DNA from: Mycolicibacterium litorale
GTDB lineage: Bacteria > Actinomycetota > Actinomycetes > Mycobacteriales > Mycobacteriaceae
Reading direction: 5' to 3'
Assembly: GCF_010731695.1 (NCBI RefSeq)
Contig: NZ_AP022586.1
Span: forward strand, 3,968,001-4,032,000
Length of the DNA stretch: 64,000 nucleotides
Shown here: positions 1-64,000 of the stretch, one piece after another
Layout of the letters: each line of letters begins with the position of its first letter
How positions within the stretch are numbered: position 1 is the first letter of the stretch
Notes under the pieces: model-generated
Databases searched by the model: none
What the model saw: only the letters and a program-made list of their open reading frames with translations
Told to the model about the DNA's origin: nothing
Program-made: the position numbers and the translations under genes

Positions 1-510
1 GTAGTCGTCGCCGGAGAGCCATCCGCCCCGGGTCACCTTCGGCGCCCAGGCCGCGATGTCGGCGCGCACGCTGTCGTAGTCGTGCCGGGCGTCGATGTGC
101 ACCCAGGCCAGTGATTCGTCGTCGAACATCCGGGCCGCCGACAGGGAGTCGGTGACCAGCAGCGCGACGGTGTCGGCAAAGCCGCAGGCGATGACGTTGC
201 GGTGCAGCAGACCCGCGAAGGTGCCGCCGCCGAACTCCACCGCCGCTCCGTGGGCGTTGACCTGACGGTTGCCCTCCGGGCCGCTGCCCCGGCAGGTGTC
301 CACCCCCACGACGTCGATCCGGCGGCCGGACTGCTGGACCACCTCGGCCAGCGAGCACAGGCTCCGGCCGAGATAACTGCCCACCTCGACGAACCGCGCG
401 CCGTCGCCGAAGTGCGCGACCGCTTCCTCTTGGGCCTGGCGCCAGCCGAACCATCCGGGGATGTCCTCCCACCGGTGGACGGGGGTGTCGAAGCTCTTCT
501 CGTCGCTCAT
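1..510 (-). CDS. Class I SAM-dependent methyltransferase (3' end beyond window)
   Basis: The reading frame starts at the ATG at 510 and runs off the left edge, giving 170 codons without a stop. Seen: a glycine-rich SAM motif I (VEVGSYLGRS) near residue 42, an acidic strand-2 residue in VGVDTC, and a HIDARHDYDSV...GGWLSGDDY segment typical of the Methyltransf_24 / CmcI-like family. The start lies 2 nt after the tenA stop, so it is the last visible gene of a diguanylate cyclase-tenA-methyltransferase operon. The substrate cannot be inferred. The C-terminus is missing. Confidence 0.8.
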   Translation of the reverse strand, partial: MSDEKSFDTPVHRWEDIPGWFGWRQAQEEAVAHFGDGARFVEVGSYLGRSLCSLAEVVQQSGRRIDVVGVDTCRGSGPEGNRQVNAHGAAVEFGGGTFAGLLHRNVIACGFADTVALLVTDSLSAARMFDDESLAWVHIDARHDYDSVRADIAAWAPKVTRGGWLSGDDY

Positions 511-512
511 GG

Positions 513-1184
513 TCACACCGGCCACTGCTCGCGGCGGTAGGCCGCGTCGAAGAACATCCACTCGTAGCGTGACGTGGTGAGGAAGTGAGCGCCGGCGGCG
601 GCGTCCTGATCAATCGTCAGCGTCGGGCCGGTGCGGTCGGTGAGCTCCAGGACCTGCGCGACGGTGGCGGCGAACTCCTCACCCCCGTAGCTGTCGATCC
701 ATTTCTGGTAGCGGGCGTCGGAGGAGCCGCGGGCCAGCAGGTCCCGGCCCATCCGGGCGTAGATCCAGTAGCACGGCAGGATCGCGGCGAGGCCGTCGGC
801 GAAACTGCCGCTGTAGACCGTGGCGAGCAGATAGCTGGTGTAGGCGCGGGTGGTGGGGGCCACCGGCACGCCGGCCAGGTGCGCTGGGTCGAGCCCCAGT
901 TCGGGCAGCAGGGTGTCGTGCAACGACAATTCGACCGCGTGTACGTCGGCGGCGTGGCGGGCGAACATCGCCGTATCGGCCAGCGTCGGCGCCTTGGCTC
1001 CCACGACCGCAAGGGCGCGGGCGTAGTCCCGCAGATAGTGCACGTCCTGGGCGACGTAGTGGGCGAAGACCTCGGGGTCGAGCGATCCGTCGGTGAGCCC
1101 CGTGGTGAACGGGTGTGCCATTATCGCCGAGTAGACCGGTTCGGCCTCTTTCCACAGCCGCTGCGACCAGCGTTGCATGTTCAT
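513..1184 (-). CDS. tenA: TenA family aminopyrimidine aminohydrolase / thiaminase II
   Basis: The protein is 223 aa, the usual TenA length. TenA enzymes hydrolyse the C-N bond of thiamine degradation products to salvage HMP pyrimidine in the cytosol. Seen: the N-terminal WSQRLWKEAEPVYSAIMAHPF region, the YVAQDVHYLRDYARAL helix, the ILPCYWIYARMG motif carrying the expected catalytic Cys, and the C-terminal YEWMFFDAAY motif. The start is the ATG at 1184, with a second in-frame ATG at 1178. It lies 13 nt downstream of the diguanylate cyclase and 2 nt upstream of the methyltransferase, implying cotranscription. I saw no TPP riboswitch upstream. Confidence 0.9.
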   Translation of the reverse strand: MNMQRWSQRLWKEAEPVYSAIMAHPFTTGLTDGSLDPEVFAHYVAQDVHYLRDYARALAVVGAKAPTLADTAMFARHAADVHAVELSLHDTLLPELGLDPAHLAGVPVAPTTRAYTSYLLATVYSGSFADGLAAILPCYWIYARMGRDLLARGSSDARYQKWIDSYGGEEFAATVAQVLELTDRTGPTLTIDQDAAAGAHFLTTSRYEWMFFDAAYRREQWPV

Positions 1185-1197
1185 CGCCGCCAACGTA

Positions 1198-2283
1198 TCA
1201 GCGGCAGGCACTCCGGTCATCGTGGCGGAACTGGTTGCCGCCAGCACGTTTCGCGGCGTACATCGCGTGGTCGGCGGCGCCGATGAGCATGTGCACGACC
1301 GTCTGCCCATCGTCGTCGAACGGCAGCGGCGGGCAGACCGCCGCGACCCCGACGCTGGCCGTGACCCGGAACGGGACGTCGGCGACGGCGGCACACATGC
1401 GTCCGGCCCACTCGTCGACCTGTCCGGCCTCGAGCAGGTCGGCGAGCACGAACTCCTCGCCGCCCAGCCGGCCCACCACCGCGGTCTTGCCGACCTCGGT
1501 GCGCAACGCGCGGGCGACGGCGACGAGCGCCTGATCACCGACCGCGTGACCGTGGCTGTCATTGAGCTGTTTGAACTCGTCGAGGTCGACGACCGCGACC
1601 GCCAGGTGTACGTGCTGATCGCGGTGGGCGGTCAACAGCTGCTCGATCTGCTGGTACACCGCGCGGCGATTGAGCAGACCGGTCAGCGGATCGCGCGCCG
1701 CCCGCAACAGGTCAACCCCCAGCGCATGCACGAGTGCCTGCACCGCGAACGGCACCGCGACGTTGAGCACCAGCACCAGCAGGAGCAACCCGACCGCCAG
1801 TGCGGTGTCGTCGGCCTCGACGGCGAGCCGGGTCGTCTGCAGCACACCGACGTACAGTGCGACGCCGAAGTTGTAGAGCATGTAGCCGGGAGTGTGGAAC
1901 AGCGCGATGTAGCCGCCGGTGGTGGCGAACACCGTGCAGCCCATCAGCCCGACCATCGGATCGTCCTGCACGTAGCAGGCCAGCGCGATGAACAGGTTGG
2001 CAGCCAGGATGTAGCCGACGGACTGCCTGCAGGTGGGCCAGCGACCCGCCCACATCGCGGCGGCGAACAACCCGCCGAACACCGCGAACCAGCTCACCGC
2101 TTCGGCCAACGCGCCGCGGGGTCCACGCGAGCTCAGCGTCAGGACGGCGGGTACGAGCGCCAGCGCAGCCGTGCTGAACGCCAGGTTCCAGCGCGCCACC
2201 CCCAGCATCCCGCGTGCCTGCAGGTAGCCGGTGATCCAGTCGAAATGGTCCGGCTGCCGCCACCACCGTTGAAGCCACTGCAC
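1198..2283 (-). CDS. Membrane-anchored GGDEF diguanylate cyclase
   Basis: This 361-aa protein has about six hydrophobic helices in its first 185 residues, followed by a GGDEF domain. Seen: RDPLTGLLNRRA at the domain entry, DLDEFKQLND, and an intact GGEEF active loop in GRLGGEEFVLA. The RxxD inhibitory site expected just before the loop is absent (GKTA at that position), which suggests c-di-GMP synthesis without classic product inhibition. The start is GTG 2283 with an AAGGGGGA ribosome site 6 nt upstream; the frame stays open further upstream but has no comparable site. It heads the operon with tenA and the methyltransferase. The sensory input is unknown. Confidence 0.87.
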   Translation of the reverse strand: MQWLQRWWRQPDHFDWITGYLQARGMLGVARWNLAFSTAALALVPAVLTLSSRGPRGALAEAVSWFAVFGGLFAAAMWAGRWPTCRQSVGYILAANLFIALACYVQDDPMVGLMGCTVFATTGGYIALFHTPGYMLYNFGVALYVGVLQTTRLAVEADDTALAVGLLLLVLVLNVAVPFAVQALVHALGVDLLRAARDPLTGLLNRRAVYQQIEQLLTAHRDQHVHLAVAVVDLDEFKQLNDSHGHAVGDQALVAVARALRTEVGKTAVVGRLGGEEFVLADLLEAGQVDEWAGRMCAAVADVPFRVTASVGVAAVCPPLPFDDDGQTVVHMLIGAADHAMYAAKRAGGNQFRHDDRSACR

Positions 2284-2419
2284 CCGCGATCCCCCTTCAC
2301 ACCACTGGCCCCGCAAATACGCGGAACACACTGGCGGTGCTCGCCGCAGCCTAACGCAGCGCCCGGCACCCGACCGGACGAGAGGGTTGGCAGGCCACTG
2401 CCGCGGGTAACGCCTCCTC

Positions 2420-3631
2420 GTGGGTGCGGGCAGTGACCGGGTCGATCGTGCGTTCGAGGTACTGGTCGTGGGTGGCGGCAACGCGGGGGTGAGCGCGGCG
2501 GCACGCCTGATCCGCAGGGGGGTCGACGATGTCGGGCTGATCGAACCGCAGCACGTCCACACCTACCGGCCGTTGCTGTCCTACGTTGGTGGCGGGCAGG
2601 CGTCGATGGGGGACGCCGAGCGCACGCAGCGATCGGTGATCCCCCGCGGATGCACCTGGGTGCAGGACTCGGCGGTGATGATCGACGCGCCCGGCCGCAC
2701 GGTGTGGTGCGCCTCGGGGCGCCGCTACCGCTACCGCGACCTGGTCCTCGGCACCGGACTGGTCCCCGACAACGACGCGCTGGCCGGCATCCACACGGCG
2801 CTCGACGATCCGTCGGTGGCCAGCAACTACGTGTACCGCGCCGAGCAGACCTGGCAGCTGGTGCAGGACATGCCCCGCGGCGGACATGCGGTGTTCACCG
2901 TGCCCCGTCCGCCGGTGAGCTGCACTGCGACGACGATCAAGCCGGTGTTCCTCGCCGCCGCGCACTGGAAGCGCACCGGACGCCTTCCCGGCGTCGACAT
3001 CACGCTCGTCGTCGACCGGCCGGACCTCGTGCCCTCCCCGGCGATCCACGCCCGACTGCTCGACCGGCTGCGGGCGCTCGGCGTGCGCGTGCTGTTCGGG
3101 ACCGCGGTCACCGAATTGAGCCCGGCGGGGCGCAGCGTCACGGTCACCGGCGGCGACGGCACGGTCGAGCAGCTGACGTACGACATGCTCCACCTCGTGC
3201 CACCGTTCCGCGGGGCCCGGTGGCTGGAGAGTTCGGGGCTGACGGGCACGCGCCCACACGGTCTGATCGACATCGATTCCCGCACCCTGCGGCACCGCGC
3301 TCACCCCGAGGTGTGGGCCGCGGGTGACGCCGCGGCCGTCGAGACCGATCCGTCGGGCGGTGCGCTGCGACGCCAGATTTCTATCCTCGTCGACAACCTG
3401 CTCGCCGCACGCAGCGGCGGGCGGCTGCAGGACTACGACGGGTACACGGTCGCGCCCGTCACCACCGATGCGCACCGCCTCATCCCGGGCGAGTACGACC
3501 GTTCCGGTGCGGTGGCGTCGTCGCTGCCGTCGTTCCTCGACCCGCTGCGCTCGCGCCTCTCGGCGTGGGCCTTCGACCGCTACGTGCTGCCGCGTGTCTA
3601 CTGGAACCTCATCCTCGAGGGGCGGATCTGA
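2420..3631 (+). CDS. FAD-dependent NAD(P)/FAD oxidoreductase, sulfide:quinone reductase-like
   Basis: The 403-aa flavoprotein has an N-terminal dinucleotide site (VLVVGGGNAGVSAA), a TG-containing linker (DLVLGTGLVP), and a C-terminal FAD motif (HPEVWAAGDAAAV). The RPLLSYVGGG segment and the PRPPVSCTATTIKPVF region, with a Cys where SQR enzymes carry a redox Cys, place it in the SQR/NDH-2-like group. It may oxidise sulfide or another reduced sulfur species into the quinone pool, or be a type II NADH-like enzyme. The start is GTG 2420. Its 3' end overlaps the convergent LysR gene by 23 nt. Confidence 0.8.
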   Translation: MGAGSDRVDRAFEVLVVGGGNAGVSAAARLIRRGVDDVGLIEPQHVHTYRPLLSYVGGGQASMGDAERTQRSVIPRGCTWVQDSAVMIDAPGRTVWCASGRRYRYRDLVLGTGLVPDNDALAGIHTALDDPSVASNYVYRAEQTWQLVQDMPRGGHAVFTVPRPPVSCTATTIKPVFLAAAHWKRTGRLPGVDITLVVDRPDLVPSPAIHARLLDRLRALGVRVLFGTAVTELSPAGRSVTVTGGDGTVEQLTYDMLHLVPPFRGARWLESSGLTGTRPHGLIDIDSRTLRHRAHPEVWAAGDAAAVETDPSGGALRRQISILVDNLLAARSGGRLQDYDGYTVAPVTTDAHRLIPGEYDRSGAVASSLPSFLDPLRSRLSAWAFDRYVLPRVYWNLILEGRI

Positions 3632-4544
3632 CGTTGCGCCGGGCCAGTCCGCCCGCCGCGGACCGGACCGCACCGGTGACCCTGGCGACCAGCGGGCTGT
3701 CGAGTTTCCAGCACTGCCAGTAGAGCGGCACGTCGAGGTGGACGTCGGCGATGCGGACGAAGGACCCGTCGGCCAGGTCCGGCGCGGCGAGGTGCTCCGG
3801 GTACATGCCCCAGCCCAGCCCCGCGCGCACGGCCGCGCCGAAGCCCTCCGCGGTGGGCACGTAGTGCACCGGCCGGGTGACCGCCCGTCGGAATGCCTTG
3901 CGGATGAGCGAGTCCTGCAGGGCGTCGTCACGATTCCACGCCAGCGACGGCGCATGCGCCGCGGCCGCGGCGGTGAATCCCTCGGGCAGATGGCGCTCGA
4001 CGTAGGCCGGGCTCGCGACGGGGAGATAGCGCATCAGCCCGAGCGCCTGCACGCGGCACCCGGGCACCGGGCTGCGCTCGGTGGTGACCGCACCCATCAC
4101 CACCCCTTCGCGCAGCAACCGCGCGGAGTGGTCCTGATCCTCGATCCGCAGGTCGAACAGCACGTCGGAGACCTCCCCGAGCACGGCGGTGAACCAGGTC
4201 GACATGGAGTCGGCGTTGACCGCGACGGCCACCCGCGGCAGCTGTGTGGTCCCCGGGCCGCCCAGCTCCCCGAGCGCCTCGGCCTCCAACAGCGCGGTCT
4301 GCGCCGCCAGCCGGAGCAGCGGAACACCCGATGCCGTTGCGCGACAGGGTTTCTCACGGACCACCAGCACTTGGCCGACCCGCTGTTCGAGCGCTTTGAT
4401 GCGCTGGCTCACCGCGGAGGGTGTGACGTGCAGGCGGTCGGCGGCGGCGTCGAAACTGCCGAACTCGATCACGGCGGCGAGGGCGGCGAGCTGGTCGGCA
4501 CCGAGGCGAGTCTCGTCCCGTGTTCGCGGGTGCGCTGTGGTCAC
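3609..4544 (-). CDS. LysR family regulator, LysG/ArgP type
   Basis: This 311-aa regulator has an N-terminal winged HTH whose core (LAALAAVIEFGSFDAAA followed by LHVTPSAVSQRIKALEQ) is the hallmark of the ArgP/IciA/LysG subgroup, which senses basic amino acids and controls LysE-type exporters. A periplasmic-binding-like effector domain follows. The chosen start is GTG 4544; a longer upstream frame is antisense to the permease and was discarded. Unlike the usual lysG-lysE pair, the divergent neighbour here is a purine-type permease 75 bp away, so the effector and target may differ. Confidence 0.85.
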   Translation of the reverse strand: MTTAHPRTRDETRLGADQLAALAAVIEFGSFDAAADRLHVTPSAVSQRIKALEQRVGQVLVVREKPCRATASGVPLLRLAAQTALLEAEALGELGGPGTTQLPRVAVAVNADSMSTWFTAVLGEVSDVLFDLRIEDQDHSARLLREGVVMGAVTTERSPVPGCRVQALGLMRYLPVASPAYVERHLPEGFTAAAAAHAPSLAWNRDDALQDSLIRKAFRRAVTRPVHYVPTAEGFGAAVRAGLGWGMYPEHLAAPDLADGSFVRIADVHLDVPLYWQCWKLDSPLVARVTGAVRSAAGGLARRNVRSAPRG

Positions 4545-4619
4545 CGACCCAATGTAGGAATTCTCCGAGCCGGACGTGGTAACTCGCCGTCTGCGGCGGT
4601 TCACCTTAGGGTTCGTCCC

Positions 4620-6035
4620 ATGAATCGCCTCGATCGCTTCTTCGAGATCTCCGCGCGCGGGTCCAGCCTGGGCGCGGAGGTCCGCGGCGGCCTGGTCACG
4701 TTCATCGCGATGGCCTACATCATCGTGCTGAACCCGATCATCCTGTCGAGCGCCGAGGACGTCGAGGGCAACACGCTGCAGTTCGCCCAGGTCTCGGCCA
4801 CCACCGCGCTCGCGGCGGGCGTGATGACGATCCTGTTCGGCCTCATCGCCCGGCTGCCGTTCTCGTTCGCCGCCGGGCTGGGGATCAACTCGTTCCTGGC
4901 GACCACCGTGGTCGGCGAGGTGTCGTGGCCCGAGGCCATGGGCCTGGTGGTCATCAACGGTCTGATCATCGTGCTGCTGGCGGTGACCGGTCTGCGCCGA
5001 CTGGTGTTCGACGCGGTGCCGATGCAGCTGAAGCTCGCCATCACCGCCGGCATCGGGTTGTTCATCCTGTTCATCGGTCTGGTCGATGCGGGCTTCGTCA
5101 GTTCCACCGGGCGGGCGTCGCCGCCGGTCGGGCTGGGATCCGGCGGGCTCGGCTCGATCAGCACCGTCCCGACGCTGATCTTCGTGATCACGCTGCTGAT
5201 CACCGGTGTGCTGGTCGCGCGGCGGGTGCGGGGCGGCATCCTGATCGGGCTGGTGGCCGGCACGGTCGTCGCCGTCGTCGTCGAGGCGATCTGGGACCTG
5301 GGCTCGGCCCAGGACAAACCGGGCGGCTGGGGACTGTCGGTGCCGCAGCTGTCCGGTTCGCCGTTCGCGCTGCCGGATCTGTCGCTGGTCGGCGAGTTCA
5401 GCCTGATCGACAGCTTCGAACGGATCGGCATCCTCGCGGCGGTCATGCTGGTCTTCACGCTGGTGTTCGCGAACTTCTTCGACGCGATGGGCACGTTCAC
5501 AGGGCTGTCGCGGGAGGCGGGTCTCGCCGACGCGCAGGGCACGTTCCCACGGTTGCGCTCGGCGCTGATCGTCGAAGGGGCGGGCGCCGCGGTCGGTGGT
5601 GCGACGTCGGCGTCGTCGAACACGGTCTTCATCGAGTCCGGCGCCGGTATCGAGGAGGGTGCGCGCACCGGACTGGCGAACCTGATCACCGGCGCCCTGT
5701 TCCTCGCGGCGATGTTCGTCTCCCCGCTGGCATCGATCGTGCCGACCGAGGTGGCCGCGGCCGCGCTGGTGATCGTCGGCGCGATGATGGTGTCGCAACT
5801 GCGGCACATCGAACTGTCGGAGTTCTCAGTGGTGTTGCCGGTGGTCCTCACCGTGGCCGCCATGCCCTTCACGTACTCCATCGCCAACGGCATCGGCGTC
5901 GGGTTCGTCTCGTGGGTGGTCGTCCGCTCCGGCGCCGGCAAGGCCCGCGAGATCAGCCCGCTGCTGTGGGTCGTGGCCGCCGGCTTCCTCGTCTACTTCG
6001 CCCGCAGCTGGATCGAGAACCTCCTGGGGGTGTGA
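4620..6035 (+). CDS. NCS2 family permease (AzgA-type hypoxanthine/guanine/adenine transporter)
   Basis: This 471-aa membrane protein has about 12 to 13 hydrophobic helices. Family marks seen: RGGLVTFIAMAYIIVLNP near the N-terminus, FAAGLGINSF, an FDAMGTFTGLSREAGL motif and the TSASSNTVFIESGAGI signature of AzgA-like proton-coupled purine importers. The start is the ATG at 4620. It is divergent from the LysG-type regulator across 75 bp, so control by that LysR protein is plausible. The 3' end overlaps the convergent YihY gene by 210 bp. Confidence 0.88.
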   Translation: MNRLDRFFEISARGSSLGAEVRGGLVTFIAMAYIIVLNPIILSSAEDVEGNTLQFAQVSATTALAAGVMTILFGLIARLPFSFAAGLGINSFLATTVVGEVSWPEAMGLVVINGLIIVLLAVTGLRRLVFDAVPMQLKLAITAGIGLFILFIGLVDAGFVSSTGRASPPVGLGSGGLGSISTVPTLIFVITLLITGVLVARRVRGGILIGLVAGTVVAVVVEAIWDLGSAQDKPGGWGLSVPQLSGSPFALPDLSLVGEFSLIDSFERIGILAAVMLVFTLVFANFFDAMGTFTGLSREAGLADAQGTFPRLRSALIVEGAGAAVGGATSASSNTVFIESGAGIEEGARTGLANLITGALFLAAMFVSPLASIVPTEVAAAALVIVGAMMVSQLRHIELSEFSVVLPVVLTVAAMPFTYSIANGIGVGFVSWVVVRSGAGKAREISPLLWVVAAGFLVYFARSWIENLLGV

Positions 6036-6998
6036 CCGGTCGCCCGAGCCGGCCTCGAACGTCACCGCCACGTGTTGAAAACCCTTGACGCGCTCCGCTT
6101 TCGCCTTCCGGGTGTAGGTACGGCGGTCCGCCGGGGTCAGCGTCACCGCGTCGGTGAACGGCGTGAGCAGCGCCCGGGGATACAGCCGGTCGACCCGCAC
6201 GACGTTGAGCTCCGCACACAACACCAAGGTGACCGAGACCAGGTAGAGGAACGCCAGCAGACCGAGAACCAGCGCGAACACGGTGTTGGTGGCGCTCGCC
6301 GAGCTGATCGTCCGCGCGACGTAACCCGCGCCGAACCACTGCAGGAACTGCCAGACCACCGCGGCGGCGAGGGCGCCGGGCAGCACGTCCCGGTAGGTCA
6401 GCTCGCGGCTCGTCGTCATCCGGAACGCCACCAGACAGATCCCTGTGTTGATCGCGATGGTGGCCAGCAGGATGGCGGTCGTGCCGAGTGCGCCGAAGTC
6501 GTCGACGGCGCGGCCGATGGCCGACAGCACCGTCGCCGCGATCGCCGCCGTGCCCAGCACGAGCAGCAGCAGCAGGCTGCGGATGCGCGACCGGAAAGGA
6601 TCCGGCCGCTTGTTGCGCGGCACCGCCCACACCGAGTCCATCGCATTCTGGATGGCCTGCCCGACTCCCGACCCGCCGTACAGCGCGCCGAGGATGCCGA
6701 CGACGACGGCGGCCACCCCGCCGCTGAGTTTCTCGGGCTGCGCCAACTGCTCGCCGATGAGCGGGAACTGGCTGACGGTCGACTCCACGACCTGCTGCTG
6801 GAGTTCAGGACGGCCGACGAGCACCACGCCCAGCGCGGTGGTCAGCAGGAGTAGCAGCGGGAACATCGAGACGAACGCGTAGTAGGTGATCAGCGCGGCG
6901 AGGTAGCCGCCCTGGTCGTCGACGTATTTGTAGACGACCGCGATGATGTAGCCGATGACGCGGCTACGCTGTTGCAGCCTGTCGAGCCATCCGATCAC
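5826..6998 (-). CDS. YihY/BrkB family inner membrane protein with an unusual C-terminal tail
   Basis: The frame encodes 390 aa from GTG 6998. Seen: the YihY core (ALITYYAFVSMFPLLLLLTTALG), a GILGALYGGSGVGQAIQNAMD segment, and five to six membrane helices up to about residue 280. The conserved part ends near KGFQHVAVTFE at about residue 322. The last 70 residues are Gly/Asp/His-rich and lie entirely antisense to the permease gene, suggesting that the original stop was lost. Function of the family is poorly defined (YihY is not RNase BN). No operon partner is evident. Confidence 0.8.
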   Translation of the reverse strand: MIGWLDRLQQRSRVIGYIIAVVYKYVDDQGGYLAALITYYAFVSMFPLLLLLTTALGVVLVGRPELQQQVVESTVSQFPLIGEQLAQPEKLSGGVAAVVVGILGALYGGSGVGQAIQNAMDSVWAVPRNKRPDPFRSRIRSLLLLLVLGTAAIAATVLSAIGRAVDDFGALGTTAILLATIAINTGICLVAFRMTTSRELTYRDVLPGALAAAVVWQFLQWFGAGYVARTISSASATNTVFALVLGLLAFLYLVSVTLVLCAELNVVRVDRLYPRALLTPFTDAVTLTPADRRTYTRKAKAERVKGFQHVAVTFEAGSGDRSHPQEVLDPAAGEVDEEAGGHDPQQRADLAGLAGAGADDHPRDEPDADAVGDGVREGHGGHGEDHRQHH

Positions 6999-7083
6999 CG
7001 CAGCACACCTTCCCCGCGCCCACTAGTGCGCCCGGCATACCCCCTGCGACCGGCAAAAACACCACCGGTTCCCGCGGCGGCGG

Positions 7084-7419
7084 CTAACCCGGGCCCGGCT
7101 CCCCGTCCCGGCCGGCCGATTCGACGGTGGCCAGCTGGTCGATACCGCTGATCCGCAGCACCGGGATCAGGTACGGGTTGGCCAGCAGCCGCAGGCCGGG
7201 CATCTGGTCGGCGTGCACGGTCAAGGCGCCGATCGCGGCGCTGTCCAGGTACTCGACCGCGCTGAGATCCACCGTGACCGGTCCCCCGGCGCCGTCGACG
7301 ACGGTGGACAGGGCCCGACTGAAGGTGTCGACGTTGCTCAGATCGATCTCACCGGCGGCGACCAGCAGCGGGGTGCCGTCCTCGTGCCGATCGGCGCTGA
7401 CGGTGAGCGGTGTGGCCAT
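7084..7419 (-). CDS. STAS domain anti-sigma factor antagonist
   Basis: The protein is a 111-aa single STAS domain. Seen: GEIDLSNVDTFSRAL and VDLSAVEYLDSAAIGAL, where the serine after DS is the expected phosphorylation site, as in SpoIIAA/RsbV. It would switch between phosphorylated and unphosphorylated forms to release a sigma factor from an anti-sigma kinase. The start overlaps the stop of the large kinase/phosphatase gene (TGATG), so the two are translationally coupled. The upstream protein carries both a PP2C phosphatase and an RsbW-like kinase domain, the enzymes that normally act on such a protein. Confidence 0.88.
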   Translation of the reverse strand: MATPLTVSADRHEDGTPLLVAAGEIDLSNVDTFSRALSTVVDGAGGPVTVDLSAVEYLDSAAIGALTVHADQMPGLRLLANPYLIPVLRISGIDQLATVESAGRDGEPGPG

Positions 7420-10400
7420 CAGATGATCCTCGCGTTGAGGTGGACGGCGGTGCCGTCGTCACCGGGCCGGATCGTGACATCATCCATGAGGCCCTCCATC
7501 AGCGCCACACCCCGGCCGCGCCGGGTGTCGGCCTTGGTCCGTGGCGGTTTCCACGAACCGGTGTCGAGCACCGAGACGTACAGCCGGTCGACCATGGCCG
7601 TCGCCCGCAGCGTGACGAACCCGTCGGGCCGGTCCCGGTGGCCGTGCTCGATCGCGTTCGCCACCGCTTCACCCGCCGCGATGAGCACGTTCATGGCCTG
7701 ATCCGGTCCCACCCCGGCCTGGGCGAGCCAACGACGAAGTGCGCCACGGGAACTCGAGAGGAACTCATTGCGCGCCGGGAAGACCATGTCCAGCGGCGCG
7801 GGTTGACGGTAGAGCAGCAGCGCCACGTCGTCCTGGTAGCCGCCCTCGGGTGCCAGCCGCGACATCAACTCGTCGGCGACATGGTCGAGGGCGGCGGCGC
7901 GGCCTTCGGCGACGAGGTCGGCGGCGCGGCCGATCCCGGTGTCCAGCGAGGCGCGGCGGCGCTCCACCAGCCCGTCGGTGTAGAGCAGCAGCGTGGCGCG
8001 CGCGGACAGGGTCACCCGGCCTTCGGGCCGTTGCTCGTCGGGCCGCAGCGCCAGCGCGAAACCGCGTGCCTCGTCGAGGGTTCGGACGGTGCCGTCGGCG
8101 TCGACGAGGATCGGCGGCGGATGGCCCGCGCTGGAGTAGACGAGTTCACCGGTGTCGGGGTTGAGCACCGCGCACCACACGGTGGTGCAGCGCGCCCCCG
8201 GCAGCCTGGCGGCGAACCGGTCCAGACCCCCGAGCGCCGCGCCGGGGCTCGGGTGGTCGAGCAGCAGCGCCCGGCACGCGCTGCGCAGCTGACCCATGAC
8301 GGTGGCCGCGTCCAGGTCGTGGCCGACGCAGTCGCCGACGATCAGCGCGATGCAGCCGCCGTCGAGGTCCACGACGTCGTACCAGTCGCCGCCGACCTGG
8401 AGGGGCCGGGTGGCCGGCTGGTAGCGGACGGTGAAACCGCGGGGCAGCCGGGCCGGTCCCAGGATCGCGTGCTGCAGGGTCAGCGCGGTCTCCCGCTGCT
8501 GGTCGAGCTGGTGGACACGGGACAGACCCTGCCCGAGGCGGCTGGCGAGCACCGTGAGCAGCGTGTGGTCCTCGGGTGTGAAGGGACGCTGCTCGAGTAG
8601 TTCGATCCACAGCACGAGCACGCCGCGGGGGTGCTGCATGGTGATTCCCGCGGTGCCGTACTCCGAGGTGTCGGTGGTCAGCAGGTCGGCGTCGCGCAGC
8701 GCGGTGATCGCACTGCGATGGCGCGCGGGGAGTTCCCGCCACCGCGCGGGTTCACCGGCGCAGATGACGTCCGGCACCGCGTCGCTGTCCGGCGCGTGCG
8801 GGGCCGGGAAGGTGACCGCGAGCACCCGGCGGGCCTGCCACAGCCGGAGCAGTTCGCCGACGGCGGCGTGCAGTGCCCCGTCGAGCGTGTCGGCGTCGAC
8901 GAGTTGTGCGTTGAGCGCCGCGAGCGCGGACTCGCGCTGCACGGTGTAATGCTCGGCGGTGACGTCGCGGAAGGTGCCGACCGTGACCCGACGGCCGGTG
9001 TCGGGATCCTCGGCCGGGTTGAAGCTCGCGCTGACCCACACCCGGTGCCCGTCGCGGTGCACGACCGGGAATGTGTGGTCCCCGTGGATCTGCTCGAGCA
9101 CTCCCGAGAACGCCCGGCTGGTCAGCCGGTAGCCGTCCGGATCGGTGTCGGGGTCCGGCCACCACGGCTGAACGGGTTGGTACGGCAGCCCTTCCGGACC
9201 GTAGCCGAGGATCTCGGTGAACGCGGTGTTGATCTCGACGATGGCACCGTCCTCGTCGCAGACGAAGAACGCCTCCTGCAGTGAGTCGATCAGCGCGGTG
9301 CGCCAGCGGTTGTGGTGGTTGCGCAACCGCGCCAGGGCCACATTGGCGCGTACCCGGGCCAGGAATTCCGCTGCCGCAAAGGGTTTCACGAGGTAGTCGT
9401 CGGCGCCGGCCTGCAGGCCTTCGATCGACGCCTCCTGACCCGCCCGCGCGGACAGCAGTAGCACCGGCAGTGCGGCCGTGCGGGGTTCGGTCCGCAGCGC
9501 CGCCACCAGGCCCAGACCGTCGAGCCGCGGCATCATCACGTCGCTGACCACCAGGTCGGGGATGTCGGCGCGGACGGATTCCAGCGCCTCGTGCCCGTCG
9601 GTCACCGCGGTGACCTCGTATCCGGCGCCGTGGAGCAGGCCCGTGAGGTAGGACCGCATGTCGGCGTTGTCGTCGGCGATCAGCACACGCGCCCCGGCGT
9701 CGGCGGACCCGGAGACGGCGCCGGTGACGCCGGCGTCGACACCTGCGTTGGGCTCGGTGGGCAACCAGCGCAGCGCCTCCTGCACATACGGGTCCGCGAT
9801 GTCGGAGACGGCCGAGACCCGTCGCGGTGGCGCGACGTCGTCGGGCGGCAGATGCGTTGCACCGTAGGGCATCCCGATGGTGAAGGTGGTGCCGCGACCC
9901 TCCTCGCTCTGCGCGGTGATCGTGCCGCCGTGCAGGCCGACGAGTTCCTTGACGAGCGCCAACCCGATTCCACTGCCCTCGGTGGACCGCGCGTCGGTGG
10001 TCTGGATCCGGTGGAACCGCTCGAACAGCCGGGGCAGGTCGGCCTCGGCGATCCCGACCCCGGTGTCGGCGACGGTGACCACCGCCTCGCCGCCCTCGTG
10101 GGCGACCCGGACCGTGACGGCGCCTTCGAGGGTGAACTTCAGCGCGTTGGACAGGAGGTTGAGAACGACCTTCTCCCACATGTCCCGGTCCACGTACACC
10201 GGTTCGGCCAGCGGCGGACAGTCGACGGTGAACTCGAGACCCGCCCGCTCGACGGCGGAGCGGAACACGCTGGCCAGCTCGGCGGTGACGGCGGCGAGGT
10301 CGACGGGTTCGAAGCGCGCCTGCATCCGGCCCGCCTGGATCCGCGAGAAGTCGAGCAGCGTGTTGACCAGTTTCGCGAGCCGTAACCCGTTGCGGTGCAC

Positions 10401-11552
10401 CAGTTCCAGTTCGTGATGCGCCTGCTCGTCGAGGCCCGGGGTGCGGTTACGCAGTTCGGCCAGCGGGCCGAGGATCAACGTCAGCGGCGTGCGGAACTCG
10501 TGGCTGATGTTGGAGAAGAACGTCGTCTTGGCCAGATCGAGTTCGGCCAGTTCCTCGGCCCGCCGCTGCTGCGCCCGGTAGCTGCGGGCGCTGCCGATCC
10601 CGGCGGCGAGGTGCCCGGCGACGAGTTCGACGAACCCGCGGTAGCCCGCGTCGAGCCGCCGGTGAGAGTTCAGGCCGGCGACGAGGAAGCCGACCGGATC
10701 GGCGCCCTGCTGCAGCAGCGGCACCACGAGCGCCTGCGCGGGCGGGTCGGGCCACACGCCGCGCGGCAGGCGCAGCGACTCGCCGTCGACGTCGAGCAGC
10801 ACCGATTCACCCTGAGCGGGCAGTTCGACGGGCCACACCGAGAGTCCTTGTGCGGACAGCGTTTCCGGAGCCGCCGGCGGTCCAGGCGCGATCCCGCTGG
10901 CCGCGGCGAGCCGCGCATCGCCGCTGTCGTCGAACAGATAGGTGAGGGTGAACGGCAGGTCGTAGAGGTTTCCGCTGAGCTGTTCAGCGGCGAAGGCCAG
11001 CATCTGCTCCTCGGTGCGCACGACGCTCGGATCCGATCCGAGGTCGCGCAGGGTCGCCATCCGGCGCTCGGCGATGACCCGCTCGGTGTCCTCGCTGACC
11101 ACGCACAGCATGCCGACGACGCGGCCGCCGTCGTCACGCAGCGGGCTGTAGGAGAAGGTGTGGTAGGTCTCCTCGGAGTATCCGGACCGTTCGAGGAACA
11201 ACAGCAGCGCCACATCCCAGGTGGCGTGGCCGGTCGCGAGCACCGATTCGATCCGCGGGCCGATGTCGGGCCAGATCTCCGCCCACACCTCGCTGGCCGG
11301 GCGGCCCAACGCCCAGGGGTACTTGCGTCCCAGCGTGTCCCGGCGGTAGGCGGCGTTGCAGAAGAACGTCAGCTCTGGACCCCACGCCATCCACATCGGG
11401 AAACGCGACGACAACAGGATGCTGACCGCGGTGCGCAGGCTCTGCGGCCAGGTGGCGGGCGGACCGAGCGCGGTCGCCGCCCAGTCGACCTCGGCGAGAT
11501 GCGCGCCCACCTCCGGGTCGGCGGCGAAAAGCGCGCGCGCCGAAGAGGTCAA
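7419..11552 (-). CDS. Multidomain PAS-GAF-histidine kinase-receiver-PAS-PP2C-HATPase signalling protein
   Basis: This protein of about 1377 aa combines a complete hybrid histidine kinase with a partner-switch module. Domains in order, approximate residues: PAS (50-165), GAF (180-330), HisKA with SHEFRTPL (phospho-His about 350), HATPase, receiver with ADDNADMRS and phospho-Asp in VVSDVMMPR (about 670), PAS (755-870), GAF-like (885-1000), SpoIIE/PP2C phosphatase with VGGDWYDVVD and VGDCVGHD (1020-1240), and an RsbW-like kinase with GEAVANAIEHGH (1260-1377). The chosen start is TTG 11552, preceded by GGGGAGG; an upstream in-frame TTG at 11582 is the alternative. It probably controls an alternative sigma factor through the downstream STAS protein. 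No transmembrane helix is seen, so sensing is likely cytosolic. Confidence 0.9.
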   Translation of the reverse strand: MTSSARALFAADPEVGAHLAEVDWAATALGPPATWPQSLRTAVSILLSSRFPMWMAWGPELTFFCNAAYRRDTLGRKYPWALGRPASEVWAEIWPDIGPRIESVLATGHATWDVALLLFLERSGYSEETYHTFSYSPLRDDGGRVVGMLCVVSEDTERVIAERRMATLRDLGSDPSVVRTEEQMLAFAAEQLSGNLYDLPFTLTYLFDDSGDARLAAASGIAPGPPAAPETLSAQGLSVWPVELPAQGESVLLDVDGESLRLPRGVWPDPPAQALVVPLLQQGADPVGFLVAGLNSHRRLDAGYRGFVELVAGHLAAGIGSARSYRAQQRRAEELAELDLAKTTFFSNISHEFRTPLTLILGPLAELRNRTPGLDEQAHHELELVHRNGLRLAKLVNTLLDFSRIQAGRMQARFEPVDLAAVTAELASVFRSAVERAGLEFTVDCPPLAEPVYVDRDMWEKVVLNLLSNALKFTLEGAVTVRVAHEGGEAVVTVADTGVGIAEADLPRLFERFHRIQTTDARSTEGSGIGLALVKELVGLHGGTITAQSEEGRGTTFTIGMPYGATHLPPDDVAPPRRVSAVSDIADPYVQEALRWLPTEPNAGVDAGVTGAVSGSADAGARVLIADDNADMRSYLTGLLHGAGYEVTAVTDGHEALESVRADIPDLVVSDVMMPRLDGLGLVAALRTEPRTAALPVLLLSARAGQEASIEGLQAGADDYLVKPFAAAEFLARVRANVALARLRNHHNRWRTALIDSLQEAFFVCDEDGAIVEINTAFTEILGYGPEGLPYQPVQPWWPDPDTDPDGYRLTSRAFSGVLEQIHGDHTFPVVHRDGHRVWVSASFNPAEDPDTGRRVTVGTFRDVTAEHYTVQRESALAALNAQLVDADTLDGALHAAVGELLRLWQARRVLAVTFPAPHAPDSDAVPDVICAGEPARWRELPARHRSAITALRDADLLTTDTSEYGTAGITMQHPRGVLVLWIELLEQRPFTPEDHTLLTVLASRLGQGLSRVHQLDQQRETALTLQHAILGPARLPRGFTVRYQPATRPLQVGGDWYDVVDLDGGCIALIVGDCVGHDLDAATVMGQLRSACRALLLDHPSPGAALGGLDRFAARLPGARCTTVWCAVLNPDTGELVYSSAGHPPPILVDADGTVRTLDEARGFALALRPDEQRPEGRVTLSARATLLLYTDGLVERRRASLDTGIGRAADLVAEGRAAALDHVADELMSRLAPEGGYQDDVALLLYRQPAPLDMVFPARNEFLSSSRGALRRWLAQAGVGPDQAMNVLIAAGEAVANAIEHGHRDRPDGFVTLRATAMVDRLYVSVLDTGSWKPPRTKADTRRGRGVALMEGLMDDVTIRPGDDGTAVHLNARII

Positions 11553-11761
11553 CGAAGCCTCCCCAGCTCCCTCAACACCCAACCGACATCCCTCTTTCCG
11601 TCGCGGACCGAACGCACGAAAGCATCCGACGCCCGCCGGGTTCGCCGATCGGCGCCCGGTACGAGCGTCACCTCATGGTCGAACGCCACGGTCGCGGCGT
11701 CGTATGTCCCACTGGAAATCCGTGGATGCAGGCTGCCCACAGACGGCCGAAGTGAAACCAC
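11549..11761 (-). CDS. Candidate small protein (70 aa) upstream of the large kinase gene
   Basis: The ORF begins with GTG 11761, 13 nt after the pucR stop, and ends with a TGA that overlaps the proposed TTG start of the kinase gene (TTGA, 4 nt). That arrangement and a GC-rich third position in its middle part argue for a real coupled gene. The product is basic, with an RRTRRASDAFVRSVRDG stretch, no signal peptide and no membrane helix. I do not recognise a family. The weak ribosome site and short length leave it doubtful. Confidence 0.42.
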   Translation of the reverse strand: MVSLRPSVGSLHPRISSGTYDAATVAFDHEVTLVPGADRRTRRASDAFVRSVRDGKRDVGWVLRELGRLR

Positions 11762-11774
11762 CAGTCGAGGCCGC

Positions 11775-13385
11775 TCAGCGGGTCAGGGCGTCGGGGGCGG
11801 CGCGCCGCTGGGAGTCCAGGATCAGCATCGCCACGTGCAGTGACGTCATGGACTCCGCGTCGTCGAGGTCGACGCCGAGCGTCCGGCCGATCGCCGCCAG
11901 CCGCTTGTAGAGCGCGGGGCGGCTGATGTGCAGTCGCTGCGCCAGCGCCGCCTTGTTGCCCGCGACCTGCAGGTACTGGCGCAGCACCTCGAGATTGGAC
12001 AGCGCGCGGTTGTCGTCGTCGACCAGCAGTGCCCGCAGTTCGGTCTCCGCGAACTGCTGCACCCGGGGATCGTCACGCAACAGCGCGATCAGCCCGCGCA
12101 GGCGCACGTCGGAGGCGCGGTAGACCGCCTGGGACTTGCCGTGCATCGCGATGGCGACCTCGCCGACGTGGGCGGCTTCGCCGAGCCCGTGGATCGCCTC
12201 GACGATCTCGGTGGCGGGGTCGCCGACCGCGCACACCGACCGGGTGCTGCCGTCGAAGCGGCGCAGGTCGGCGTGGATGCGCTCGCCGAGCGCGCTGAGC
12301 GCCCGGTCCCAGCCGCCGCGCGCGGGGTTGAGCGCCAGCAAAGCGCCGATCTCCCCGTCGCGGCGGATCGAACACAGCGCGGTGTGGCCGGCGGCGTTGA
12401 CGGTGTGCGCGACGGCGTCCAGCAACGCCACGTTGCGTTGTTGTGCGACAACGGGATCCAGCACGGCGGCGCCGCGGTCGACGCGTACGACCACCGGTAG
12501 GTACCGGGTGGTCTTGCGCAACCCGAGGGCGTGCGCCCGTGCCGCGGCCTCCCGTTCGTCGGTGATGCGGCCCTGCAGCACGTCGTCGATGAGCCCGCTC
12601 TGGGCCTGCTGGTGCAGTCCGCTGCGGTTGCGCTCGATCATCCGGTGCAGGGCGAGCGCCGCGGCCGCACGCTCGAGGACCATCGTCGCGCGGGACCGGT
12701 CCGCGGGCACCGCGGGCACGATCAGCCTGCCCCATTCCTCGCCGCGGGGACCGACGGAGGTGACCGCCCAGTCCTCGCCGCCGGCGGTCATCCGTGAGCG
12801 CCGCTCCCAGTCCTGCAGCAGCGTGGCGGCCGCGTCCCCGCCCGGTGCGACGGCCAGCGCCTGGTGGGCGAGGTCCTCGAGCACGACCGGCTCGTCGAGG
12901 ATCCGCGCCGCGGCGTCGACGATGCCGGCCGCCGACGCGCGTTTCATGCTCAGCTCGGTGAACGTCTCGTGCACGCGGCGGTCGAACGCCACCTCGTCGT
13001 ACTGCGCGGCGACGATGCGCCGGTGCACCGCCTCGGTCACGTCGACGAACTTGATCTGCCGGTGCAGTGCGACCAGGGCCAGCCCCAGGCGGGCGGCGTC
13101 CTCGGCGACCCTCGCGGGCACCTCCGCCATCGTCGTGCCCAGTTCGACGACGACGCCGACGGCCCCCGCGTCGGCCAGACCCTGCAGGTAGCGGTGCGGG
13201 TGGCTGTTCAGTCCGCCGCCGGTGGTCAGCACCAGTTCGCCGCCCTGCAGCAGCGCGGACAGATCTGCGACGTCGCCGACGTGCACCCAGCGGATGGGGT
13301 CGTCCCAGCGGCACGCGCTGAGCACCTGCGGGGCGCCGCGTGCGACGACCGGCAGCCCGATCACGTCCGCCACGGTCATCGCCAT
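11775..13385 (-). CDS. PucR family transcriptional regulator
   Basis: The 536-aa protein has an N-terminal PucR sensor domain (about residues 7-130; GGELVLTTGGG and GVVVELG), a GGDEF-like central region, and a C-terminal HTH_30 (YLQVAGNKAALAQRLHISR then ALYKRLAAIG, about 470-530). PucR proteins usually activate catabolic genes for purines, amines or amino acids. It is divergent from the dehydrogenase/aminotransferase pair across 81 bp, so those two genes are the likely targets. The start is ATG 13385, with a second ATG at 13379. Confidence 0.9.
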   Translation of the reverse strand: MAMTVADVIGLPVVARGAPQVLSACRWDDPIRWVHVGDVADLSALLQGGELVLTTGGGLNSHPHRYLQGLADAGAVGVVVELGTTMAEVPARVAEDAARLGLALVALHRQIKFVDVTEAVHRRIVAAQYDEVAFDRRVHETFTELSMKRASAAGIVDAAARILDEPVVLEDLAHQALAVAPGGDAAATLLQDWERRSRMTAGGEDWAVTSVGPRGEEWGRLIVPAVPADRSRATMVLERAAAALALHRMIERNRSGLHQQAQSGLIDDVLQGRITDEREAAARAHALGLRKTTRYLPVVVRVDRGAAVLDPVVAQQRNVALLDAVAHTVNAAGHTALCSIRRDGEIGALLALNPARGGWDRALSALGERIHADLRRFDGSTRSVCAVGDPATEIVEAIHGLGEAAHVGEVAIAMHGKSQAVYRASDVRLRGLIALLRDDPRVQQFAETELRALLVDDDNRALSNLEVLRQYLQVAGNKAALAQRLHISRPALYKRLAAIGRTLGVDLDDAESMTSLHVAMLILDSQRRAAPDALTR

Positions 13386-13466
13386 TTACACAATGTAGCG
13401 CTGCGCCAGAAATCGGTGACACTATGCGCCATTCCATGGCGGCGGCGAAGCCGCACACTTCTGGGT

Positions 13467-14960
13467 ATGGCGAACGCAGTGCAGCACTGGTGCAACAACG
13501 ACATCTTCGCGGGCGGCTCGCAGGCCACCGCGCCCGTGACGAATCCGGCGACCGGTGAGGTGACCGGTCAGGTCGCACTGGCCAGCGTCGAGGACGCGCG
13601 TACGGTCATCGAGGCCGCCGCGGCGGCGTTCCCGGCATGGCGTGACACCTCGCTGGCCAAGCGCACCGCGATCCTGTTCACCTTCCGCGAACTGCTCAAC
13701 GCCCGCAAGCACGAACTCGCCGCGATCATCACCGCCGAACACGGCAAGGTGCTCTCCGACGCCCTGGGTGAGGTGTCCCGCGGCCAGGAGGTCGTCGAAT
13801 TCGCCTGCGGCATCCCGCATCTGCTCAAGGGCGGCTTCACCGAGAACGCCTCGACGAACGTCGACGTCTACTCCATCCGCCAGCCGCTGGGCGTCGTCGG
13901 CATCATCAGCCCGTTCAACTTCCCCGCCATGGTGCCGATGTGGTTCTTCCCCATCGCGATCGCCACCGGCAACACCGTGGTCCTCAAGCCCAGCGAGAAG
14001 GACCCCTCGGCCTCACTGTGGCTTGCCCGGCTGTGGGCCGAGGCCGGTCTGCCGCCCGGGGTGTTCAACGTCCTGCAGGGCGACAAGACCGCGGTCGACG
14101 AACTGCTGACCAACAAGAGCGTCAAGTCGGTGTCGTTCGTCGGGTCCACCCCGATCGCCCAGTACGTGTACGCCACCGGCACCTCGGCCGGCAAGCGCGT
14201 CCAGGCCCTCGGCGGGGCGAAGAACCACGCGGTGATCCTGCCCGACGCCGACCTGGACCTGGCCGCCGACGCCATGGTCAACGCCGGTTTCGGCTCCGCC
14301 GGTGAACGTTGCATGGCCATCTCCGCGGCGGTGGCCGTCGGTCCGATCGCCGACGACCTGGTCGCCAAGATCGCCGAACGCGCCGCCACCCTCAAGACCG
14401 GTGACGGCACCAAGGACTCCGACATGGGCCCGCTGGTCACCAAGGCCCACCGCGACAAGGTGGCCTCCTACATCGACGCCGGCGAAGCCGACGGCGCCAA
14501 GATCGTCGTCGACGGCCGCCAGGTGAAGGCCGACGGCGGGCAGGACGGATTCTGGCTCGGCCCCACCCTGATCGACAACGTCACCCCCGAGATGAGCGTC
14601 TACACCGACGAGATCTTCGGTCCCGTCCTGTCGGTGGTAAGGGTGGAATCCTACGAAGACGCAGTGGCGCTCATCAACGCCAACCCGTACGGCAACGGCA
14701 CCGCGATCTTCACCAACGACGGCGGCGCCGCCCGGCGCTTCCAGAACGAGGTCGAGGTCGGCATGGTCGGCATCAACGTGCCCATCCCGGTCCCCATGGC
14801 CTACTACAGCTTCGGCGGCTGGAAGAACTCACTGTTCGGCGACAGCCACGCCCACGGCACCGAAGGCGTCAACTTCTTCACCCGCGGCAAGGCCATCACC
14901 CAGCGCTGGCTCGACCCCAGCCACGGTGGCATCAACCTCGGCTTCCCGCAGAATCAGTAG
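13467..14960 (+). CDS. mmsA: CoA-acylating methylmalonate-/malonate-semialdehyde dehydrogenase
   Basis: This 497-aa aldehyde dehydrogenase resembles MmsA/BauC. Seen: GVVGIISPFNFPAMVPMWF and NTVVLKPSEKDPSA for NAD binding, and the nucleophile in GSAGERCMAISAAV (the MmsA family reads GERCMA). The C-terminal NFFTRGKAITQRW is also characteristic. The enzyme oxidises malonate or methylmalonate semialdehyde to acetyl-CoA or propionyl-CoA with CoA and NAD. The next gene is a class III aminotransferase, so the pair fits beta-alanine or beta-amino acid degradation under PucR control. Confidence 0.92.
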   Translation: MANAVQHWCNNDIFAGGSQATAPVTNPATGEVTGQVALASVEDARTVIEAAAAAFPAWRDTSLAKRTAILFTFRELLNARKHELAAIITAEHGKVLSDALGEVSRGQEVVEFACGIPHLLKGGFTENASTNVDVYSIRQPLGVVGIISPFNFPAMVPMWFFPIAIATGNTVVLKPSEKDPSASLWLARLWAEAGLPPGVFNVLQGDKTAVDELLTNKSVKSVSFVGSTPIAQYVYATGTSAGKRVQALGGAKNHAVILPDADLDLAADAMVNAGFGSAGERCMAISAAVAVGPIADDLVAKIAERAATLKTGDGTKDSDMGPLVTKAHRDKVASYIDAGEADGAKIVVDGRQVKADGGQDGFWLGPTLIDNVTPEMSVYTDEIFGPVLSVVRVESYEDAVALINANPYGNGTAIFTNDGGAARRFQNEVEVGMVGINVPIPVPMAYYSFGGWKNSLFGDSHAHGTEGVNFFTRGKAITQRWLDPSHGGINLGFPQNQ

Positions 14961-15045
14961 TCACCAGCCGCCGAGAGTACGGTTGTTGCACGCATCGCCC
15001 GAGTAGCGGCGGCAACAACCGGACGCTCGGCGCTAGAGGAGAAAC

Positions 15046-16425
15046 ATGACTGTCACCAACGAAGCAACCCTGCCGAACGGCCTGTCGATCGACGACGCCC
15101 GCGCCGAGGCTGCCCGCGCCTACGAACTCGACCGCGCGCACGTCTTCCACTCGTGGTCGGCGCAGGCCGAGATCACGCCGATGACGATCACCGCCGCGCA
15201 GGGCAGCTACATCTGGGACGGCGAGGGCCGGCGGCTGCTGGACTTCTCCTGCCAGCTGGTCAACACCAACATCGGCCACCAGCACCCTCGGGTCGTCGCC
15301 GCGATCCAGGCGCAGGCCGCCAAGCTCTGCACCGTCGCGCCGCAGCACGCCAACGACGCCCGGTCCGAGGCCGCCCGCCTCATCGCCGAGCGCACGCCCG
15401 GTGAGCTGAACAAGGTGTTCTTCACCAACGGCGGCGCCGACGCCGTCGAGCACGCGGTGCGGATGGCCCGGCTGCACACCGGCAAGTACAAGGTGCTGAG
15501 CCGGTACCGCTCCTACCACGGCGGCACCGAGACCGCGATCAACCTGACCGGCGACCCCCGCCGGTGGCCGAACGACCACGGCAATGCCGGCGTCGTGCAC
15601 TTCTTCGGGCCGTTCCTGTACCGCTCGCAGTTCCATGCCACCACCGAGGCCGAGGAGTCGGCCCGCGCGCTGGCCCACCTCGAGGACATCGTGCGGATGG
15701 AAGGTCCGTCGACGATCGCCGCGATCCTGCTGGAGTCGATCCCCGGCACCGCGGGCATCATGGTGCCGCCGCCCGGCTACCTCGCCGGTGTCCGCGACAT
15801 CTGCGACCGCTACGGCATCATCATGATCGCCGACGAGGTCATGGCCGGCTTCGGGCGCAGCGGCAAATGGTTCTCCATCGACCATTTCAACGTGGTCCCG
15901 GACCTGCTGACCTTCGCCAAGGGCGTCAACTCCGGTTACGTGCCGCTCGGCGGCGTCGCGATCGGCCCGGCCATCGCCGAGACCTTCGCGCACCGCCCGT
16001 ACCCCGGCGGCCTGACCTACTCCGGCCACCCGCTCGCCACGGCGGCGGCGGTGGCCACGATCAATGCGATGACCGACGAGGACATCGTCGGCAATGCCGC
16101 GCGCATCGGCGCCGAGGTGCTCGGGCCCGGCCTGGCCGAACTCGCCGAACGCCATCCCAGCGTCGGCGAGGTCCGCGGCACCGGGGTGTTCTGGGCCATC
16201 GAACTGGTCGCCGATCAGCAGACCCGGGAACCGCTGGCACCGTACGGCGCGAGCAGCGCGGCGATGAACGCCGTCGTCGCGTCGTGCAAGGAGAACGGTC
16301 TACTGCCGTTCGCGAACTTCAACCGGATCCACGCCGTGCCGCCGTGCACGGTCACCGCCGACGAAGCCCGCGAAGGTCTCGAGATCCTCGACCAGGCACT
16401 CGCCGTCGCCGACTCCCACCTGTGA
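15046..16425 (+). CDS. Class III PLP-dependent aminotransferase (beta-alanine/omega-amino acid:pyruvate type)
   Basis: The protein is 459 aa with an AGGAGAAAC ribosome site before ATG 15046. Seen: FFTNGGADAVEHAVRMAR for cofactor phosphate binding, YRSYHGGTETAINLTGDPRRW, IMIADEVMAGFGRSG with the aspartate that holds the pyridine nitrogen, and the PLP lysine in LLTFAKGVNSGYVPLGG. It lies 85 bp after mmsA on the same strand. Together they would convert beta-alanine, through malonate semialdehyde, to acetyl-CoA. 4-aminobutyrate or taurine are alternative substrates. Confidence 0.88.
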   Translation: MTVTNEATLPNGLSIDDARAEAARAYELDRAHVFHSWSAQAEITPMTITAAQGSYIWDGEGRRLLDFSCQLVNTNIGHQHPRVVAAIQAQAAKLCTVAPQHANDARSEAARLIAERTPGELNKVFFTNGGADAVEHAVRMARLHTGKYKVLSRYRSYHGGTETAINLTGDPRRWPNDHGNAGVVHFFGPFLYRSQFHATTEAEESARALAHLEDIVRMEGPSTIAAILLESIPGTAGIMVPPPGYLAGVRDICDRYGIIMIADEVMAGFGRSGKWFSIDHFNVVPDLLTFAKGVNSGYVPLGGVAIGPAIAETFAHRPYPGGLTYSGHPLATAAAVATINAMTDEDIVGNAARIGAEVLGPGLAELAERHPSVGEVRGTGVFWAIELVADQQTREPLAPYGASSAAMNAVVASCKENGLLPFANFNRIHAVPPCTVTADEAREGLEILDQALAVADSHL

Positions 16426-16593
16426 ACCGCCCCTGACTACTCCCCGCAGGCGCACCCCGACGACTCCGCGTCCGTAGGGTTGGTGGCGACAGGCGTTCGG
16501 CACGTGCGCGGGCGGCGCGCCGTTTCGACATGGCGGCCGCGTGGAACTACCTCCCGAGGTCGGACCACTGGGAACAGTTCGTGAAGGGGATGC

Positions 16594-18888
16594 ATGTCTG
16601 AGGCGAGACAGTCGGATTTCGACGACGAGGCCGAGTCGGGCACCGACGAGCAGGCCGGGTCGGGCACCGACGATCAGACGAACGAGCCCAGCGAGATCAC
16701 CTTCGACGAATACCTGCATCCCGCGCGGCCGCGCTCGCTGAGGTTCCGTCCCCGGGTGAAGGCGCCGTTCACCCGGCGGTCGGTGGCGCAGGACGGTCCG
16801 GCGCGCGCCGACAACCCGGCCTATGTGTCGTGGCTGTTGTCGCAGTCGATGCTGGCTGATGCCAACCAGATCAGCCAGCAGTTCTCCGGACAGGGTTCGA
16901 TGTGGCAGAACCCCTACGCCACGCCGAGCCCGCGCGGTGCGGTGGAGACCGCGTCGGTGTGGTTCACCGCCTATCCGCTGTCGCTGATCACCCGCCCCAA
17001 CGAGTCGTTCCTGCAGGCGCTCGCCAACGACGACATGTGGAAAGCGTTCGCGGACATCGGGATCGAGGCGATCCACACCGGCCCGGTGAAACGCGCGGGC
17101 GGCATCGCCGGGTGGCAGACCACGCCCAGCGTCGACGGGCACTTCGACCGCATCAGCACCGAGATCGACCCGGCGTTCGGTACCGAGGACGAGTTCCGCA
17201 AGATGTGCGGGACGGCGAACTGGTACGGCGGCACCATCATCGACGACATCGTGCCGGGTCACACCGGCAAGGGCGCCGACTTCCGGCTCGCGGAGATGAA
17301 ATACGCGGACTACCCGGGCATCTACCACATGGTGGAGATCGACCCGCGGGACTGGGAGCACCTGCCCGACGTGCCCGTCGGCGTGGACTCGGTCAACATC
17401 GATCCGGCCACCGAGGAGTGGCTGGACAAGGCCGGGTACATCATCGGCCGGCTGCAGCGGGTGATCTTCTACGCCGAAGGCATCAAGGAGACCAACTGGA
17501 GTGTCACCCGGCCGGTGCTCGGCGTCGACGGTGTGGAGCGCCGCTGGGTCTACCTGCACTACTTCAAGGACGGCCAGCCGTCGATCAACTGGCTGGACCC
17601 ATCGTTCGCCGGAATGCGCCTGGTGATCGGTGACGCCCTACACTCGCTGGCCGACCTGGGCACCGGCGGACTCCGCTTGGACGCCAACGGCTTTCTCGGC
17701 GCGGAGAAGACGGCGGCCGAGGACAGCACCGCGTGGTCGGAGGGCCACCCGTTGTCCGAGGCGGCCAACCACCTGATCGCCAGCATGGTGCGCAAGGTGG
17801 GCGGTTTCACCTTCCAGGAGCTCAACCTCACCATCGACGACATCCGTGAGATCGGTGAGGCGGGCGCCGACCTGTCCTACGACTTCATCAACCGGCCCGC
17901 CTATCACCACGCGCTGGCCACCGCCGACACCGAGTTCCTGCGGCTCACGCTGCGCACCACTCTGGAACTCGGCGTCGACCCGGCCTCGCTGATCCACGCG
18001 CTGCAGAACCACGACGAGCTGACCTACGAGCTCGTGCACTGGTCGACCGGCCACCGTGACGACATCTACACCTACAAGGGCGAGGAGATCACCGGCGAGG
18101 CGCTCGGCGAGACGATCCGCCGGGACCTCACCGAACACCTCACAGGCGAGAACGCGCCCTACAACCGGGTGTTCACCACCAACGGAATCGCCTGCACCAC
18201 CGCGACGGTCATCGCCGCCACTCTCGGCATCACCGACCTCGACGAGATCGAACCCAACTCCTCGCGCATCGACCAGATCCGCCGGGTGCACCTGCTGCTG
18301 GCGATGTTCAACGCGCTGCAACCCGGGGTCTTCGCGCTGTCGGGGTGGGATCTGTGCGGCATGCTGACCCTGCCCGCCGAACAGATCGCCGAGCTTCTGC
18401 GTGAGGGTGACACCCGGTGGATCCACCGGGCCGCCCACGATCTGATGGGCGTGAATCCCGATGCCACACAGTCGTTGGCGGGTATGCCGCGCGGGCGCAG
18501 CCTCTACGGGCCCCTTCCCGATCAGCTCGGCGACGAGACCAGCTTCGCCCGCCAGCTGCAGGCCATCCTGCGGGTGCGGTCCCACTACGGCATCGCGACG
18601 AGCCGCCAGATCGACATCCCCGATGTATCGCACCGCGGCATGCTCGTGATGGTGCACGAACTGGCCGAAGAGGCCCGCTTCCAGTTGACGGTGCTGAACT
18701 TCGCCAACGAGGAGGTCGCCGGCACCGTGCGCTCCGAGACCCTGCCGCCCGGCGCATCGGTGTCGGACATGTTCACCGGCAACGTCTTCGCCACGGTCGA
18801 CGATCTGCACAGCTTCACCGTCGAGATGCCCCCGCACCACGGGATGGCCCTGCTGGTCGAGGTCACCCCGGACGAGGACGCCCAATAG
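16594..18888 (+). CDS. Divergent GH13 alpha-glucan enzyme, trehalose synthase (TreS)-like
   Basis: This 764-aa protein has an acidic, disordered N-terminus of about 40 residues and then an (alpha/beta)8 glycosidase fold. GH13 regions seen: region I as [11 protein letters not shown] (about 220, in place of DxVxNH), region [12 protein letters not shown] with the nucleophile Asp (about 362), region III TFQELNL with the acid/base Glu (about 407), and region [12 protein letters not shown] with the stabilising Asp (about 473). A C-terminal beta domain closes the protein. It is longer than ordinary TreS (about 600 aa) and diverges strongly at region I. Maltose/trehalose interconversion is plausible but unproven. 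The start at ATG 16594 follows GAAGGGGA. Confidence 0.82.
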
Positions 18889-18984
18889 CCGCCGCTTTTA
18901 AGCGGTGAGTGTAAACGGCCCGAATCTCCGGCCGCGCTGACAGACTGACGGCGGATTGCCCTGCGGCACAGACGGAGATGACAC

Positions 18985-19971
18985 ATGCCCGAACACGAAA
19001 AGCGTGAATACGACTTCGAGAAGATGAAGAAGGACGCCGAACCCTTCATCAAGTTCGAGAAGGACGTCAAGAACCGGATCGCCTACATCACCTTCGACCG
19101 GCCGGACGCGCAGAACTCCACGACGATGGGCATGCGTCAGAACTACGCCGACCTGATCCACAAGTGCAACGTCGACGACGACGTCAAGGTCGTGGTCATC
19201 CGGGGTGAGGGCGAGGACTTCGGCAGCGGCGGCGACCTCCCCGAACAGCGCGACATGCTGGAGAACCCCGGCATGCCGCTGCTGCACGAACTGGCCATCA
19301 ACGACGAGAACGTCACGTATCCCCCCGGCGACTCCTACCGCTACCTGTCCACGGTGACCGACTTCTACGCGAAGGCCCGGGCCGGTAACCGCCCGCTGCA
19401 GGAGCTGCGCAAGGTCAGCATCATCGAGGCCAAGGGGTACTGCTACGGGTGGCACTTCTACCAGGCCGGCGACGCCGACCTGGTGGTGTCGTCCGAGGAC
19501 GCCCTGTTCGGGCATCCCGCCTTCCGCTACGTCGGCTGGGGGCCGCGGCTGTGGTGGTGGGCCGAGACGATGGGCCTGCGCAAATTCTCCGAGATGTTGT
19601 TCACGGGAAGGCCGTTCACCGCCAAGGAGATGTACGAGTGCGGCTTCCTCAACAGCGTCGTCCCCCGCGAGAAGCTCGAAGAGGAGACGCTCAAGTACGC
19701 GATGGCGTGCTCGCGGTCGCGTCCCACCGACACCGTCGCCGTCCAGAAGACGTTCCTCGAGCTGTACAAGCAGCACAAGGGTGAGTACTTCGGCAGCCTG
19801 CTGACCGGCATGGTGGAGGGCATGCTCCCGCTGATCGCCAACGATCGGGACAACGATGTCGACCTCACCGAAGGCACGTTCGAGAAGGGGCTCAACAACG
19901 TCGTCAAGGACAACGACATGAACTTCCCGCCCGAGTGGCGGCTCAGTCGTTCGGGACGGAACAAGCCCTGA
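18985..19971 (+). CDS. Enoyl-CoA hydratase/isomerase (crotonase) family protein
   Basis: The 328-aa protein has a crotonase core: AYITFDRPDAQNS, VVIRGEGEDFGSGGDL for the first oxyanion-hole region, IIEAKGYCYGWHFYQAGDADLVVSSEDALFG split across the second, and a C-terminal trimerisation region. The charged N-terminal extension of about 30 residues and the Trp-rich GWGPRLWWWAE segment are unusual compared with 260-aa hydratases. It could act on a bulky CoA thioester in ring or side-chain degradation. The next gene starts 21 nt downstream, so cotranscription with the phosphotransferase-like gene is likely. Confidence 0.83.
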   Translation: MPEHEKREYDFEKMKKDAEPFIKFEKDVKNRIAYITFDRPDAQNSTTMGMRQNYADLIHKCNVDDDVKVVVIRGEGEDFGSGGDLPEQRDMLENPGMPLLHELAINDENVTYPPGDSYRYLSTVTDFYAKARAGNRPLQELRKVSIIEAKGYCYGWHFYQAGDADLVVSSEDALFGHPAFRYVGWGPRLWWWAETMGLRKFSEMLFTGRPFTAKEMYECGFLNSVVPREKLEEETLKYAMACSRSRPTDTVAVQKTFLELYKQHKGEYFGSLLTGMVEGMLPLIANDRDNDVDLTEGTFEKGLNNVVKDNDMNFPPEWRLSRSGRNKP

Positions 19972-19992
19972 CGTGACGACCGACACGCAGAC

Positions 19993-21276
19993 ATGGTGAC
20001 GGGTGACTGGGTCGTCGGCGACCACCTCGGCCTGCCCGTACCCGCCACCGCCGCCGCCCTGCGTGACGGCGGAGAAGCGTTTCTCACCAAGGCGTTCCGC
20101 GCATTCGGCGCCCTGGGCGAGGACAACGAGGTGGCACGGGTCGGCCGGTGCGAGGAGCTCACCGGCGGCAGCACCGGACGCAAGCTGCTGCTCGACGTCG
20201 AGTACGCCCACCCGCAGCCCGGTCTGCGGACGGATCTGTTCGTCAAATTCTCCCGCGACTTCGACGACCCGGTCCGTGACCGCGGCCGGACCCAGATGGC
20301 TTCGGAGGTGGTGTTCGCCGTGCTGGCGCGCACGCCCGGCTTCCCGATCGCGGTGCCGCACCCGCGGTTCGCCGACTATCACGCCGGCACCGGGACGGGA
20401 ATCCTGATCACCGACCGGATCACATTCGGACACAACGGTATCGAGCGCCAGTACCACAAATGCCTGGACACGGAGATGCCGCGTCCCGAGGAGCACTACC
20501 GTGCGCTGGTGACGGCGGTGGCCAGGCTGGCGGGCACCCACCGGTCGGGGCGGCTGCCCGACGACCTTTCCTCAGCCTTTCCGGTCGACCTGCGCGCCTC
20601 CACGGTCGGCGAGTCGGTGCCACTGTCGCCGGAAAAGCTGCACCACAGGCTGTCACGACTCAGTGAGTTCGGTGCGGCGCATCCGGGACTGCTGCCGCCC
20701 AATGTGCGGTCGCCGGAGTTCCTGGCGCGCCTGCGGGACGAGGCGGCCGAGGTGCTGTGCCGCGAGGAGGCGATCTGGCGCTCGCTGCGCGAGGCCGAGG
20801 ACCACATCGCGCTGTGCCACTGGAACGCCAACGTCGACAACGCGTGGTTCTGGCGGGACGGCGACGACGTCCTGCAGTGCGGCCTGATGGACTGGGGCTG
20901 CGTCAGCCAGATGAACGTGGCGATGGCGCTCTGGGGTGCCTTGTGCGGCGCCGAAACCGTTCTGTGGGACAACCACTTCGACGATCTGATCGCGCTGTTC
21001 TGCAGCGAGGTGACCGCAGCGGGCGGCCCGCGCCCCGACGGGGATGTGCTGGTTCGGCACGTCCTGCTCTACATGGCGCTGATGGGCATCACCTGGTTGC
21101 TCGACGTCCCGGCACGGATTCACCGCCGCCTGTCGGACGCCGATGCGCACGCCACGCGATCGGACCCCCGCATCCGCGACGACGAAGGGCTGCGCGCCCC
21201 GCTGCAGATGCTGACCAACGTGCTGAATCTCTGGCAGACGCGGGGTTTGCGCGAGCCTCTCGCGGCGCTGGGTTAA
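19993..21276 (+). CDS. APH-fold phosphotransferase-like protein with altered catalytic motif
   Basis: The 427-aa protein resembles aminoglycoside phosphotransferase/EcKinase-like folds. Seen: a nucleotide-loop-like LTGGSTGRKLLLDV, an IDEx-type hinge region near ILITDRITFG, and at the active site LCHWNANVDNAWF followed by GLMDWGCV. The usual Brenner motif HGDxxxxN is HWNxxxxN here, so the catalytic-base Asp is replaced by Asn, while the metal-binding Asp of DWG is kept. It may be a pseudokinase or use different chemistry. The 3' end overlaps the convergent gene by 4 nt. Confidence 0.66.
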   Translation: MVTGDWVVGDHLGLPVPATAAALRDGGEAFLTKAFRAFGALGEDNEVARVGRCEELTGGSTGRKLLLDVEYAHPQPGLRTDLFVKFSRDFDDPVRDRGRTQMASEVVFAVLARTPGFPIAVPHPRFADYHAGTGTGILITDRITFGHNGIERQYHKCLDTEMPRPEEHYRALVTAVARLAGTHRSGRLPDDLSSAFPVDLRASTVGESVPLSPEKLHHRLSRLSEFGAAHPGLLPPNVRSPEFLARLRDEAAEVLCREEAIWRSLREAEDHIALCHWNANVDNAWFWRDGDDVLQCGLMDWGCVSQMNVAMALWGALCGAETVLWDNHFDDLIALFCSEVTAAGGPRPDGDVLVRHVLLYMALMGITWLLDVPARIHRRLSDADAHATRSDPRIRDDEGLRAPLQMLTNVLNLWQTRGLREPLAALG

Positions 21277-21938
21277 CCGCCGTTGGCGGGTTCGACGACG
21301 TCGATGCGCATCACGTGCCGCAGCGTGCCCACGAACACCGGCGGGTACGCGCCGACGCCGGCCTCGGTGAGCCACTTCGCCGCCGTCTCCGGCCGTTCCA
21401 GCCAGCGCCGGGCGCTGTCGGCGTCGTCGACGTCCTGCAGGAACATCACCTCGTTGGGGTCGTCCAACGCGCGAAAGATCCACACGTTCTGAATCCCGTT
21501 GCGGCGGAACAGTTCATGTGTGCGATGCACTTGATCGAGCAGCACCCCGATGTCCTGCACAACGGTGACCCCGGCGATCACCACCGCGGGCGCCTTGGCC
21601 GTCCAGCGGTCGAAGTGACAGCGCTCGACGAGCTCGCCGGCGAAGATCGCGGGCAGATCCTCCACACCCACCGCGTCGAACCACTCGAAGAAGACCTGTG
21701 AGCGCAACAGTTCTGCGACCGGTTCGGCCGTGTGCAGTGCCATCGTGACCAGTACCCGGTCAGGTTCGCTGACCGAGGTGTGCACGAAGACGTGATGGGC
21801 ACCGAGTGCGGCGAGTTCGTCGCGGCGCCGTTCGAGCAGCGGCCACACCCGCGCCGGGTCGGCGACCCGGTAGTCCGAGGTCAGGATCAGTGAGCCGGCC
21901 ACATCGGCGGTCGCCGCGGATTCGCCCGACGCGGTCAT
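21273..21938 (-). CDS. Conserved hypothetical protein, two ferredoxin-like (ABM/Dabb-like) repeats
   Basis: The protein is 221 aa, started at ATG 21938, which overlaps the TGA of the upstream peptidase gene (TGATG). Two halves of about 100 residues (roughly 15-110 and 120-215) each read as beta-alpha-beta-beta-alpha-beta with matching features: a V...LLERRRDEL / LLDQVHRTHELF helix, a VTM / VMFLQDV strand, and WFDAVGVE / WLTEAGVG endings. This suggests a duplicated dimeric alpha/beta-barrel fold. No catalytic motif is recognised. Cotranscription with a cell-wall peptidase is the only functional hint. Confidence 0.6.
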   Translation of the reverse strand: MTASGESAATADVAGSLILTSDYRVADPARVWPLLERRRDELAALGAHHVFVHTSVSEPDRVLVTMALHTAEPVAELLRSQVFFEWFDAVGVEDLPAIFAGELVERCHFDRWTAKAPAVVIAGVTVVQDIGVLLDQVHRTHELFRRNGIQNVWIFRALDDPNEVMFLQDVDDADSARRWLERPETAAKWLTEAGVGAYPPVFVGTLRHVMRIDVVEPANGG

Positions 21939-22555
21939 CAGCCCGTCGCGTTCGGCTTCATCGGCGGGCAGACCCCTGCCGCGTCGGCGGTCAGCTCGTA
22001 ATGCCACAGCTCGTTGGCGTACACCTGACACAGCCCGAACCGCGGACCGTTGCGCGACATCCAGGCGGCGGCATCAGGTCCGCCCACGTCGACCGCGCGG
22101 CCGACCACGTGCATCGAGGTCTGCGGGGACGCGACGAACTGGCGGGCGACCTCCACGCTGCCGTACGTGCGGACCCCGTCCTCGAACAGCCGCTGCTGGA
22201 AGCCGACGGAGCGCCATCCGGAGTTGATCTCGACCGTGACGCCGTCGGCCGCCGCGCTGCGGGTGGCCTCCTGGACGGCGGCGAGCAGCGCCGGATCCAG
22301 CCGGCCGACCGTCGGGTTCTCGACGTCGAACGCCGTCAGCTCGGCCCCTTCGGGCAGATACCCGCCGAACGTGTCGGTGGCGGTCGCGCCGACGCCGAAC
22401 GGTTCCGCCGACGGCTCCGTCGCGGTGGCGGACGGTCCGACGAGGGAGTCATCCGTGCCCGGGTCCGCCTGCGACGGTGCGGCGCCGACCAGGAGCGCGA
22501 CGGCACCGCCGGCCACCACCGCGGTCAGCCGGCACACCGTCGTTCGCACGCTCAC
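21938..22555 (-). CDS. Secreted D-alanyl-D-alanine carboxypeptidase-like (VanY/M15B) protein
   Basis: The 205-aa precursor has a signal peptide (VRTTVCRLTAVVAGGAVALLVGAAPSQA split about residue 28) and then a peptidase M15B domain. Zinc/catalytic motifs seen: SGWRSVGFQQRLF, SMHVVGRAVDVGG supplying His and Asp ligands, and ELWHYEL with the catalytic acid and last His. It probably trims peptidoglycan stem peptides outside the membrane. The start is GTG 22555 after a GGCAGG site; the much longer upstream frame lacks a signal sequence. It is coupled to the downstream barrel protein. Confidence 0.84.
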   Translation of the reverse strand: MSVRTTVCRLTAVVAGGAVALLVGAAPSQADPGTDDSLVGPSATATEPSAEPFGVGATATDTFGGYLPEGAELTAFDVENPTVGRLDPALLAAVQEATRSAAADGVTVEINSGWRSVGFQQRLFEDGVRTYGSVEVARQFVASPQTSMHVVGRAVDVGGPDAAAWMSRNGPRFGLCQVYANELWHYELTADAAGVCPPMKPNATG

Positions 22556-22603
22556 CCTGCCACCATGCCAGCCCGTCGCCGCGGTCGCACTACGATCTCC
22601 TGC

Positions 22604-23098
22604 ATGCCGCCGGGACCACAGCCGTACGGTGCCGTGCGCTCGCGAGCCACCGCGCTTGCCGTCGTCGCCCTCCTGATCGCCACCGCAGCGCTGATCCTGT
22701 CGGGGTGGACGTGGTGGCAGGCCCGCTCCGAGCCCACCTACGACGCCGCGACGCAGGCGGCCGCGAAGGACTCCGCCTGCCAGGCCTACGACCAGGTGCG
22801 CACGGGCGTCGCCACCAACACCCACCTGGCGTCGCCCGGCGGGGACGACGACGTGACGGGGGTGCTGGCGGTGGCCGCCAACGCGCGGGTGTCACTGATG
22901 GGCGGTGGCCAGTACCTGCTCGCCAGCGTGCAACCGGCGACACCGGCCGACATCGCCGAGGCGGTGCGCCAGTTCGGGATGAAGCTGATGCAGTTCGGCG
23001 CCGCGGCGACCGCGGGCGCACCGGACGACGATCCCGGTCAGCAGGCGCTCAAGCGCGATCTGGACGCCCTGAACTCCACCCTCGACGGGCTGTGCTGA
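22604..23098 (+). CDS. Single-span membrane protein, mycobacterial hypothetical
   Basis: The 164-aa protein starts at ATG 22604. A Pro-rich cytosolic start is followed by one membrane helix (ALAVVALLIATAALILSGW, about residues 17-37) and a soluble extracytoplasmic region of about 125 residues with three Cys. The layout is like that of many small Mce-associated or unknown mycobacterial membrane proteins, but no signature motif is present. It is divergent from the VanY-like gene by 48 bp, so it may share a role at the cell envelope. Confidence 0.62.
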   Translation: MPPGPQPYGAVRSRATALAVVALLIATAALILSGWTWWQARSEPTYDAATQAAAKDSACQAYDQVRTGVATNTHLASPGGDDDVTGVLAVAANARVSLMGGGQYLLASVQPATPADIAEAVRQFGMKLMQFGAAATAGAPDDDPGQQALKRDLDALNSTLDGLC

Positions 23099-23103
23099 GC
23101 CGA

Positions 23104-24084
23104 TCAGCGGTGGGTGGTGCGGAAGCGCTGCCGGTAGGTACCCGGTGTGATGCCGAGTTCGCGGTGAAACAACCGCCGCAGTGAGGTGCTCGACCCCACC
23201 CCTGTGTGTTCGGCGATGTGGTCGAGTGAGTGCGGCCCGCTGGTCAACAGGTTGCAGGCGGCCTCGAGACGGACGCGGTCGACGAAACGCTGTGGTGTGT
23301 AACCGGTCTCGTCGCGGAAGAGCCTGCTGAGGTGGCGTGCGCTCACTCCGGCGGCCGCGGCGAGCTTGTCGAGTGAGTGGTCGGCGCCGGGGTCGGCGGT
23401 GACGGTGTTCATCGCGGTGCGGACGACGGTGTTGGTGGTCGGGATGGCCTCGGTTCGCACACTGAATTGGGACTGATCCCCCGGCCGCGCCATGAACACC
23501 ACGAGTTCGCGCGCGACTTCCCTGGCCAGGGCCGGGCCGTGGTCGCGTTCGATGAGCGACAGGGTGAGGTCGATGCCCGCGGTGACGCCGGCCGTGGTGG
23601 TGTACGGACCGTCGGTGACGAAGATGGCCGCCGGGTCGACCGTGACGTCGGGGAAGCGGGCCGCGAGGTGCCTGGCGAGCCGCCAGTGGGTGGCGGCTCT
23701 GCGTCCGTCGAGCAGTCCGGTCGCCGCGAGCGGGAAGGCGCCGGCACAGATGGCCACCGTCCTGGTGCTGCGTTCGGCCAGCGCGCGCACCGTCTCGACG
23801 AGGACACGGTCGGAGATGCCGGCCTGCCATTCGGGAGTTCCGGGGACGAGCAGCGTGTCGATCGGTGCGCTCACGTCGTCGGCGGCGGCCTCGACGCCGA
23901 GGCGGGCGCCTGAACTCGCGGTGACGTCCCGGCCGCTGATCGACGCGTGCGTGATTCGGTAGTGGGCACCGGCGGTGTTGGCCGCGGCGAACGCGTCGAC
24001 GGGGCCCGTGGCGTCGAGCATCTGGATGCCGTCGTAGAGAAGGACCACCACGTGGTGGGCGGGAGCGGTCACCCTCTCAGTCAT
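23104..24084 (-). CDS. GlxA family regulator (DJ-1/PfpI domain plus AraC HTH)
   Basis: The 326-aa protein has an N-terminal DJ-1/PfpI-like domain (HHVVVLLYDGIQMLDATGP, nucleophile-elbow Cys in VAICAGAFPLA) and a C-terminal AraC HTH pair (LAAAAGVSARHLSRLFRDE and IAEHTGVGSSTSLRRLFHRELG). Members sense small metabolites such as arginine or choline derivatives, or have unknown ligands. ATG 24084 is the start. It is divergent from an HD-domain hydrolase across 133 bp that contains an inverted repeat, so the hydrolase is the likely target. Confidence 0.88.
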   Translation of the reverse strand: MTERVTAPAHHVVVLLYDGIQMLDATGPVDAFAAANTAGAHYRITHASISGRDVTASSGARLGVEAAADDVSAPIDTLLVPGTPEWQAGISDRVLVETVRALAERSTRTVAICAGAFPLAATGLLDGRRAATHWRLARHLAARFPDVTVDPAAIFVTDGPYTTTAGVTAGIDLTLSLIERDHGPALAREVARELVVFMARPGDQSQFSVRTEAIPTTNTVVRTAMNTVTADPGADHSLDKLAAAAGVSARHLSRLFRDETGYTPQRFVDRVRLEAACNLLTSGPHSLDHIAEHTGVGSSTSLRRLFHRELGITPGTYRQRFRTTHR

Positions 24085-24168
24085 AGCGGTCTCCGTGTCC
24101 GGATGTGAACGGTTTTGGGCCGGTTGTGTGCGGCGCCGGTGTGGGGGCCGGCCGATAGTCGGAGGTGA

Positions 24169-24193
24169 CGATCGGGGTGGCCATCTCCGATCG
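24169..24193. promoter_or_regulatory. Inverted repeat between glxA-type regulator and HD hydrolase
   Basis: CGATCGG at 24169-24175 and CCGATCG at 24187-24193 form a perfect 7-bp inverted repeat with an 11-bp spacer, 25 bp upstream of the HD-protein start. It could be a regulator site. Such short GC repeats also occur by chance in this genome. Confidence 0.35.
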
Positions 24194-24217
24194 AGGACAC
24201 ACGGAAAGGACGAACCG

Positions 24218-24856
24218 ATGGCAGACGAGATCGCCGGCGTGAAGATCCCCGACAGCCGACTGGCCCGGGACGCCACGGAGTTGATTCGCGACACCACCAA
24301 CGAGTTGATCTTTCACCACTCGCGCCGGGTGTACCTCTTCGGCAGTCTGCAGGCCAGAGCGCTGGATCTGCGTCCCGACGACGAATTGCTCTACGTCGCA
24401 GCGCTGTTCCACGACACCGGACTGGTGCCGCCCTACCGGGGCACCAGCCAGCGCTTCGAGATGGACAGCGCCGACGCCGCGCGCGAGTTCCTGGCGTCCC
24501 ACGACGTCACAGGCGAGCCCGCGGACGTGGTGTGGACGGCGATCGCGCTGCACACCACACCCGAAGTGCCCTATCGACTGAATCCGGTGATCGCGGCGAC
24601 CACCGCGGGGGTGGAGACCGATGTGCTGGGTCTGCGCCTCGACGTCATCGGCCCCGAAGCGCGGGCGGCCGTCACCGAGGCGCATCCGCGGCCGGACTTC
24701 AAGAACCGCATCCTGCAGGCGTTCACCGAGGGCTTCCAGGACCGCCCGGCGACGACGTTCGGCACCGTGAACGCCGACGTGCTCGAACACTTCGTTCCCG
24801 GTTTCCGGCGGATCGACTTCGTCGACGTGATCAAGAACTCGGAGTGGCCGGAGTAA
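24218..24856 (+). CDS. HD-domain hydrolase, cyanamide hydratase-like
   Basis: The 212-aa protein follows a GAAAGGA ribosome site. HD-superfamily metal ligands are seen in IFHHSRRVYLFG (His) and AALFHDTGL (His-Asp pair), with a further His in IALHTTPEVPY. This spacing is typical of the small cyanamide hydratase/Ddi2-type HD proteins often found beside GlxA regulators in actinobacteria. The natural substrate is unknown; it could be a nitrile-like or phosphate compound. Control by the divergent GlxA-type regulator is inferred from position. Confidence 0.78.
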   Translation: MADEIAGVKIPDSRLARDATELIRDTTNELIFHHSRRVYLFGSLQARALDLRPDDELLYVAALFHDTGLVPPYRGTSQRFEMDSADAAREFLASHDVTGEPADVVWTAIALHTTPEVPYRLNPVIAATTAGVETDVLGLRLDVIGPEARAAVTEAHPRPDFKNRILQAFTEGFQDRPATTFGTVNADVLEHFVPGFRRIDFVDVIKNSEWPE

Positions 24857-24873
24857 GTCGTCGCGCGGACCGG

Positions 24874-26100
24874 TCAGACGTACCGGTTCCGGCCGGCCAA
24901 CGCGCCCATGAACATCTGGACGAGATAGACGATCAGCACCATGGTCCACGGCACCGTCCAGCCGTCGGTCAGATCGTGCAGGAGCCCGAACAGGAACGGG
25001 CCGAGCCCGGCGAGTAGGTAGCCGAACCCCTGCACCATGCCGGACAGCTGGGCGGTGTCCTCGGTGGTGCGGGCCCGCAGTGCGATCACGGTGAGCGCCA
25101 GCGAGAACACGCTGAGGCCCAGCCCCACGAGCACGGTCCACAGCAGCGGGGCGGCGCCGGGGTCGACGAGCAGGCCGATCACACCGGCGACACCGATGAC
25201 CCCCAGACCGACGATCCAGCCGCTCTGGCTGGACGAGCGGGCCGCCAGCGGTGAGACGAAGATGCTGATCGGCACCGCGATCAGCGACATCAGCCCGACG
25301 AGCAGGCCTGCCGTCGACTTGCTGACGCCGCTGTCGATGAACACTTCGGGCAGCCAGCCCATCATCACGTAGGCCAGCAGCGACTGACAGCCGAAGAACA
25401 GCGTGACCGTCCACGCCAGCCGGTTGCGCAGCAGCGACCGCCCCTTGACGCGGGTGGTCGACGGTTTCGATCCCGGGATCCCGCGGGAGGCGATCAGCCA
25501 GACGGCCAGCGCGACCGCGGCAACGGCCGCCCACGACGCCAGCGCGCTGCGCCAACCGTCGAAAGCGCCTTCCAGACCGGGGGTCACGGCCGAACCCAGT
25601 GCGCCGCCGCCCTGCAGCGCAGCGGTGTAGACGCCGGTCATCAAGCCGACGCGGGCCGGAAACGACCCCTTGATCACGACGGGGATCAGCACGTTGGTCA
25701 GGGCGATACCGGCCGTGGCGATCAGCGTTCCGCCGAGCACCACGTACGGCCCGTCGAGGACACGGACGAGCAGTCCGGCGATCAGGATGGTCAGCGCCAC
25801 GCTGATGGCCCGGCTCAGGCCGATTCGCCGCGACAGCCACGGCGCCGCCAATCCGGCTGCGGCGAAACACAATCCGGGCAGCGTGGTCAGCACACCGGCC
25901 CACGTCGCGGTCGCGCCCATGGAATCGCGCATCTCGCCCAGCAGCGGTCCGACGCTGGTGATCGCGGGACGCAGGTTCAGGGCGGTCAGGATGACGGCGA
26001 TCGTCAGCAACACGCCGCCGGCGGCCCGCACGCCGAGAGCGTGCTCGTCGACGATGCCCACCTCACCCGATGTGGTGTTGACGCGCGTGTTGCCGTTCAC
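24874..26100 (-). CDS. MFS transporter, CynX/NimT type
   Basis: The protein is about 408 aa with 12 hydrophobic helices. Seen: LTIAVILTALNLRPAITSVGPLL at helix 1, the signature of the CynX/NimT cyanate-nitroimidazole group, and the GxxxxxR loop motif as APWLSRRIGLSRA. It may export or import a small anion. The start is set at GTG 26100, a conservative choice; the frame is open to 26160. It is divergent from a GntR/FadR regulator 46 bp away, which probably controls it. Confidence 0.83.
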   Translation of the reverse strand: MNGNTRVNTTSGEVGIVDEHALGVRAAGGVLLTIAVILTALNLRPAITSVGPLLGEMRDSMGATATWAGVLTTLPGLCFAAAGLAAPWLSRRIGLSRAISVALTILIAGLLVRVLDGPYVVLGGTLIATAGIALTNVLIPVVIKGSFPARVGLMTGVYTAALQGGGALGSAVTPGLEGAFDGWRSALASWAAVAAVALAVWLIASRGIPGSKPSTTRVKGRSLLRNRLAWTVTLFFGCQSLLAYVMMGWLPEVFIDSGVSKSTAGLLVGLMSLIAVPISIFVSPLAARSSSQSGWIVGLGVIGVAGVIGLLVDPGAAPLLWTVLVGLGLSVFSLALTVIALRARTTEDTAQLSGMVQGFGYLLAGLGPFLFGLLHDLTDGWTVPWTMVLIVYLVQMFMGALAGRNRYV

Positions 26101-26146
26101 CGAGGTATCGTCCCATACATCCCATGATTGGACGAATGGAGTTTCT

Positions 26147-26842
26147 GTGCCGCTCGCCACGACACGTCGCGCCGGCCTGGTCGACCAGGTGATCGCTCAA
26201 CTGCGCGAGTCCGTGTCCTCTGGCGAATGGCCGGTGGGCACGCGGATACCGACGGAGCCCGCGCTGGTCGCGGCGCTGGGCGTCGGGCGCAACACGGTCC
26301 GCGAGGCGGTGCGTGCGCTCGCCCACGGCGGGATCCTCGAGGTCCGTCAGGGCGACGGCACCTACGTCCGCGCCACCAGCGAGGTGTCCGGGGCGTTGCG
26401 CAGGCTGTGCGGTTCCGAACTGCGCGAGGTGCTCGAGGTCCGGCGCTGTCTCGAAGTGGAGGGCGCCCGGTTGGCGGCCGCCGCGAGGACCGACGAGGAC
26501 CTCGCCGAGATGCGTGCGCTGCTCGCCCGTCGCGACGCACTCGACGACCACGACGAGTTCGTGCTGGCGGACGCGGAGTTGCACTTCACCGTGGTGCGGG
26601 CGTCGCACAACGCGGTACTGACCGAGTTGTACCGCGGGCTCACCGAGGTGGTCACCGCGAGCGTGGCGACCACCAGCGAGACCCGGATGTCGCCACGGAT
26701 CCAGCACCGCGGGCTCGTCGACGCGATCGCCGCCGGGGACGTCGAGCGCGCGGCGCGGGAAGCGGGCGGCTTCCTCGACGAGCTGCTCGGGGAGCTGCCG
26801 GACCGCGGTTCGAGTGTCACGCCAACGTCTGTGGCGCCGTAG
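26147..26842 (+). CDS. GntR/FadR family transcriptional regulator
   Basis: The 231-aa protein has a GntR winged HTH (PTEPALVAALGVGRNTVREAVRAL, split here for length, and GDGTYVRA in the wing) and an FCD effector domain with His/Asp residues (ADAELHFTVVRASHN) for metal or ligand binding. The start is GTG 26147. The 46-bp divergent spacer holds a repeated TCCCATNNN (26111 and 26120) that may be part of its operator. The 3' end overlaps the convergent cutinase gene by 26 nt. Confidence 0.86.
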   Translation: MPLATTRRAGLVDQVIAQLRESVSSGEWPVGTRIPTEPALVAALGVGRNTVREAVRALAHGGILEVRQGDGTYVRATSEVSGALRRLCGSELREVLEVRRCLEVEGARLAAAARTDEDLAEMRALLARRDALDDHDEFVLADAELHFTVVRASHNAVLTELYRGLTEVVTASVATTSETRMSPRIQHRGLVDAIAAGDVERAAREAGGFLDELLGELPDRGSSVTPTSVAP

Positions 26843-27500
26843 CGGACAGGCGCTGCGCGGCGAACGTCGCCGCCTGCGACGTCATGCCGGACTGCACATA
26901 CAGGCTGTGGGCGGCGCGGTCGTCACCGACGGAGCAGATCGGATCGCCGACAGTGCAGAGGTCGATGGTCTTGGCGCCGTAGAGCGGACTGACGGCCGTC
27001 AGCGGCAGCCCGATCCGGTCGGAGGGATTGCCGAACACCGCTACGGCGGCGACATGGTCGGCGATCTGGGGCGGCATCACATTGGTGAACCCGAGTGCGG
27101 GACCCGGGGCCGCCGTGATGGCGTCGATCACCGCGGCGCCCTGCGAGTAGCCGCCGAGCACGATCGCGGTGCCCGGGCATGCGGCGACCGTGCCCTGCAC
27201 GTGCGCGCTGGCGTCGTTCGCACCATCCGCTGCCGCCAGGAAGTCGTAGGACGCCGGATAGTTCACGGCGTACGTGCTCACCGACTTGCCACCCATGTCG
27301 TTCTCCAACTTGTCGACGAAACTCTCACCGACGACGCCGATTCCGGCGGGCTCACCGGTGCCGCGGGCGAACACCACCTCGACGTCGGGACAGGGCGCCG
27401 CCGCGGCAGTCGGTGCCGCGACCAACCCGGCCACCGCCAGTGCCGCACCAGCGATCGATGCGCAACGGCCACGTCGTCCGTGGGGATGTGGAACGGGCAT
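26817..27500 (-). CDS. Secreted cutinase family serine esterase
   Basis: The 227-aa precursor starts at ATG 27500 behind an AGGAGA site and has a signal peptide ending near AAPTAAAAP. Cutinase motifs: VVFARGTGEPAG, nucleophile Ser in VLGGYSQGAAVI, Asp in DLCTVGDPICS and His in DRAAHSLY. Cys residues are placed for the usual two disulfides. Mycobacterial cutinases hydrolyse lipid esters outside the cell. The gene stands alone on this strand. Confidence 0.9.
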   Translation of the reverse strand: MPVPHPHGRRGRCASIAGAALAVAGLVAAPTAAAAPCPDVEVVFARGTGEPAGIGVVGESFVDKLENDMGGKSVSTYAVNYPASYDFLAAADGANDASAHVQGTVAACPGTAIVLGGYSQGAAVIDAITAAPGPALGFTNVMPPQIADHVAAVAVFGNPSDRIGLPLTAVSPLYGAKTIDLCTVGDPICSVGDDRAAHSLYVQSGMTSQAATFAAQRLSATAPQTLA

Positions 27501-27619
27501 GGGCGCGTCTCCTGTCGGCTCGGGTTGCTGTGAACCGATTCCACCCGATAGGACGGCCGCGGCCAATGGGGGCCAGCAGCAAAGTCGCACCTCACGCCAG
27601 CCGGTATCGCCACCGACGC

Positions 27620-27685
27620 GGCGGTCTGCAGATCGGCGACCACCACCCTCAGGCGATCGACCGCTGCACTGAACTCCCCAGCCAT
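27620..27685 (-). pseudogene. Possible 5' remnant of a 13E12/DUF222-type gene next to an SOS box
   Basis: Starting with ATG 27685, about 22 codons read MAGEFSAAVDRLRVVVADL, similar to the helical N-termini of mycobacterial 13E12 (DUF222) endonuclease-like proteins. A perfect SOS box lies 4 bp upstream, as seen for that family in mycobacteria. After these codons the reading frame shows no further similarity and runs into the cutinase leader region. The assignment is an inference from a short match. Confidence 0.33.
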
Positions 27686-27688
27686 GAT

Positions 27689-27704
27689 TCGAACACTAGT
27701 TCGA
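27689..27704. promoter_or_regulatory. Perfect mycobacterial SOS (LexA) box
   Basis: TCGAACACTAGTTCGA matches the mycobacterial LexA consensus TCGAAC-N4-GTTCGA exactly, and the symmetry extends one base each side (T...A). It lies 4 bp upstream of the minus-strand ATG at 27685 and about 90 bp upstream of the DUF899 gene on the plus strand, so it could place either under DNA-damage control. Confidence 0.8.
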
Positions 27705-27794
27705 AGGTCCGACAAGTAGCACCCTGCGATGACTTTCGGCGCGACACTTGGTCAGTACCAGAGAACGAGTCGCACGACCGACGGGGAGACCGCG

Positions 27795-28511
27795 ATGACC
27801 ACTGGAACGCCCGACCGCCCGCTGCACGATGCCGCCCCGGCGCTACCGCCCGAAGTCGACGAACAGACCTGGCGCGCAGCGCTCGAGGATCTGCGCCGCC
27901 GCGAGAAGGCGGCGACCCGTGAACTCGACGCGATCGCTGCACAGCGCCGGCGCCTGCCCATGGTGCGGATGCCGGACTACACCCTCATCGGGGCGCAGGG
28001 ACCGGTCCGGTTGGCGGACGTGTTCGAGGGCCGCAGGCAGCTCATCGTCTACAACCACATGTGGACCGATGGCCAGGAATGGCAGTGCGGCGGATGCACC
28101 GGCTTCACGTCGCAGTTCACCCGGCTCGAATTCCTCGACAACTACGACGCCCGGTTCGTCATCGTGACGAACGGTCCCATCGAGGAAGCGCTGGCGTACC
28201 GCGAGAAGGTCGGCAACAAGATGGACTGGTACTCGTCGTCAGAGAGTTCATTCGGCGCCGACGTCGACGCCCCGCCCGGCGGCGGCTTCGGCGTCAACGT
28301 CTTCATGCGCGACGGTGACACCGTGTTCCGCACGTGGCACACCAACGGCCGCGGTACCGAACAACTCAGCCACAGCTTCGCGCTGATCGACCTCCTGCCG
28401 TGGGGCCGCCAGGAGGAATGGCAGGACTCCCCGGACGGGTGGCCGAAGCGGCCCACCTATTCGGGCTGGCTGGATTCACCGGACATCGCGCGCATGTACG
28501 GGGAGCGCTGA
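27795..28511 (+). CDS. DUF899 thioredoxin-like protein
   Basis: The 238-aa protein belongs to the DUF899 family, which has a thioredoxin/AhpC-like fold. Seen: TWRAALEDLRRREKAATRELDAIAA in two stretches at the N-terminus, LIVYNHMW, and the redox-type CxxC in WQCGGCTGFTSQF near residue 99. ATG 27795 follows a GGGGAGA site. A thiol-disulfide role is likely but the partner is unknown. The upstream perfect SOS box may regulate it. The 3' end overlaps the convergent TetR gene by 36 nt. Confidence 0.82.
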   Translation: MTTGTPDRPLHDAAPALPPEVDEQTWRAALEDLRRREKAATRELDAIAAQRRRLPMVRMPDYTLIGAQGPVRLADVFEGRRQLIVYNHMWTDGQEWQCGGCTGFTSQFTRLEFLDNYDARFVIVTNGPIEEALAYREKVGNKMDWYSSSESSFGADVDAPPGGGFGVNVFMRDGDTVFRTWHTNGRGTEQLSHSFALIDLLPWGRQEEWQDSPDGWPKRPTYSGWLDSPDIARMYGER

Positions 28512-29084
28512 GCGCTTGGCCTCGTAACCCGCGGTCAGCCAGTAGACCGTGCGGTCCAGGGTCGGGAGGATCTCGGTGATAACGATCTCGCCGGTGGAGA
28601 ACCGGCCGAGCAGCCCGTAGACGACGCTGGCGACGACGGCGTTGAGGTCGGCGATGAAGTCGTCGTCGACGCCTGCGAGCAGCTCCAGACCGGCGGGAAC
28701 CACGACGTCGAGGCCCCGCTGCAGCAGTTTCTGCCCGCTCGCCGGCGATGACCGGGCGCGGAAGTACGCCGTCAACATGCCCGGATGCTGTTCCCACGGT
28801 TCGAAGATCGTGCGGAACAGGTCCATCAGTGCTTCGTAGAGCGACGTGCCCGCATCCCGGGCGTGTGGGGTGACCCCGGAGTAGCGGTGGTCCTCCATCC
28901 ACGCCTCCAGCGCGGCGAGGATCAGCTCGTCGCGAGTGGCATAGCGCTTGTAGATCGTGCTCAGCGAGACACGGGCGCGCCGCGCGACCTCCCGCAATTG
29001 AACCGCGTCGTAGCCGTCGGCGCCGAGGATCTCCACCACGACATCGAGCAACCGATCTTCACTTCGGTTCCCGGTTCCGTCCAT
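28476..29084 (-). CDS. TetR family regulator of the adjacent mycofactocin SDR operon
   Basis: The 202-aa protein has an N-terminal HTH (YDAVQLREVARRARVSLS then TIYKRYATRDELILAAL), similar to KstR-like repressors, and a ligand-binding C-terminal domain. It is divergent from the SDR-SDR-CMD operon. The 95-bp spacer carries two near-identical inverted repeats, AGTAAC-N3-GTTACY, 25 bp centre to centre. The likely role is repression of the operon and of itself, relieved by a pathway metabolite. Confidence 0.88.
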   Translation of the reverse strand: MDGTGNRSEDRLLDVVVEILGADGYDAVQLREVARRARVSLSTIYKRYATRDELILAALEAWMEDHRYSGVTPHARDAGTSLYEALMDLFRTIFEPWEQHPGMLTAYFRARSSPASGQKLLQRGLDVVVPAGLELLAGVDDDFIADLNAVVASVVYGLLGRFSTGEIVITEILPTLDRTVYWLTAGYEAKRSALPVHARDVR

Positions 29085-29109
29085 CCGCTCAACTCCCTTG
29101 CCACGCGTG

Positions 29110-29124
29110 AGTAACTAGGTTACC
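29110..29124. promoter_or_regulatory. TetR operator copy 1
   Basis: AGTAACTAGGTTACC is an inverted repeat (AGTAAC-TAG-GTTACC) differing by one base from the second copy at 29135. It sits 26 bp upstream of the TetR start and 56 bp upstream of the SDR start. Confidence 0.7.
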
Positions 29125-29134
29125 GTGCGGAACC

Positions 29135-29149
29135 AGTAACGCAGTTACT
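29135..29149. promoter_or_regulatory. TetR operator copy 2
   Basis: AGTAACGCAGTTACT is a perfect inverted repeat (AGTAAC-GCA-GTTACT) with its centre 25 bp from copy 1, about two and a half helical turns. It lies 31 bp upstream of the SDR start. Confidence 0.72.
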
Positions 29150-29179
29150 AACTCTCCCACCGCAACGAAGCGAGGATCG

Positions 29180-30010
29180 ATGGGCACTCTGGACGGCAAG
29201 GTCGCGTTCATCACGGGCGTCGCCCGCGGGCAGGGCCGCAGCCACGCGATCCGCCTGGCGGCCGACGGCGCAGACATCATCGGCGTCGACATCTGCACGG
29301 ACATCGCGTCCAACGGGTATCCGATGGCCCGCCGCGACGAGCTCGACGAGACCGTCGCTCTGGTCGAGGCTCAGGGCGGAAAAATGCTCGGTTCGATCGC
29401 CGACGTCCGGGACTTCCACGCGCTGAAGGCAGCGCTGGACGCAGGGGTCGAACACTTCGGCCGTCTCGACATCGTCTGCGCCAACGCCGGTATCGCGCCG
29501 ATGGCCTTTCGCGAATTGACCATCGAGGAAGACCTCGAGATGTGGACCGATGTGGTCGACGTCAACCTGGTCGGCTCGTTCCACACCGCCAAGGCGGCCA
29601 TCCCCCATCTGATCGCCGGTCAGCGGGGAGGGGCGATCGTCTTCACCAGCTCGACCGCCGGCTTACGCGGTTTCGGCGGTCTGCAGGGTGGCGGCCTCGG
29701 ATATTCGGCCTCCAAACACGGCATCGTGGGACTGATGCGCACCCTGGCGAACGCGCTTGCACCACAGAGCATCCGGGTGAACACCGTGCACCCGACGGCC
29801 GTCAACACGATGATGGCGGTCAACCCCGCGATGACCGCCTTCCTCGAGAACTATCCCGACGGCGGACCGCACCTGCAGAATCCGATGCCGGTGCAGCTGC
29901 TGGAGCCGGAGGAGATCAGTAGCGCGATCGCCTACCTGGTCTCCGACGCGGCCCGATTCGTCACCGGGGTGACCTTCCCCGTCGACGCCGGCTTCTGCAA
30001 CAAGCTGTGA
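29180..30010 (+). CDS. Mycofactocin-coupled SDR family oxidoreductase
   Basis: The 276-aa protein has GVARGQGRSHAIRLAADGAD for cofactor binding, an extra segment after beta-2 (VDICTDIASNGYPMARRDEL) that marks mycofactocin-coupled SDRs, the NAG motif (CANAGIA) and the catalytic YSASKHG. This family holds nicotinamide cofactor tightly and passes electrons to the peptide-derived mycofactocin. It would oxidise an alcohol or hydroxysteroid-like substrate. The next SDR start overlaps its stop (GTGA). Confidence 0.9.
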   Translation: MGTLDGKVAFITGVARGQGRSHAIRLAADGADIIGVDICTDIASNGYPMARRDELDETVALVEAQGGKMLGSIADVRDFHALKAALDAGVEHFGRLDIVCANAGIAPMAFRELTIEEDLEMWTDVVDVNLVGSFHTAKAAIPHLIAGQRGGAIVFTSSTAGLRGFGGLQGGGLGYSASKHGIVGLMRTLANALAPQSIRVNTVHPTAVNTMMAVNPAMTAFLENYPDGGPHLQNPMPVQLLEPEEISSAIAYLVSDAARFVTGVTFPVDAGFCNKL

Positions 30011-30819
30011 GCGACCGCAGCGGACGCGCCGCGGGTAAACGCGTACTGATCACGGGAGCCGCCCGCGGAATGGGTCGCAGCCATGCGGTGCGGTTGGCCG
30101 AAGAAGGCGCCGACCTCATCGTCATCGACATCTGCCGGTCGATCCCGGAACTCGAATACCCCCTTGCCACAACGGCAGAACTCGACGAGACCGTACGGCT
30201 GGCCGAAGAGCAGGGCGCCCGGGTGGTCAGCCACGTCGTCGACGTCCGCGATGCGGCGGCGTTGTCGGCGGCGGTCGACGACGGAGTGGCACAGCTGGGC
30301 GGGCTGGACGCCTCGGTCGCCAACGCCGGGGTACTCACCGTCGGGACGTGGGACACCACCACGTCCGAGCAGTGGCGCGCCGTCGTCGACGTCAATCTGA
30401 TCGGCACATGGAACACGTGCGCAGCCGCGCTGCCCCACCTGATGAAGCGGGGCGGCAGCCTGATCAACATCAGCTCGGCGGCCGGTGTGAAGGGCACCCC
30501 GCTGCACACCCCGTACACGGCGTCCAAGCACGGGGTCGTGGGGTTGAGCCGCGCTCTGGCCAATGAACTTGCCGCAGCCGACATCCGGGTCAACACCGTG
30601 CACCCCACTGGCGTGGAGACCGGGATGCGCCCGGAGTCGCTGCACGCGCTGCTCGGCGAGGCCCGGCCCGACCTGGTGCCGATCTTCCTCAACGCGATGC
30701 CCATCGTGATGGCCGAAGCGATCGACATCAGCAATGCGGTGCTGTTCCTGGTCTCCGACGAATCCCGGTACGTCACGGGTCTCGAGTTCAAGGTGGATGC
30801 CGGTGTCTCGCTGCGGTGA
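30007..30819 (+). CDS. Second mycofactocin-coupled SDR family oxidoreductase
   Basis: The 270-aa protein starts at GTG 30007, overlapping the previous TGA by 4 nt. Seen: GAARGMGRSHAVRLAEEGAD, the extra loop VIDICRSIPELEYPLATT, VANAGVL and the catalytic YTASKHG. It ends with FKVDAGVSLR. The tandem of two diverged family members suggests that they act on successive or stereoisomeric alcohols. It also overlaps the following CMD gene by 23 nt. Confidence 0.9.
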   Translation: MSDRSGRAAGKRVLITGAARGMGRSHAVRLAEEGADLIVIDICRSIPELEYPLATTAELDETVRLAEEQGARVVSHVVDVRDAAALSAAVDDGVAQLGGLDASVANAGVLTVGTWDTTTSEQWRAVVDVNLIGTWNTCAAALPHLMKRGGSLINISSAAGVKGTPLHTPYTASKHGVVGLSRALANELAAADIRVNTVHPTGVETGMRPESLHALLGEARPDLVPIFLNAMPIVMAEAIDISNAVLFLVSDESRYVTGLEFKVDAGVSLR

Positions 30820-31615
30820 ACCGGACGTCGACTCCTACGAGCGGGTTCGACGTGCGTATGCGGAGGTGATGACCACGCCCGCTCCGGAGCCGCATTCGCC
30901 CGCCATGGCGCGGCTCGCCGACTTCGTCTTCGCCGAGGTGTGGCAGCGTCCCGGGCTGAGCCGCAGAGAACGGCGCTTCGTCACACTGGCCTGCGTCGCG
31001 GCCGCCGATGCGGAGGCACCGCTGCGCGACCACGTCTATGCCGCGCTCAACAGCGGGGACGTGACGATCACCGAGATGCGCGAGGCGGTATTGCATTTCG
31101 CCGTATACGCCGGGTGGCCGAAGGCCGCGCGGTTCAACATGATCGTCGACGAGCTGTGGGACCGCATCCACCGTGACCGTGGCCAGCAGGTCCCGCCGCC
31201 GGAACGGATGCCATCCCTCGACACTCCCGTCGACCCGGAGGAACGGCTGACCGTCGGCGAACAGGCCTTCAAGGACATCAACTGCCTGCCGTTCGCACCG
31301 ACCCGCGACAACCCGTACTCGGGTGCGGGCATCCTGAACTTCGTCTTCGGAGAGATGTGGCTACGGCCCGGCCTCGGCAGGAAGGAACGCAGGCTGATCA
31401 CCGTCACCTGCGTGGCGTTCCAGGACGCTCCCTATCCGATCCTGAGCCACGTGTATGCCGCGCTCAAGAGCCGTGACCTGTCGTTTGACGAGATGGACGA
31501 ACTGGCACTGCATTTCGCGGCGCACTACGGCTGGCCCAAGGCCGCCCACCTTGATCAGATGATCAGCGAGCAGAAGCAGCGGGTCACCGAGGAGTGGGCC
31601 GCCGAAGACCGCTGA
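30797..31615 (+). CDS. Double carboxymuconolactone decarboxylase (CMD) domain protein
   Basis: The 272-aa protein holds two CMD-like repeats: residues about 20-125 (RRERRFVTLACVAAADAEAPL, HFAVYAGWPKAARF) and about 145-260 (RKERRLITVTCVAFQDAPYPI, HFAAHYGWPKAAHL). Neither has the CxxC of AhpD, so it is not a peroxidase of that type; a lactone- or ketoacid-acting role is more likely. The start is ATG 30797, or GTG 30803, inside the SDR gene. It is the third gene of the TetR-controlled operon. Confidence 0.85.
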   Translation: MPVSRCGEPDVDSYERVRRAYAEVMTTPAPEPHSPAMARLADFVFAEVWQRPGLSRRERRFVTLACVAAADAEAPLRDHVYAALNSGDVTITEMREAVLHFAVYAGWPKAARFNMIVDELWDRIHRDRGQQVPPPERMPSLDTPVDPEERLTVGEQAFKDINCLPFAPTRDNPYSGAGILNFVFGEMWLRPGLGRKERRLITVTCVAFQDAPYPILSHVYAALKSRDLSFDEMDELALHFAAHYGWPKAAHLDQMISEQKQRVTEEWAAEDR

Positions 31616-31625
31616 GCGCTCGTCG

Positions 31626-32924
31626 TCACGAGGCTGTGAACTCGATGTGCAGCTTCGTCAGCCCGCGGAGCAGGAAGGTGGGCTCGTAGCTGTAGGTCCG
31701 GCGCTCCCTCGGACCGTGCACCGTCTCGTCGATCGTGATGTCGCGCAGACGATTCAGCAGACGGTGCACGGTGACCTTGCCTTCGACCCTCGCGAGCGGT
31801 GCGCCCGCGCAGGTGTGGATCCCGCGCCCGAAGGCCAGGTGCTCGCGCACGTTCTTGCGGTCCGGCCGGAACTCGTGGGGATCGTCGAACTTGCGGGGAT
31901 CGCGGTTGGCGGCCCCCAGGCACAGCATCACGACGGTGCCGGCCGGCAGCGGCACATCCCCCAGCGTCGTGGTCTTGCGGACCAACCGGAAGTCGACCTT
32001 CGTCGGCGCGTGCATGCGTAGCGATTCCTCGATGAACGCCGGGATCCGGCCGGGGTCCTCGCGGAGGATGTCCTGGTACTCCGGTCGGTCCCCGAGGGTC
32101 TGGACGGCTGCGCTGAGCAGTTTGGTCACCGTCTCCTGCCCCGCGGCGAACAGGAACGTCGCGGGTTTGACGACCTCCATCAGGTCCGGGATAGAGCCGT
32201 CGGGATAGGTCGCGGTCGCCATTCCGGAGAGCACGTCCTCACGGGGTTGGCGGCGTCGCTCGGCCAGGTATCCGGCGAACTTGTCGTCCAGATACTGCAG
32301 CGGGTCGAGGCCCACCGGTTCGCCGTCGAGCGCCCCGACGCGGCTGCCGTCCGAGCGCTCTGCCCCGAGCGCGGCGAGGAACTCGGGGCGGTCGCGTTCG
32401 GGGACCCCGAGCAGATCGATGATGGCCGACGTCGCAAAAGGTTTCGCGTACTCCGACAGGAACTCACACCTGCCGTTGCCGATGAACTGGTCGATCTGGC
32501 GGTCGACCAGCTGCCACATGAAGTCCTCGTTCTCCTTGAGGCGACGCGGCGTGAGGAGTCTGCTGAGCAGCGACCGGGCCCGCTCGTGGGCGGGCGGGTC
32601 CATGACGACCATGTGTTCGTGGATCGGGAACAGGTGGCGGTGCGCCTCGATCTGTGCGGTGATGTCGTCACCGCGGGGCTCGAACGGAAGCGGCGGGAAC
32701 GGCCCTCCGATCGCGTTGACCGCGGAGAAGTGGTCGTGATCCCGGAAGGCCGCCATGACCTCCTGGTAACCCGTCACCGCCACCACACCGTGGTGTGGCT
32801 CCCTGGTGACGGGGCCCTGCTCGCGCAGCCGGTCCCAGTACTCGTACGGGTTCTGGCTGACGTCGGGGTCGGAGAAGTAGTCGACTGAGGCGAGATCGGT
32901 CACGACGATCAGTTCCTTTGACAC
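31626..32924 (-). CDS. Cytochrome P450 monooxygenase
   Basis: The 432-aa P450 has an I-helix LFAAGQETVTKLL (Glu where most have Asp before the Thr), ExxR in EESLRMHAP, and the heme loop FGRGIHTCAGAPLAR. It is soluble and needs separate ferredoxin and reductase, not present beside it. GTG 32924 is the track start; GTG 32903, preceded by AAAGGAA, is an equally good start. It is divergent from a TetR gene, with a perfect 18-bp palindrome between them. Confidence 0.92.
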   Translation of the reverse strand: MSKELIVVTDLASVDYFSDPDVSQNPYEYWDRLREQGPVTREPHHGVVAVTGYQEVMAAFRDHDHFSAVNAIGGPFPPLPFEPRGDDITAQIEAHRHLFPIHEHMVVMDPPAHERARSLLSRLLTPRRLKENEDFMWQLVDRQIDQFIGNGRCEFLSEYAKPFATSAIIDLLGVPERDRPEFLAALGAERSDGSRVGALDGEPVGLDPLQYLDDKFAGYLAERRRQPREDVLSGMATATYPDGSIPDLMEVVKPATFLFAAGQETVTKLLSAAVQTLGDRPEYQDILREDPGRIPAFIEESLRMHAPTKVDFRLVRKTTTLGDVPLPAGTVVMLCLGAANRDPRKFDDPHEFRPDRKNVREHLAFGRGIHTCAGAPLARVEGKVTVHRLLNRLRDITIDETVHGPRERRTYSYEPTFLLRGLTKLHIEFTAS

Positions 32925-32932
32925 GGCCGTAT

Positions 32933-32950
32933 CCTGATCGATCGATCAGG
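32933..32950. promoter_or_regulatory. TetR operator, perfect 18-bp palindrome
   Basis: CCTGATCGATCGATCAGG is a perfect palindrome lying 8 bp upstream of the P450 start and 72 bp upstream of the TetR start, overlapping the P450 promoter region. A near copy lies at 33639 ahead of the SDR gene. Confidence 0.78.
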
Positions 32951-33022
32951 TTGATAGAATGCGCCATGCCTATCACGGTGCCCGACGGGCGGTCAAGGAT
33001 TCTCCGAGCGACGGTTCGCTGA

Positions 33023-33613
33023 ATGACAGCGCCCCGGAAAGCCCGGATGGACACCGGAGCCCGACATCGCCTCATCGAGGCGACCGCCAAGATCATGCGC
33101 GACGAGGGCTACGCCGCGGCGACGTCGCGCCGCGTGGCGGCCGAGGCAGGCGTCAAACAGGCACTCGTCTACTACTACTTCCCCACCATGGACGACCTGT
33201 TCGTCGAGGTGCTGCGGGCGGGTGCGGAGGTCTCGCTGGAACGCATGCGCGAAGCCCTTACCGACGAGGACCCGCTACAGACGCTGTGGCGGATGAACAG
33301 CGATCAACGACTCACCGGCCTGAACGCCGAGTTCATGGCACTCGCCAACCACCGCAAGGCCATCCGCACCGAACTCAAGTCCTACGCCGAACGGGTCCGC
33401 GACATCGAGACCGCGGCGGTCACGGTGGCCCTGCGCGCCCGGGGCGTCGACCTGGAGAAGTACCCGCCCACCGCGGTGTCGATGCTCATCGCGCAGACCG
33501 CCCGCAGCCTGTGCAACGAGAGCGCGGTCGGCGTCACGCTCGGACACGACGAGCTCCGCCGGTTCATGGAACACCAGCTGAGCCTGCTCGACTCCGCACC
33601 CCAGGAGGGTTGA
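33023..33613 (+). CDS. TetR family regulator of the P450/SDR/LLM module
   Basis: The 196-aa protein has an N-terminal HTH (YAAATSRRVAAEAGVKQA then LVYYYFPTMDDLFVEVL). ATG 33023 is the start. Its own operator-like palindrome at 32933 and the copy at 33639, upstream of the SDR, indicate a regulon of P450, itself, the mycofactocin SDR and the F420 oxidoreductase. It is not closely similar to the TetR at 28476 and uses a different operator. Confidence 0.87.
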   Translation: MTAPRKARMDTGARHRLIEATAKIMRDEGYAAATSRRVAAEAGVKQALVYYYFPTMDDLFVEVLRAGAEVSLERMREALTDEDPLQTLWRMNSDQRLTGLNAEFMALANHRKAIRTELKSYAERVRDIETAAVTVALRARGVDLEKYPPTAVSMLIAQTARSLCNESAVGVTLGHDELRRFMEHQLSLLDSAPQEG

Positions 33614-33638
33614 CAACCCACGGCTGCGATGCCACGCT

Positions 33639-33656
33639 CCTGATCGACCGATCAGT
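33639..33656. promoter_or_regulatory. Second copy of the P450/TetR operator
   Basis: CCTGATCGACCGATCAGT matches the perfect palindrome at 32933 in 16 of 18 positions and keeps the two TGATCG/CGATCA half-sites. It lies 35 bp upstream of the mycofactocin SDR start. Confidence 0.74.
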
Positions 33657-33690
33657 TTTGATCGGAAGGCGAAATCAGAGAGGTGGCGAC

Positions 33691-34530
33691 ATGGGTGGTC
33701 GGGTCGACGGCAAGGTCGCGTTCATCACGGGTGCCGCGCGCGGACAGGGCCGCAGTCACGCCGTGCGGCTGGCTGAGGAGGGCGCCGACATCATCGCCGT
33801 CGACGTGTGCGGGCCGATCAGCAGCAACACCGACATCCCGCCGGCCACGCCCGACGACCTCGCTCAGACAGCCGATCTGGTCAAGGGGCTCAACCGCCGC
33901 ATCGTGACCGCGGAAGTCGACGTGCGGGACTTCGACGCGCTCGACGCCGTGGTCCGCAGCGGGGTCGAGCAGCTGGGCCGACTCGACATCGTCGTCGCGA
34001 ACGCCGGCATCGGCAACGGCGGTCAGACGCTCGACAAGACCAGCGAGGACGACTGGACCGACATGATCGACGTCAACCTGTCCGGGGTCTGGAAAACGGT
34101 CAAAGCCGCTGTCCCGCACCTGCTCTCGGGCGGTCACGGCGGGTCGATCATCCTCACCAGCTCGGTGGGCGGGCTCAAACCGTACCCGCACACCGGTCAC
34201 TACATCGCCGCCAAACACGGAGTCATCGGGCTGATGCGGACTTTCGCGGTGGAGCTCGGGCAGCACTCCATCAGGGTCAACGCGGTGTGCCCCACCAACG
34301 TCAACACGCCGCTGTTCATGAACGAGGGCACGAAGAAGCTCTTCCGGCCGGATCTGGAGAACCCCGGCGTCGACGACCTCGCGGTGGCGGCGAAGTTCAT
34401 GCACGTGCTCCCCGTCGGCTGGGTCGAACCGATCGACATCAGCAACGCCGTCCTGTTCCTGGCCTCCGACGAGTCCCGCTACATCACGGGACTTCCCGTT
34501 ACGGTGGACGCGGGCAGCATGCTCAAGTAG
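33691..34530 (+). CDS. Third mycofactocin-coupled SDR family oxidoreductase
   Basis: The 279-aa protein has GAARGQGRSHAVRLAEEGAD, the extra loop VDVCGPISSNTDIPPATPDDL, VANAGIGNGG and catalytic YIAAKHG. The start is the ATG at 33691 with a GAGAGGTGG site. The F420-type oxidoreductase follows 16 nt downstream, so both are probably one transcript. Its TetR and P450 neighbours suggest hydroxylation by the P450 followed by alcohol oxidation through mycofactocin. Confidence 0.9.
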   Translation: MGGRVDGKVAFITGAARGQGRSHAVRLAEEGADIIAVDVCGPISSNTDIPPATPDDLAQTADLVKGLNRRIVTAEVDVRDFDALDAVVRSGVEQLGRLDIVVANAGIGNGGQTLDKTSEDDWTDMIDVNLSGVWKTVKAAVPHLLSGGHGGSIILTSSVGGLKPYPHTGHYIAAKHGVIGLMRTFAVELGQHSIRVNAVCPTNVNTPLFMNEGTKKLFRPDLENPGVDDLAVAAKFMHVLPVGWVEPIDISNAVLFLASDESRYITGLPVTVDAGSMLK

Positions 34531-34546
34531 CGCAGGGAGGCTCTGG

Positions 34547-35467
34547 GTGAAACTCGTCTTCAACCTGCCGCACATGCTGCGGCTCAAGGCGATGATGCAA
34601 CCCTGGGAGGAGTCGGTCACCGGCGCCGACCAGACCCGGATGGCCAAGTGCGCCGACGCGTGGGGCTACGACATGATCGCGGTCCCCGAGCATTTCGTGA
34701 TCCCCAGTGAGCACGTCGAACTGTCCGGGCCGCACTACCTGCAGTCCACCGTCGCCCAGGCCTACCTCGCCGGTGCGACCGAACGCATTCGCCTGAACTC
34801 CTGCATCACCGTGCTACCGCTCCAGCATCCCATCGTGCTTGCGAAGGCACTCGCGACCGCGGACTGGATGAGCAGCGGAAGGATGATGGTGACGTTCGGG
34901 GTCGGTTGGCTCGAAAGGGAATTCGAGCTGCTCGGCGTCCCGTTCCACAAGCGTGGCCGCATCGCCGATGAGTACCTCGCGGCGATCGTCGAACTGTGGA
35001 CCAGCGACTCCCCCAGCTTCGAGGGTGAGTTCGTGTCGTTCCACGACGTCGCGTTCGAGCCGAAACCGGTGCAGAAACCGCACCTGCCGATCTGGATCGG
35101 CGGCGACGCAGATGCCGCGCTGCGGCGGGCGGCGAAGTACGCGTCCGGTTGGTGGTCGTTCCTCACCCCGCCCGACAGGATCGCCGAACGGGTCGCGTTC
35201 ATCACATCCCAGCCCGGCTACGACGGCAGGCCGTTCGACGTCGTCCACGGCCTGGGGACCGCCCGGGTCGGTGAGGGCCATGTCGCACGCGACGACCCGA
35301 ACGGCCGACCGGGTATGGCTGCGGCGGAAATCGTCGACCGGCTGTGCTGGCTCAGTGAGCAGGGCGTCACGGTCAGTGCCGTGCCGCTGCCGCCGGTCAG
35401 CGGTGTGGACGAGTACCTCGACTACGCCCAGTGGGTAGTGGAGGAGATCAGACCGCAGGTGCCGTGA
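34547..35467 (+). CDS. LLM class F420-dependent oxidoreductase
   Basis: The 306-aa TIM-barrel protein belongs to the luciferase-like group that uses deazaflavin F420 in mycobacteria. Seen: MAKCADAWGYDMIAVPEHFV, RIRLNSCITVLPLQHPI, TFGVGWLEREFELLGVPFHKRG and PHLPIWIGGDADAALRRAA. The start is GTG 34547 after GGGAGG. It is in one operon with the mycofactocin SDR and adds a second mycobacterial redox cofactor to the module. Confidence 0.88.
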   Translation: MKLVFNLPHMLRLKAMMQPWEESVTGADQTRMAKCADAWGYDMIAVPEHFVIPSEHVELSGPHYLQSTVAQAYLAGATERIRLNSCITVLPLQHPIVLAKALATADWMSSGRMMVTFGVGWLEREFELLGVPFHKRGRIADEYLAAIVELWTSDSPSFEGEFVSFHDVAFEPKPVQKPHLPIWIGGDADAALRRAAKYASGWWSFLTPPDRIAERVAFITSQPGYDGRPFDVVHGLGTARVGEGHVARDDPNGRPGMAAAEIVDRLCWLSEQGVTVSAVPLPPVSGVDEYLDYAQWVVEEIRPQVP

Positions 35468-36349
35468 TCAGTCGGCCTGCGCTCGGGTGACCATCACCGG
35501 GATCGGGCTGTGGTGCAGCAGGTTCATGCTCGTCGACCCGAGCACCAGACCGGCCAGCGCATTTCGGCCTCGGCTGCCGACCACCACGAGTTGCGCGTCG
35601 GCGGCGTGGCTCAACAGCGCCCGGCCCGGTGACATCGTCTCCACCGCGCATTCCACCTTCACCTCGGGGTAGCGCTGACGCCATTCGTCCACGAGTCCGG
35701 TCAACGCGGACCACTCGGCCGTCTCCAGTGCGTCCCAGTCGATCAGGAAGGGGATGGTGACGTCACCCGCCGGTGCCCGGGTGGTCCAGGACCGCACGGC
35801 GACGAGTCCGACGTTCAGCGCTTTCGCGAAGTCGAACGCCGTGGCCAGGACGCCGGCGCCGGCGCCGGTGCCGTCGACGCCCACGACGATCGGCTTGTCC
35901 GACACCGCGACCTTGTCACCGCGAAACGCCACGACGGGGCACACCGCGTGGGTGGCCACCCGCAGCGTCGTCGAGCCGAGCAGGACCGCGGCCGCGCCGG
36001 TGACGTCCTTACCGCCGAGCACGATCAGCCGGGCCGCACCGCTGGCATCGATCAGGGCCTCGTCGACGGGTGTCTCGCTGGCCTCTGTGGTCACGGCGAG
36101 CTCGGGCCGGTCCTTTCGGACGGCGTCACTCGCGGCCCTCAGGAAAATCAGCGCGGAGTCGCGCTGGTAGGTCATGATCGCCGCCTGGATGGCTGCGGCG
36201 GTCTCGGTGAGGTTGCGCCCGATGCTCGGCATCGCGTGCACGATGTGGAGCGACGAACCGCAGGCGGCGGCCACCGCGCCCGCCCAGCGGGCGGCCTGCA
36301 GCGCACTGTCGCTGCCGTCGATGCCGACGACCACGGTGTTCTCCGGCAT
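35468..36349 (-). CDS. Universal stress protein, two Usp domains
   Basis: The 293-aa protein has two Usp domains (about 1-145 and 150-290). ATP-binding type motifs are seen in both: VVVGIDGSDSALQA with GGKDVTGAAAVLLGSTTLRV, and IVVGVDGTGAGAGVL with GSRGRNALAGLVLGSTSMNL. This double-domain form is common in mycobacteria and often linked to DosR-type hypoxia control, but I see no clear DosR box in the short upstream region. The stop abuts the convergent LLM gene. Confidence 0.9.
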   Translation of the reverse strand: MPENTVVVGIDGSDSALQAARWAGAVAAACGSSLHIVHAMPSIGRNLTETAAAIQAAIMTYQRDSALIFLRAASDAVRKDRPELAVTTEASETPVDEALIDASGAARLIVLGGKDVTGAAAVLLGSTTLRVATHAVCPVVAFRGDKVAVSDKPIVVGVDGTGAGAGVLATAFDFAKALNVGLVAVRSWTTRAPAGDVTIPFLIDWDALETAEWSALTGLVDEWRQRYPEVKVECAVETMSPGRALLSHAADAQLVVVGSRGRNALAGLVLGSTSMNLLHHSPIPVMVTRAQAD

Positions 36350-36374
36350 GTCTGGTCCTCTCGTCGTCCCGATC

Positions 36375-36674
36375 CTACGGTCCGCCGGGCATCGGGACGT
36401 CGGCCTGCCATCGCGCCCGGCGCTGCGCGTCGGTCTGGTCCCACCACGGCGGCGTGCCGCGTTCACCCAGCGCCACCTTCGCCGCGTGGACGCCCGCCCG
36501 CGCCGCCGGTTCATTTTCGGTGCCCATCGCGCGCCGCACCTCCCTGCGCCACGCCATGAGGATTCGGGTCAGCTCCGCCCGGCGTTCTGCGGGTATCGAC
36601 GGGTCGGTGGCGCGCCATTTCCGTCCGTTGATCACGACGTGGTGGCCGTCATCGGTGATCGGCGGTTCCGCCAT
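36375..36674 (-). CDS. Small conserved actinobacterial protein (99 aa)
   Basis: The product starts at ATG 36674. It has a recognisable N-terminal HHVVINGRKWRATDPSIP segment and a C-terminal HAAKVALGERGTPPWW segment; related proteins are often labelled biopolymer transporter Tol without evidence. It is soluble, charged and alpha-helical in the middle. Function unknown. It lies 25 bp upstream of the universal stress protein on the same strand. Confidence 0.75.
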   Translation of the reverse strand: MAEPPITDDGHHVVINGRKWRATDPSIPAERRAELTRILMAWRREVRRAMGTENEPAARAGVHAAKVALGERGTPPWWDQTDAQRRARWQADVPMPGGP

Positions 36675-36774
36675 CTCGCGAGTGTAGGTCTGACGGTGGC
36701 GCCCCGCGGTGATGTCGGCCGGGCCGGTGTGCCAAAGTCGGTGCCACAACACATCACATGGGGAGGGCTCGGGC

Positions 36775-37614
36775 ATGGGCACCTATGCGGTAACGGGTTC
36801 GGCATCGGGAATGGGACGCGAAACGGTCGACCGGTTGCGGGCGGACGGTCACCGGGTCATCGGCGTCGATCTGAAAGAGGCCGACGTGGTCGCCGACCTG
36901 TCGACCCACGACGGACGCGCACGGGCGGTCGCGCAGGTGATCAGTGCAGCGGACGGTCACCTCGACGGCGCCGTGCTCGCCGCGGGTATCGGGCCCGGCA
37001 ACGGCGCGGGACGGGCGCGGCTGATCGCCGAGGTGAACTATCGTGGCGTCGTCGAACTGCTCGAGGGTTGGCGACCCGCGCTGGCGGCTGCCGGCAATGC
37101 GAAAGTCGTTGTCATCTCCAGTAATTCCACCACCACGACGCCGATGGTGCCCGAGCGCGCGGTGAAGGCGCTGCTCGCCGGCGACGTCGACAAGGCGGTT
37201 CGCGCGGTGCGGCTGTTCGGACCGGTGGCGCCGGCGCTCATCTACGCGGCGTCGAAGATCGCCGTCAGCCGCTGGGTACGGCGCCATGCGGTCCGGCCGG
37301 AGTGGGCGCGCGCCGGTATCCGGTTGAACGCGTTGGCACCCGGGGCCATCATGACGCCGCTGCTCGAGGAGCAGTTGGCGTCGCCGCGGCAGGCCAAGGC
37401 GGTCCAGCGGTTCCCCGTCCCGGTGGGCGGTTTCGGGGACGCCGGTCAACTCGCCGACTGGATCCGGTTCATGCTGTCCGACGCGGCCGACTTCCTCTGC
37501 GGCAGTATCGTCTTCGTGGATGGAGGCACCGACGCCCACTTCCGTCCGGACGACTGGCCCGAGCCGGTTCCCGCCCGCCGGCTCGTGGGGTACCTCAGGC
37601 GGTTCCGCAACTAG
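36775..37614 (+). CDS. Classical SDR family oxidoreductase
   Basis: The 279-aa protein has a short N-terminus with TGSASGMGRETVDRL, no extra mycofactocin loop, AAGIGPG in place of NNAG, and catalytic YAASKIAVSRW. It ends with an IVFVDGGTDAHFR motif. The start is ATG 36775 after GGGAGGG. It resembles 3-alpha-hydroxysteroid dehydrogenase/carbonyl reductase-like SDRs, but the substrate is not deducible. It stands alone. Confidence 0.87.
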   Translation: MGTYAVTGSASGMGRETVDRLRADGHRVIGVDLKEADVVADLSTHDGRARAVAQVISAADGHLDGAVLAAGIGPGNGAGRARLIAEVNYRGVVELLEGWRPALAAAGNAKVVVISSNSTTTTPMVPERAVKALLAGDVDKAVRAVRLFGPVAPALIYAASKIAVSRWVRRHAVRPEWARAGIRLNALAPGAIMTPLLEEQLASPRQAKAVQRFPVPVGGFGDAGQLADWIRFMLSDAADFLCGSIVFVDGGTDAHFRPDDWPEPVPARRLVGYLRRFRN

Positions 37615-37716
37615 GCGCACGCGTCTGCTCGGGCGTCGCGCAGATCGAGGACACGGATCCGCAGCAAGCAACCCCCACAACATCAGCATCGCCACGACGA
37701 ACAGCAGGTCGCTCAT
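37611..37716 (-). pseudogene. Candidate small membrane peptide, reading frame disturbed
   Basis: ATG 37716 overlaps the stop of the preceding small frame (ATGA) and begins MSDLLFVVAMLMLWGLLA, a good membrane helix. Unshifted, the frame continues for 300 codons antisense to the SDR, which is implausible. Removing one G from the GGGGG run would give a 34-residue peptide ending RVLDLRDARADACA at 37611, beside the convergent SDR stop. Either a sequencing/indel event or a chance frame explains this. Confidence 0.38.
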
Positions 37717-37891
37717 CGGTCCGCCGGTCCGGTGTGTCTGACGTCCGCCTCACCGGCGGCCATGTCGTTGTACACATGCCACCACGACGCCTCGAAGGCC
37801 ACGGGCGTGAGTCCCCCTCCCTGCGCGCGATGTCGGCGGCTGCGACCCGGTGAGCGAGCTCCTGCAGCCGACGTGCTTCCCGATACGTCAC
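37713..37891 (-). pseudogene. Candidate 59-aa gene with a one-base frameshift in a G5 run
   Basis: From GTG 37891 the frame reads MTYREARRLQELAHRVAAAD, and a second frame continues GLTPVAFEASWWHVYNDMAA to a TGA at 37713 that overlaps the next ATG. The two parts join if one base is added to the C5 run at 37813-37817. The joined product would be 59 aa. The protein-like composition across the junction suggests a real, recently frameshifted gene. I do not recognise a family. Confidence 0.45.
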
Positions 37892-37930
37892 GGAATTCGG
37901 TGGCGCGGCAGCCGCGCCCGAATCGATTCC

Positions 37931-37974
37931 CGTAAACAAACGCCTCGGGGGCGTCAACAAACCGTCAAGAACCG
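37931..37974 (+). promoter_or_regulatory. Three phased direct repeats upstream of kdp
   Basis: CGTAAACAAACG (37931), CGTCAACAAACC (37952) and CGTCAAGAACCG (37963) are related direct repeats, 21 and 11 bp apart, on one face of the helix. They lie 63 to 106 bp upstream of the first small kdp ORF. Phased direct repeats are typical of OmpR-class response-regulator sites, which would fit KdpE. A candidate -10 element TAGCTT is at 37997-38002. Confidence 0.5.
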
Positions 37975-38036
37975 GTTTCCGCCCGCAAACCGGGTCTAGC
38001 TTCGGCTCTCGTCCGATATCGAGTGGAACGGGAGTC

Positions 38037-38123
38037 ATGGTGTCCGTAGTGGTCTACCTGGTGCTGACGGTCGCGATCTTCGCGCTGTTCGGCCTGGTGC
38101 AGAAGTTGGTGGAGCGGCTGTGA
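38037..38123 (+). CDS. 28-aa single-helix membrane peptide upstream of kdpF
   Basis: From ATG 38037 the frame encodes [20 protein letters not shown] plus QKLVERL, one membrane helix with a basic C-terminus. Its TGA overlaps the kdpF GTG (GTGA), the same coupling that joins kdpF, A, B and C. It resembles KdpF in size and shape but is a separate peptide, so this operon has two such subunits. It may stabilise the KdpFABC complex or act in its control. It is too short for similarity to be decisive. Confidence 0.68.
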
Positions 38124-38209
38124 GCGCCGCCAACGGCATCGGATTGGGGCTGGCGATCCTGATCGCGCTCTTCATGGCCGCGGCGCTGCTGTTCCCGGAG
38201 AGGTTCTAG
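38120..38209 (+). CDS. kdpF: KdpF, small subunit of the KdpFABC potassium pump
   Basis: The 29-residue peptide from GTG 38120 has one membrane helix ([19 protein letters not shown]) and the ALLFPERF tail typical of actinobacterial KdpF. KdpF stabilises the KdpABC complex in the membrane. The start overlaps the preceding peptide's stop and its TAG overlaps the kdpA GTG. Confidence 0.85.
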
Positions 38210-39879
38210 TGACATCGACCGTCGCGGGGATCGTCTTCCTCGCCTCACTGATCGTCGTGATCGCCGGCCTGCACGTGCCGCTCGGCGACTACATGTACCG
38301 GGTCTACAGCTCCGACAAGCACTTGCGGGCCGAACGGGTGGTCTACCGCCTGATCGGCGCGAACCCCGGAGCCGAGCAGACGTGGGGTGGCTACGCCCGC
38401 GCCGTGCTGGCGTTCTCCGCGGTCAGCGTGACGTTCCTGTTCGTGTTCCAGCTCGTGCAGGGCAAGCTGCCGCTGCACCTTGACGAGCCGGGCACCGAGA
38501 TGACACCGGCGCTGGCGTGGAACACCGCGGTCAGCTTCGTGACCAACACCAACTGGCAGGCCTACTCGGGTGAGTCCACCCAGGGGCACCTGGTGCAGAT
38601 GGCCGGCTTGGCCGTGCAGAACTTCGTCTCCGCCGCGGTCGGGATGGCCGTCGCCATGGCGTTCGTGCGTGGCCTGGCTCGGCGCAGCACGGGCGAACTC
38701 GGCAACTTCTGGGTGGACCTGGTGCGCGGCACTCTTCGTGTGCTGCTGCCGATTTCGGTCATCGGCGCGATCGTGCTGGTCGCCGCGGGGGTGATCCAGA
38801 ACTTCGGCCCGCACGACGAGGTGGTCAACACCCTCGCCGGGGCGCAGCAGACCGTGCCCGGCGGCCCGGTGGCCAGCCAGGAGGTCATCAAGGAACTCGG
38901 CACGAACGGGGGCGGGTTCTTCAACGTCAACTCGGCGCATCCGTTCGAGAACCCCAACACTTTCACCAACTGGTTCGAGATCTTCCTGATCCTGCTCATT
39001 CCGTTCGCGCTGCCGCGCACGTTCGGCCGGATGGTCGGCAGCCGCAAGCAGGGGCTGGCGATCACCGCGGTGATGGCCGTGATCGCCGTCGCCAGCGTCA
39101 GCCTGACGATGCTGTTCCAGCTGCAGGCGCACGGCACCGTCCCGACCGCGGTCGGTGGGGCGATGGAGGGTGTCGAACAGCGGTTCGGCGTGGCGAACTC
39201 CGCGGTCTTCGCGGCCGCCACCACCCTGACGTCCACCGGTGCGGTCGATTCGTTCCACGACTCCTACACCAGCCTCGGCGGCATGATGACGATGTTCAAC
39301 ATGCAGCTCGGCGAGGTCGCGCCCGGCGGAGTCGGATCGGGCCTCTACGGGATGCTGGTCCTGGCGATCATCACCGTGTTCGTCGCGGGCCTGATGGTAG
39401 GACGCACCCCGGAATACCTCGGCAAGAAGATCACCCCGCGTGAGATCAAGCTCGCCGCAACGTATTTCCTGATTACACCGCTGATCGTGCTGACCGGCAC
39501 CGCGGTCACCATGGCGATGCCGGGTCAGCGTGCCGGCATGCTGAACACAGGCCCGCACGGCCTGTCGGAGGTGCTCTACGCGTTCACCTCCGCCGCCAAC
39601 AACAACGGTTCGGCGTTCGCCGGCATCACGGTCAACACCGAGTGGTACAACACCGCACTGGGACTGGCGATGCTCTTCGGCCGCTTCCTACCGGTCATCC
39701 TCGTGCTGGCCTTGGCGGGATCCCTGGCCAGGCAGGCCAAGACACCGGAGTCGGTGGGCACCCTCCCGACGCATCGGCCGCAGTTCGTCGGCATGGTCTC
39801 CGGCGTCACCCTCATCCTGGTCGCACTCACCTTCCTGCCCATGCTGGCACTGGGCCCGCTTGCCGAAGGAATCCACTGA
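38209..39879 (+). CDS. kdpA: KdpA, potassium-binding channel-like subunit
   Basis: The 556-aa membrane protein is the normal KdpA length. Seen: [12 protein letters not shown] near the start and the four selectivity-filter regions, including [31 protein letters not shown] in two halves, TSTGAVDS and [11 protein letters not shown]. It binds and conducts K+ into the pump. The start is GTG 38209, overlapping kdpF; the stop overlaps the kdpB ATG. Confidence 0.97.
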
Positions 39880-42026
39880 TGTCTGTTCCCACCATCGAAT
39901 CCGTGTCGTCGCCGGCACCAGAGCACTCGGGACAACCCAAGCGCGTCCAGGGCGGATTGCTCGACCCGACGGTGCTGTTGCACTCGCTGCCGGACGCGCT
40001 GCGCAAACTCGACCCCCGCACGCTGTGGCACAACCCCGTCATGCTGATCGTCGAGATCGGCGCGGTATGGGCGACACTGTGCACCGTCGCGAATCCCAGC
40101 TGGTTCGGCTGGCTGATCGTGGCCTGGTTGTGGCTGACGGTGGTCTTCGCCAACCTCGCCGAAGCAGTCGCCGAAGGCCGGGGCAAGGCGCAGGCCGAAA
40201 CCCTGCGCAGGACGAAGGCATCGACCACCGCGCGCCGTCTCACCGGCTGGTCGCCGACCTCACCCGGGCGTGAAGAAGAGGTCGCCGCACCCCTGCTCCG
40301 CCAGGGCGACATCGTCGTGGTGGAGGCCGGCCAGGTCATCCCCGGCGACGGCGACGTCGTGGAAGGCATTGCCTCCGTGGACGAATCCGCCATCACCGGT
40401 GAATCCGCACCGGTGATCCGCGAGTCGGGTGGGGACCGGTCCGCCGTCACCGGCGGCACCACGGTGCTGTCGGACCGCATCGTCGTGCGGATCACCCAGA
40501 AGCCGGGTGACAGCTTCATCGACCGGATGATCTCCCTGGTCGAGGGCGCCAACCGGCAGAAGACCCCGAACGAGATCGCGCTGAACATCCTGCTGTCGGC
40601 GCTGACGATCATCTTCGTGTTCGCGGTCGCGACGCTGCAGCCGTTGGCGATCTTCTCCAAGGCCAACAATCCGGGCGTGCCGGACACACTGGCGCTCGAC
40701 GGCAACGGCGTCACCGGCATCGTCATGGTGGCCTTGTTGGTCTGCCTGATCCCGACCACCATCGGCGCGCTGCTGTCGGCGATCGGCATCGCCGGTATGG
40801 ATCGCCTGGTGCAGCGCAACGTGCTCGCCATGTCCGGCCGCGCGGTGGAGGCCGCCGGCGACGTCAACACGCTGCTCCTCGACAAGACCGGCACCATCAC
40901 CCTCGGCAACCGGCAGGCCGCAGCGTTCCTTCCGCTTCGCAACGTGACGGACGGACAGCTCGCCGACGCGGCGCAGCTGTCGAGCCTGGCCGACGAGACG
41001 CCCGAGGGCCGCTCGATCGTGGTGTTCGCCAAACAGCAGTACGGGCTGCGGGCCCGCACCCCGGGTGAACTCACCCACGCCAACTGGATCGAATTCAGCG
41101 CCACCACAAGGATGTCCGGTGTCGACCTGGACGGGCTGCAGCTGCGTAAGGGTGCCGCCGCATCGGTGGCCGAGTGGATCCGCGCGGCGGGCGGCACCGC
41201 TCCCGCCCAGCTCGGCGAGCTCGTCGACAGCGTGTCCGCAGCAGGCGGCACCCCGCTGGTGGTCGGTCAGATCCGGGACGGGAAGGCGGCGGTGCTCGGC
41301 GTCATCCACCTCAAGGACGTCGTCAAACAGGGTATGCGCGAACGCTTCGACGAGATGCGCCGGATGGGGATCCGCACGGTGATGATCACCGGTGACAACC
41401 CGTTGACCGCCAGAGCCATCGCCGACGAGGCCGGCGTCGACGACTTCCTCGCCGAGGCCACGCCCGAAGACAAGATGGCGCTGATCAAGAAGGAGCAGGC
41501 CGGCGGAAAGCTCGTCGCCATGACCGGTGACGGCACCAACGACGCACCCGCGCTGGCCCAGGCCGACGTCGGCGTCGCGATGAACAGCGGTACCTCGGCG
41601 GCCAAAGAGGCAGGCAACATGGTGGACCTCGACTCCGACCCGACCAAGCTCATCGAGATCGTCGAGATCGGCAAGCAGCTGCTCATCACCCGAGGGGCGT
41701 TGACGACGTTCTCGATCGCCAACGACATCGCCAAGTACTTCGCCATCATCCCGGCGTTGTTCGTCGGCCTGTTCCCCGGACTGGATCTGCTCAACATCAT
41801 GCGGTTGCACAGCCCGCAGTCCGCGATCCTGGCCGCCGTCATCTTCAACGCGGTCGTCATCGTGGCGCTGATCCCGCTGGCATTACGCGGTGTTCGGTAC
41901 ACGCCGAGCAGCGCGTCAAAGCTGTTGACCCGCAACCTGTCCGTCTACGGCCTCGGCGGAATCATCGCACCGTTCATCGGGATCAAGCTCATCGATCTCG
42001 TCGTCCAACTCTTCCCAGGAATGTGA
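39879..42026 (+). CDS. kdpB: KdpB, P-type ATPase catalytic subunit
   Basis: The 715-aa protein starts at ATG 39879. P-type ATPase marks: [15 protein letters not shown] in the A domain, the phosphorylation site DKTGTITLG (Asp about residue 333), KGAAASV for nucleotide binding, [10 protein letters not shown] and [20 protein letters not shown] in the hinge. It couples ATP hydrolysis to K+ uptake. Start and stop both overlap neighbouring kdp genes. Confidence 0.97.
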
Positions 42027-42892
42027 CCATGTCGTTCTCCACGATCGTCCGTCAACACACCGCGGCGCTGCGGGCGCTGCTCGTGCTCACCGTGCTGCTG
42101 GGCCTGGCCTACCCCGCGCTCATCTGGCTGGTCGCTCAACTGCCGGGCCTGCGTGACAACGCCAACGGCTCGATCATCGAAGTCGACGGAAAAGCCGTGG
42201 GGAGCAGCCTGATCGGCCAGCTCTACACCGACGCCGACGGAAATCCGCTGCCACAGTACTTCCAGGGCCGGCCGTCGGCCGCAGGCGACGGCTACGATCC
42301 GATGGCCACCAGCGCCGGCAATCTCGGGCCCGAGGACATCATCGACACCCCCGACCGGACGAGTCTGCTCACCCAGGTGTGTGAACGCAGCAAGGCCATC
42401 GGCGAGCTCGACGGCGTCGATGGCGCGCGCCCGTTCTGCACCGGCGGCGGGGTCGGGGCCGTGCTGTCGGTCATCGGACCGCGTGGCGCTGACGGCAACG
42501 TCACCAACCCGACCACGGTCGTCAGCGTCAACGAGCCGTGTGAGATCACGGACCGCCCGTTCCTCGACGACTACGAGGGCGTGCGTGTCCAATGCGCTGC
42601 CGCGGGAGAGGATTACCGCCTCGGGCAGATCGTGCCGATCCGCGGCAGCGCCTCCGCCCGCCCGGAGGTGCCCGCCGACGCGGTCACCGCGAGCGGTAGC
42701 GGTCTGGACCCGCACATCTCGCCGGCCTACGCCGACCTGCAGGTCGACCGGGTCGCGGCGGCACGGGGCATCAGCCCTGAGCAGGTCCGGACCCTCGTTG
42801 CCGCCCACACCCAGGGACGCACACTCGGCTTCCTCGGCGAACCGCGGGTCAACGTCCTCGAACTGAACGTGGCGCTCGACGGCCTCGAGTGA
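42023..42892 (+). CDS. kdpC: KdpC subunit with a large Cys-containing insertion
   Basis: The 289-aa protein is about 100 residues longer than classical KdpC (about 190). The N-terminal membrane helix ([20 protein letters not shown]), [16 protein letters not shown], and the C-terminal [16 protein letters not shown] and [15 protein letters not shown] motifs are intact. Between about residues 105 and 205 lies an extra extracytoplasmic segment with four Cys (near 120, 138, 172 and 191), which could form two disulfides. The start is GTG 42023 overlapping kdpB, or ATG 42029. Confidence 0.93.
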
Positions 42893-42985
42893 CTGGGCCA
42901 ACTGCGTCGCAAGCTCGAGGACGACCCCGCCCACCCCGTCCATCTGTTGACCGAGGCGGTGATGGGCTACCGATTCCGTCCGTGA
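42893..42985 (+). pseudogene. Remnant of the 3' end of kdpE (response regulator) after deletion of kdpDE
   Basis: Directly after the kdpC stop, 30 codons encode LGQLRRKLEDDPAHP then VHLLTEAVMGYRFRP and a TGA. This matches the C-terminal winged-helix end of OmpR/KdpE-type regulators (xLRRKLE.DP..P.HLLTE.GMGYRF). No kdpD or receiver-domain sequence is present, so the sensor kinase and most of the regulator are gone. The fragment has no start codon of its own and overlaps the convergent transporter stop by 19 nt. Confidence 0.85.
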
Positions 42986-44295
42986 ACAGACCCGCGGGGT
43001 GGCACGCCGCCCTCGGTGAGGTCGGTGCCGCGCGTCTCGCTGACCCGCCAGATCGCCACAAGGCTCACCACACCGCAGCCCGCGGCCAGCGCCACCAACG
43101 GTGTCCGCGAGATCCCGTCCGCCATCAGGCTGCTGGCGATCAGCGGGGTGAAGCCGGCGCCGAGCAGGGCGGCGAACTGGTAGCCCATCGAGGCGCCGGT
43201 GTAGCGCACCCGCGTGCCGAACATCTCCGAGAACAGCGCGCCCAGCGGGGCGTACATCAGCGACTGCAGCACCTGCGCGATCACCATCGCCGCGGTGAGC
43301 AGCGGTACCGAGCCGACATCGATCAGCGCGTAGAACGGCCATGCGTAGCAGACGATGCCGATCGCGCCTGCGACGATCACCGCCCGTCGCCCGACCCGGT
43401 CCGACAGCGCTGAGAACAGCGGAATGGTGACCAGCGCCGTCGTCGACGTGAAGATCAGCGCGGTCATCACGTCGGTGCGGTGGTATCCGATCCCGGTGGC
43501 GTAGCTGATCATGTAGGTGCTGATCAGCGCCGTGAGCGCGAAAGGGCCGATCCCGACCGCGCAGGCGAGGACCAGGTTTCCCGGGCTTCGCAGCACCTCG
43601 ACGAGCGGAGGGCCTTCCGGGCGGGCGCCGGCCCGTTTCGCCTCTTCGAACACGGGACTCTCCGTGATGGACAGCCGCACATAGATCCCCAGCGCGAGCA
43701 GCAGCAGGCTGACCAGGAACGGCACCCGCCAACCCCAGGACATGAATGTTTCGTCCGGCATGAGGGTGATCGCGGTGACGACGGCCACCGACAGCAGTGA
43801 GCCGATCGGCGAACCCATCTGCATCACGCCGTTCCACGCGCCGCGGCGGTGCGGTTCGGCATATTCGGTGACCATGAGCGTCGCCCCGCCCCATTCGCCG
43901 CCGATCGCCACACCCTGGATCACGCGCAACGACACCAACATGATCGGGGCCGCGACACCTACCGCGGCGAACGTCGGCAGCACCCCGACGAGGAAGCTCG
44001 CCACCCCCATCAGGGTCATGGTCAGCACCAGCATCGACTTGCGGCCGATGCGATCACCGAAGTGTCCGAACAGGATTCCGCCGACCGGGCGGGCGACGTA
44101 CCCCGCGGCGAGCGTGCCGAAGGCCGCGATCGTGGCCACAGCGGGGTCGGAATCGGGGAAGAAGATGGTTCCGAAGACGAGCGCGCTCATCGTTCCGTAC
44201 ACGAGGAAGTCGTAGTACTCGATGGCCGTGCCGAGCAGGCTCGAGATGGCGACCCGGCGCAGCAGCGCCGGATCCGACCTCGACGTGTCGTCCAT
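42967..44295 (-). CDS. MFS transporter, metabolite:H+ symporter (ProP/MHS) family
   Basis: The 442-aa protein has 12 predicted helices. MHS family marks: LGTAIEYYDFLVYGTMSALVF near helix 1, RPVGGILFGHFGDRIGRKSML in the 2-3 loop, and QGVAIGGEWGGATLMVTEYA. Substrates of this family are organic acids or aromatic carboxylates. The start is ATG 44295. It is divergent from a TetR gene that heads the ring-degradation cluster, so uptake of the cluster's substrate is plausible. Its last codons overlap the kdpE remnant. Confidence 0.88.
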   Translation of the reverse strand: MDDTSRSDPALLRRVAISSLLGTAIEYYDFLVYGTMSALVFGTIFFPDSDPAVATIAAFGTLAAGYVARPVGGILFGHFGDRIGRKSMLVLTMTLMGVASFLVGVLPTFAAVGVAAPIMLVSLRVIQGVAIGGEWGGATLMVTEYAEPHRRGAWNGVMQMGSPIGSLLSVAVVTAITLMPDETFMSWGWRVPFLVSLLLLALGIYVRLSITESPVFEEAKRAGARPEGPPLVEVLRSPGNLVLACAVGIGPFALTALISTYMISYATGIGYHRTDVMTALIFTSTTALVTIPLFSALSDRVGRRAVIVAGAIGIVCYAWPFYALIDVGSVPLLTAAMVIAQVLQSLMYAPLGALFSEMFGTRVRYTGASMGYQFAALLGAGFTPLIASSLMADGISRTPLVALAAGCGVVSLVAIWRVSETRGTDLTEGGVPPRGSVHGRNR

Positions 44296-44421
44296 GCGTT
44301 GGCCCTTCGTTTGGTCGCGGGTCACCCCAATCCTGGCGTCCGCCGCTTCACCGACGGGGTGGAATCCCATTCATCGAGAAAGTGCTGTGTGCGGTTGTCG
44401 AACGGCTCTAACCTGCAAGCG

Positions 44422-45027
44422 ATGGACAGCGCGGTGGCCAACGTGAGCCGTCGGGAACGGGTCGTCGCGGCTGCCCTGCACCTGGCGGCGGACGGCTACG
44501 ACGCGGTGCACATCCGGACCGTGGCCGATCTGGCCGGCGTGGCGCCGAGCACCGTGTACCAGTATTTCGCCTCGAAGGACGACCTGCTGGTGGCGTCGCT
44601 GCACCGGTGGCTGTCGTTGTGTCAGGCGGACGCTCGGGCGCAGCTGCATCGGATCGGGGCGCCGTATGACCGGCTGGTGCACCTCTCCGATCTCCTGACC
44701 CGGCGGTTGTGGGCGCAACCGCTACTCGCGGACGCCGTCACGCGCGCCTACCTGTGCGCGGACAGTGTCGCGGCCACGAACGCGGGTCTGGTGCGCGCCC
44801 TGCTGAGTCACATGCTGGCGTCGGCGATGGGGCGCGAACAGCCGACGACTCGGCAGCGGCAGATCGGTGACCTCGTCGCCGACATCTGGGCATCGGCCAT
44901 GTTGGCGGTGGTCCAAAACCGCGCCACAGCAGACGATTCCCGTATGCGGTTGCAGAAGACCATCGAGGTGATCGCCCGACACGATGCCGAAGCCGGCCTC
45001 GCGACAGCCCACAGTGCGGCAGTCTGA
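44422..45027 (+). CDS. TetR family regulator, KstR-like HTH
   Basis: The 201-aa protein has an HTH of the KstR-like kind (YDAVHIRTVADLAGVAPS then TVYQYFASKDDLLVASL). ATG 44422 lies 20 bp after a TCTAAC-type -10 element, so the leader is very short. It is the first gene before the meta-cleavage hydrolase (39 bp gap) and divergent from the MHS transporter. It most likely represses this catabolic cluster. Confidence 0.85.
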   Translation: MDSAVANVSRRERVVAAALHLAADGYDAVHIRTVADLAGVAPSTVYQYFASKDDLLVASLHRWLSLCQADARAQLHRIGAPYDRLVHLSDLLTRRLWAQPLLADAVTRAYLCADSVAATNAGLVRALLSHMLASAMGREQPTTRQRQIGDLVADIWASAMLAVVQNRATADDSRMRLQKTIEVIARHDAEAGLATAHSAAV

Positions 45028-45066
45028 GCGCCGCGAAAACCCCCGAAGCGAACTGAGGAGCCCTAC

Positions 45067-45915
45067 ATGACCGACAAGATGGAACTGCAGGAACTGCCGA
45101 CGCCGTCGGGGACGATGCGCTACTACGACACCGGTGAGGGACCGACGGTGCTGTTCCTGCACGGGTCGGGCCCCGGCGTCACCGGATGGCGGAACTTCCG
45201 CGGCATCCTTCCCGCGTTCAGTGCTCATTTCCGTTGCCTCGTCCTGGAATTCCCGGGGTTCGGGGTGAGCGACGACGCGGGTGGACATCCGATGATCGAC
45301 GCGCAGGCCGCGGTGGCGCCGTTCCTCGACGGCCTCGGGGTCGATCGCGTGGACATCGTCGGCAACTCCATGGGTGGTGGTGTCGGCATCAACTTCGCCA
45401 TCCACCACCCGGGCCGGCTTCGGCGATTGGTGACCATCGGCGGCATCGGTACGAACGTGTTCAGCCCGGGGCCCAGCGAGGGCATCCGGCTGTTGCAGGA
45501 GTTCACCGAGGATCCGACGCGGCAGCGGTTGGTCGACTGGCTGCGGTCGATGGTCTACGACCAGGAGTTGGTGACGGAGCAGCTGATCGAGGAGCGCTGG
45601 GAACTGGCGACCGATCCGGAAACGCTGGCCGCCGCTCGCCGCATGTACGGCAAGGCGGCGTTCGCTCAGATGATGGCGTTCATGCGCTCGTCGGACGCCC
45701 CGCTGCCGTGGGCGCAGATGCACAAGGTCGCCGCCCCGACGTTGCTCACCTGGGGGCGCGACGACCGGGTCAGCCCGTTGGACATGGCATTGATCCCGAT
45801 GCGCACGATCCCCAACGCGGAACTGCACGTGTTCCCGAACTGCGGGCACTGGGCCATGATCGAGGCCAAGGCGGCATTCGAGGCCGCGGTGCTGTCGTTC
45901 CTGTTGCGAGAGTGA
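45067..45915 (+). CDS. Alpha/beta hydrolase, meta-cleavage product hydrolase (HsaD/BphD/MhpC-like)
   Basis: The 282-aa protein has FLHGSGPGVTGWRNFRGIL (oxyanion hole and the GPG turn typical of C-C bond hydrolases), nucleophile Ser in VGNSMGGGVGINFA, Asp in WGRDDRVSP and His in NCGHWAMIE. It would hydrolyse the ring-opened product of the extradiol dioxygenase encoded at 49953. A GAGGAG ribosome site precedes ATG 45067. Confidence 0.9.
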   Translation: MTDKMELQELPTPSGTMRYYDTGEGPTVLFLHGSGPGVTGWRNFRGILPAFSAHFRCLVLEFPGFGVSDDAGGHPMIDAQAAVAPFLDGLGVDRVDIVGNSMGGGVGINFAIHHPGRLRRLVTIGGIGTNVFSPGPSEGIRLLQEFTEDPTRQRLVDWLRSMVYDQELVTEQLIEERWELATDPETLAAARRMYGKAAFAQMMAFMRSSDAPLPWAQMHKVAAPTLLTWGRDDRVSPLDMALIPMRTIPNAELHVFPNCGHWAMIEAKAAFEAAVLSFLLRE

Positions 45916-45931
45916 GTGTTACCGCGCGGTG

Positions 45932-47554
45932 TCACGGAGCCTTGAGGAGCGCGAAGCCCTTGTAGCCGGCCTCGGCGACTTCGGCGCAGATGTCGAGGTA
46001 GACCCCGAAGCCGCCGATGAAGAGCATGAACACGCGCGGCTTACCGGGCACGTTGGCGCCCATGTACCAAGAGTTCGCCTGTGTGAACAACGTCGCCTCG
46101 GCCCGTCGCGAGAGTTCGGCACCCCAGTCGTCCACCGCCTGCGGGGTGGCTTCGATAGCCGCGTAGTCGTGGCTGTCCAGATAGTCGATGCAGTCCGATA
46201 TCCAGTTCACGTGGGCCTCTGCGTGCAGCACCATGTTGGCCAGCACCGCCGGTGCGCCGGGTCCGGAGACGATGAACATGTTGGGGAAGCCGTCCACGCC
46301 CAGCCCCAGGTAGGTCCTCGGTCCGTCCCGCCAGTCGTCGGCCAGTTTCTCACCGTTACGTCCGGTGATGTCCATCTTGGCCAGTGCCCCGGTCATCGCA
46401 TCGAAACCCGTTGCCAGCACGATGACGTCGACGTCGTAATGCGCAGCGGAAGTGTTGATCCCGGCCGAGTCGACGGATTCGATGGGGGTCTTGCGGACGC
46501 TGACCAACTCGACGTTGGGCCGGTTGAAGGTCTGGAAGTAGTTGGTGTCGGTGCAGATTCGCTTGGTGCCGATCGGGTGGTCGTTCGGGATGAGCAGATC
46601 GGCCACCTCGGGGTCGTCGATGACGGCGCGGATCTTCTCCTCGTAGAACTTGCGGGCCTCTTCGTTGGCCTGCGGGTCGATCATCTGGTCACGGAAGGTC
46701 TTCGAGAACAGCACACCACCGAGCTCCCAGCGCCTCTCGAAGGCCGCCTTGCGCTCCTCGGGGGAGACCTCCATTGTCAGCTTCGGGTGCGCGATGTGCG
46801 GTGAACCACCGCCGCTGCGCCACGACAGTCGCCGCCGCTCGTCGTAGTTGGCCTTGACCGTGGCGACATCCTCTGCGGTGAGGGGCCGGTTGCCCGCCGG
46901 CACACTATAATTCGGCGTCCGCTGGAACACGTAGAGCCGCGCGGCCTGTTCGGCGATGATCGGGATCGACTGGATGCTAGACGACCCGGTGCCAATGACG
47001 GCGACCCGCTTGCCGGTGAAGTCGACGTCCTCGTGCGGCCAGTCCGCGGTGTGGTAGACGTCGCCCGCAAACGTGTCGAGCCCGGGAAACTGCGGGGTGA
47101 GCGCCGCCGAGAGCGGCCCGGCCGCCATGATGCAGAACCGGGCGGACAGCACCGTGCCGGTATCGGTGGTCACCGTCCAACGCAGCGCGTCCTCGTCGAG
47201 AACCGCAGAGGTGACGTTGGTGTTGAACGTGATACCGGACCTCAGGTCGAGCTTGTCGGCCACCCAATTGATGTAACGAAGGATCTCCGCCTGCGTGGCG
47301 TACTTCTCGCTCCAGGTCCACTCCTGCTGCAGCTCATCGGAAAACGAGTAGCAGTAGTCGACGCTCTCGACGTCACAGCGGGCGCCCGGGTAGCGGTTGT
47401 AATACCACGTGCCGCCGACGTCGGGAGCAGACTCGAACACCCGGACGGTCAGCCCCTGCGAGCGCAGCTTGTGCAGTGCGTAGAGCCCCGCGAAGCCGGC
47501 GCCGACGACCACCGCGTCGACCTGGTTGGGCAACTGATCAGCCGAGGTGTCCAC
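45932..47554 (-). CDS. Flavin-dependent Baeyer-Villiger monooxygenase
   Basis: The protein is about 540 aa with two dinucleotide sites (VVVGAGFAGLYALHKLRSQG and VAVIGTGSSSIQSIPI) flanking the type I BVMO signature FAGDVYHTADWP. The GGTWYYNRYPGARCDVES block is typical of cyclohexanone/steroid monooxygenases. It inserts oxygen beside a carbonyl using NADPH and O2. The start is given at GTG 47554, likely leaderless (TAGCTT upstream); TTG 47563 is the alternative. It is divergent from the KshB-like gene. Confidence 0.9.
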   Translation of the reverse strand: MDTSADQLPNQVDAVVVGAGFAGLYALHKLRSQGLTVRVFESAPDVGGTWYYNRYPGARCDVESVDYCYSFSDELQQEWTWSEKYATQAEILRYINWVADKLDLRSGITFNTNVTSAVLDEDALRWTVTTDTGTVLSARFCIMAAGPLSAALTPQFPGLDTFAGDVYHTADWPHEDVDFTGKRVAVIGTGSSSIQSIPIIAEQAARLYVFQRTPNYSVPAGNRPLTAEDVATVKANYDERRRLSWRSGGGSPHIAHPKLTMEVSPEERKAAFERRWELGGVLFSKTFRDQMIDPQANEEARKFYEEKIRAVIDDPEVADLLIPNDHPIGTKRICTDTNYFQTFNRPNVELVSVRKTPIESVDSAGINTSAAHYDVDVIVLATGFDAMTGALAKMDITGRNGEKLADDWRDGPRTYLGLGVDGFPNMFIVSGPGAPAVLANMVLHAEAHVNWISDCIDYLDSHDYAAIEATPQAVDDWGAELSRRAEATLFTQANSWYMGANVPGKPRVFMLFIGGFGVYLDICAEVAEAGYKGFALLKAP

Positions 47555-47594
47555 GACGATCAAAGCTAGGCCCGGCCTGCCGGTGCGCGGAGGG

Positions 47595-47614
47595 GTCCGT
47601 CCCGGTCAACGGAC
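47595..47614. promoter_or_regulatory. Inverted repeat in the BVMO/KshB divergent promoter
   Basis: GTCCGT (47595-47600) and ACGGAC (47609-47614) form a perfect 6-bp inverted repeat with an 8-bp spacer, 41 bp from the BVMO start and 32 bp from the KshB-like start. It may bind the cluster TetR. It does not match the KstR consensus TnnAACnnGTTnnA. Confidence 0.35.
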
Positions 47615-47645
47615 GTCGCATTCCGGATGCGCACGGTGGGCCCCC

Positions 47646-48671
47646 ATGATCGCCGACGTGGATTCCGTGCGACTCACCGTGACCGACGTCATCGAGGAGA
47701 GCCACGACGCGCGCTCACTGGTGTTCGCGGTGGCCGACGGCGCCGGTTTCGACTACCGGCCCGGTCAATTCCTGACGTTGCGGGTGCCCGGCGGGCAGGG
47801 CGGCGCGGTGGCCCGCTGCTATTCCCTGGCCAGCTCCCCGCACACCGACGAAGCGCCCAAGGTGACGATCAAACGGGTCGACGGTGGGTACGGGTCGAAT
47901 TGGTTGTGCGACAACGTGACTGTCGGTCAGATGATCGAATCGCTGCCGCCGTCGGGGATGTTCACCCCCGAGAACCTCGACCGCGACCTCGTGTTGTGGG
48001 CCGGGGGAAGCGGCATCACCCCGGTGATGTCCATCCTGAAGTCGGCGCTGGCGGTCGGCCACGGACAGATCACGCTCGTCTACGCCAACCGCGACGAGCG
48101 GTCGGTGATCTTCGCCGCCGAACTGCGCGATCTGGCCGCCAAGCACCCGGGCCGGCTGACGGTGGTGCACTGGCTCGAATCGGTCCAGGGACTACCCCGC
48201 CAGGACCACCTCGCGGCGCTGGCCCGGCGGTTCGCAGGCGGGGAGGCCTACCTCTGCGGCCCGGCGCCGTTCATGGCGGCCGTTCAGGCGGCGCTGGCCG
48301 ACGCGGGCGTGCCCCGCGACGCCGTGCACACGGAGGTCTTCCAATCGCTCACCGGTGACCCGTTCGCCGAGGTCGCGCCGGTCGAGACCGGAGCCGACGA
48401 CGACGCCGAACTGGAAGTGGAGTTGGACGGCAGCCGGCACCACCTCCGGTGGCCCCGCCGCGCCACGCTCGTCGACGTGATGCTCACCGCGGGCCTCGAC
48501 GTGCCGTACTCGTGCCGCGAGGGGCAGTGCGGATCCTGCGCGGCCACCCTGGTCAGCGGACAGGTCGACATGCCCGACACCGAAATACTCGAGCCCGAGG
48601 ACATCGAGGCAGGCACGATCCTCGGCTGCCAGGCGCGTCCGGCGTCCGACGAGGTCCGCATCGAATTCTGA
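47646..48671 (+). CDS. KshB-like ferredoxin reductase of an oxygenase (FAD, NAD, 2Fe-2S)
   Basis: The 341-aa protein has an N-terminal FAD domain (RPGQFLTLRV, RCYSLASSP), an NAD domain (WAGGSGITPVMSIL, YLCGPAPFM), and a C-terminal plant-type 2Fe-2S domain (CREGQCGSCAATL plus the later Cys in LGCQARP). This order matches KshB, the reductase of 3-ketosteroid 9-alpha-hydroxylase, and PaaE. No Rieske oxygenase partner is encoded nearby. The start is ATG 47646. Confidence 0.88.
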   Translation: MIADVDSVRLTVTDVIEESHDARSLVFAVADGAGFDYRPGQFLTLRVPGGQGGAVARCYSLASSPHTDEAPKVTIKRVDGGYGSNWLCDNVTVGQMIESLPPSGMFTPENLDRDLVLWAGGSGITPVMSILKSALAVGHGQITLVYANRDERSVIFAAELRDLAAKHPGRLTVVHWLESVQGLPRQDHLAALARRFAGGEAYLCGPAPFMAAVQAALADAGVPRDAVHTEVFQSLTGDPFAEVAPVETGADDDAELEVELDGSRHHLRWPRRATLVDVMLTAGLDVPYSCREGQCGSCAATLVSGQVDMPDTEILEPEDIEAGTILGCQARPASDEVRIEF

Positions 48672-48760
48672 CCGGCACTTCCATTGAACGGGATTCGACC
48701 ACGAGCGGCGCACGATACCGGTAGACCATCGATGACAGCCTCACGAGAAAAGGACGCCTC

Positions 48761-49942
48761 ATGACCGAGCGGGTAATCGACCGGGTGATGGAACTGGCCG
48801 ACCAGTTCCGCGAGCAGGCCGTCGAGGCCGAGAAGATCGGCAAGCTCTCGGACACCACCGTCAAGAGCATGAAGGCGGTCGGCAACATCCGCCTGTTGCA
48901 GCCCGCCGAGTACAACGGCTACGAGGTGCATCCGCGGGAGTTCGCCGAGACCGTGATGGCCACCGCGGCGCTGGATCCGGCGGCGGGGTGGGTCAACGGC
49001 GTGGTGGGCGTGCACCCGTACCAGCTGGCGTACGCCGATCCGCGGGTGGCCGCGGAGATCTGGGCCGACGACGTCGACACCTGGATCGCGTCGCCGTACG
49101 CTCCGCAGGGCGTGGCCAAACCCGTCGACGGCGGCTACCTGTTCAACGGGCGGTGGCAGTTCAGCTCCGGCACCGACGCCTGCGACTGGATCATCCTGGG
49201 CGCGATGGTCGGCGACGCCGACGGCAGGCCGGTGATGCCGCCGCAGATCCTGCACATGATCCTGCCCCGCAGCGACTACGAGATCGTCCACGATTCGTGG
49301 GACGTCGTCGGATTGCGCGGCACCGGGTCGAAGGACGTCATCGTCCGTGATGCGTTCGTCCCGGCCTACCGCACCATGGACGGCCTGAAGGTGATGGACG
49401 GCTCCGCGCAGCTCGAGGCGGGGATGACCAAGACGCTGTACAAGATGCCGTGGTCGACGATGTTCCCGCTCGGGATCAGCTCCGCGACCATCGGGATCTG
49501 TGAGGGGGCACTGGCCGCACACCTGGACTATCAACGCGAACGGGTCAACGCCAGTGGCGTCGCCGTCAAGGACGATCCGTACGTGATGTACGCGATCGGT
49601 GAGGCCGCCGCCGACATTCAGGCGTCGCGCCAGGCGCTGCTGGCCAACGTCGACCGCGTCTACGACATGGTCGACGCCGGTGTGGAGGTGACCTTCGCCG
49701 ACCGCGCCGCAGTACGCCGCGACCAGATCAAGGCGGTGTGGCGGGCCGTGGCCGCCGTCGACCAGATCTTCGCCCGGTCAGGTGGCAACGCCCTGCGTAT
49801 GGACAAACCGCTGCAACGGTATTGGCGTGACGCGCACGCCGGCGTCGCCCATGCGATCCACACACCCGGCACCATCTACCACGCGTCCGCATTGAGCTCG
49901 CTGGGGGTCGATCCTCAGGGTGCGCTGCGGGCGATGATCTGA
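48761..49942 (+). CDS. HsaA-like flavin-dependent hydroxylase (acyl-CoA dehydrogenase fold)
   Basis: The 393-aa protein has the length and layout of HsaA, the FMNH2-dependent hydroxylase of the 3-HSA phenol ring. Seen: TAALDPAAGWVNGVVGVHPY, YLFNGRWQFSSGTDACDWIILGA in two blocks, WDVVGLRGTGSKDV and FARSGGNALRMDKPLQRYWRDAHAG. Such enzymes need a separate flavin reductase (HsaB), which is absent here. A AAAAGGA ribosome site precedes ATG 48761. The dioxygenase follows 10 nt later. Confidence 0.88.
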   Translation: MTERVIDRVMELADQFREQAVEAEKIGKLSDTTVKSMKAVGNIRLLQPAEYNGYEVHPREFAETVMATAALDPAAGWVNGVVGVHPYQLAYADPRVAAEIWADDVDTWIASPYAPQGVAKPVDGGYLFNGRWQFSSGTDACDWIILGAMVGDADGRPVMPPQILHMILPRSDYEIVHDSWDVVGLRGTGSKDVIVRDAFVPAYRTMDGLKVMDGSAQLEAGMTKTLYKMPWSTMFPLGISSATIGICEGALAAHLDYQRERVNASGVAVKDDPYVMYAIGEAAADIQASRQALLANVDRVYDMVDAGVEVTFADRAAVRRDQIKAVWRAVAAVDQIFARSGGNALRMDKPLQRYWRDAHAGVAHAIHTPGTIYHASALSSLGVDPQGALRAMI

Positions 49943-49952
49943 GGGAGAACAG

Positions 49953-50861
49953 ATGACAACGTTGAAGAGCCTGGGCTACGTCACCGTCCAGACCGCCGAC
50001 ATCGACCGGTGGCGCCACTTCGCCTTCAAGGTCCTGGGCTTCGCCGAGGGCAGCGGCCCCGACGACACGTGCCTGTATCTGCGGATGGACGAACGGGCGG
50101 CCCGCATCATCGTCAAGCCCGGTGACGCCGATCGGATCGTCACCGTGGGCTGGGAGGTCCGCGACCACGCCGCGCTCGAACAACTCAAGCGTGACCTGGA
50201 CGCGGCAGGCGTCCCGTTCAAAGAACTGTCGCTGGAGGAGGCCGACGCCCGCCGGGTCGAGGAGGTCATCGCGTTCGAAGATCCCGCGGGCACCGCACTC
50301 GAGGTGTTCCACGGTGCGGTGCTCGACCACAGCCCCGTCGTGACGCCGTTCGGGGCCCGCTTCGTCACTGGCGCACAGGGGCTGGGCCATGTGGTGCTGC
50401 CAGCACTGGATGTCAACGGGGTGTTCGAGTTCTACACCGAAGTCTTGGGTTTTCGGTCGCGCGGCGCGTTCCGGGTGCCGGTGCCGCCGGAGTTCGGGCC
50501 CGTGCGGGTGCGGTTCCTCGGCATCAACGAGCGCCACCACAGCCTGGCGATCTGTCCGGCGCAGACCGTGCGCGACCCAGGCCTGGTGCACATGATGGTC
50601 GAGGTGGACAGCCTCGACACAGTGGGGCAGGCGCTGGACCGCATCGCCGCCGACGGCTATCAGTTGTCGTCGACACTGGGCCGGCACACCAACGACAAGA
50701 TGGTGTCGTTCTACGTCCGGGCGCCCGGCGACTGGGACATCGAGTTCGGCACCGAGGGCATGCGGGTCGACGAAACCTATTACACAGCAGAGGAAATCAC
50801 CGCCGACAGCTACTGGGGCCACCAGTGGGTGGGCGACCTCCCCGCCGCGATGAGACCATGA
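49953..50861 (+). CDS. Extradiol ring-cleavage dioxygenase (HsaC/BphC type I)
   Basis: The 302-aa protein has two VOC domains. Iron ligands in the second domain: His in GLGHVVLPALD, His in GLVHMMVEVDS, Glu in WDIEFGTEG; acid-base residues ERHHSLAI and DETYYTAEEI are present. It would cleave the catechol made by the HsaA-like enzyme. The length equals HsaC (about 300). The stop overlaps the next ATG (ATGA), and the start is 10 nt after the hydroxylase. Confidence 0.92.
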   Translation: MTTLKSLGYVTVQTADIDRWRHFAFKVLGFAEGSGPDDTCLYLRMDERAARIIVKPGDADRIVTVGWEVRDHAALEQLKRDLDAAGVPFKELSLEEADARRVEEVIAFEDPAGTALEVFHGAVLDHSPVVTPFGARFVTGAQGLGHVVLPALDVNGVFEFYTEVLGFRSRGAFRVPVPPEFGPVRVRFLGINERHHSLAICPAQTVRDPGLVHMMVEVDSLDTVGQALDRIAADGYQLSSTLGRHTNDKMVSFYVRAPGDWDIEFGTEGMRVDETYYTAEEITADSYWGHQWVGDLPAAMRP

Positions 50862-52321
50862 CGGCCGGCGACGTCCGCCCAGTCCCCGCTTCGTCGATCA
50901 CCTCCTGGGACCACGAGGCCGACGTGGTGATCGCGGGATACGGCATCGCCGGTGCGGCCGCGGCGGTCGAGGCCGCACATGCCGGCGCCGACGTGCTGGT
51001 GCTCGAACGCACCGGATCGTGGGGCGGGGCCGCGAGCATGGCCGGCGGGTTCATCTACCTCGGCGGCGGTACGGCGCTGCAGAAGGCGTGTGGATTCGAC
51101 GATTCCGTCGACAACATGGCCACATTCCTCAACGTGGCCATGGGCCCCGGCGCCGACACCAACCGCATCGCCGACTATTGCGAGGGCAGCGTCGCTCACT
51201 TCGACTGGCTCGTCGAATGCGGCGTGCCGTTCAAGGCCGAATTCTTCGGTGAGCCGGGCTGGGAGCCGATGGGCGACCAGGGGCTGATGTACAGCGGCGG
51301 CGAGAATTCGTATCCGTTCAACACGATCGCCACGCCGGCGCCGCGCGGTCACGTGCCGCAGATGTCGGACAAGAAGCAGGGCGAGTCCAGCGCCGGCTAC
51401 ATGCTGATGAAGCCGCTCGTCGAAAGGGCAACGGCCGCCGGGGCGCGGGCGCTCTACGACGTTCGGGTGCAGCGCCTCGTAGTGGAATCCGACGGACGGG
51501 TCGTGGGTATCTGCGCGCGGCAGTACGGCGCCGACGTCGCGATCCGCGCGCGCCGCGGAGTGGTACTGGCCACCGGCAGCTTCGCCTACAACGACGCGAT
51601 GGTGGCGCAGTACGCCCCGCGGATAGCCGGCCGTCCCGCGGCCTCGATCGAACAACACGACGGCCAGGCCATCCGGATGGCCCAGGCACTCGGAGCCGAT
51701 CTGGCGCACATGGACGCCACCGAGGTCGCGATCTTCATCGATCCGCAGCAGTTGGTGCGCGGTGTCCTGGTCAACGAGCGCGGCCAGCGCTTCGTCGCCG
51801 AGGACACCTACCCGGGCCGGGTGGGCCAGCTGACGCTGTATCACCAGAACAACACCGCATACCTGATCATCGACGGCGACGCGCAGGACGAGGCGATGGC
51901 CTCACTGTCGCCCCAGCTGATGCTGCGGCCGCCGACGTGGGTGTGCGAGACCGTTGCCGAACTGGAAGCCGAGATCGGATTGGCGCCCGGGTCCCTGCAG
52001 GCCACCATCGCCGCCTATAACGAGGGGGCGGCGCGCGGTGAGGATCCGCTGCTGCACAAGAAGCCGCAGTGGTTGCGTCCGGTCGGTTCCCCGGTCGGAG
52101 CGATCGATCTGCGGGAGAGCACCGGCGGATTCACGCTCGGCGGTCTGCAGACCTCGCTCGACGGGGCGGTGCTGCACGTCAGCGGAGAGCCGATCCCCGG
52201 CCTGTTCGCGGCCGGGCGTTCGACGGCCGGGCTGGCGGCCTGGGGTTACGCCAGCGGCGTCTCCCTCGGCGACGGCAGCTTCTACGGCCGCAGGGCAGGT
52301 CGGTCAGCCGCCAAGGCCTGA
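50858..52321 (+). CDS. FAD-dependent KstD/fumarate-reductase-like dehydrogenase
   Basis: The 487-aa flavoprotein has an N-terminal FAD site (VVIAGYGIAGAAAAVEAAH, then GSWGGAASMAGGFIYLGGG), VVLATGSFAYND, and a C-terminal GLFAAGRSTAGLAAWGYASG close. This group includes 3-ketosteroid delta-1-dehydrogenases and related steroid-ring desaturases. It is the last gene of the hydroxylase-dioxygenase-dehydrogenase operon, starting by ATGA overlap. The exact desaturation or reduction is not deducible. Confidence 0.83.
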   Translation: MTAGDVRPVPASSITSWDHEADVVIAGYGIAGAAAAVEAAHAGADVLVLERTGSWGGAASMAGGFIYLGGGTALQKACGFDDSVDNMATFLNVAMGPGADTNRIADYCEGSVAHFDWLVECGVPFKAEFFGEPGWEPMGDQGLMYSGGENSYPFNTIATPAPRGHVPQMSDKKQGESSAGYMLMKPLVERATAAGARALYDVRVQRLVVESDGRVVGICARQYGADVAIRARRGVVLATGSFAYNDAMVAQYAPRIAGRPAASIEQHDGQAIRMAQALGADLAHMDATEVAIFIDPQQLVRGVLVNERGQRFVAEDTYPGRVGQLTLYHQNNTAYLIIDGDAQDEAMASLSPQLMLRPPTWVCETVAELEAEIGLAPGSLQATIAAYNEGAARGEDPLLHKKPQWLRPVGSPVGAIDLRESTGGFTLGGLQTSLDGAVLHVSGEPIPGLFAAGRSTAGLAAWGYASGVSLGDGSFYGRRAGRSAAKA

Positions 52322-52328
52322 CACGCCT

Positions 52329-52381
52329 GCGATTTGTGCACGATTTCGCGCGGTGGGCGCGCGTTTTCGTGCACAAATCGC
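52329..52381. terminator. Long perfect hairpin between convergent genes (probable bidirectional terminator or dispersed repeat)
   Basis: GCGATTTGTGCACGA (52329-52343) and its exact complement TCGTGCACAAATCGC (52367-52381) flank a 23-bp GC-rich loop that itself contains CGCGC/GCGCG. The 15-bp stem lies between the stops of convergent genes at 52321 and 52386. It lacks a T run, as is common for mycobacterial hairpins. Confidence 0.65.
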
Positions 52382-52385
52382 CCGC

Positions 52386-53396
52386 TTACTCGAAGGTGAT
52401 CACGACCTTGTCGGCCGCGCCGGGCGTGGCGACGCACTGCAATGCCTCCGCGAGCTCGTCGAAAGCAAACGTGTGACTGATGATCACGTTGTACTTCTCC
52501 CAGTTCTCGACGATGTCCTTGGTGACCTCGAAGATCTCGGTCGGATATCCCATCGATCCGACGATCGTCAGTTCATTGCTCATGACGTTCATGAAGTCGA
52601 TGCTGATGGGCTCCTTGTGGACGGCGACGACGCCGAGCTTGGCGCCGCGTTTGGCAGCGCCGAAGGCCGCGTCGATCACGGCCGGCACCCCGGCCGCATC
52701 CAGGAAGATGTCGGTGCCTGCCCTGTCAGGCCACATCGAATCACCGGGCCCGTGGAGTTCGATCAACCGCGCGGTCAGGTCCTCGTCGTGAGAGTTGATG
52801 ACGGCGTCCGCACCGACCTTCAGCGCCTTGTCCAGCCGCTCCGGCAGGATGTCGGCCACGATCACATGCCGGACGCCAAGGGATTTCAGAGCGATGGTGA
52901 TGCCGAGGCCGATCGGCCCCGCACCGAAGACCACCACTTGGTCACTCTGCCGGGGCGCCACCTGGTTCACCGCGTGACGTGCGACCGCCATGGGTTCGTT
53001 GAGCGCCGCGACCTCGTACGGGATGTGGTCGGGCACGACCTCGAGGCTCACACCGCGCACGGCATCCTTGATGAGCAGGTAGTCGGCCAGCGCGCCGGTG
53101 GACCCGCCGTTGCCGATGATGTCGTCGGCCAACGCCATCGGATTGACCACGACCCGGTCACCGACGGCGACACCGCTCACCTCGCCACCGACGTCGACGA
53201 CCTCACCGGCCGGCTCGTGACCGATCGGCATATGCCCTTGCCGCGGCGGTAGACCGCCGATGGAGATGTACAGGCTGTCGGATCCGCAGATGCCGCAAGC
53301 CCGAATACGCACCAGGACGTCTCGAGCCCCGACGGTGGGCGTCGGCACCTCGAGGACCTCGGTCTTCTCGGGAGCGGTGATGATGGCTGCTCTCAC
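52386..53396 (-). CDS. Zinc-dependent medium-chain alcohol dehydrogenase
   Basis: The 336-aa protein has catalytic zinc ligands CGICGSD and GHEPAGEV, and the NAD site VVVFGAGPIGLGITIAL. The four-Cys structural zinc loop is missing (GDRVVVNPMALADD instead), as in some threonine/sorbitol dehydrogenase-like members. The start is GTG 53396; the longer frame upstream is not coding. It lies 32 bp after the SDR and probably is the last gene of the sulfotransferase operon. Confidence 0.86.
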   Translation of the reverse strand: MRAAIITAPEKTEVLEVPTPTVGARDVLVRIRACGICGSDSLYISIGGLPPRQGHMPIGHEPAGEVVDVGGEVSGVAVGDRVVVNPMALADDIIGNGGSTGALADYLLIKDAVRGVSLEVVPDHIPYEVAALNEPMAVARHAVNQVAPRQSDQVVVFGAGPIGLGITIALKSLGVRHVIVADILPERLDKALKVGADAVINSHDEDLTARLIELHGPGDSMWPDRAGTDIFLDAAGVPAVIDAAFGAAKRGAKLGVVAVHKEPISIDFMNVMSNELTIVGSMGYPTEIFEVTKDIVENWEKYNVIISHTFAFDELAEALQCVATPGAADKVVITFE

Positions 53397-53428
53397 TGGG
53401 AGTTCCCTTCTCGTCGATGTTGTCGAGC

Positions 53429-54178
53429 TCAGAACACGCTGTAGCCGCCGTCGACGATCAGCGCAGATCCGGTGCTGTAGGACGCATTGCCGCTGCACAT
53501 GTACAGGATCGGACTCGCGATCTCGTCCGGTTCGGCGAACCGGCGGAGAAGGATGTGGTCCTCCTGGTCCTTCTTGATATCGGGGACGAGGTCCATCGGT
53601 GCGGTCATCCGGGTGGCCACGACTCCGGGGACGACGGCGTTGACCCGGATACCGTCCGCGGCCCATCGCGCCGCGAGGTTCCGAGTCAACGCCAGTACGC
53701 CTGCCTTCCCGGACCCGTACCCGGGCACCACCGGTACGGCGCGTATCGCAGCCATCGACCCGAGCATCACGACGCTCGCGCCGCCAATGGCTTTCGACGC
53801 CTTGAGCGCACCGTGCAGGCGTTCGGTCAACCGGAAGGGCGCCAGCAGGTTGAGTTCCACCGATGCGGCGAATCCGTCCGCGGTCGCTTCGTCGAGGCCG
53901 CCAGGGAAGTTGGCCCCGGCGTTGTTGATGAGGATGTCCAACTCGGTGAACGAATCAGCCAATGTCACAACGCTGCCCGGGTCAGTGAGCGCCAACTGGC
54001 GATAGTCCATCCCTGACAAGTCGGCGTCGTAGTCTTCGGGTGCCGCCTTGGTCCCGGTGATCGTGACATGTGCACCGCTGTCGCGCAGCAGCGATGCCGT
54101 CGCGTGTCCGATGCCGCTCGTGCCGCCGGTGATCAGTGCGGTCGCGCCGGTGAAGTCGAACAGAACCCGGTTGATCAT
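53429..54178 (-). CDS. SDR family oxidoreductase
   Basis: The 249-aa classical SDR has TGGTSGIGHATASLL, NNAGANFPGG, catalytic YGSGKAGVLALTRNLA and a C-terminal SALIVDGGYSVF. ATG 54178 overlaps the stop of the MBL gene (ATGA). It lacks the mycofactocin loop, so it uses free NAD(P). It follows the sulfatase-like gene, so oxidation of a released alcohol is a reasonable guess. Confidence 0.88.
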   Translation of the reverse strand: MINRVLFDFTGATALITGGTSGIGHATASLLRDSGAHVTITGTKAAPEDYDADLSGMDYRQLALTDPGSVVTLADSFTELDILINNAGANFPGGLDEATADGFAASVELNLLAPFRLTERLHGALKASKAIGGASVVMLGSMAAIRAVPVVPGYGSGKAGVLALTRNLAARWAADGIRVNAVVPGVVATRMTAPMDLVPDIKKDQEDHILLRRFAEPDEIASPILYMCSGNASYSTGSALIVDGGYSVF

Positions 54179-55419
54179 GACAGTCCCTTGATCTCTTTGC
54201 GCAGCCAGGCCGCTTCCCAGAAATTCGTGCTGCCCTGCAGCAGTGCCTCGTGCGCCGCGATCAATACCTGCCGGGCAGCGTTGTCTCCGGGATGGACCCG
54301 GTACACGATCTCGGCCAGCCGAATCGCCCGCACGGTGTCGCCGGCTGCCAGCAGGGTCCGAGCCCGTTCGAGAACCGGTGCCACACCGGCCAGTTCGAGT
54401 AGGTCGGCATCGGCGCGGTCCGGGCTGTCGGCATAGAGTTCGGTCGTGGAACGATGATGGAACCAGCCCGCGTAGGTCTCCCAGATCGCCCGGATGTTCC
54501 ACCGCACCATGCCGTAGCCTTCTCCGACTTGGAGTTCGGGCGGCAGCACGACTTCGCGCATCAGGGTGTGAACGTCCTTGCCGGCGTTCATCCCTTCGAC
54601 GGTTTTGTCGTGGATGTAGGTGACGGCGTCGCGTAGCCGAGTCAGCTCCCATTCGATCCGGTCTTTCCCGACGATCGGGCCGAAATGGCCGGTGAGCAAC
54701 GTCTCCGCGCCCAGCGCGCGGACCCGGTCGATCGATTCCGCCACCGTCAGCGCGTCCCGGTAGCGGTCACCGCGCATGGTGACCAGATTGGGGATGTGTC
54801 CGAAGAGCGCTCCGAACACGTTGCCGCACAGACAGACACCCTCGTCAGGTAGCCACACCACCAGGCTGTCGGTGGTCTCACCGCCCGGTGTCGCGTACAG
54901 CTCCAATCGGCGGCCACCCAGTTCGAGGGTGAGCTCTTCTTCGAAAACGATCGTCGGCTCCGGCACGCTCTGGGGCGGCGGGGGACCGAATCGTTGCGCG
55001 GTGCGCGTGATCGTGTCCATCACTTTGTCGACCCACGCGAAGGAGGAGTTCTGCGCGCGGAAAGCCGCCAGCACATCGTTGTCCCGCCGCCACGTCTCCC
55101 AGTTCGCTTGGGCCACGATGTCGCTGTCGGGATCGGCCACCGAGTCGATGCCGCCGACGTGGTCGACGTGTCCCTGCGTGAGGATGACGTAGCGGATCGG
55201 TGCGGTGTCGATGGCGTCGTAGTTCGCCCGATGCACCGGACCCTCGAAGCCCATCCCCGTGTTCAGCACGATCCGGCCCTCGCCGGTGGTCAGCAGGTAC
55301 GAGTTGGACAGCCCTGGGGAGAGCCAAATTCCAGGGCTGACCTCCTCGGCCGGCGCGCCCGCGCCGAGGATGTCGTCGCCGCCAGGACGGCTCAGATAGA
55401 CGGGTTCGTAGTCGGTCAT
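54175..55419 (-). CDS. MBL-fold hydrolase, alkylsulfatase-like with dimerisation domain
   Basis: The 414-aa protein has an MBL core with ILTQGHVDHVGG (the first His of HxHxDH is Gln here), ATPGGETTDSLVVWLPDEG and LTGHFGPIVG, followed by an alkyl-sulfatase-type dimerisation helix region (IRAIWETYAGWFHHRSTTEL, about 290-330) and a TPR-like tail. SdsA1-type enzymes cleave sulfate esters. The missing His may weaken a zinc site. It is coupled by ATGA to the sulfotransferase upstream and the SDR downstream. Confidence 0.83.
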   Translation of the reverse strand: MTDYEPVYLSRPGGDDILGAGAPAEEVSPGIWLSPGLSNSYLLTTGEGRIVLNTGMGFEGPVHRANYDAIDTAPIRYVILTQGHVDHVGGIDSVADPDSDIVAQANWETWRRDNDVLAAFRAQNSSFAWVDKVMDTITRTAQRFGPPPPQSVPEPTIVFEEELTLELGGRRLELYATPGGETTDSLVVWLPDEGVCLCGNVFGALFGHIPNLVTMRGDRYRDALTVAESIDRVRALGAETLLTGHFGPIVGKDRIEWELTRLRDAVTYIHDKTVEGMNAGKDVHTLMREVVLPPELQVGEGYGMVRWNIRAIWETYAGWFHHRSTTELYADSPDRADADLLELAGVAPVLERARTLLAAGDTVRAIRLAEIVYRVHPGDNAARQVLIAAHEALLQGSTNFWEAAWLRKEIKGLS

Positions 55420-56669
55420 GCTTCCTCGCGAATGTCGAAGCGGTCGAAGTAGAAGCCGAAGCGCGAACGAATCTCGTCCGGAGACCGTCCGAAGTGGCCT
55501 TTCAGCTCGTACTGCAGCCGGCCGTGCTTACCCCGTGGGTTGTCATCGAGGTAAGCGCGGAACGCCGTCTGCGCCTCCGCGGAGAACTCCGTCCCGTTGG
55601 CGGCGTACAGCCTCTCCAGGATCGACAGTTCGTTCCCGTTGAGTTGGTGGAAGGAGATGTCCAGGCTGCGCTCGGCCGCGACCAACTCCCGGTCGCGCAC
55701 ACACGCCTGCAGCAGCCGTTCGATCCGGTCCACCCAATAGTCCACCAGGCCGTATGGGTCGATTTCAGTGCGACGGATGCGATCCCCGTACGCCAGCATG
55801 GTGACGGCAGATTGGATGACGGCGACCGGATCGCGGTGGGTGAACGCCACGGTCGCGTCGGGGAAGGTGCGAATCAGTGGCCCCAGTTGTTCACAGTGTT
55901 GGGGCGATTTGAGCACCCACTGCCGCGGTCCGCGCAGGAAGGTCAGCGCCTTGAGGATCGTGCGCAGGTATCCGTAGTGCTCGTCCTGGTTCAACCCGAG
56001 ATAGAAGTCCCGCCACTGCGGAACCCGGCCGTGCCATTCCAGCACGTAGCTCGCGAAGTCGAGATCGAGGAGCTCGACCTCCTCCTCGATGGCCTGGGGG
56101 AATCTGTCGTGCATCGCCTGCACCAGCGGGGTCATCATCATCGCCGACTGGTGTTCCGCGACGCTTCGGGTGAACCTGGGGTCGACGCCGTTGACGTCGG
56201 CTCCCTCGCCGCGCAGCGGGAAAGGCTCCTGGCTCTCCCAGTACGGCAGGGCGCGCCGGCGTGCATCCGAGGCGATGAGATTCACGAGATGGGTGGTCCC
56301 CGAGCGCGGAAGGCCGACGACGATGATGGGCCGTTCGATCTCGATGTCGTGGATCTCGGGATAACGGCGCAGCAGATCGGTCAACAGCAGCCGTTGCGAC
56401 AGCAGCCGGACGATCCGATTCTGCAGGATGAGTCGGTTGAGGTTCGTGTTGCCGCTGTCGGCATCGGCGGCTCGTGCGTAGGCGTCGAGCCGTGGCCTGA
56501 AGTCAGCCGCCCCGAAATCGTCCAGCCCTGTGTACTCGATCGCCCTGCCGATGAGTACCTCCGGAGTCAGGTCCACAGCCAGAGACTCCGTGTGCTCCAG
56601 GATCTCTCGCTGCGTCGCAGTGAGAACCGGGCACGTCAGATCCTCGATGACCAGGGCACTGTCGGGCAT
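55416..56669 (-). CDS. PAPS-dependent sulfotransferase family protein
   Basis: The 417-aa protein has the 5'-phosphosulfate loop GLPRSGTTHLVNL (about 120) and the 3'-phosphate site VAFTHRDPVAVIQS (about 290), with RGPRQWVLKSPQH between. Mycobacterial sulfotransferase-like proteins of this kind act on lipids or steroids. The start is ATG 56669 after GGGAGGAG. It is the first gene of an operon whose second gene looks like a sulfatase, and is divergent from an IclR gene. Confidence 0.85.
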   Translation of the reverse strand: MPDSALVIEDLTCPVLTATQREILEHTESLAVDLTPEVLIGRAIEYTGLDDFGAADFRPRLDAYARAADADSGNTNLNRLILQNRIVRLLSQRLLLTDLLRRYPEIHDIEIERPIIVVGLPRSGTTHLVNLIASDARRRALPYWESQEPFPLRGEGADVNGVDPRFTRSVAEHQSAMMMTPLVQAMHDRFPQAIEEEVELLDLDFASYVLEWHGRVPQWRDFYLGLNQDEHYGYLRTILKALTFLRGPRQWVLKSPQHCEQLGPLIRTFPDATVAFTHRDPVAVIQSAVTMLAYGDRIRRTEIDPYGLVDYWVDRIERLLQACVRDRELVAAERSLDISFHQLNGNELSILERLYAANGTEFSAEAQTAFRAYLDDNPRGKHGRLQYELKGHFGRSPDEIRSRFGFYFDRFDIREEA

Positions 56670-56700
56670 TCGGGCTCCTCCCGCTCACCGTGAGGCGGTG

Positions 56701-56712
56701 ACGAATATTCGT
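56701..56712. promoter_or_regulatory. IclR-type operator candidate
   Basis: ACGAATATTCGT is a perfect 12-bp palindrome lying 31 bp from the sulfotransferase start and 15 bp from the IclR start. A second short palindrome, CTCACCGTGAG, lies at 56684-56694 in the same 58-bp spacer. Confidence 0.6.
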
Positions 56713-56727
56713 TGTAGTGTCTGATAT

Positions 56728-57669
56728 GTGAACGCTTCCAAGCTAGGACCGCCTCGCGAAACCGGTCAAGACCCGTCGCCTCCAACTCGCCGCGTCGTCG
56801 CCGTCGTCGAACTGCTCGCACAGGCGTCCACGTCACCGCTGACGCTCGCCGAAATATGCCGTGAGCTGCGGATCAGTCGATCCACCGGATACGCCATCCT
56901 GAGCACGCTGTGTTCGGCCGACTGGGCTGTCCGCGACCCGCTCAGTGGGAGGTACACCCTGGGCGCCGGCCTGCCGAGCACGCCGGTCAACACGCCGGTG
57001 TCGCGAGTACTGCGTGAACCCCTGCGTCGACTCTGTTCAGCGGTCGGGATGGCCGCCTGTGTCTCCGAGGTCCAGGGCGGCTTCATCGCCGTCATCGAAT
57101 CGGCGGCGCCCAACTCCGGGCGAGCCCAAGTGCAGGCCGGGCAACGGCTGCCCTTCATCGCACCGTTCGGACGTGAGTTCGTCGCGTGGGCGCCGACCGC
57201 AACGCGCCGGGAGTGGCTGGACGCGGCAGGTCCGGTCAACGACGCCTATCGCGCACGTATGCCCGAGGTACTCAAGGAGATACAGCGACGCGGATATGGC
57301 ATCGAGCGGCTCAGCGGGCCCCTCGTCAAGGTGTACACCGCGCTGCTGGCGCTGGAAGACGGCAACGAGCCGGACCCGGTGGCAGCACGACTGGCCGGCG
57401 CCGTTGCCGATCTGACGATCGTCGATGTGCTGCCCGACGAGATGGCGCAGATCGAGCAGTGTCGGATCGCGACCATCTCCGCGCCGATCTTCGACGGTCA
57501 GGGCAACGTGGTGATGTCGGTGTCTGCGCAGCCCTACCGGCAGCTCACACAGCAACACGTTCGCCGTATCGGCGATCAGGTGATCGAGTTCGGCGAGCAT
57601 GTCAAATCGCTGATTGCACAACAGCTTCTGCCTGCCGACGCCAACCCTGTCACCCCGGCGTCCCGATGA
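56728..57669 (+). CDS. IclR family transcriptional regulator
   Basis: The 313-aa protein has an N-terminal winged HTH (LTLAEICRELRISRSTGYAIL) and a C-terminal GAF-like effector domain. GTG 56728 has no ribosome site and lies 7 nt after TAGTGT, so translation may be leaderless. It is divergent from the sulfotransferase operon and upstream of a P450 (104 bp). It probably controls both sides. Confidence 0.86.
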   Translation: MNASKLGPPRETGQDPSPPTRRVVAVVELLAQASTSPLTLAEICRELRISRSTGYAILSTLCSADWAVRDPLSGRYTLGAGLPSTPVNTPVSRVLREPLRRLCSAVGMAACVSEVQGGFIAVIESAAPNSGRAQVQAGQRLPFIAPFGREFVAWAPTATRREWLDAAGPVNDAYRARMPEVLKEIQRRGYGIERLSGPLVKVYTALLALEDGNEPDPVAARLAGAVADLTIVDVLPDEMAQIEQCRIATISAPIFDGQGNVVMSVSAQPYRQLTQQHVRRIGDQVIEFGEHVKSLIAQQLLPADANPVTPASR

Positions 57670-57773
57670 GCGGACATCTTCGGCTACCCCGATGGTCGGC
57701 GACCCTACTGTCCGGTGCGTAGCCCACCGGCGCCACCCATCGACTCGTGTGGGCACCAACGGAGGTCCCACGC

Positions 57774-58913
57774 ATGTCTGAGACACGACTTCTCTACAAC
57801 CCGTTCACGCCGGAGTTCCAGAACGAACTGTGGGATGTCTACCGCACCATGCGCGACGACCACCCTGTATACCAGGACCCGAACGGCGAGTTCTACGCGC
57901 TGACCCGGTTCGCCGATGTCTGGGCCGCCGCGGCCGATCACGAGACGTTCTCCAGCCGTGTGGCGGAGGCGAACGATCTACTGCCCCAGCTCATTTTCAT
58001 CGATCCGCCGCGGCACGGCGCGCTGCGCAAGCTGGTATCCCGGGCCTTCACCGCGCGCCGGGTGACCGCCATGGAGGACACGATCAGGAAGTGCGTCGAA
58101 GCGCTACTCGACGACATCGCGACCAAGGGTGTCTGCGAATTCCAGCACGACTATGCGGCGGTCATTCCCAGCGTCGCGGTGGGCGGGATGATCGGCCTCG
58201 ACGAGCAGTACCTCGCCCCCATGCGCACCTGGACCGAGGCGTTCATCGGCCTGAACACCGACAGGGCCCTCGAAGCCGCCATGAACATCTATGCGATGTT
58301 CGCGGAATTGCTCGCGGAACGCCGTCGCAGCCCGCGAGACGATCTGATGACCGCACTACTCAACGCCGAGATCGACGGTGAACGGCTCCGCGACGAAGAA
58401 CTGCTCGGCTTCTGCCTGCTGCTGGTGTTGGGCGGCAACGACACGACAGCCAGCTTGATCGGCTCCGGCCTCGTCCTCCTCCTGCGCCACCCTGAGCAGC
58501 TCGACCTGGTGCGCCGCGACCCGTCACTGTGGCCATCGGCGATCGAGGAGACGAACCGGATGGATGCGCCCACCCAGGCGCTGCCTCGGACCGCCACCCG
58601 CGACGTCGAGCTCCACGGCGTCACGATCCCGGCCGGCTCTCGGGTGATGCTGGTGTGGGGCGCGGCCAACCACGACGAACGCGAGTTCCCTGATCCGGAG
58701 CGATTCGATGTCAGGCGAGGCGCGAAGCGTCACGCCTCGTTCGGCCACGGCGCACACTTCTGCATGGGCTCCGGGTTGGCGCGACTGGAGGCCCGCCTCG
58801 CCTTCGCGGAGTGGTTCACACGATTTCCCGAATGCGCGCTGGCAGACGAGCCCACACGCGTCACGTCCAGCTGGGCCCGCGTCTTCGAGTCCATTCCGCT
58901 GCGGCTGGGATGA
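57774..58913 (+). CDS. Cytochrome P450 monooxygenase
   Basis: The 379-aa P450 has the I-helix LVLGGNDTTASLIGSG, ExxR in EETNRMDAP, and heme loop FGHGAHFCMGSGLARLE. ATG 57774 is preceded by GGAGG. The short length is typical of soluble bacterial three-component P450s; no ferredoxin gene lies beside it. Hydroxylation of the compound handled by the neighbouring sulfotransferase operon is an inference from position. Confidence 0.92.
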   Translation: MSETRLLYNPFTPEFQNELWDVYRTMRDDHPVYQDPNGEFYALTRFADVWAAAADHETFSSRVAEANDLLPQLIFIDPPRHGALRKLVSRAFTARRVTAMEDTIRKCVEALLDDIATKGVCEFQHDYAAVIPSVAVGGMIGLDEQYLAPMRTWTEAFIGLNTDRALEAAMNIYAMFAELLAERRRSPRDDLMTALLNAEIDGERLRDEELLGFCLLLVLGGNDTTASLIGSGLVLLLRHPEQLDLVRRDPSLWPSAIEETNRMDAPTQALPRTATRDVELHGVTIPAGSRVMLVWGAANHDEREFPDPERFDVRRGAKRHASFGHGAHFCMGSGLARLEARLAFAEWFTRFPECALADEPTRVTSSWARVFESIPLRLG

Positions 58914-58984
58914 CGCCGTCGCCGAGCGCGTGCTCGGAATCTCCTCCGGCCAACTGTGTGACAGCGCGCACATCTATGTGATAC

Positions 58985-59019
58985 AAACAGGCATATTCCT
59001 AATAGGAATACTTCTGTTT
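58985..59019. promoter_or_regulatory. Extended AT-rich palindrome upstream of IclR gene
   Basis: A perfect 17-bp palindrome TATTCCTAATAGGAATA (58994-59010) is nested within outer arms AAACAG (58985-58990) and CTGTTT (59014-59019), 35 bp in all. It ends 18 bp before the IclR ATG and is strikingly AT-rich for this DNA. It probably serves as the autoregulatory operator for the IclR protein. Confidence 0.75.
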
Positions 59020-59037
59020 CTGCCGCAAGGAGGCGTC

Positions 59038-59889
59038 ATGACCACAGCCCCGGTCAGCCCGGAATCCACCACCCCCAGCGCGGTCATCGACCGGGTGTCG
59101 CTGGTCCTCGACGCATTCGACGGGCCGGGCAGGCTGACGCTCGCCCAGATCGTCCGGCGCACCGGGCTGCCCCGGTCGTCGGCGCACCGCATGCTCGAGC
59201 GTCTGGTTCAACTGCGCTGGCTGCGCCGCAACGGCCGCGACTACGAGCTCGGCATGCGGCTGGTGGAACTCGGGTCTCTGGCCGTGCACCAGGATCGGCT
59301 GCACCGCGCGGCGACACCGCTGCTGCACGATCTGCACCGCGCCACGGGGTTGGTGGTGCACCTCGCCGTCCTCGATGGCGCCGACGTGGTGTACCTCGAG
59401 AAGATCGGCGACCGGATGGTGGCCGCAATGCCGAGCCGGGTCGGCGGCCGCCAGCCCGCGCACTGCACCGCGATCGGCAAGGCGCTGCTCGCCTACAACT
59501 CCGATGCGTGCGATGACGTCGATCTGACCAACCGCCGCACCAAGTACTCCATCGGCAGCGCTGCACAACTGGCCACCGAACTGGCCAAGACGCGCGCCCA
59601 CGGTGTCGCGTTCGACCGCGAGGAAGCGCTGCCCGGCTTCGGCTGTGTCGCCGCGCCGATCGGCGCGCCCGGTGAGGCCGTCGCCGCGCTGTCGGTGTGC
59701 GGTCCGCTGAGCCGCGTGGCGTTCGACCAGCGCCTCGCCGCCCCGGTCCGGATGACCGCAATGGGTGTGTGGCGCAACGTCGAAGGCGGACCGCAGCGGG
59801 TGGCGCCGACCCTGCAGCAGGTGCGTCCGCTGCGCGGCGGCCCTACCCCGCGCCCGGCCCACGAGTCGGCTGCCCTGCAGCTCGCATGA
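59038..59889 (+). CDS. IclR family transcriptional regulator
   Basis: The 283-aa protein has an HTH (LTLAQIVRRTGLPRSSAHRML) and an IclR effector domain (HCTAIGKALLAY, GVAFDREEALPGFGCVAAPI). The start is ATG 59038 behind AAGGAGG. It is translationally coupled to the esterase gene (ATGA). The strong palindrome upstream indicates autoregulation of a four-gene operon. Confidence 0.9.
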   Translation: MTTAPVSPESTTPSAVIDRVSLVLDAFDGPGRLTLAQIVRRTGLPRSSAHRMLERLVQLRWLRRNGRDYELGMRLVELGSLAVHQDRLHRAATPLLHDLHRATGLVVHLAVLDGADVVYLEKIGDRMVAAMPSRVGGRQPAHCTAIGKALLAYNSDACDDVDLTNRRTKYSIGSAAQLATELAKTRAHGVAFDREEALPGFGCVAAPIGAPGEAVAALSVCGPLSRVAFDQRLAAPVRMTAMGVWRNVEGGPQRVAPTLQQVRPLRGGPTPRPAHESAALQLA

Positions 59890-60836
59890 GCGGGGAGCTC
59901 GATCCGCAGATCGCCCAGATGATCGAGGCGCTCGACAGCGGCTTCCCTCCGGTACACACCATGACCGGCGCGCAGGCGCGGGCCACGATCCGCTCGCGGT
60001 TCGTGGCGCCCGCCGCACCGGAGGAGGTCGCCGGAGTCGAGGACCGGTTGGTCGGTGGACCCGACGGCGCCATCCCGGTCCGGATCTACCATCCGGTCGG
60101 CGCCGCCGCGGGCTCCCTGCCCGTGCTCGTCTACGCCCATGGTGGCGGGTTCGTGTTCTGCGATCTGGACAGCCATGACGGGCTGTGCCGGAACATCGCC
60201 AATCGCACCGCAGCCGTTGTTGTTTCGGTCGACTACCGACTGGCTCCCGAGTATCCGTGGCCGGCCGCGGCCGAGGATGTCTACGCGGTCACGCGGTGGG
60301 TGTCCGACAACTGCGCCGCTATCGGCGCCGACGCCGGCCGCATCGCAGTGGGCGGCGACAGTGCGGGGGGCAACCTCGCGGCGGTGACCGCGCTGATGGC
60401 CCGTGACCGCGGTGGACCTGCGCTGGTCGCCCAGCTGCTCGTGTACCCGATGATCACCCCAGACTTCACCACCGAGTCGTACCGGCTCTACGGCGCGGGG
60501 TACTACAACCCGGCCGAAGCCCTACGGTGGTACTGGGATCAGTACGCGCCCAAGGACTCCGACCGCACCGATCCCTACGTATCGCCGCTGCACGCCGATC
60601 TGCACGGCCTACCACCGGCCGTCGTGGTGATCGCCGGTCATGATCCGCTTCGCGACGAAGGTCTGCGATTCGGTGAGGCGCTGGTCGAGGCGGGCGTGCC
60701 GACAGTGGTGCGCCGGTTCGACGGGGGCATCCACGGGTTCATGACGATGCCGAGTCTGCAGATCGCTCAGGCGGCTCGTGCCCAGCTGTGTCGTGACGCT
60801 TCGGCTCTCCTGACGGGGGTGCCGGCCGGTGGCTGA
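59886..60836 (+). CDS. HSL-family alpha/beta hydrolase (esterase/lipase)
   Basis: The 316-aa protein has the oxyanion motif YAHGGGFVF, nucleophile Ser in VGGDSAGGNLAAV, Asp in AGHDPLRDEG and His in GGIHGFMTMP. ATG 59886 overlaps the IclR stop. With the BVMO at the right end it could hydrolyse a lactone or ester formed by Baeyer-Villiger oxidation. The 3' end overlaps the next gene by 8 nt. Confidence 0.9.
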   Translation: MSGELDPQIAQMIEALDSGFPPVHTMTGAQARATIRSRFVAPAAPEEVAGVEDRLVGGPDGAIPVRIYHPVGAAAGSLPVLVYAHGGGFVFCDLDSHDGLCRNIANRTAAVVVSVDYRLAPEYPWPAAAEDVYAVTRWVSDNCAAIGADAGRIAVGGDSAGGNLAAVTALMARDRGGPALVAQLLVYPMITPDFTTESYRLYGAGYYNPAEALRWYWDQYAPKDSDRTDPYVSPLHADLHGLPPAVVVIAGHDPLRDEGLRFGEALVEAGVPTVVRRFDGGIHGFMTMPSLQIAQAARAQLCRDASALLTGVPAGG

Positions 60837-61170
60837 GGTCTTCGTGATCGACGAGGTGGTGACGCGCCCCGGACGCACGCGCGAGTTCGTCGACGCCTAC
60901 CTGACCGGATACGCACCAGGCGCCCGTGAGCGCGGAATGACGCTGCAGCAGGTGCTGGTGAGTCCACCGATCTGGTTCGAGGATCAACCCAACACCGTCA
61001 CAGTGACGTGGTCGCTGCCCAGCGCCAGGGCGTGGTGGGAGATGACGTGGCAGGGACGGCCGGACCCCTCGGTCGGTGAATGGTGGGCCGGGATCGACGA
61101 ACTCGTCACCGAACGCAGCCGGAGCGTTGCCGCCGAGGCCGACGATGTGGACGGGCTCTGCGATGTATAG
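60829..61170 (+). CDS. Small alpha/beta-barrel-like hypothetical protein
   Basis: The 113-aa protein from GTG 60829 has the strand/helix pattern of a NIPSNAP/ABM-type ferredoxin fold (VFVIDEVVTRPGRTREFVDAY, TVTVTWSLPSARAWWEM). No catalytic residue is identifiable. It is coupled to the esterase and to the following Dabb protein by overlaps of 8 nt, so it belongs to the same pathway. Confidence 0.68.
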   Translation: MAEVFVIDEVVTRPGRTREFVDAYLTGYAPGARERGMTLQQVLVSPPIWFEDQPNTVTVTWSLPSARAWWEMTWQGRPDPSVGEWWAGIDELVTERSRSVAAEADDVDGLCDV

Positions 61171-61774
61171 CGTCATCCGCTTGGTCGACGTGGTCGACGA
61201 AGACCGGGACGCGTTGGCCGCCGAGTTACGCCGCGGTGCGAAACCTTTCGACGCCGACCACGTGATCGTCGAACCGACATTGCCGGGGGTGCGCAACGGC
61301 GGCGACATCCTGGTGCATCTGCGGTTCGACGACCTGACGGCCCGATCCGATGCCGTCGCGAAGCTCGACGAGCTGTTGCGGCGGCCGGCGGTCCGCCATT
61401 ACAACGGCGCGACCTACAGTGGCGAACCGACTCCAGGCGCGGACGGGACCGGCACGGTCTATCGCGCGCTGCTGCTGCGGGTGCGTCCGGGAACCACTGA
61501 GGAGACCGTCCGCAGCTTCGAGGACGATCTACGGCTCCTCCCCCGCTACGTGCGAAGCATCCACTCCTGGCAGCTGAGCCGGGTGGAGGACGCCGTCGGC
61601 ACATCTCCGTGGACGCACGTGTTCGAGCAGGAGTTCACCGACGTCGACGGGTTGATGGGCCCGTACCTCATGCATCCGATCCACTGGGCGTACGTCGACC
61701 GATGGTTCGACCCGGAGTGCCCCGACATGATCGTGCAGGATCGGGTGTGCCACAGCTTCTGCCGAAACGCCTGA
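61163..61774 (+). CDS. Dabb-like stress-responsive alpha/beta-barrel protein, duplicated
   Basis: The 203-aa protein from ATG 61163 consists of two ferredoxin-like halves (1-95 and 98-203). The second ends with HVFEQEFTDVDGLMGPYLMHPIHWAYVDRWF, split here as a Dabb-type block with the HPxH motif. Such proteins may be lyases, cyclases or dimeric binding proteins. It is the fourth gene of the IclR operon. Confidence 0.72.
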   Translation: MYSVIRLVDVVDEDRDALAAELRRGAKPFDADHVIVEPTLPGVRNGGDILVHLRFDDLTARSDAVAKLDELLRRPAVRHYNGATYSGEPTPGADGTGTVYRALLLRVRPGTTEETVRSFEDDLRLLPRYVRSIHSWQLSRVEDAVGTSPWTHVFEQEFTDVDGLMGPYLMHPIHWAYVDRWFDPECPDMIVQDRVCHSFCRNA

Positions 61775-61841
61775 AGATTGCGCTCAGGGCTGTCGTTTCG
61801 GCCGAGACAGCAGCCATGAGCGCAACCTCTCTACCCGACGG

Positions 61842-62723
61842 CTACAGTCCCGCCGGCAGGATATTCGGATTTGCGGTCGCCGGCGGCTCCAATGGAGGCA
61901 GTAGCTCGCCACCGTCGAGACTGTGCACCGGCAGCCCCTGCGACCACGGGTAGTGCAGGCTGAACGCCACGAGCCCGGTACGTTCGGCCGCGGGCAGATG
62001 GCACATCGCCAGCACGGTCTCCGCGAGATACTCGACGGGTTCGGTCGGGAACGTGTCCGGAATCAACTGCGAAGCACCGGGAGTGCGCACGGCCGTCGAC
62101 GGGCCCACGCAGTTCACCGCGATGTTGTCGTCGAGCACCTCGGCCGCCAAACCCTGGGTGAACCGGTGCAGCGCCGCCTTCACCGATGCGTAGATCACGT
62201 CGCCTGAGGACTTGTTGTATTCGCGAAACGGCCGCACCGGCGCCAGCCCCGTCACCGATCCGATGTTGACGATCCACCCCGCACCCTGCGTCCGCATGTG
62301 CGGGATCGCGCACTGCGACAGCACGAACGGTGTCCGCAGATAGTGTTCGACCGTGCGGTCGAAGGTGTCCATGCCCATGTGCTCGATCACCGAGTAGTCG
62401 GCGTACCCGGCGTTGTTGACCAGGATGTCGAGGCGGCCCGTGCGCTCGAGCACCTCGTCGACGAGGCGCAGCCGCTGTTGCTGATCCTCGAGATCGGCGG
62501 CCACGCCGTAGGCGGTTCCGCCTGCCGCCTCGATCATCTCGACGGTCTCGCCGATGGTGCCCGGCAGCGCCGCCGCCGCACCGGCGCGGACCGATGGCGA
62601 AGGCGTGTACGAGCGCGCGGTCACCACCACCGAAGCCCCCTCCGCGGCCAGACGCTGGGCGATCGCCCGGCCGATCCCGCGGCTGCTTCCGGTGACCAGC
62701 GCCGTCTTACCGCGAAGCAGCAT
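61842..62723 (-). CDS. SDR family oxidoreductase
   Basis: The 293-aa classical SDR has TGSSRGIGRAIAQRLAAEGA, NNAGYADYS and the catalytic region GSVTG plus YASVKAALHRFTQGLA. The start is ATG 62723, overlapping the BVMO stop by 17 nt, so it is translated after the BVMO. It is convergent with the IclR-esterase operon. A role in alcohol/ketone interconversion ahead of the BVMO is likely. Confidence 0.88.
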   Translation of the reverse strand: MLLRGKTALVTGSSRGIGRAIAQRLAAEGASVVVTARSYTPSPSVRAGAAAALPGTIGETVEMIEAAGGTAYGVAADLEDQQQRLRLVDEVLERTGRLDILVNNAGYADYSVIEHMGMDTFDRTVEHYLRTPFVLSQCAIPHMRTQGAGWIVNIGSVTGLAPVRPFREYNKSSGDVIYASVKAALHRFTQGLAAEVLDDNIAVNCVGPSTAVRTPGASQLIPDTFPTEPVEYLAETVLAMCHLPAAERTGLVAFSLHYPWSQGLPVHSLDGGELLPPLEPPATANPNILPAGL

Positions 62724-64000
62724 CGGATCCGGCCTTGCCGAGTAGGAAGTGCTCCTCGATGGGCGCCCGGTGCTGCTGCCACACGTCGACCAGGCGATAC
62801 GGGGTGGCGACCACCACCCGCCCCGACCCGGAGCGGTAGTACGTATGGGCGTTGGGGGTGTGACACCACACGGTCCGCGACATCGCCTCATCGATGTCGG
62901 CGACGTAGTCGTCGTAGGCCTCCTGCGTCACCTCGATGGTCGTCGCGCCTCGTAACGCCATGAGCTGCAGGCATTCCACGATGTAGTGCGCCAGCACCTC
63001 CATCGAGAAGTTCGCGCCCGCGCCGTGGCCGGGACTGTAGTTGGGCGCCGAGGTGATGAACAGGTTCGGGAATCCCGGCACCGTGCCGCCGCGGTAAGCG
63101 CGGGGGCTGTCGCCCCACTCCTCGCGCAGCGTCCGGCCGCCGCGGCCCCGAATGTCCATGGTGGACAGGAAATCGAGGTGGTAGCCGGTGGCGTAGACGA
63201 TGACGTCGAGGTCGATCTGTCTGCCGTCCTGGGTGACGATGCCCATGGCGTTGACCTCGGCGGGTTCACTGGCCTCGACGTCGACGTGATCGCGGGTCAG
63301 CGCGGCGTAGTAGCCGCCCGGGTCACGGATGATCCGCTTGCCGTACGGCGCGAAGTCCGGCGTGACCTTCTTCGCCAACTCCGTTCCCTCACCGAACATC
63401 TGGTTGATGTACTCGGTGCACATCTGCAGCAGGACGTCGTTGGCCGGCGAGATCGACAAGTGCGTCTCGGACCACTCCGGATCACGCAGGATCACGGGAT
63501 AGTTGTTGTCGGCCGTGGCCCAGTAGGACTTCACCCGGTGCCAGTTCGCGTAGTACGGCAGGCGGCGACCGAGGTAGCGACGGTACTCGGGCACGTCGTC
63601 GGAGAGCCGTTTGCGCGGCGCCACCCAGTGGGGCTGGCGCTGGAAGACGGTCAGATGCGCGACCTGGTCGACACAGGCGTCGACGATCTGCACCGCGGTG
63701 CAGCCGGCGCCGATGATCGCCACCCGCTTGCCGGTCAGGTCCAGCGACGGGTCCCACTGCGCCGAATGCACGCTGACGCCCGCGAACGTCTCGCGGCCGG
63801 GGACCTCCGGCCACCGCGGGCGGTTGAGGTATCCGGCGGCGGTGATCACCACGCGCGAGCGGCTGACGCTGCGGTTGCCGTCGTGGTCCACGGCGTGGAT
63901 CTGCCACTCCTGGCGGTCCTCGTCCCACCACAGCGCCTCGACCTCGGTGTTGAACCGGGTGTGCTCCCGCAGCCGGTACTTGTCGGCCAGCGACACCAGG
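62707..64000 (-). CDS. Flavin-containing Baeyer-Villiger monooxygenase (5' end beyond window)
   Basis: The visible 431 codons lack the N-terminal FAD site. Seen: ITAAGYLNRPRWPEVPG, the BVMO-like signature FAGVSVHSAQWD, the NADPH site VAIIGAGCTAVQIVDAC, and YATGYHLDFLSTMDIRGRGG near the C-terminus. The Met at 63996 is internal. It differs from the BVMO at 45932 and is coupled to the SDR by overlap. Confidence 0.88.
   Translation of the reverse strand, partial: LVSLADKYRLREHTRFNTEVEALWWDEDRQEWQIHAVDHDGNRSVSRSRVVITAAGYLNRPRWPEVPGRETFAGVSVHSAQWDPSLDLTGKRVAIIGAGCTAVQIVDACVDQVAHLTVFQRQPHWVAPRKRLSDDVPEYRRYLGRRLPYYANWHRVKSYWATADNNYPVILRDPEWSETHLSISPANDVLLQMCTEYINQMFGEGTELAKKVTPDFAPYGKRIIRDPGGYYAALTRDHVDVEASEPAEVNAMGIVTQDGRQIDLDVIVYATGYHLDFLSTMDIRGRGGRTLREEWGDSPRAYRGGTVPGFPNLFITSAPNYSPGHGAGANFSMEVLAHYIVECLQLMALRGATTIEVTQEAYDDYVADIDEAMSRTVWCHTPNAHTYYRSGSGRVVVATPYRLVDVWQQHRAPIEEHFLLGKAGSDAASR

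Follow-up and report, generated by a model that had tools for sequence, protein, structure and literature searches.

In Mycolicibacterium litorale, two kdp systems have probably been reduced to one that is made of halves of different ancestry: the 30 codons that follow kdpC are the stump of the kdpDE pair that once completed this pump operon, the pump of a second, distant kdp locus was lost while the first was kept, and the distant KdpDE would drive the remaining pump in trans. We refer to the pump site in the window (the whole stretch of DNA analysed, 64,000 nucleotides long) as locus B and to the resident or ancestral kdp site, which holds the distant kdpDE, as locus A; the genome itself, G000, is one contig of 5.58 Mb with a completeness of 100. 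The split history is well documented by comparison with related genomes, including the two sister genomes G230 and G330, which carry a B operon of matching type, and the mechanism is plausible.

The kdpE remnant behind an intact pump

The stop codon of kdpC (TGA, 42890-42892) is followed in the same frame by 30 residues and a stop (42893-42985, + strand), which correspond to the last 30 codons of a B-type kdpE. A phmmer search of these residues against proteins of solved structure matched Escherichia coli KdpE (3zq7) over residues 1-28 with an E-value of 1.7e-6, and the winged helices of RegX3, MtrA, WalR and OmpR were also matched; a protein A repeat stood at the top by whole-sequence E-value, without any individually significant stretch. 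Pfam Trans_reg_C was matched at E = 1.2e-4 over profile positions 52-77 of 77, where its 22.5 bits fall short of the cut-off of 26.2. The segment does, then, match response regulators of the KdpE/OmpR family, and the proposal of an earlier sequence-only reading, that a kdpDE deletion scar with a KdpE tail lies in frame after kdpC, stands on the translation, phmmer, Pfam and the sister genomes.

The tail is identical at 27 of 30 positions to each of the KdpE-B tails of the sisters, at 24 of 29 to the C-terminus of the intact KdpE of G000, and at 23-26 of 30 to KdpE tails more widely (the best 45 of 62 comparable ends, G000’s own KdpE included). Over 90 nucleotides it agrees with the two B kdpE genes at 74 and 75 and with G000’s own kdpE at 65, and its end, GYRFRP, is that of both KdpE-B proteins, whereas the three KdpE-A proteins end in GYRFQQ. 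Among the matches listed, many relatives carry a remnant-like segment at the end of kdpE, about 3.2 kb 3' of the kdpC end, and alignment with the kdpC-kdpD-kdpE of relatives, which had been suggested as a check, places the remnant at that point. By these comparisons a chance likeness to KdpE is excluded, and the 30 codons are a deletion scar of a B-type kdpDE, since the matching sister operons continue into complete kdpD and kdpE genes. What is left is the C-terminal end of a winged helix homologous to KdpE; the receiver and the complete DNA-binding domain are absent, so that it is a remnant and not a kdpE gene, and it is probably without function. All of kdpD and 196 codons of kdpE are gone from the B unit in G000. 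The loss looks recent, because the 30 residues include two, at positions 2 and 23, that neither B copy nor any of the 45 listed KdpE tails shares. As the tail continues the kdpC frame, a KdpC extended by stop-codon read-through (TGA followed by C) might be imagined, a reading that is scarcely credible: the join of kdpC and tail was found in G000 alone among the matches listed from 396 genomes of the genus, and the two changed residues fall where the 45 listed tails agree.

The alignment of the window with the sisters breaks off at 42883, shortly before kdpC ends, and restarts at 42893 or 42898. KdpC ends in DGLE-stop in the window and in DGKGE-stop in the sisters, so that the edge of the deletion lies in or just after the last kdpC codons and the kdpD start codon was lost; in the sisters this codon lies 5 bases 5' of the kdpC stop codon, within the stretch absent from the window, and the whole of kdpD, start codon included, is therefore gone. 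A GTG at 42889 was considered as the former kdpD start codon and rejected, as the sisters’ kdpD begins elsewhere, in the stretch that the window lacks. On the opposite strand, the gene of an MFS transporter (42967-44370, - strand) has its stop codon within the remnant, and at 42967-42991 the inserted block seems to be the source of a new C-terminus for this transporter.

The pump itself is intact, as had been claimed: kdpA (38209-39879, 556 aa), kdpB (39879-42026; the listed open reading frame starts at 39642, and 39879 is the likely start) and kdpC (42023-42892) are whole and lie on the + strand. KdpB contains the DKTGTIT and TGES motifs and passes the TIGR01497 cut-off, and KdpC passes that of TIGR00681. 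A short upstream kdpF (38120-38209, + strand, 29 aa) has the expected position and a PERF end; it is counted in the kdpFABC set by position only, as no Pfam or NCBIfam model matched it at E 0.01. The dN/dS ratios against G330 and G230 are 0.07-0.14 for kdpA, kdpB and kdpC, and those of the genes at locus A are about 0.09 for kdpE and 0.07-0.10 for kdpD; the pump genes and the A sensor genes are under purifying selection.

The window does not hold a colinear kdpFABCDE, in which kdpD lies at the kdpC end or further 3' and is followed by kdpE on the same strand. In a sample of 80 kdpC loci taken from a scan of genome contigs, kdpC, kdpD and kdpE lie on one strand at 42, kdpD lies 5' of kdpC on the other strand at 24, 7 have other or cut arrangements and 3 were too short. 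The remaining four (L037, L054, L055 and L062), all Nocardia, have a kdpFABC without kdpDE within the 4-8 kb compared on the 3' side, and thus unlinked or missing kdpDE occurs elsewhere.

A conserved hydrophobic micro-ORF of 28 aa (38037-38123, + strand) overlaps the start of kdpF. At least 14 of its 28 residues were matched in 70 of 80 kdpA-bearing sequences (the window included), and 67 of these 70 end at codon 29; seven have a stop inside the compared stretch, which in the rows listed falls only at its first position. Mean differences per 27 codons were 7.3 at the first, 4.7 at the second and 10.1 at the third codon position, and no Pfam or NCBIfam match was found. The micro-ORF appears to lie within the region that the Mycobacterium smegmatis study (PMC5401905) treats as the kdpF 5'-UTR.

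An intact kdpDE at the ancestral locus

The sequence-only reading had also denied the presence of a sensor kinase or receiver and stated that the known K+ sensor has been lost, implying constitutive, silent or rewired control. The former statement describes the window locus correctly, where the ORFs adjoining kdpC include neither kdpD nor kdpE, and fails for the genome. The search for another kdpD/kdpE, which that reading itself had recommended, found an intact pair between 36.4 and 39.8 kb of G000:C1, at a distance of about 1.6 Mb from the window’s kdpC if the chromosome is circular, and the claim of sensor loss falls with it. It is improbable that the K+ sensor is lost and that the pump is expressed constitutively, kept silent or controlled by something unrelated, given that this pair has its full domains and is under purifying selection and that the pump promoter retains a KdpE-box-like site. 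Rewired control survives in another form: an unlinked KdpDE would have to act on a pump whose ancestry differs from its own.

The KdpD family has one match in G000 (C1:38936-39565, - strand), with kdpE beside it, and KdpA also has one, the window copy. The A kdpD is an open frame of 841 codons with KdpD, Usp, DUF4118, HisKA and HATPase_c domains, and the A kdpE is an open frame of 226 codons with a receiver and Trans_reg_C; this is the domain set of a KdpD/KdpE two-component system. In NCBIfam the two proteins score highest against the KdpD and KdpE models, although at 498 and 258 bits they do not reach the equivalog cut-offs of 1123 and 325 bits. The window contains a distant two-component pair of its own (9330-10757, - strand), 31% identical to the kinase part of KdpD and 43% to the receiver of KdpE, which does not appear in the genome’s Trans_reg_C list.

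The surroundings of the distant pair are those of a complete operon in other genomes. In G066, G177, G014 and at locus L021 the order is ridA, a lysA-like gene, kdpFABC, kdpDE, a prpE-like ligase gene and DUF genes (L008 and L118 lie on the same contig, of G066; L116, L117, L119 and L120 are the loci of G177, G014, G028 and G184); G000 has ridA, the lysA-like gene, kdpDE, the prpE-like gene and DUF genes, and kdpFABC with its promoter is missing. For G028 and G184, the A flanks are partly or not present in the stretch fetched. Aligned with G177, the junction falls into two pieces, one ending at position 14780 of L116 and the other starting at 9812, with about 5 kb (pump and promoter) missing, and at most the last 2-3 codons of kdpC are left before kdpD. 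Judged by its neighbours, which are the same as in these four relatives, the distant kdpDE site is the ancestral kdp locus A with its original pump genes deleted. Among the best-scoring matches listed from the 396 genomes of the genus, in which this junction was sought together with the kdpC-tail join, only G000, G230 and G330 have it uninterrupted.

Beside locus A, at 9281-12665 of L002, lies a pair of ORFs that by eye resemble an OLD-type ATPase and a UvrD-like helicase and that we take to be reminiscent of a Gabija-type defence pair; no match to it was found in the other loci fetched for early comparison.

Ancestry of the B operon and the order of losses

The sisters preserve the state in which the A pump is lost and the B operon is whole: G230 and G330 share the A pump deletion with G000, and both hold the A kdpDE together with a complete B operon (kdpD of 839 codons, kdpE of 226). 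The window operon is 92% (G330) and 89% (G230) identical to theirs in DNA, and the B pump proteins are 90-96% identical, with KdpA at 95-96%. A single pump and a single sensor pair in G000 could in principle come from the simple relocation of either kdpDE or kdpFABC out of one operon. We rejected this very improbable reading, which the sisters with both systems contradict, as the halves differ in ancestry (between G000 and G177, KdpD and KdpE at A are 90-93% identical and KdpA 84%) and the remnant is closer to the B kdpE than to G000’s own.

Trees were built by a quick LG+G4 method with SH-aLRT support only, on chosen rows out of the fetched loci. In the tree of KdpD and KdpE (29 rows), G177 joins the three A copies (SH-aLRT 100), and the B copies of G330 and G230 cluster with G184 and 018/SC-01 (SH-aLRT 98). 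In that of KdpA, KdpB and KdpC (27 rows; the KdpB of NAZ190054 is partial there), the three B pumps form one group (SH-aLRT 100) inside a group of eight with G066, G177, G028, G014 and SCH5428379 (SH-aLRT 99). The pump tree and the sensor tree thus place B differently, so that B may have been acquired from a related mycobacterium or may be an older duplicate that other genomes have lost. Transfer is favoured, because near relatives hold single KdpA copies; 20 of 24 genomes have one (G177, G014, G066 and G028 among them), and the other four (G082, G121, G136 and G172) have two to three.

At its present position the B-type kdp block (37615-42991, + strand) stands between the gene of an SDR dehydrogenase (36709-37614, + strand) and that of the MFS transporter. 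These two genes are adjacent, with no kdp between them, in four of the seven relatives searched (G177, G268, G330 and G230), and G177 has a gap of 18 bp where the window holds 5.4 kb; by this comparison the block is derived at the SDR/MFS position. In G066 about 16 kb of a single contig separate the two genes, and in G014 and G076 the flank search of the seven relatives gave no close MFS (best 43-45%). A decayed remnant of the stretch upstream of the G330 B operon is left at 37630-37880 (77% identity), and about 0.5 kb of that stretch is absent from the window between 37880 and 37911.

How the block reached this place is less clear. The sisters’ B site, site D, is some 22-23 kb away from their SDR/MFS pair, relative to which B is oriented as in the window, and the ends of the block nearly equal those of the sisters’ unit, which suggests a move of about 28 kb within the G000 lineage, from site D into the SDR/MFS gap. 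We consider such a move rather unlikely, as site D of G000 aligns in one piece to the empty G177 site, closer than to the sisters’ flanks, and the lower dS of B suggests a separate transfer; our first reading of site D in G000 as an excision scar was dropped, since the outgroup G177 is equally empty. Between G000 and G330, dS is 0.22-0.33 for kdpA, kdpB and kdpC of B versus 0.375-0.587 for eight other genes, and between G000 and G230 the range is 0.35-0.41 for B, near the bottom of the 0.34-0.67 spanned by the other genes. Either the G000 and G330/G230 lineages exchanged B after their split or the B genes evolve more slowly at synonymous sites. Because site D is empty in both G000 and G177 and B dS is low, G000 may have received B on its own, at a time when the A deletion that it shares with the sisters had already taken place; this would make the order less sure, and the state of the sisters need not be an intermediate. 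The A deletion is found in three genomes and the B kdpDE deletion in one, and in the simplest order B would have been gained, the resident pump would then have been lost (as seen in G230 and G330 today), and the B kdpDE would have been lost last, in the G000 lineage.

Two further regions differ between these genomes. Beyond the window and near the sisters’ B site, G000:C1:4040422-4048678 is rearranged, and longer, in comparison with G330 and G177. Within the window, 6.6 kb (52322-58954) has no counterpart in the collinear region of G177, G330 and G230; its ORFs by eye include an alcohol dehydrogenase, an SDR, an MBL-fold hydrolase, a sulfotransferase, an IclR regulator and a P450-like protein.

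Proposed control in trans and comparison with known systems

We propose that KdpD and KdpE from locus A would sense low K+ and activate the B pump in trans through a KdpE box 5' of kdpF. A KdpE-box-like sequence at 37951-37972 (+ strand), identical in the B operon of G330, agrees at 16 of 22 positions with the M. smegmatis box (reference sequence from the available part of PMC5401905), a score that occurs twice in the 64 kb on both strands, this site included. Seven native promoters score 18-20 of 22 and three B promoters 16-17, and the best score 5' of the A kdpDE is 12 of 22; a scan found no sigma-70-like site there. Just downstream, a GTTT-N13-GGGTC sequence (37975-37996, + strand), seen by eye, resembles the SigF-like element GTTC-N13-GGGCA of the M. 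smegmatis PkdpF, as given in the same part of that paper. Control in trans is plausible because the KdpE-box-like site is kept at the B promoter. The A kdpDE level would no longer rise with pump induction, the usual positive feedback being lost, since these genes no longer lie behind PkdpF. Several points count against the explanation as a whole: KdpE-A and KdpE-B differ at about 14-15% of residues, several of them in the DNA-binding domain, the NCBIfam scores fall below the cut-offs, and the trees place B differently.

We lean slightly towards describing the outcome as a partial xenologous displacement, in which the incoming operon took the place of the resident pump alone and the resident KdpDE that of the incoming sensor alone. 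With the same slight preference, the resident two-component system may be said to have gained control in trans of a foreign pump promoter and to have lost its own positive feedback. Pump and sensor are usually inherited as one block, which makes it hard to ask which half survives when two copies meet; here the losses are complementary in close genomes, of the resident pump in three and of the incoming sensor pair in one. They offer a natural experiment on a two-component system that takes over a related promoter and on the effect of a cut feedback loop, and they illustrate that a regulator absent beside its operon need not be absent from the genome.

Second kdp operons and kdpFABC without adjacent kdpDE are kinds of arrangement that are already known; complementary loss of kdp halves is not described in the titles and opening lines of abstracts of the kdp literature found. 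A second kdp operon is known from the SCCmec of staphylococci. G230 and G330 are alike in this respect, with a resident kdp system plus another in each genome, whereas each copy in G000 lacks the opposite half.

A c-di-AMP riboswitch controls kdpFABC of Bacillus thuringiensis, in a report whose abstract is concerned with bacteria lacking kdpDE (PMC6488665, abstract). The likeness lies in pump genes without adjacent kdpDE; unlike those bacteria, G000 has an intact distant pair. In M. smegmatis, according to the available part of PMC5401905, KdpE binds a 22-bp box 5' of kdpF, a single kdpFABCDE transcript is made from PkdpF at low K+, and the region 5' of kdpD has basal activity only. The G000 pump operon resembles that system in its gene set, its KdpE-box-like sequence and the SigF-like element 5' of kdpF. 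The two differ in that the M. smegmatis kdpDE follows kdpC and shares the PkdpF transcript at low K+, whereas that of G000 lies about 1.6 Mb away, is of different ancestry and has been deprived of PkdpF and of nearly all of kdpC, the region 5' of kdpD.
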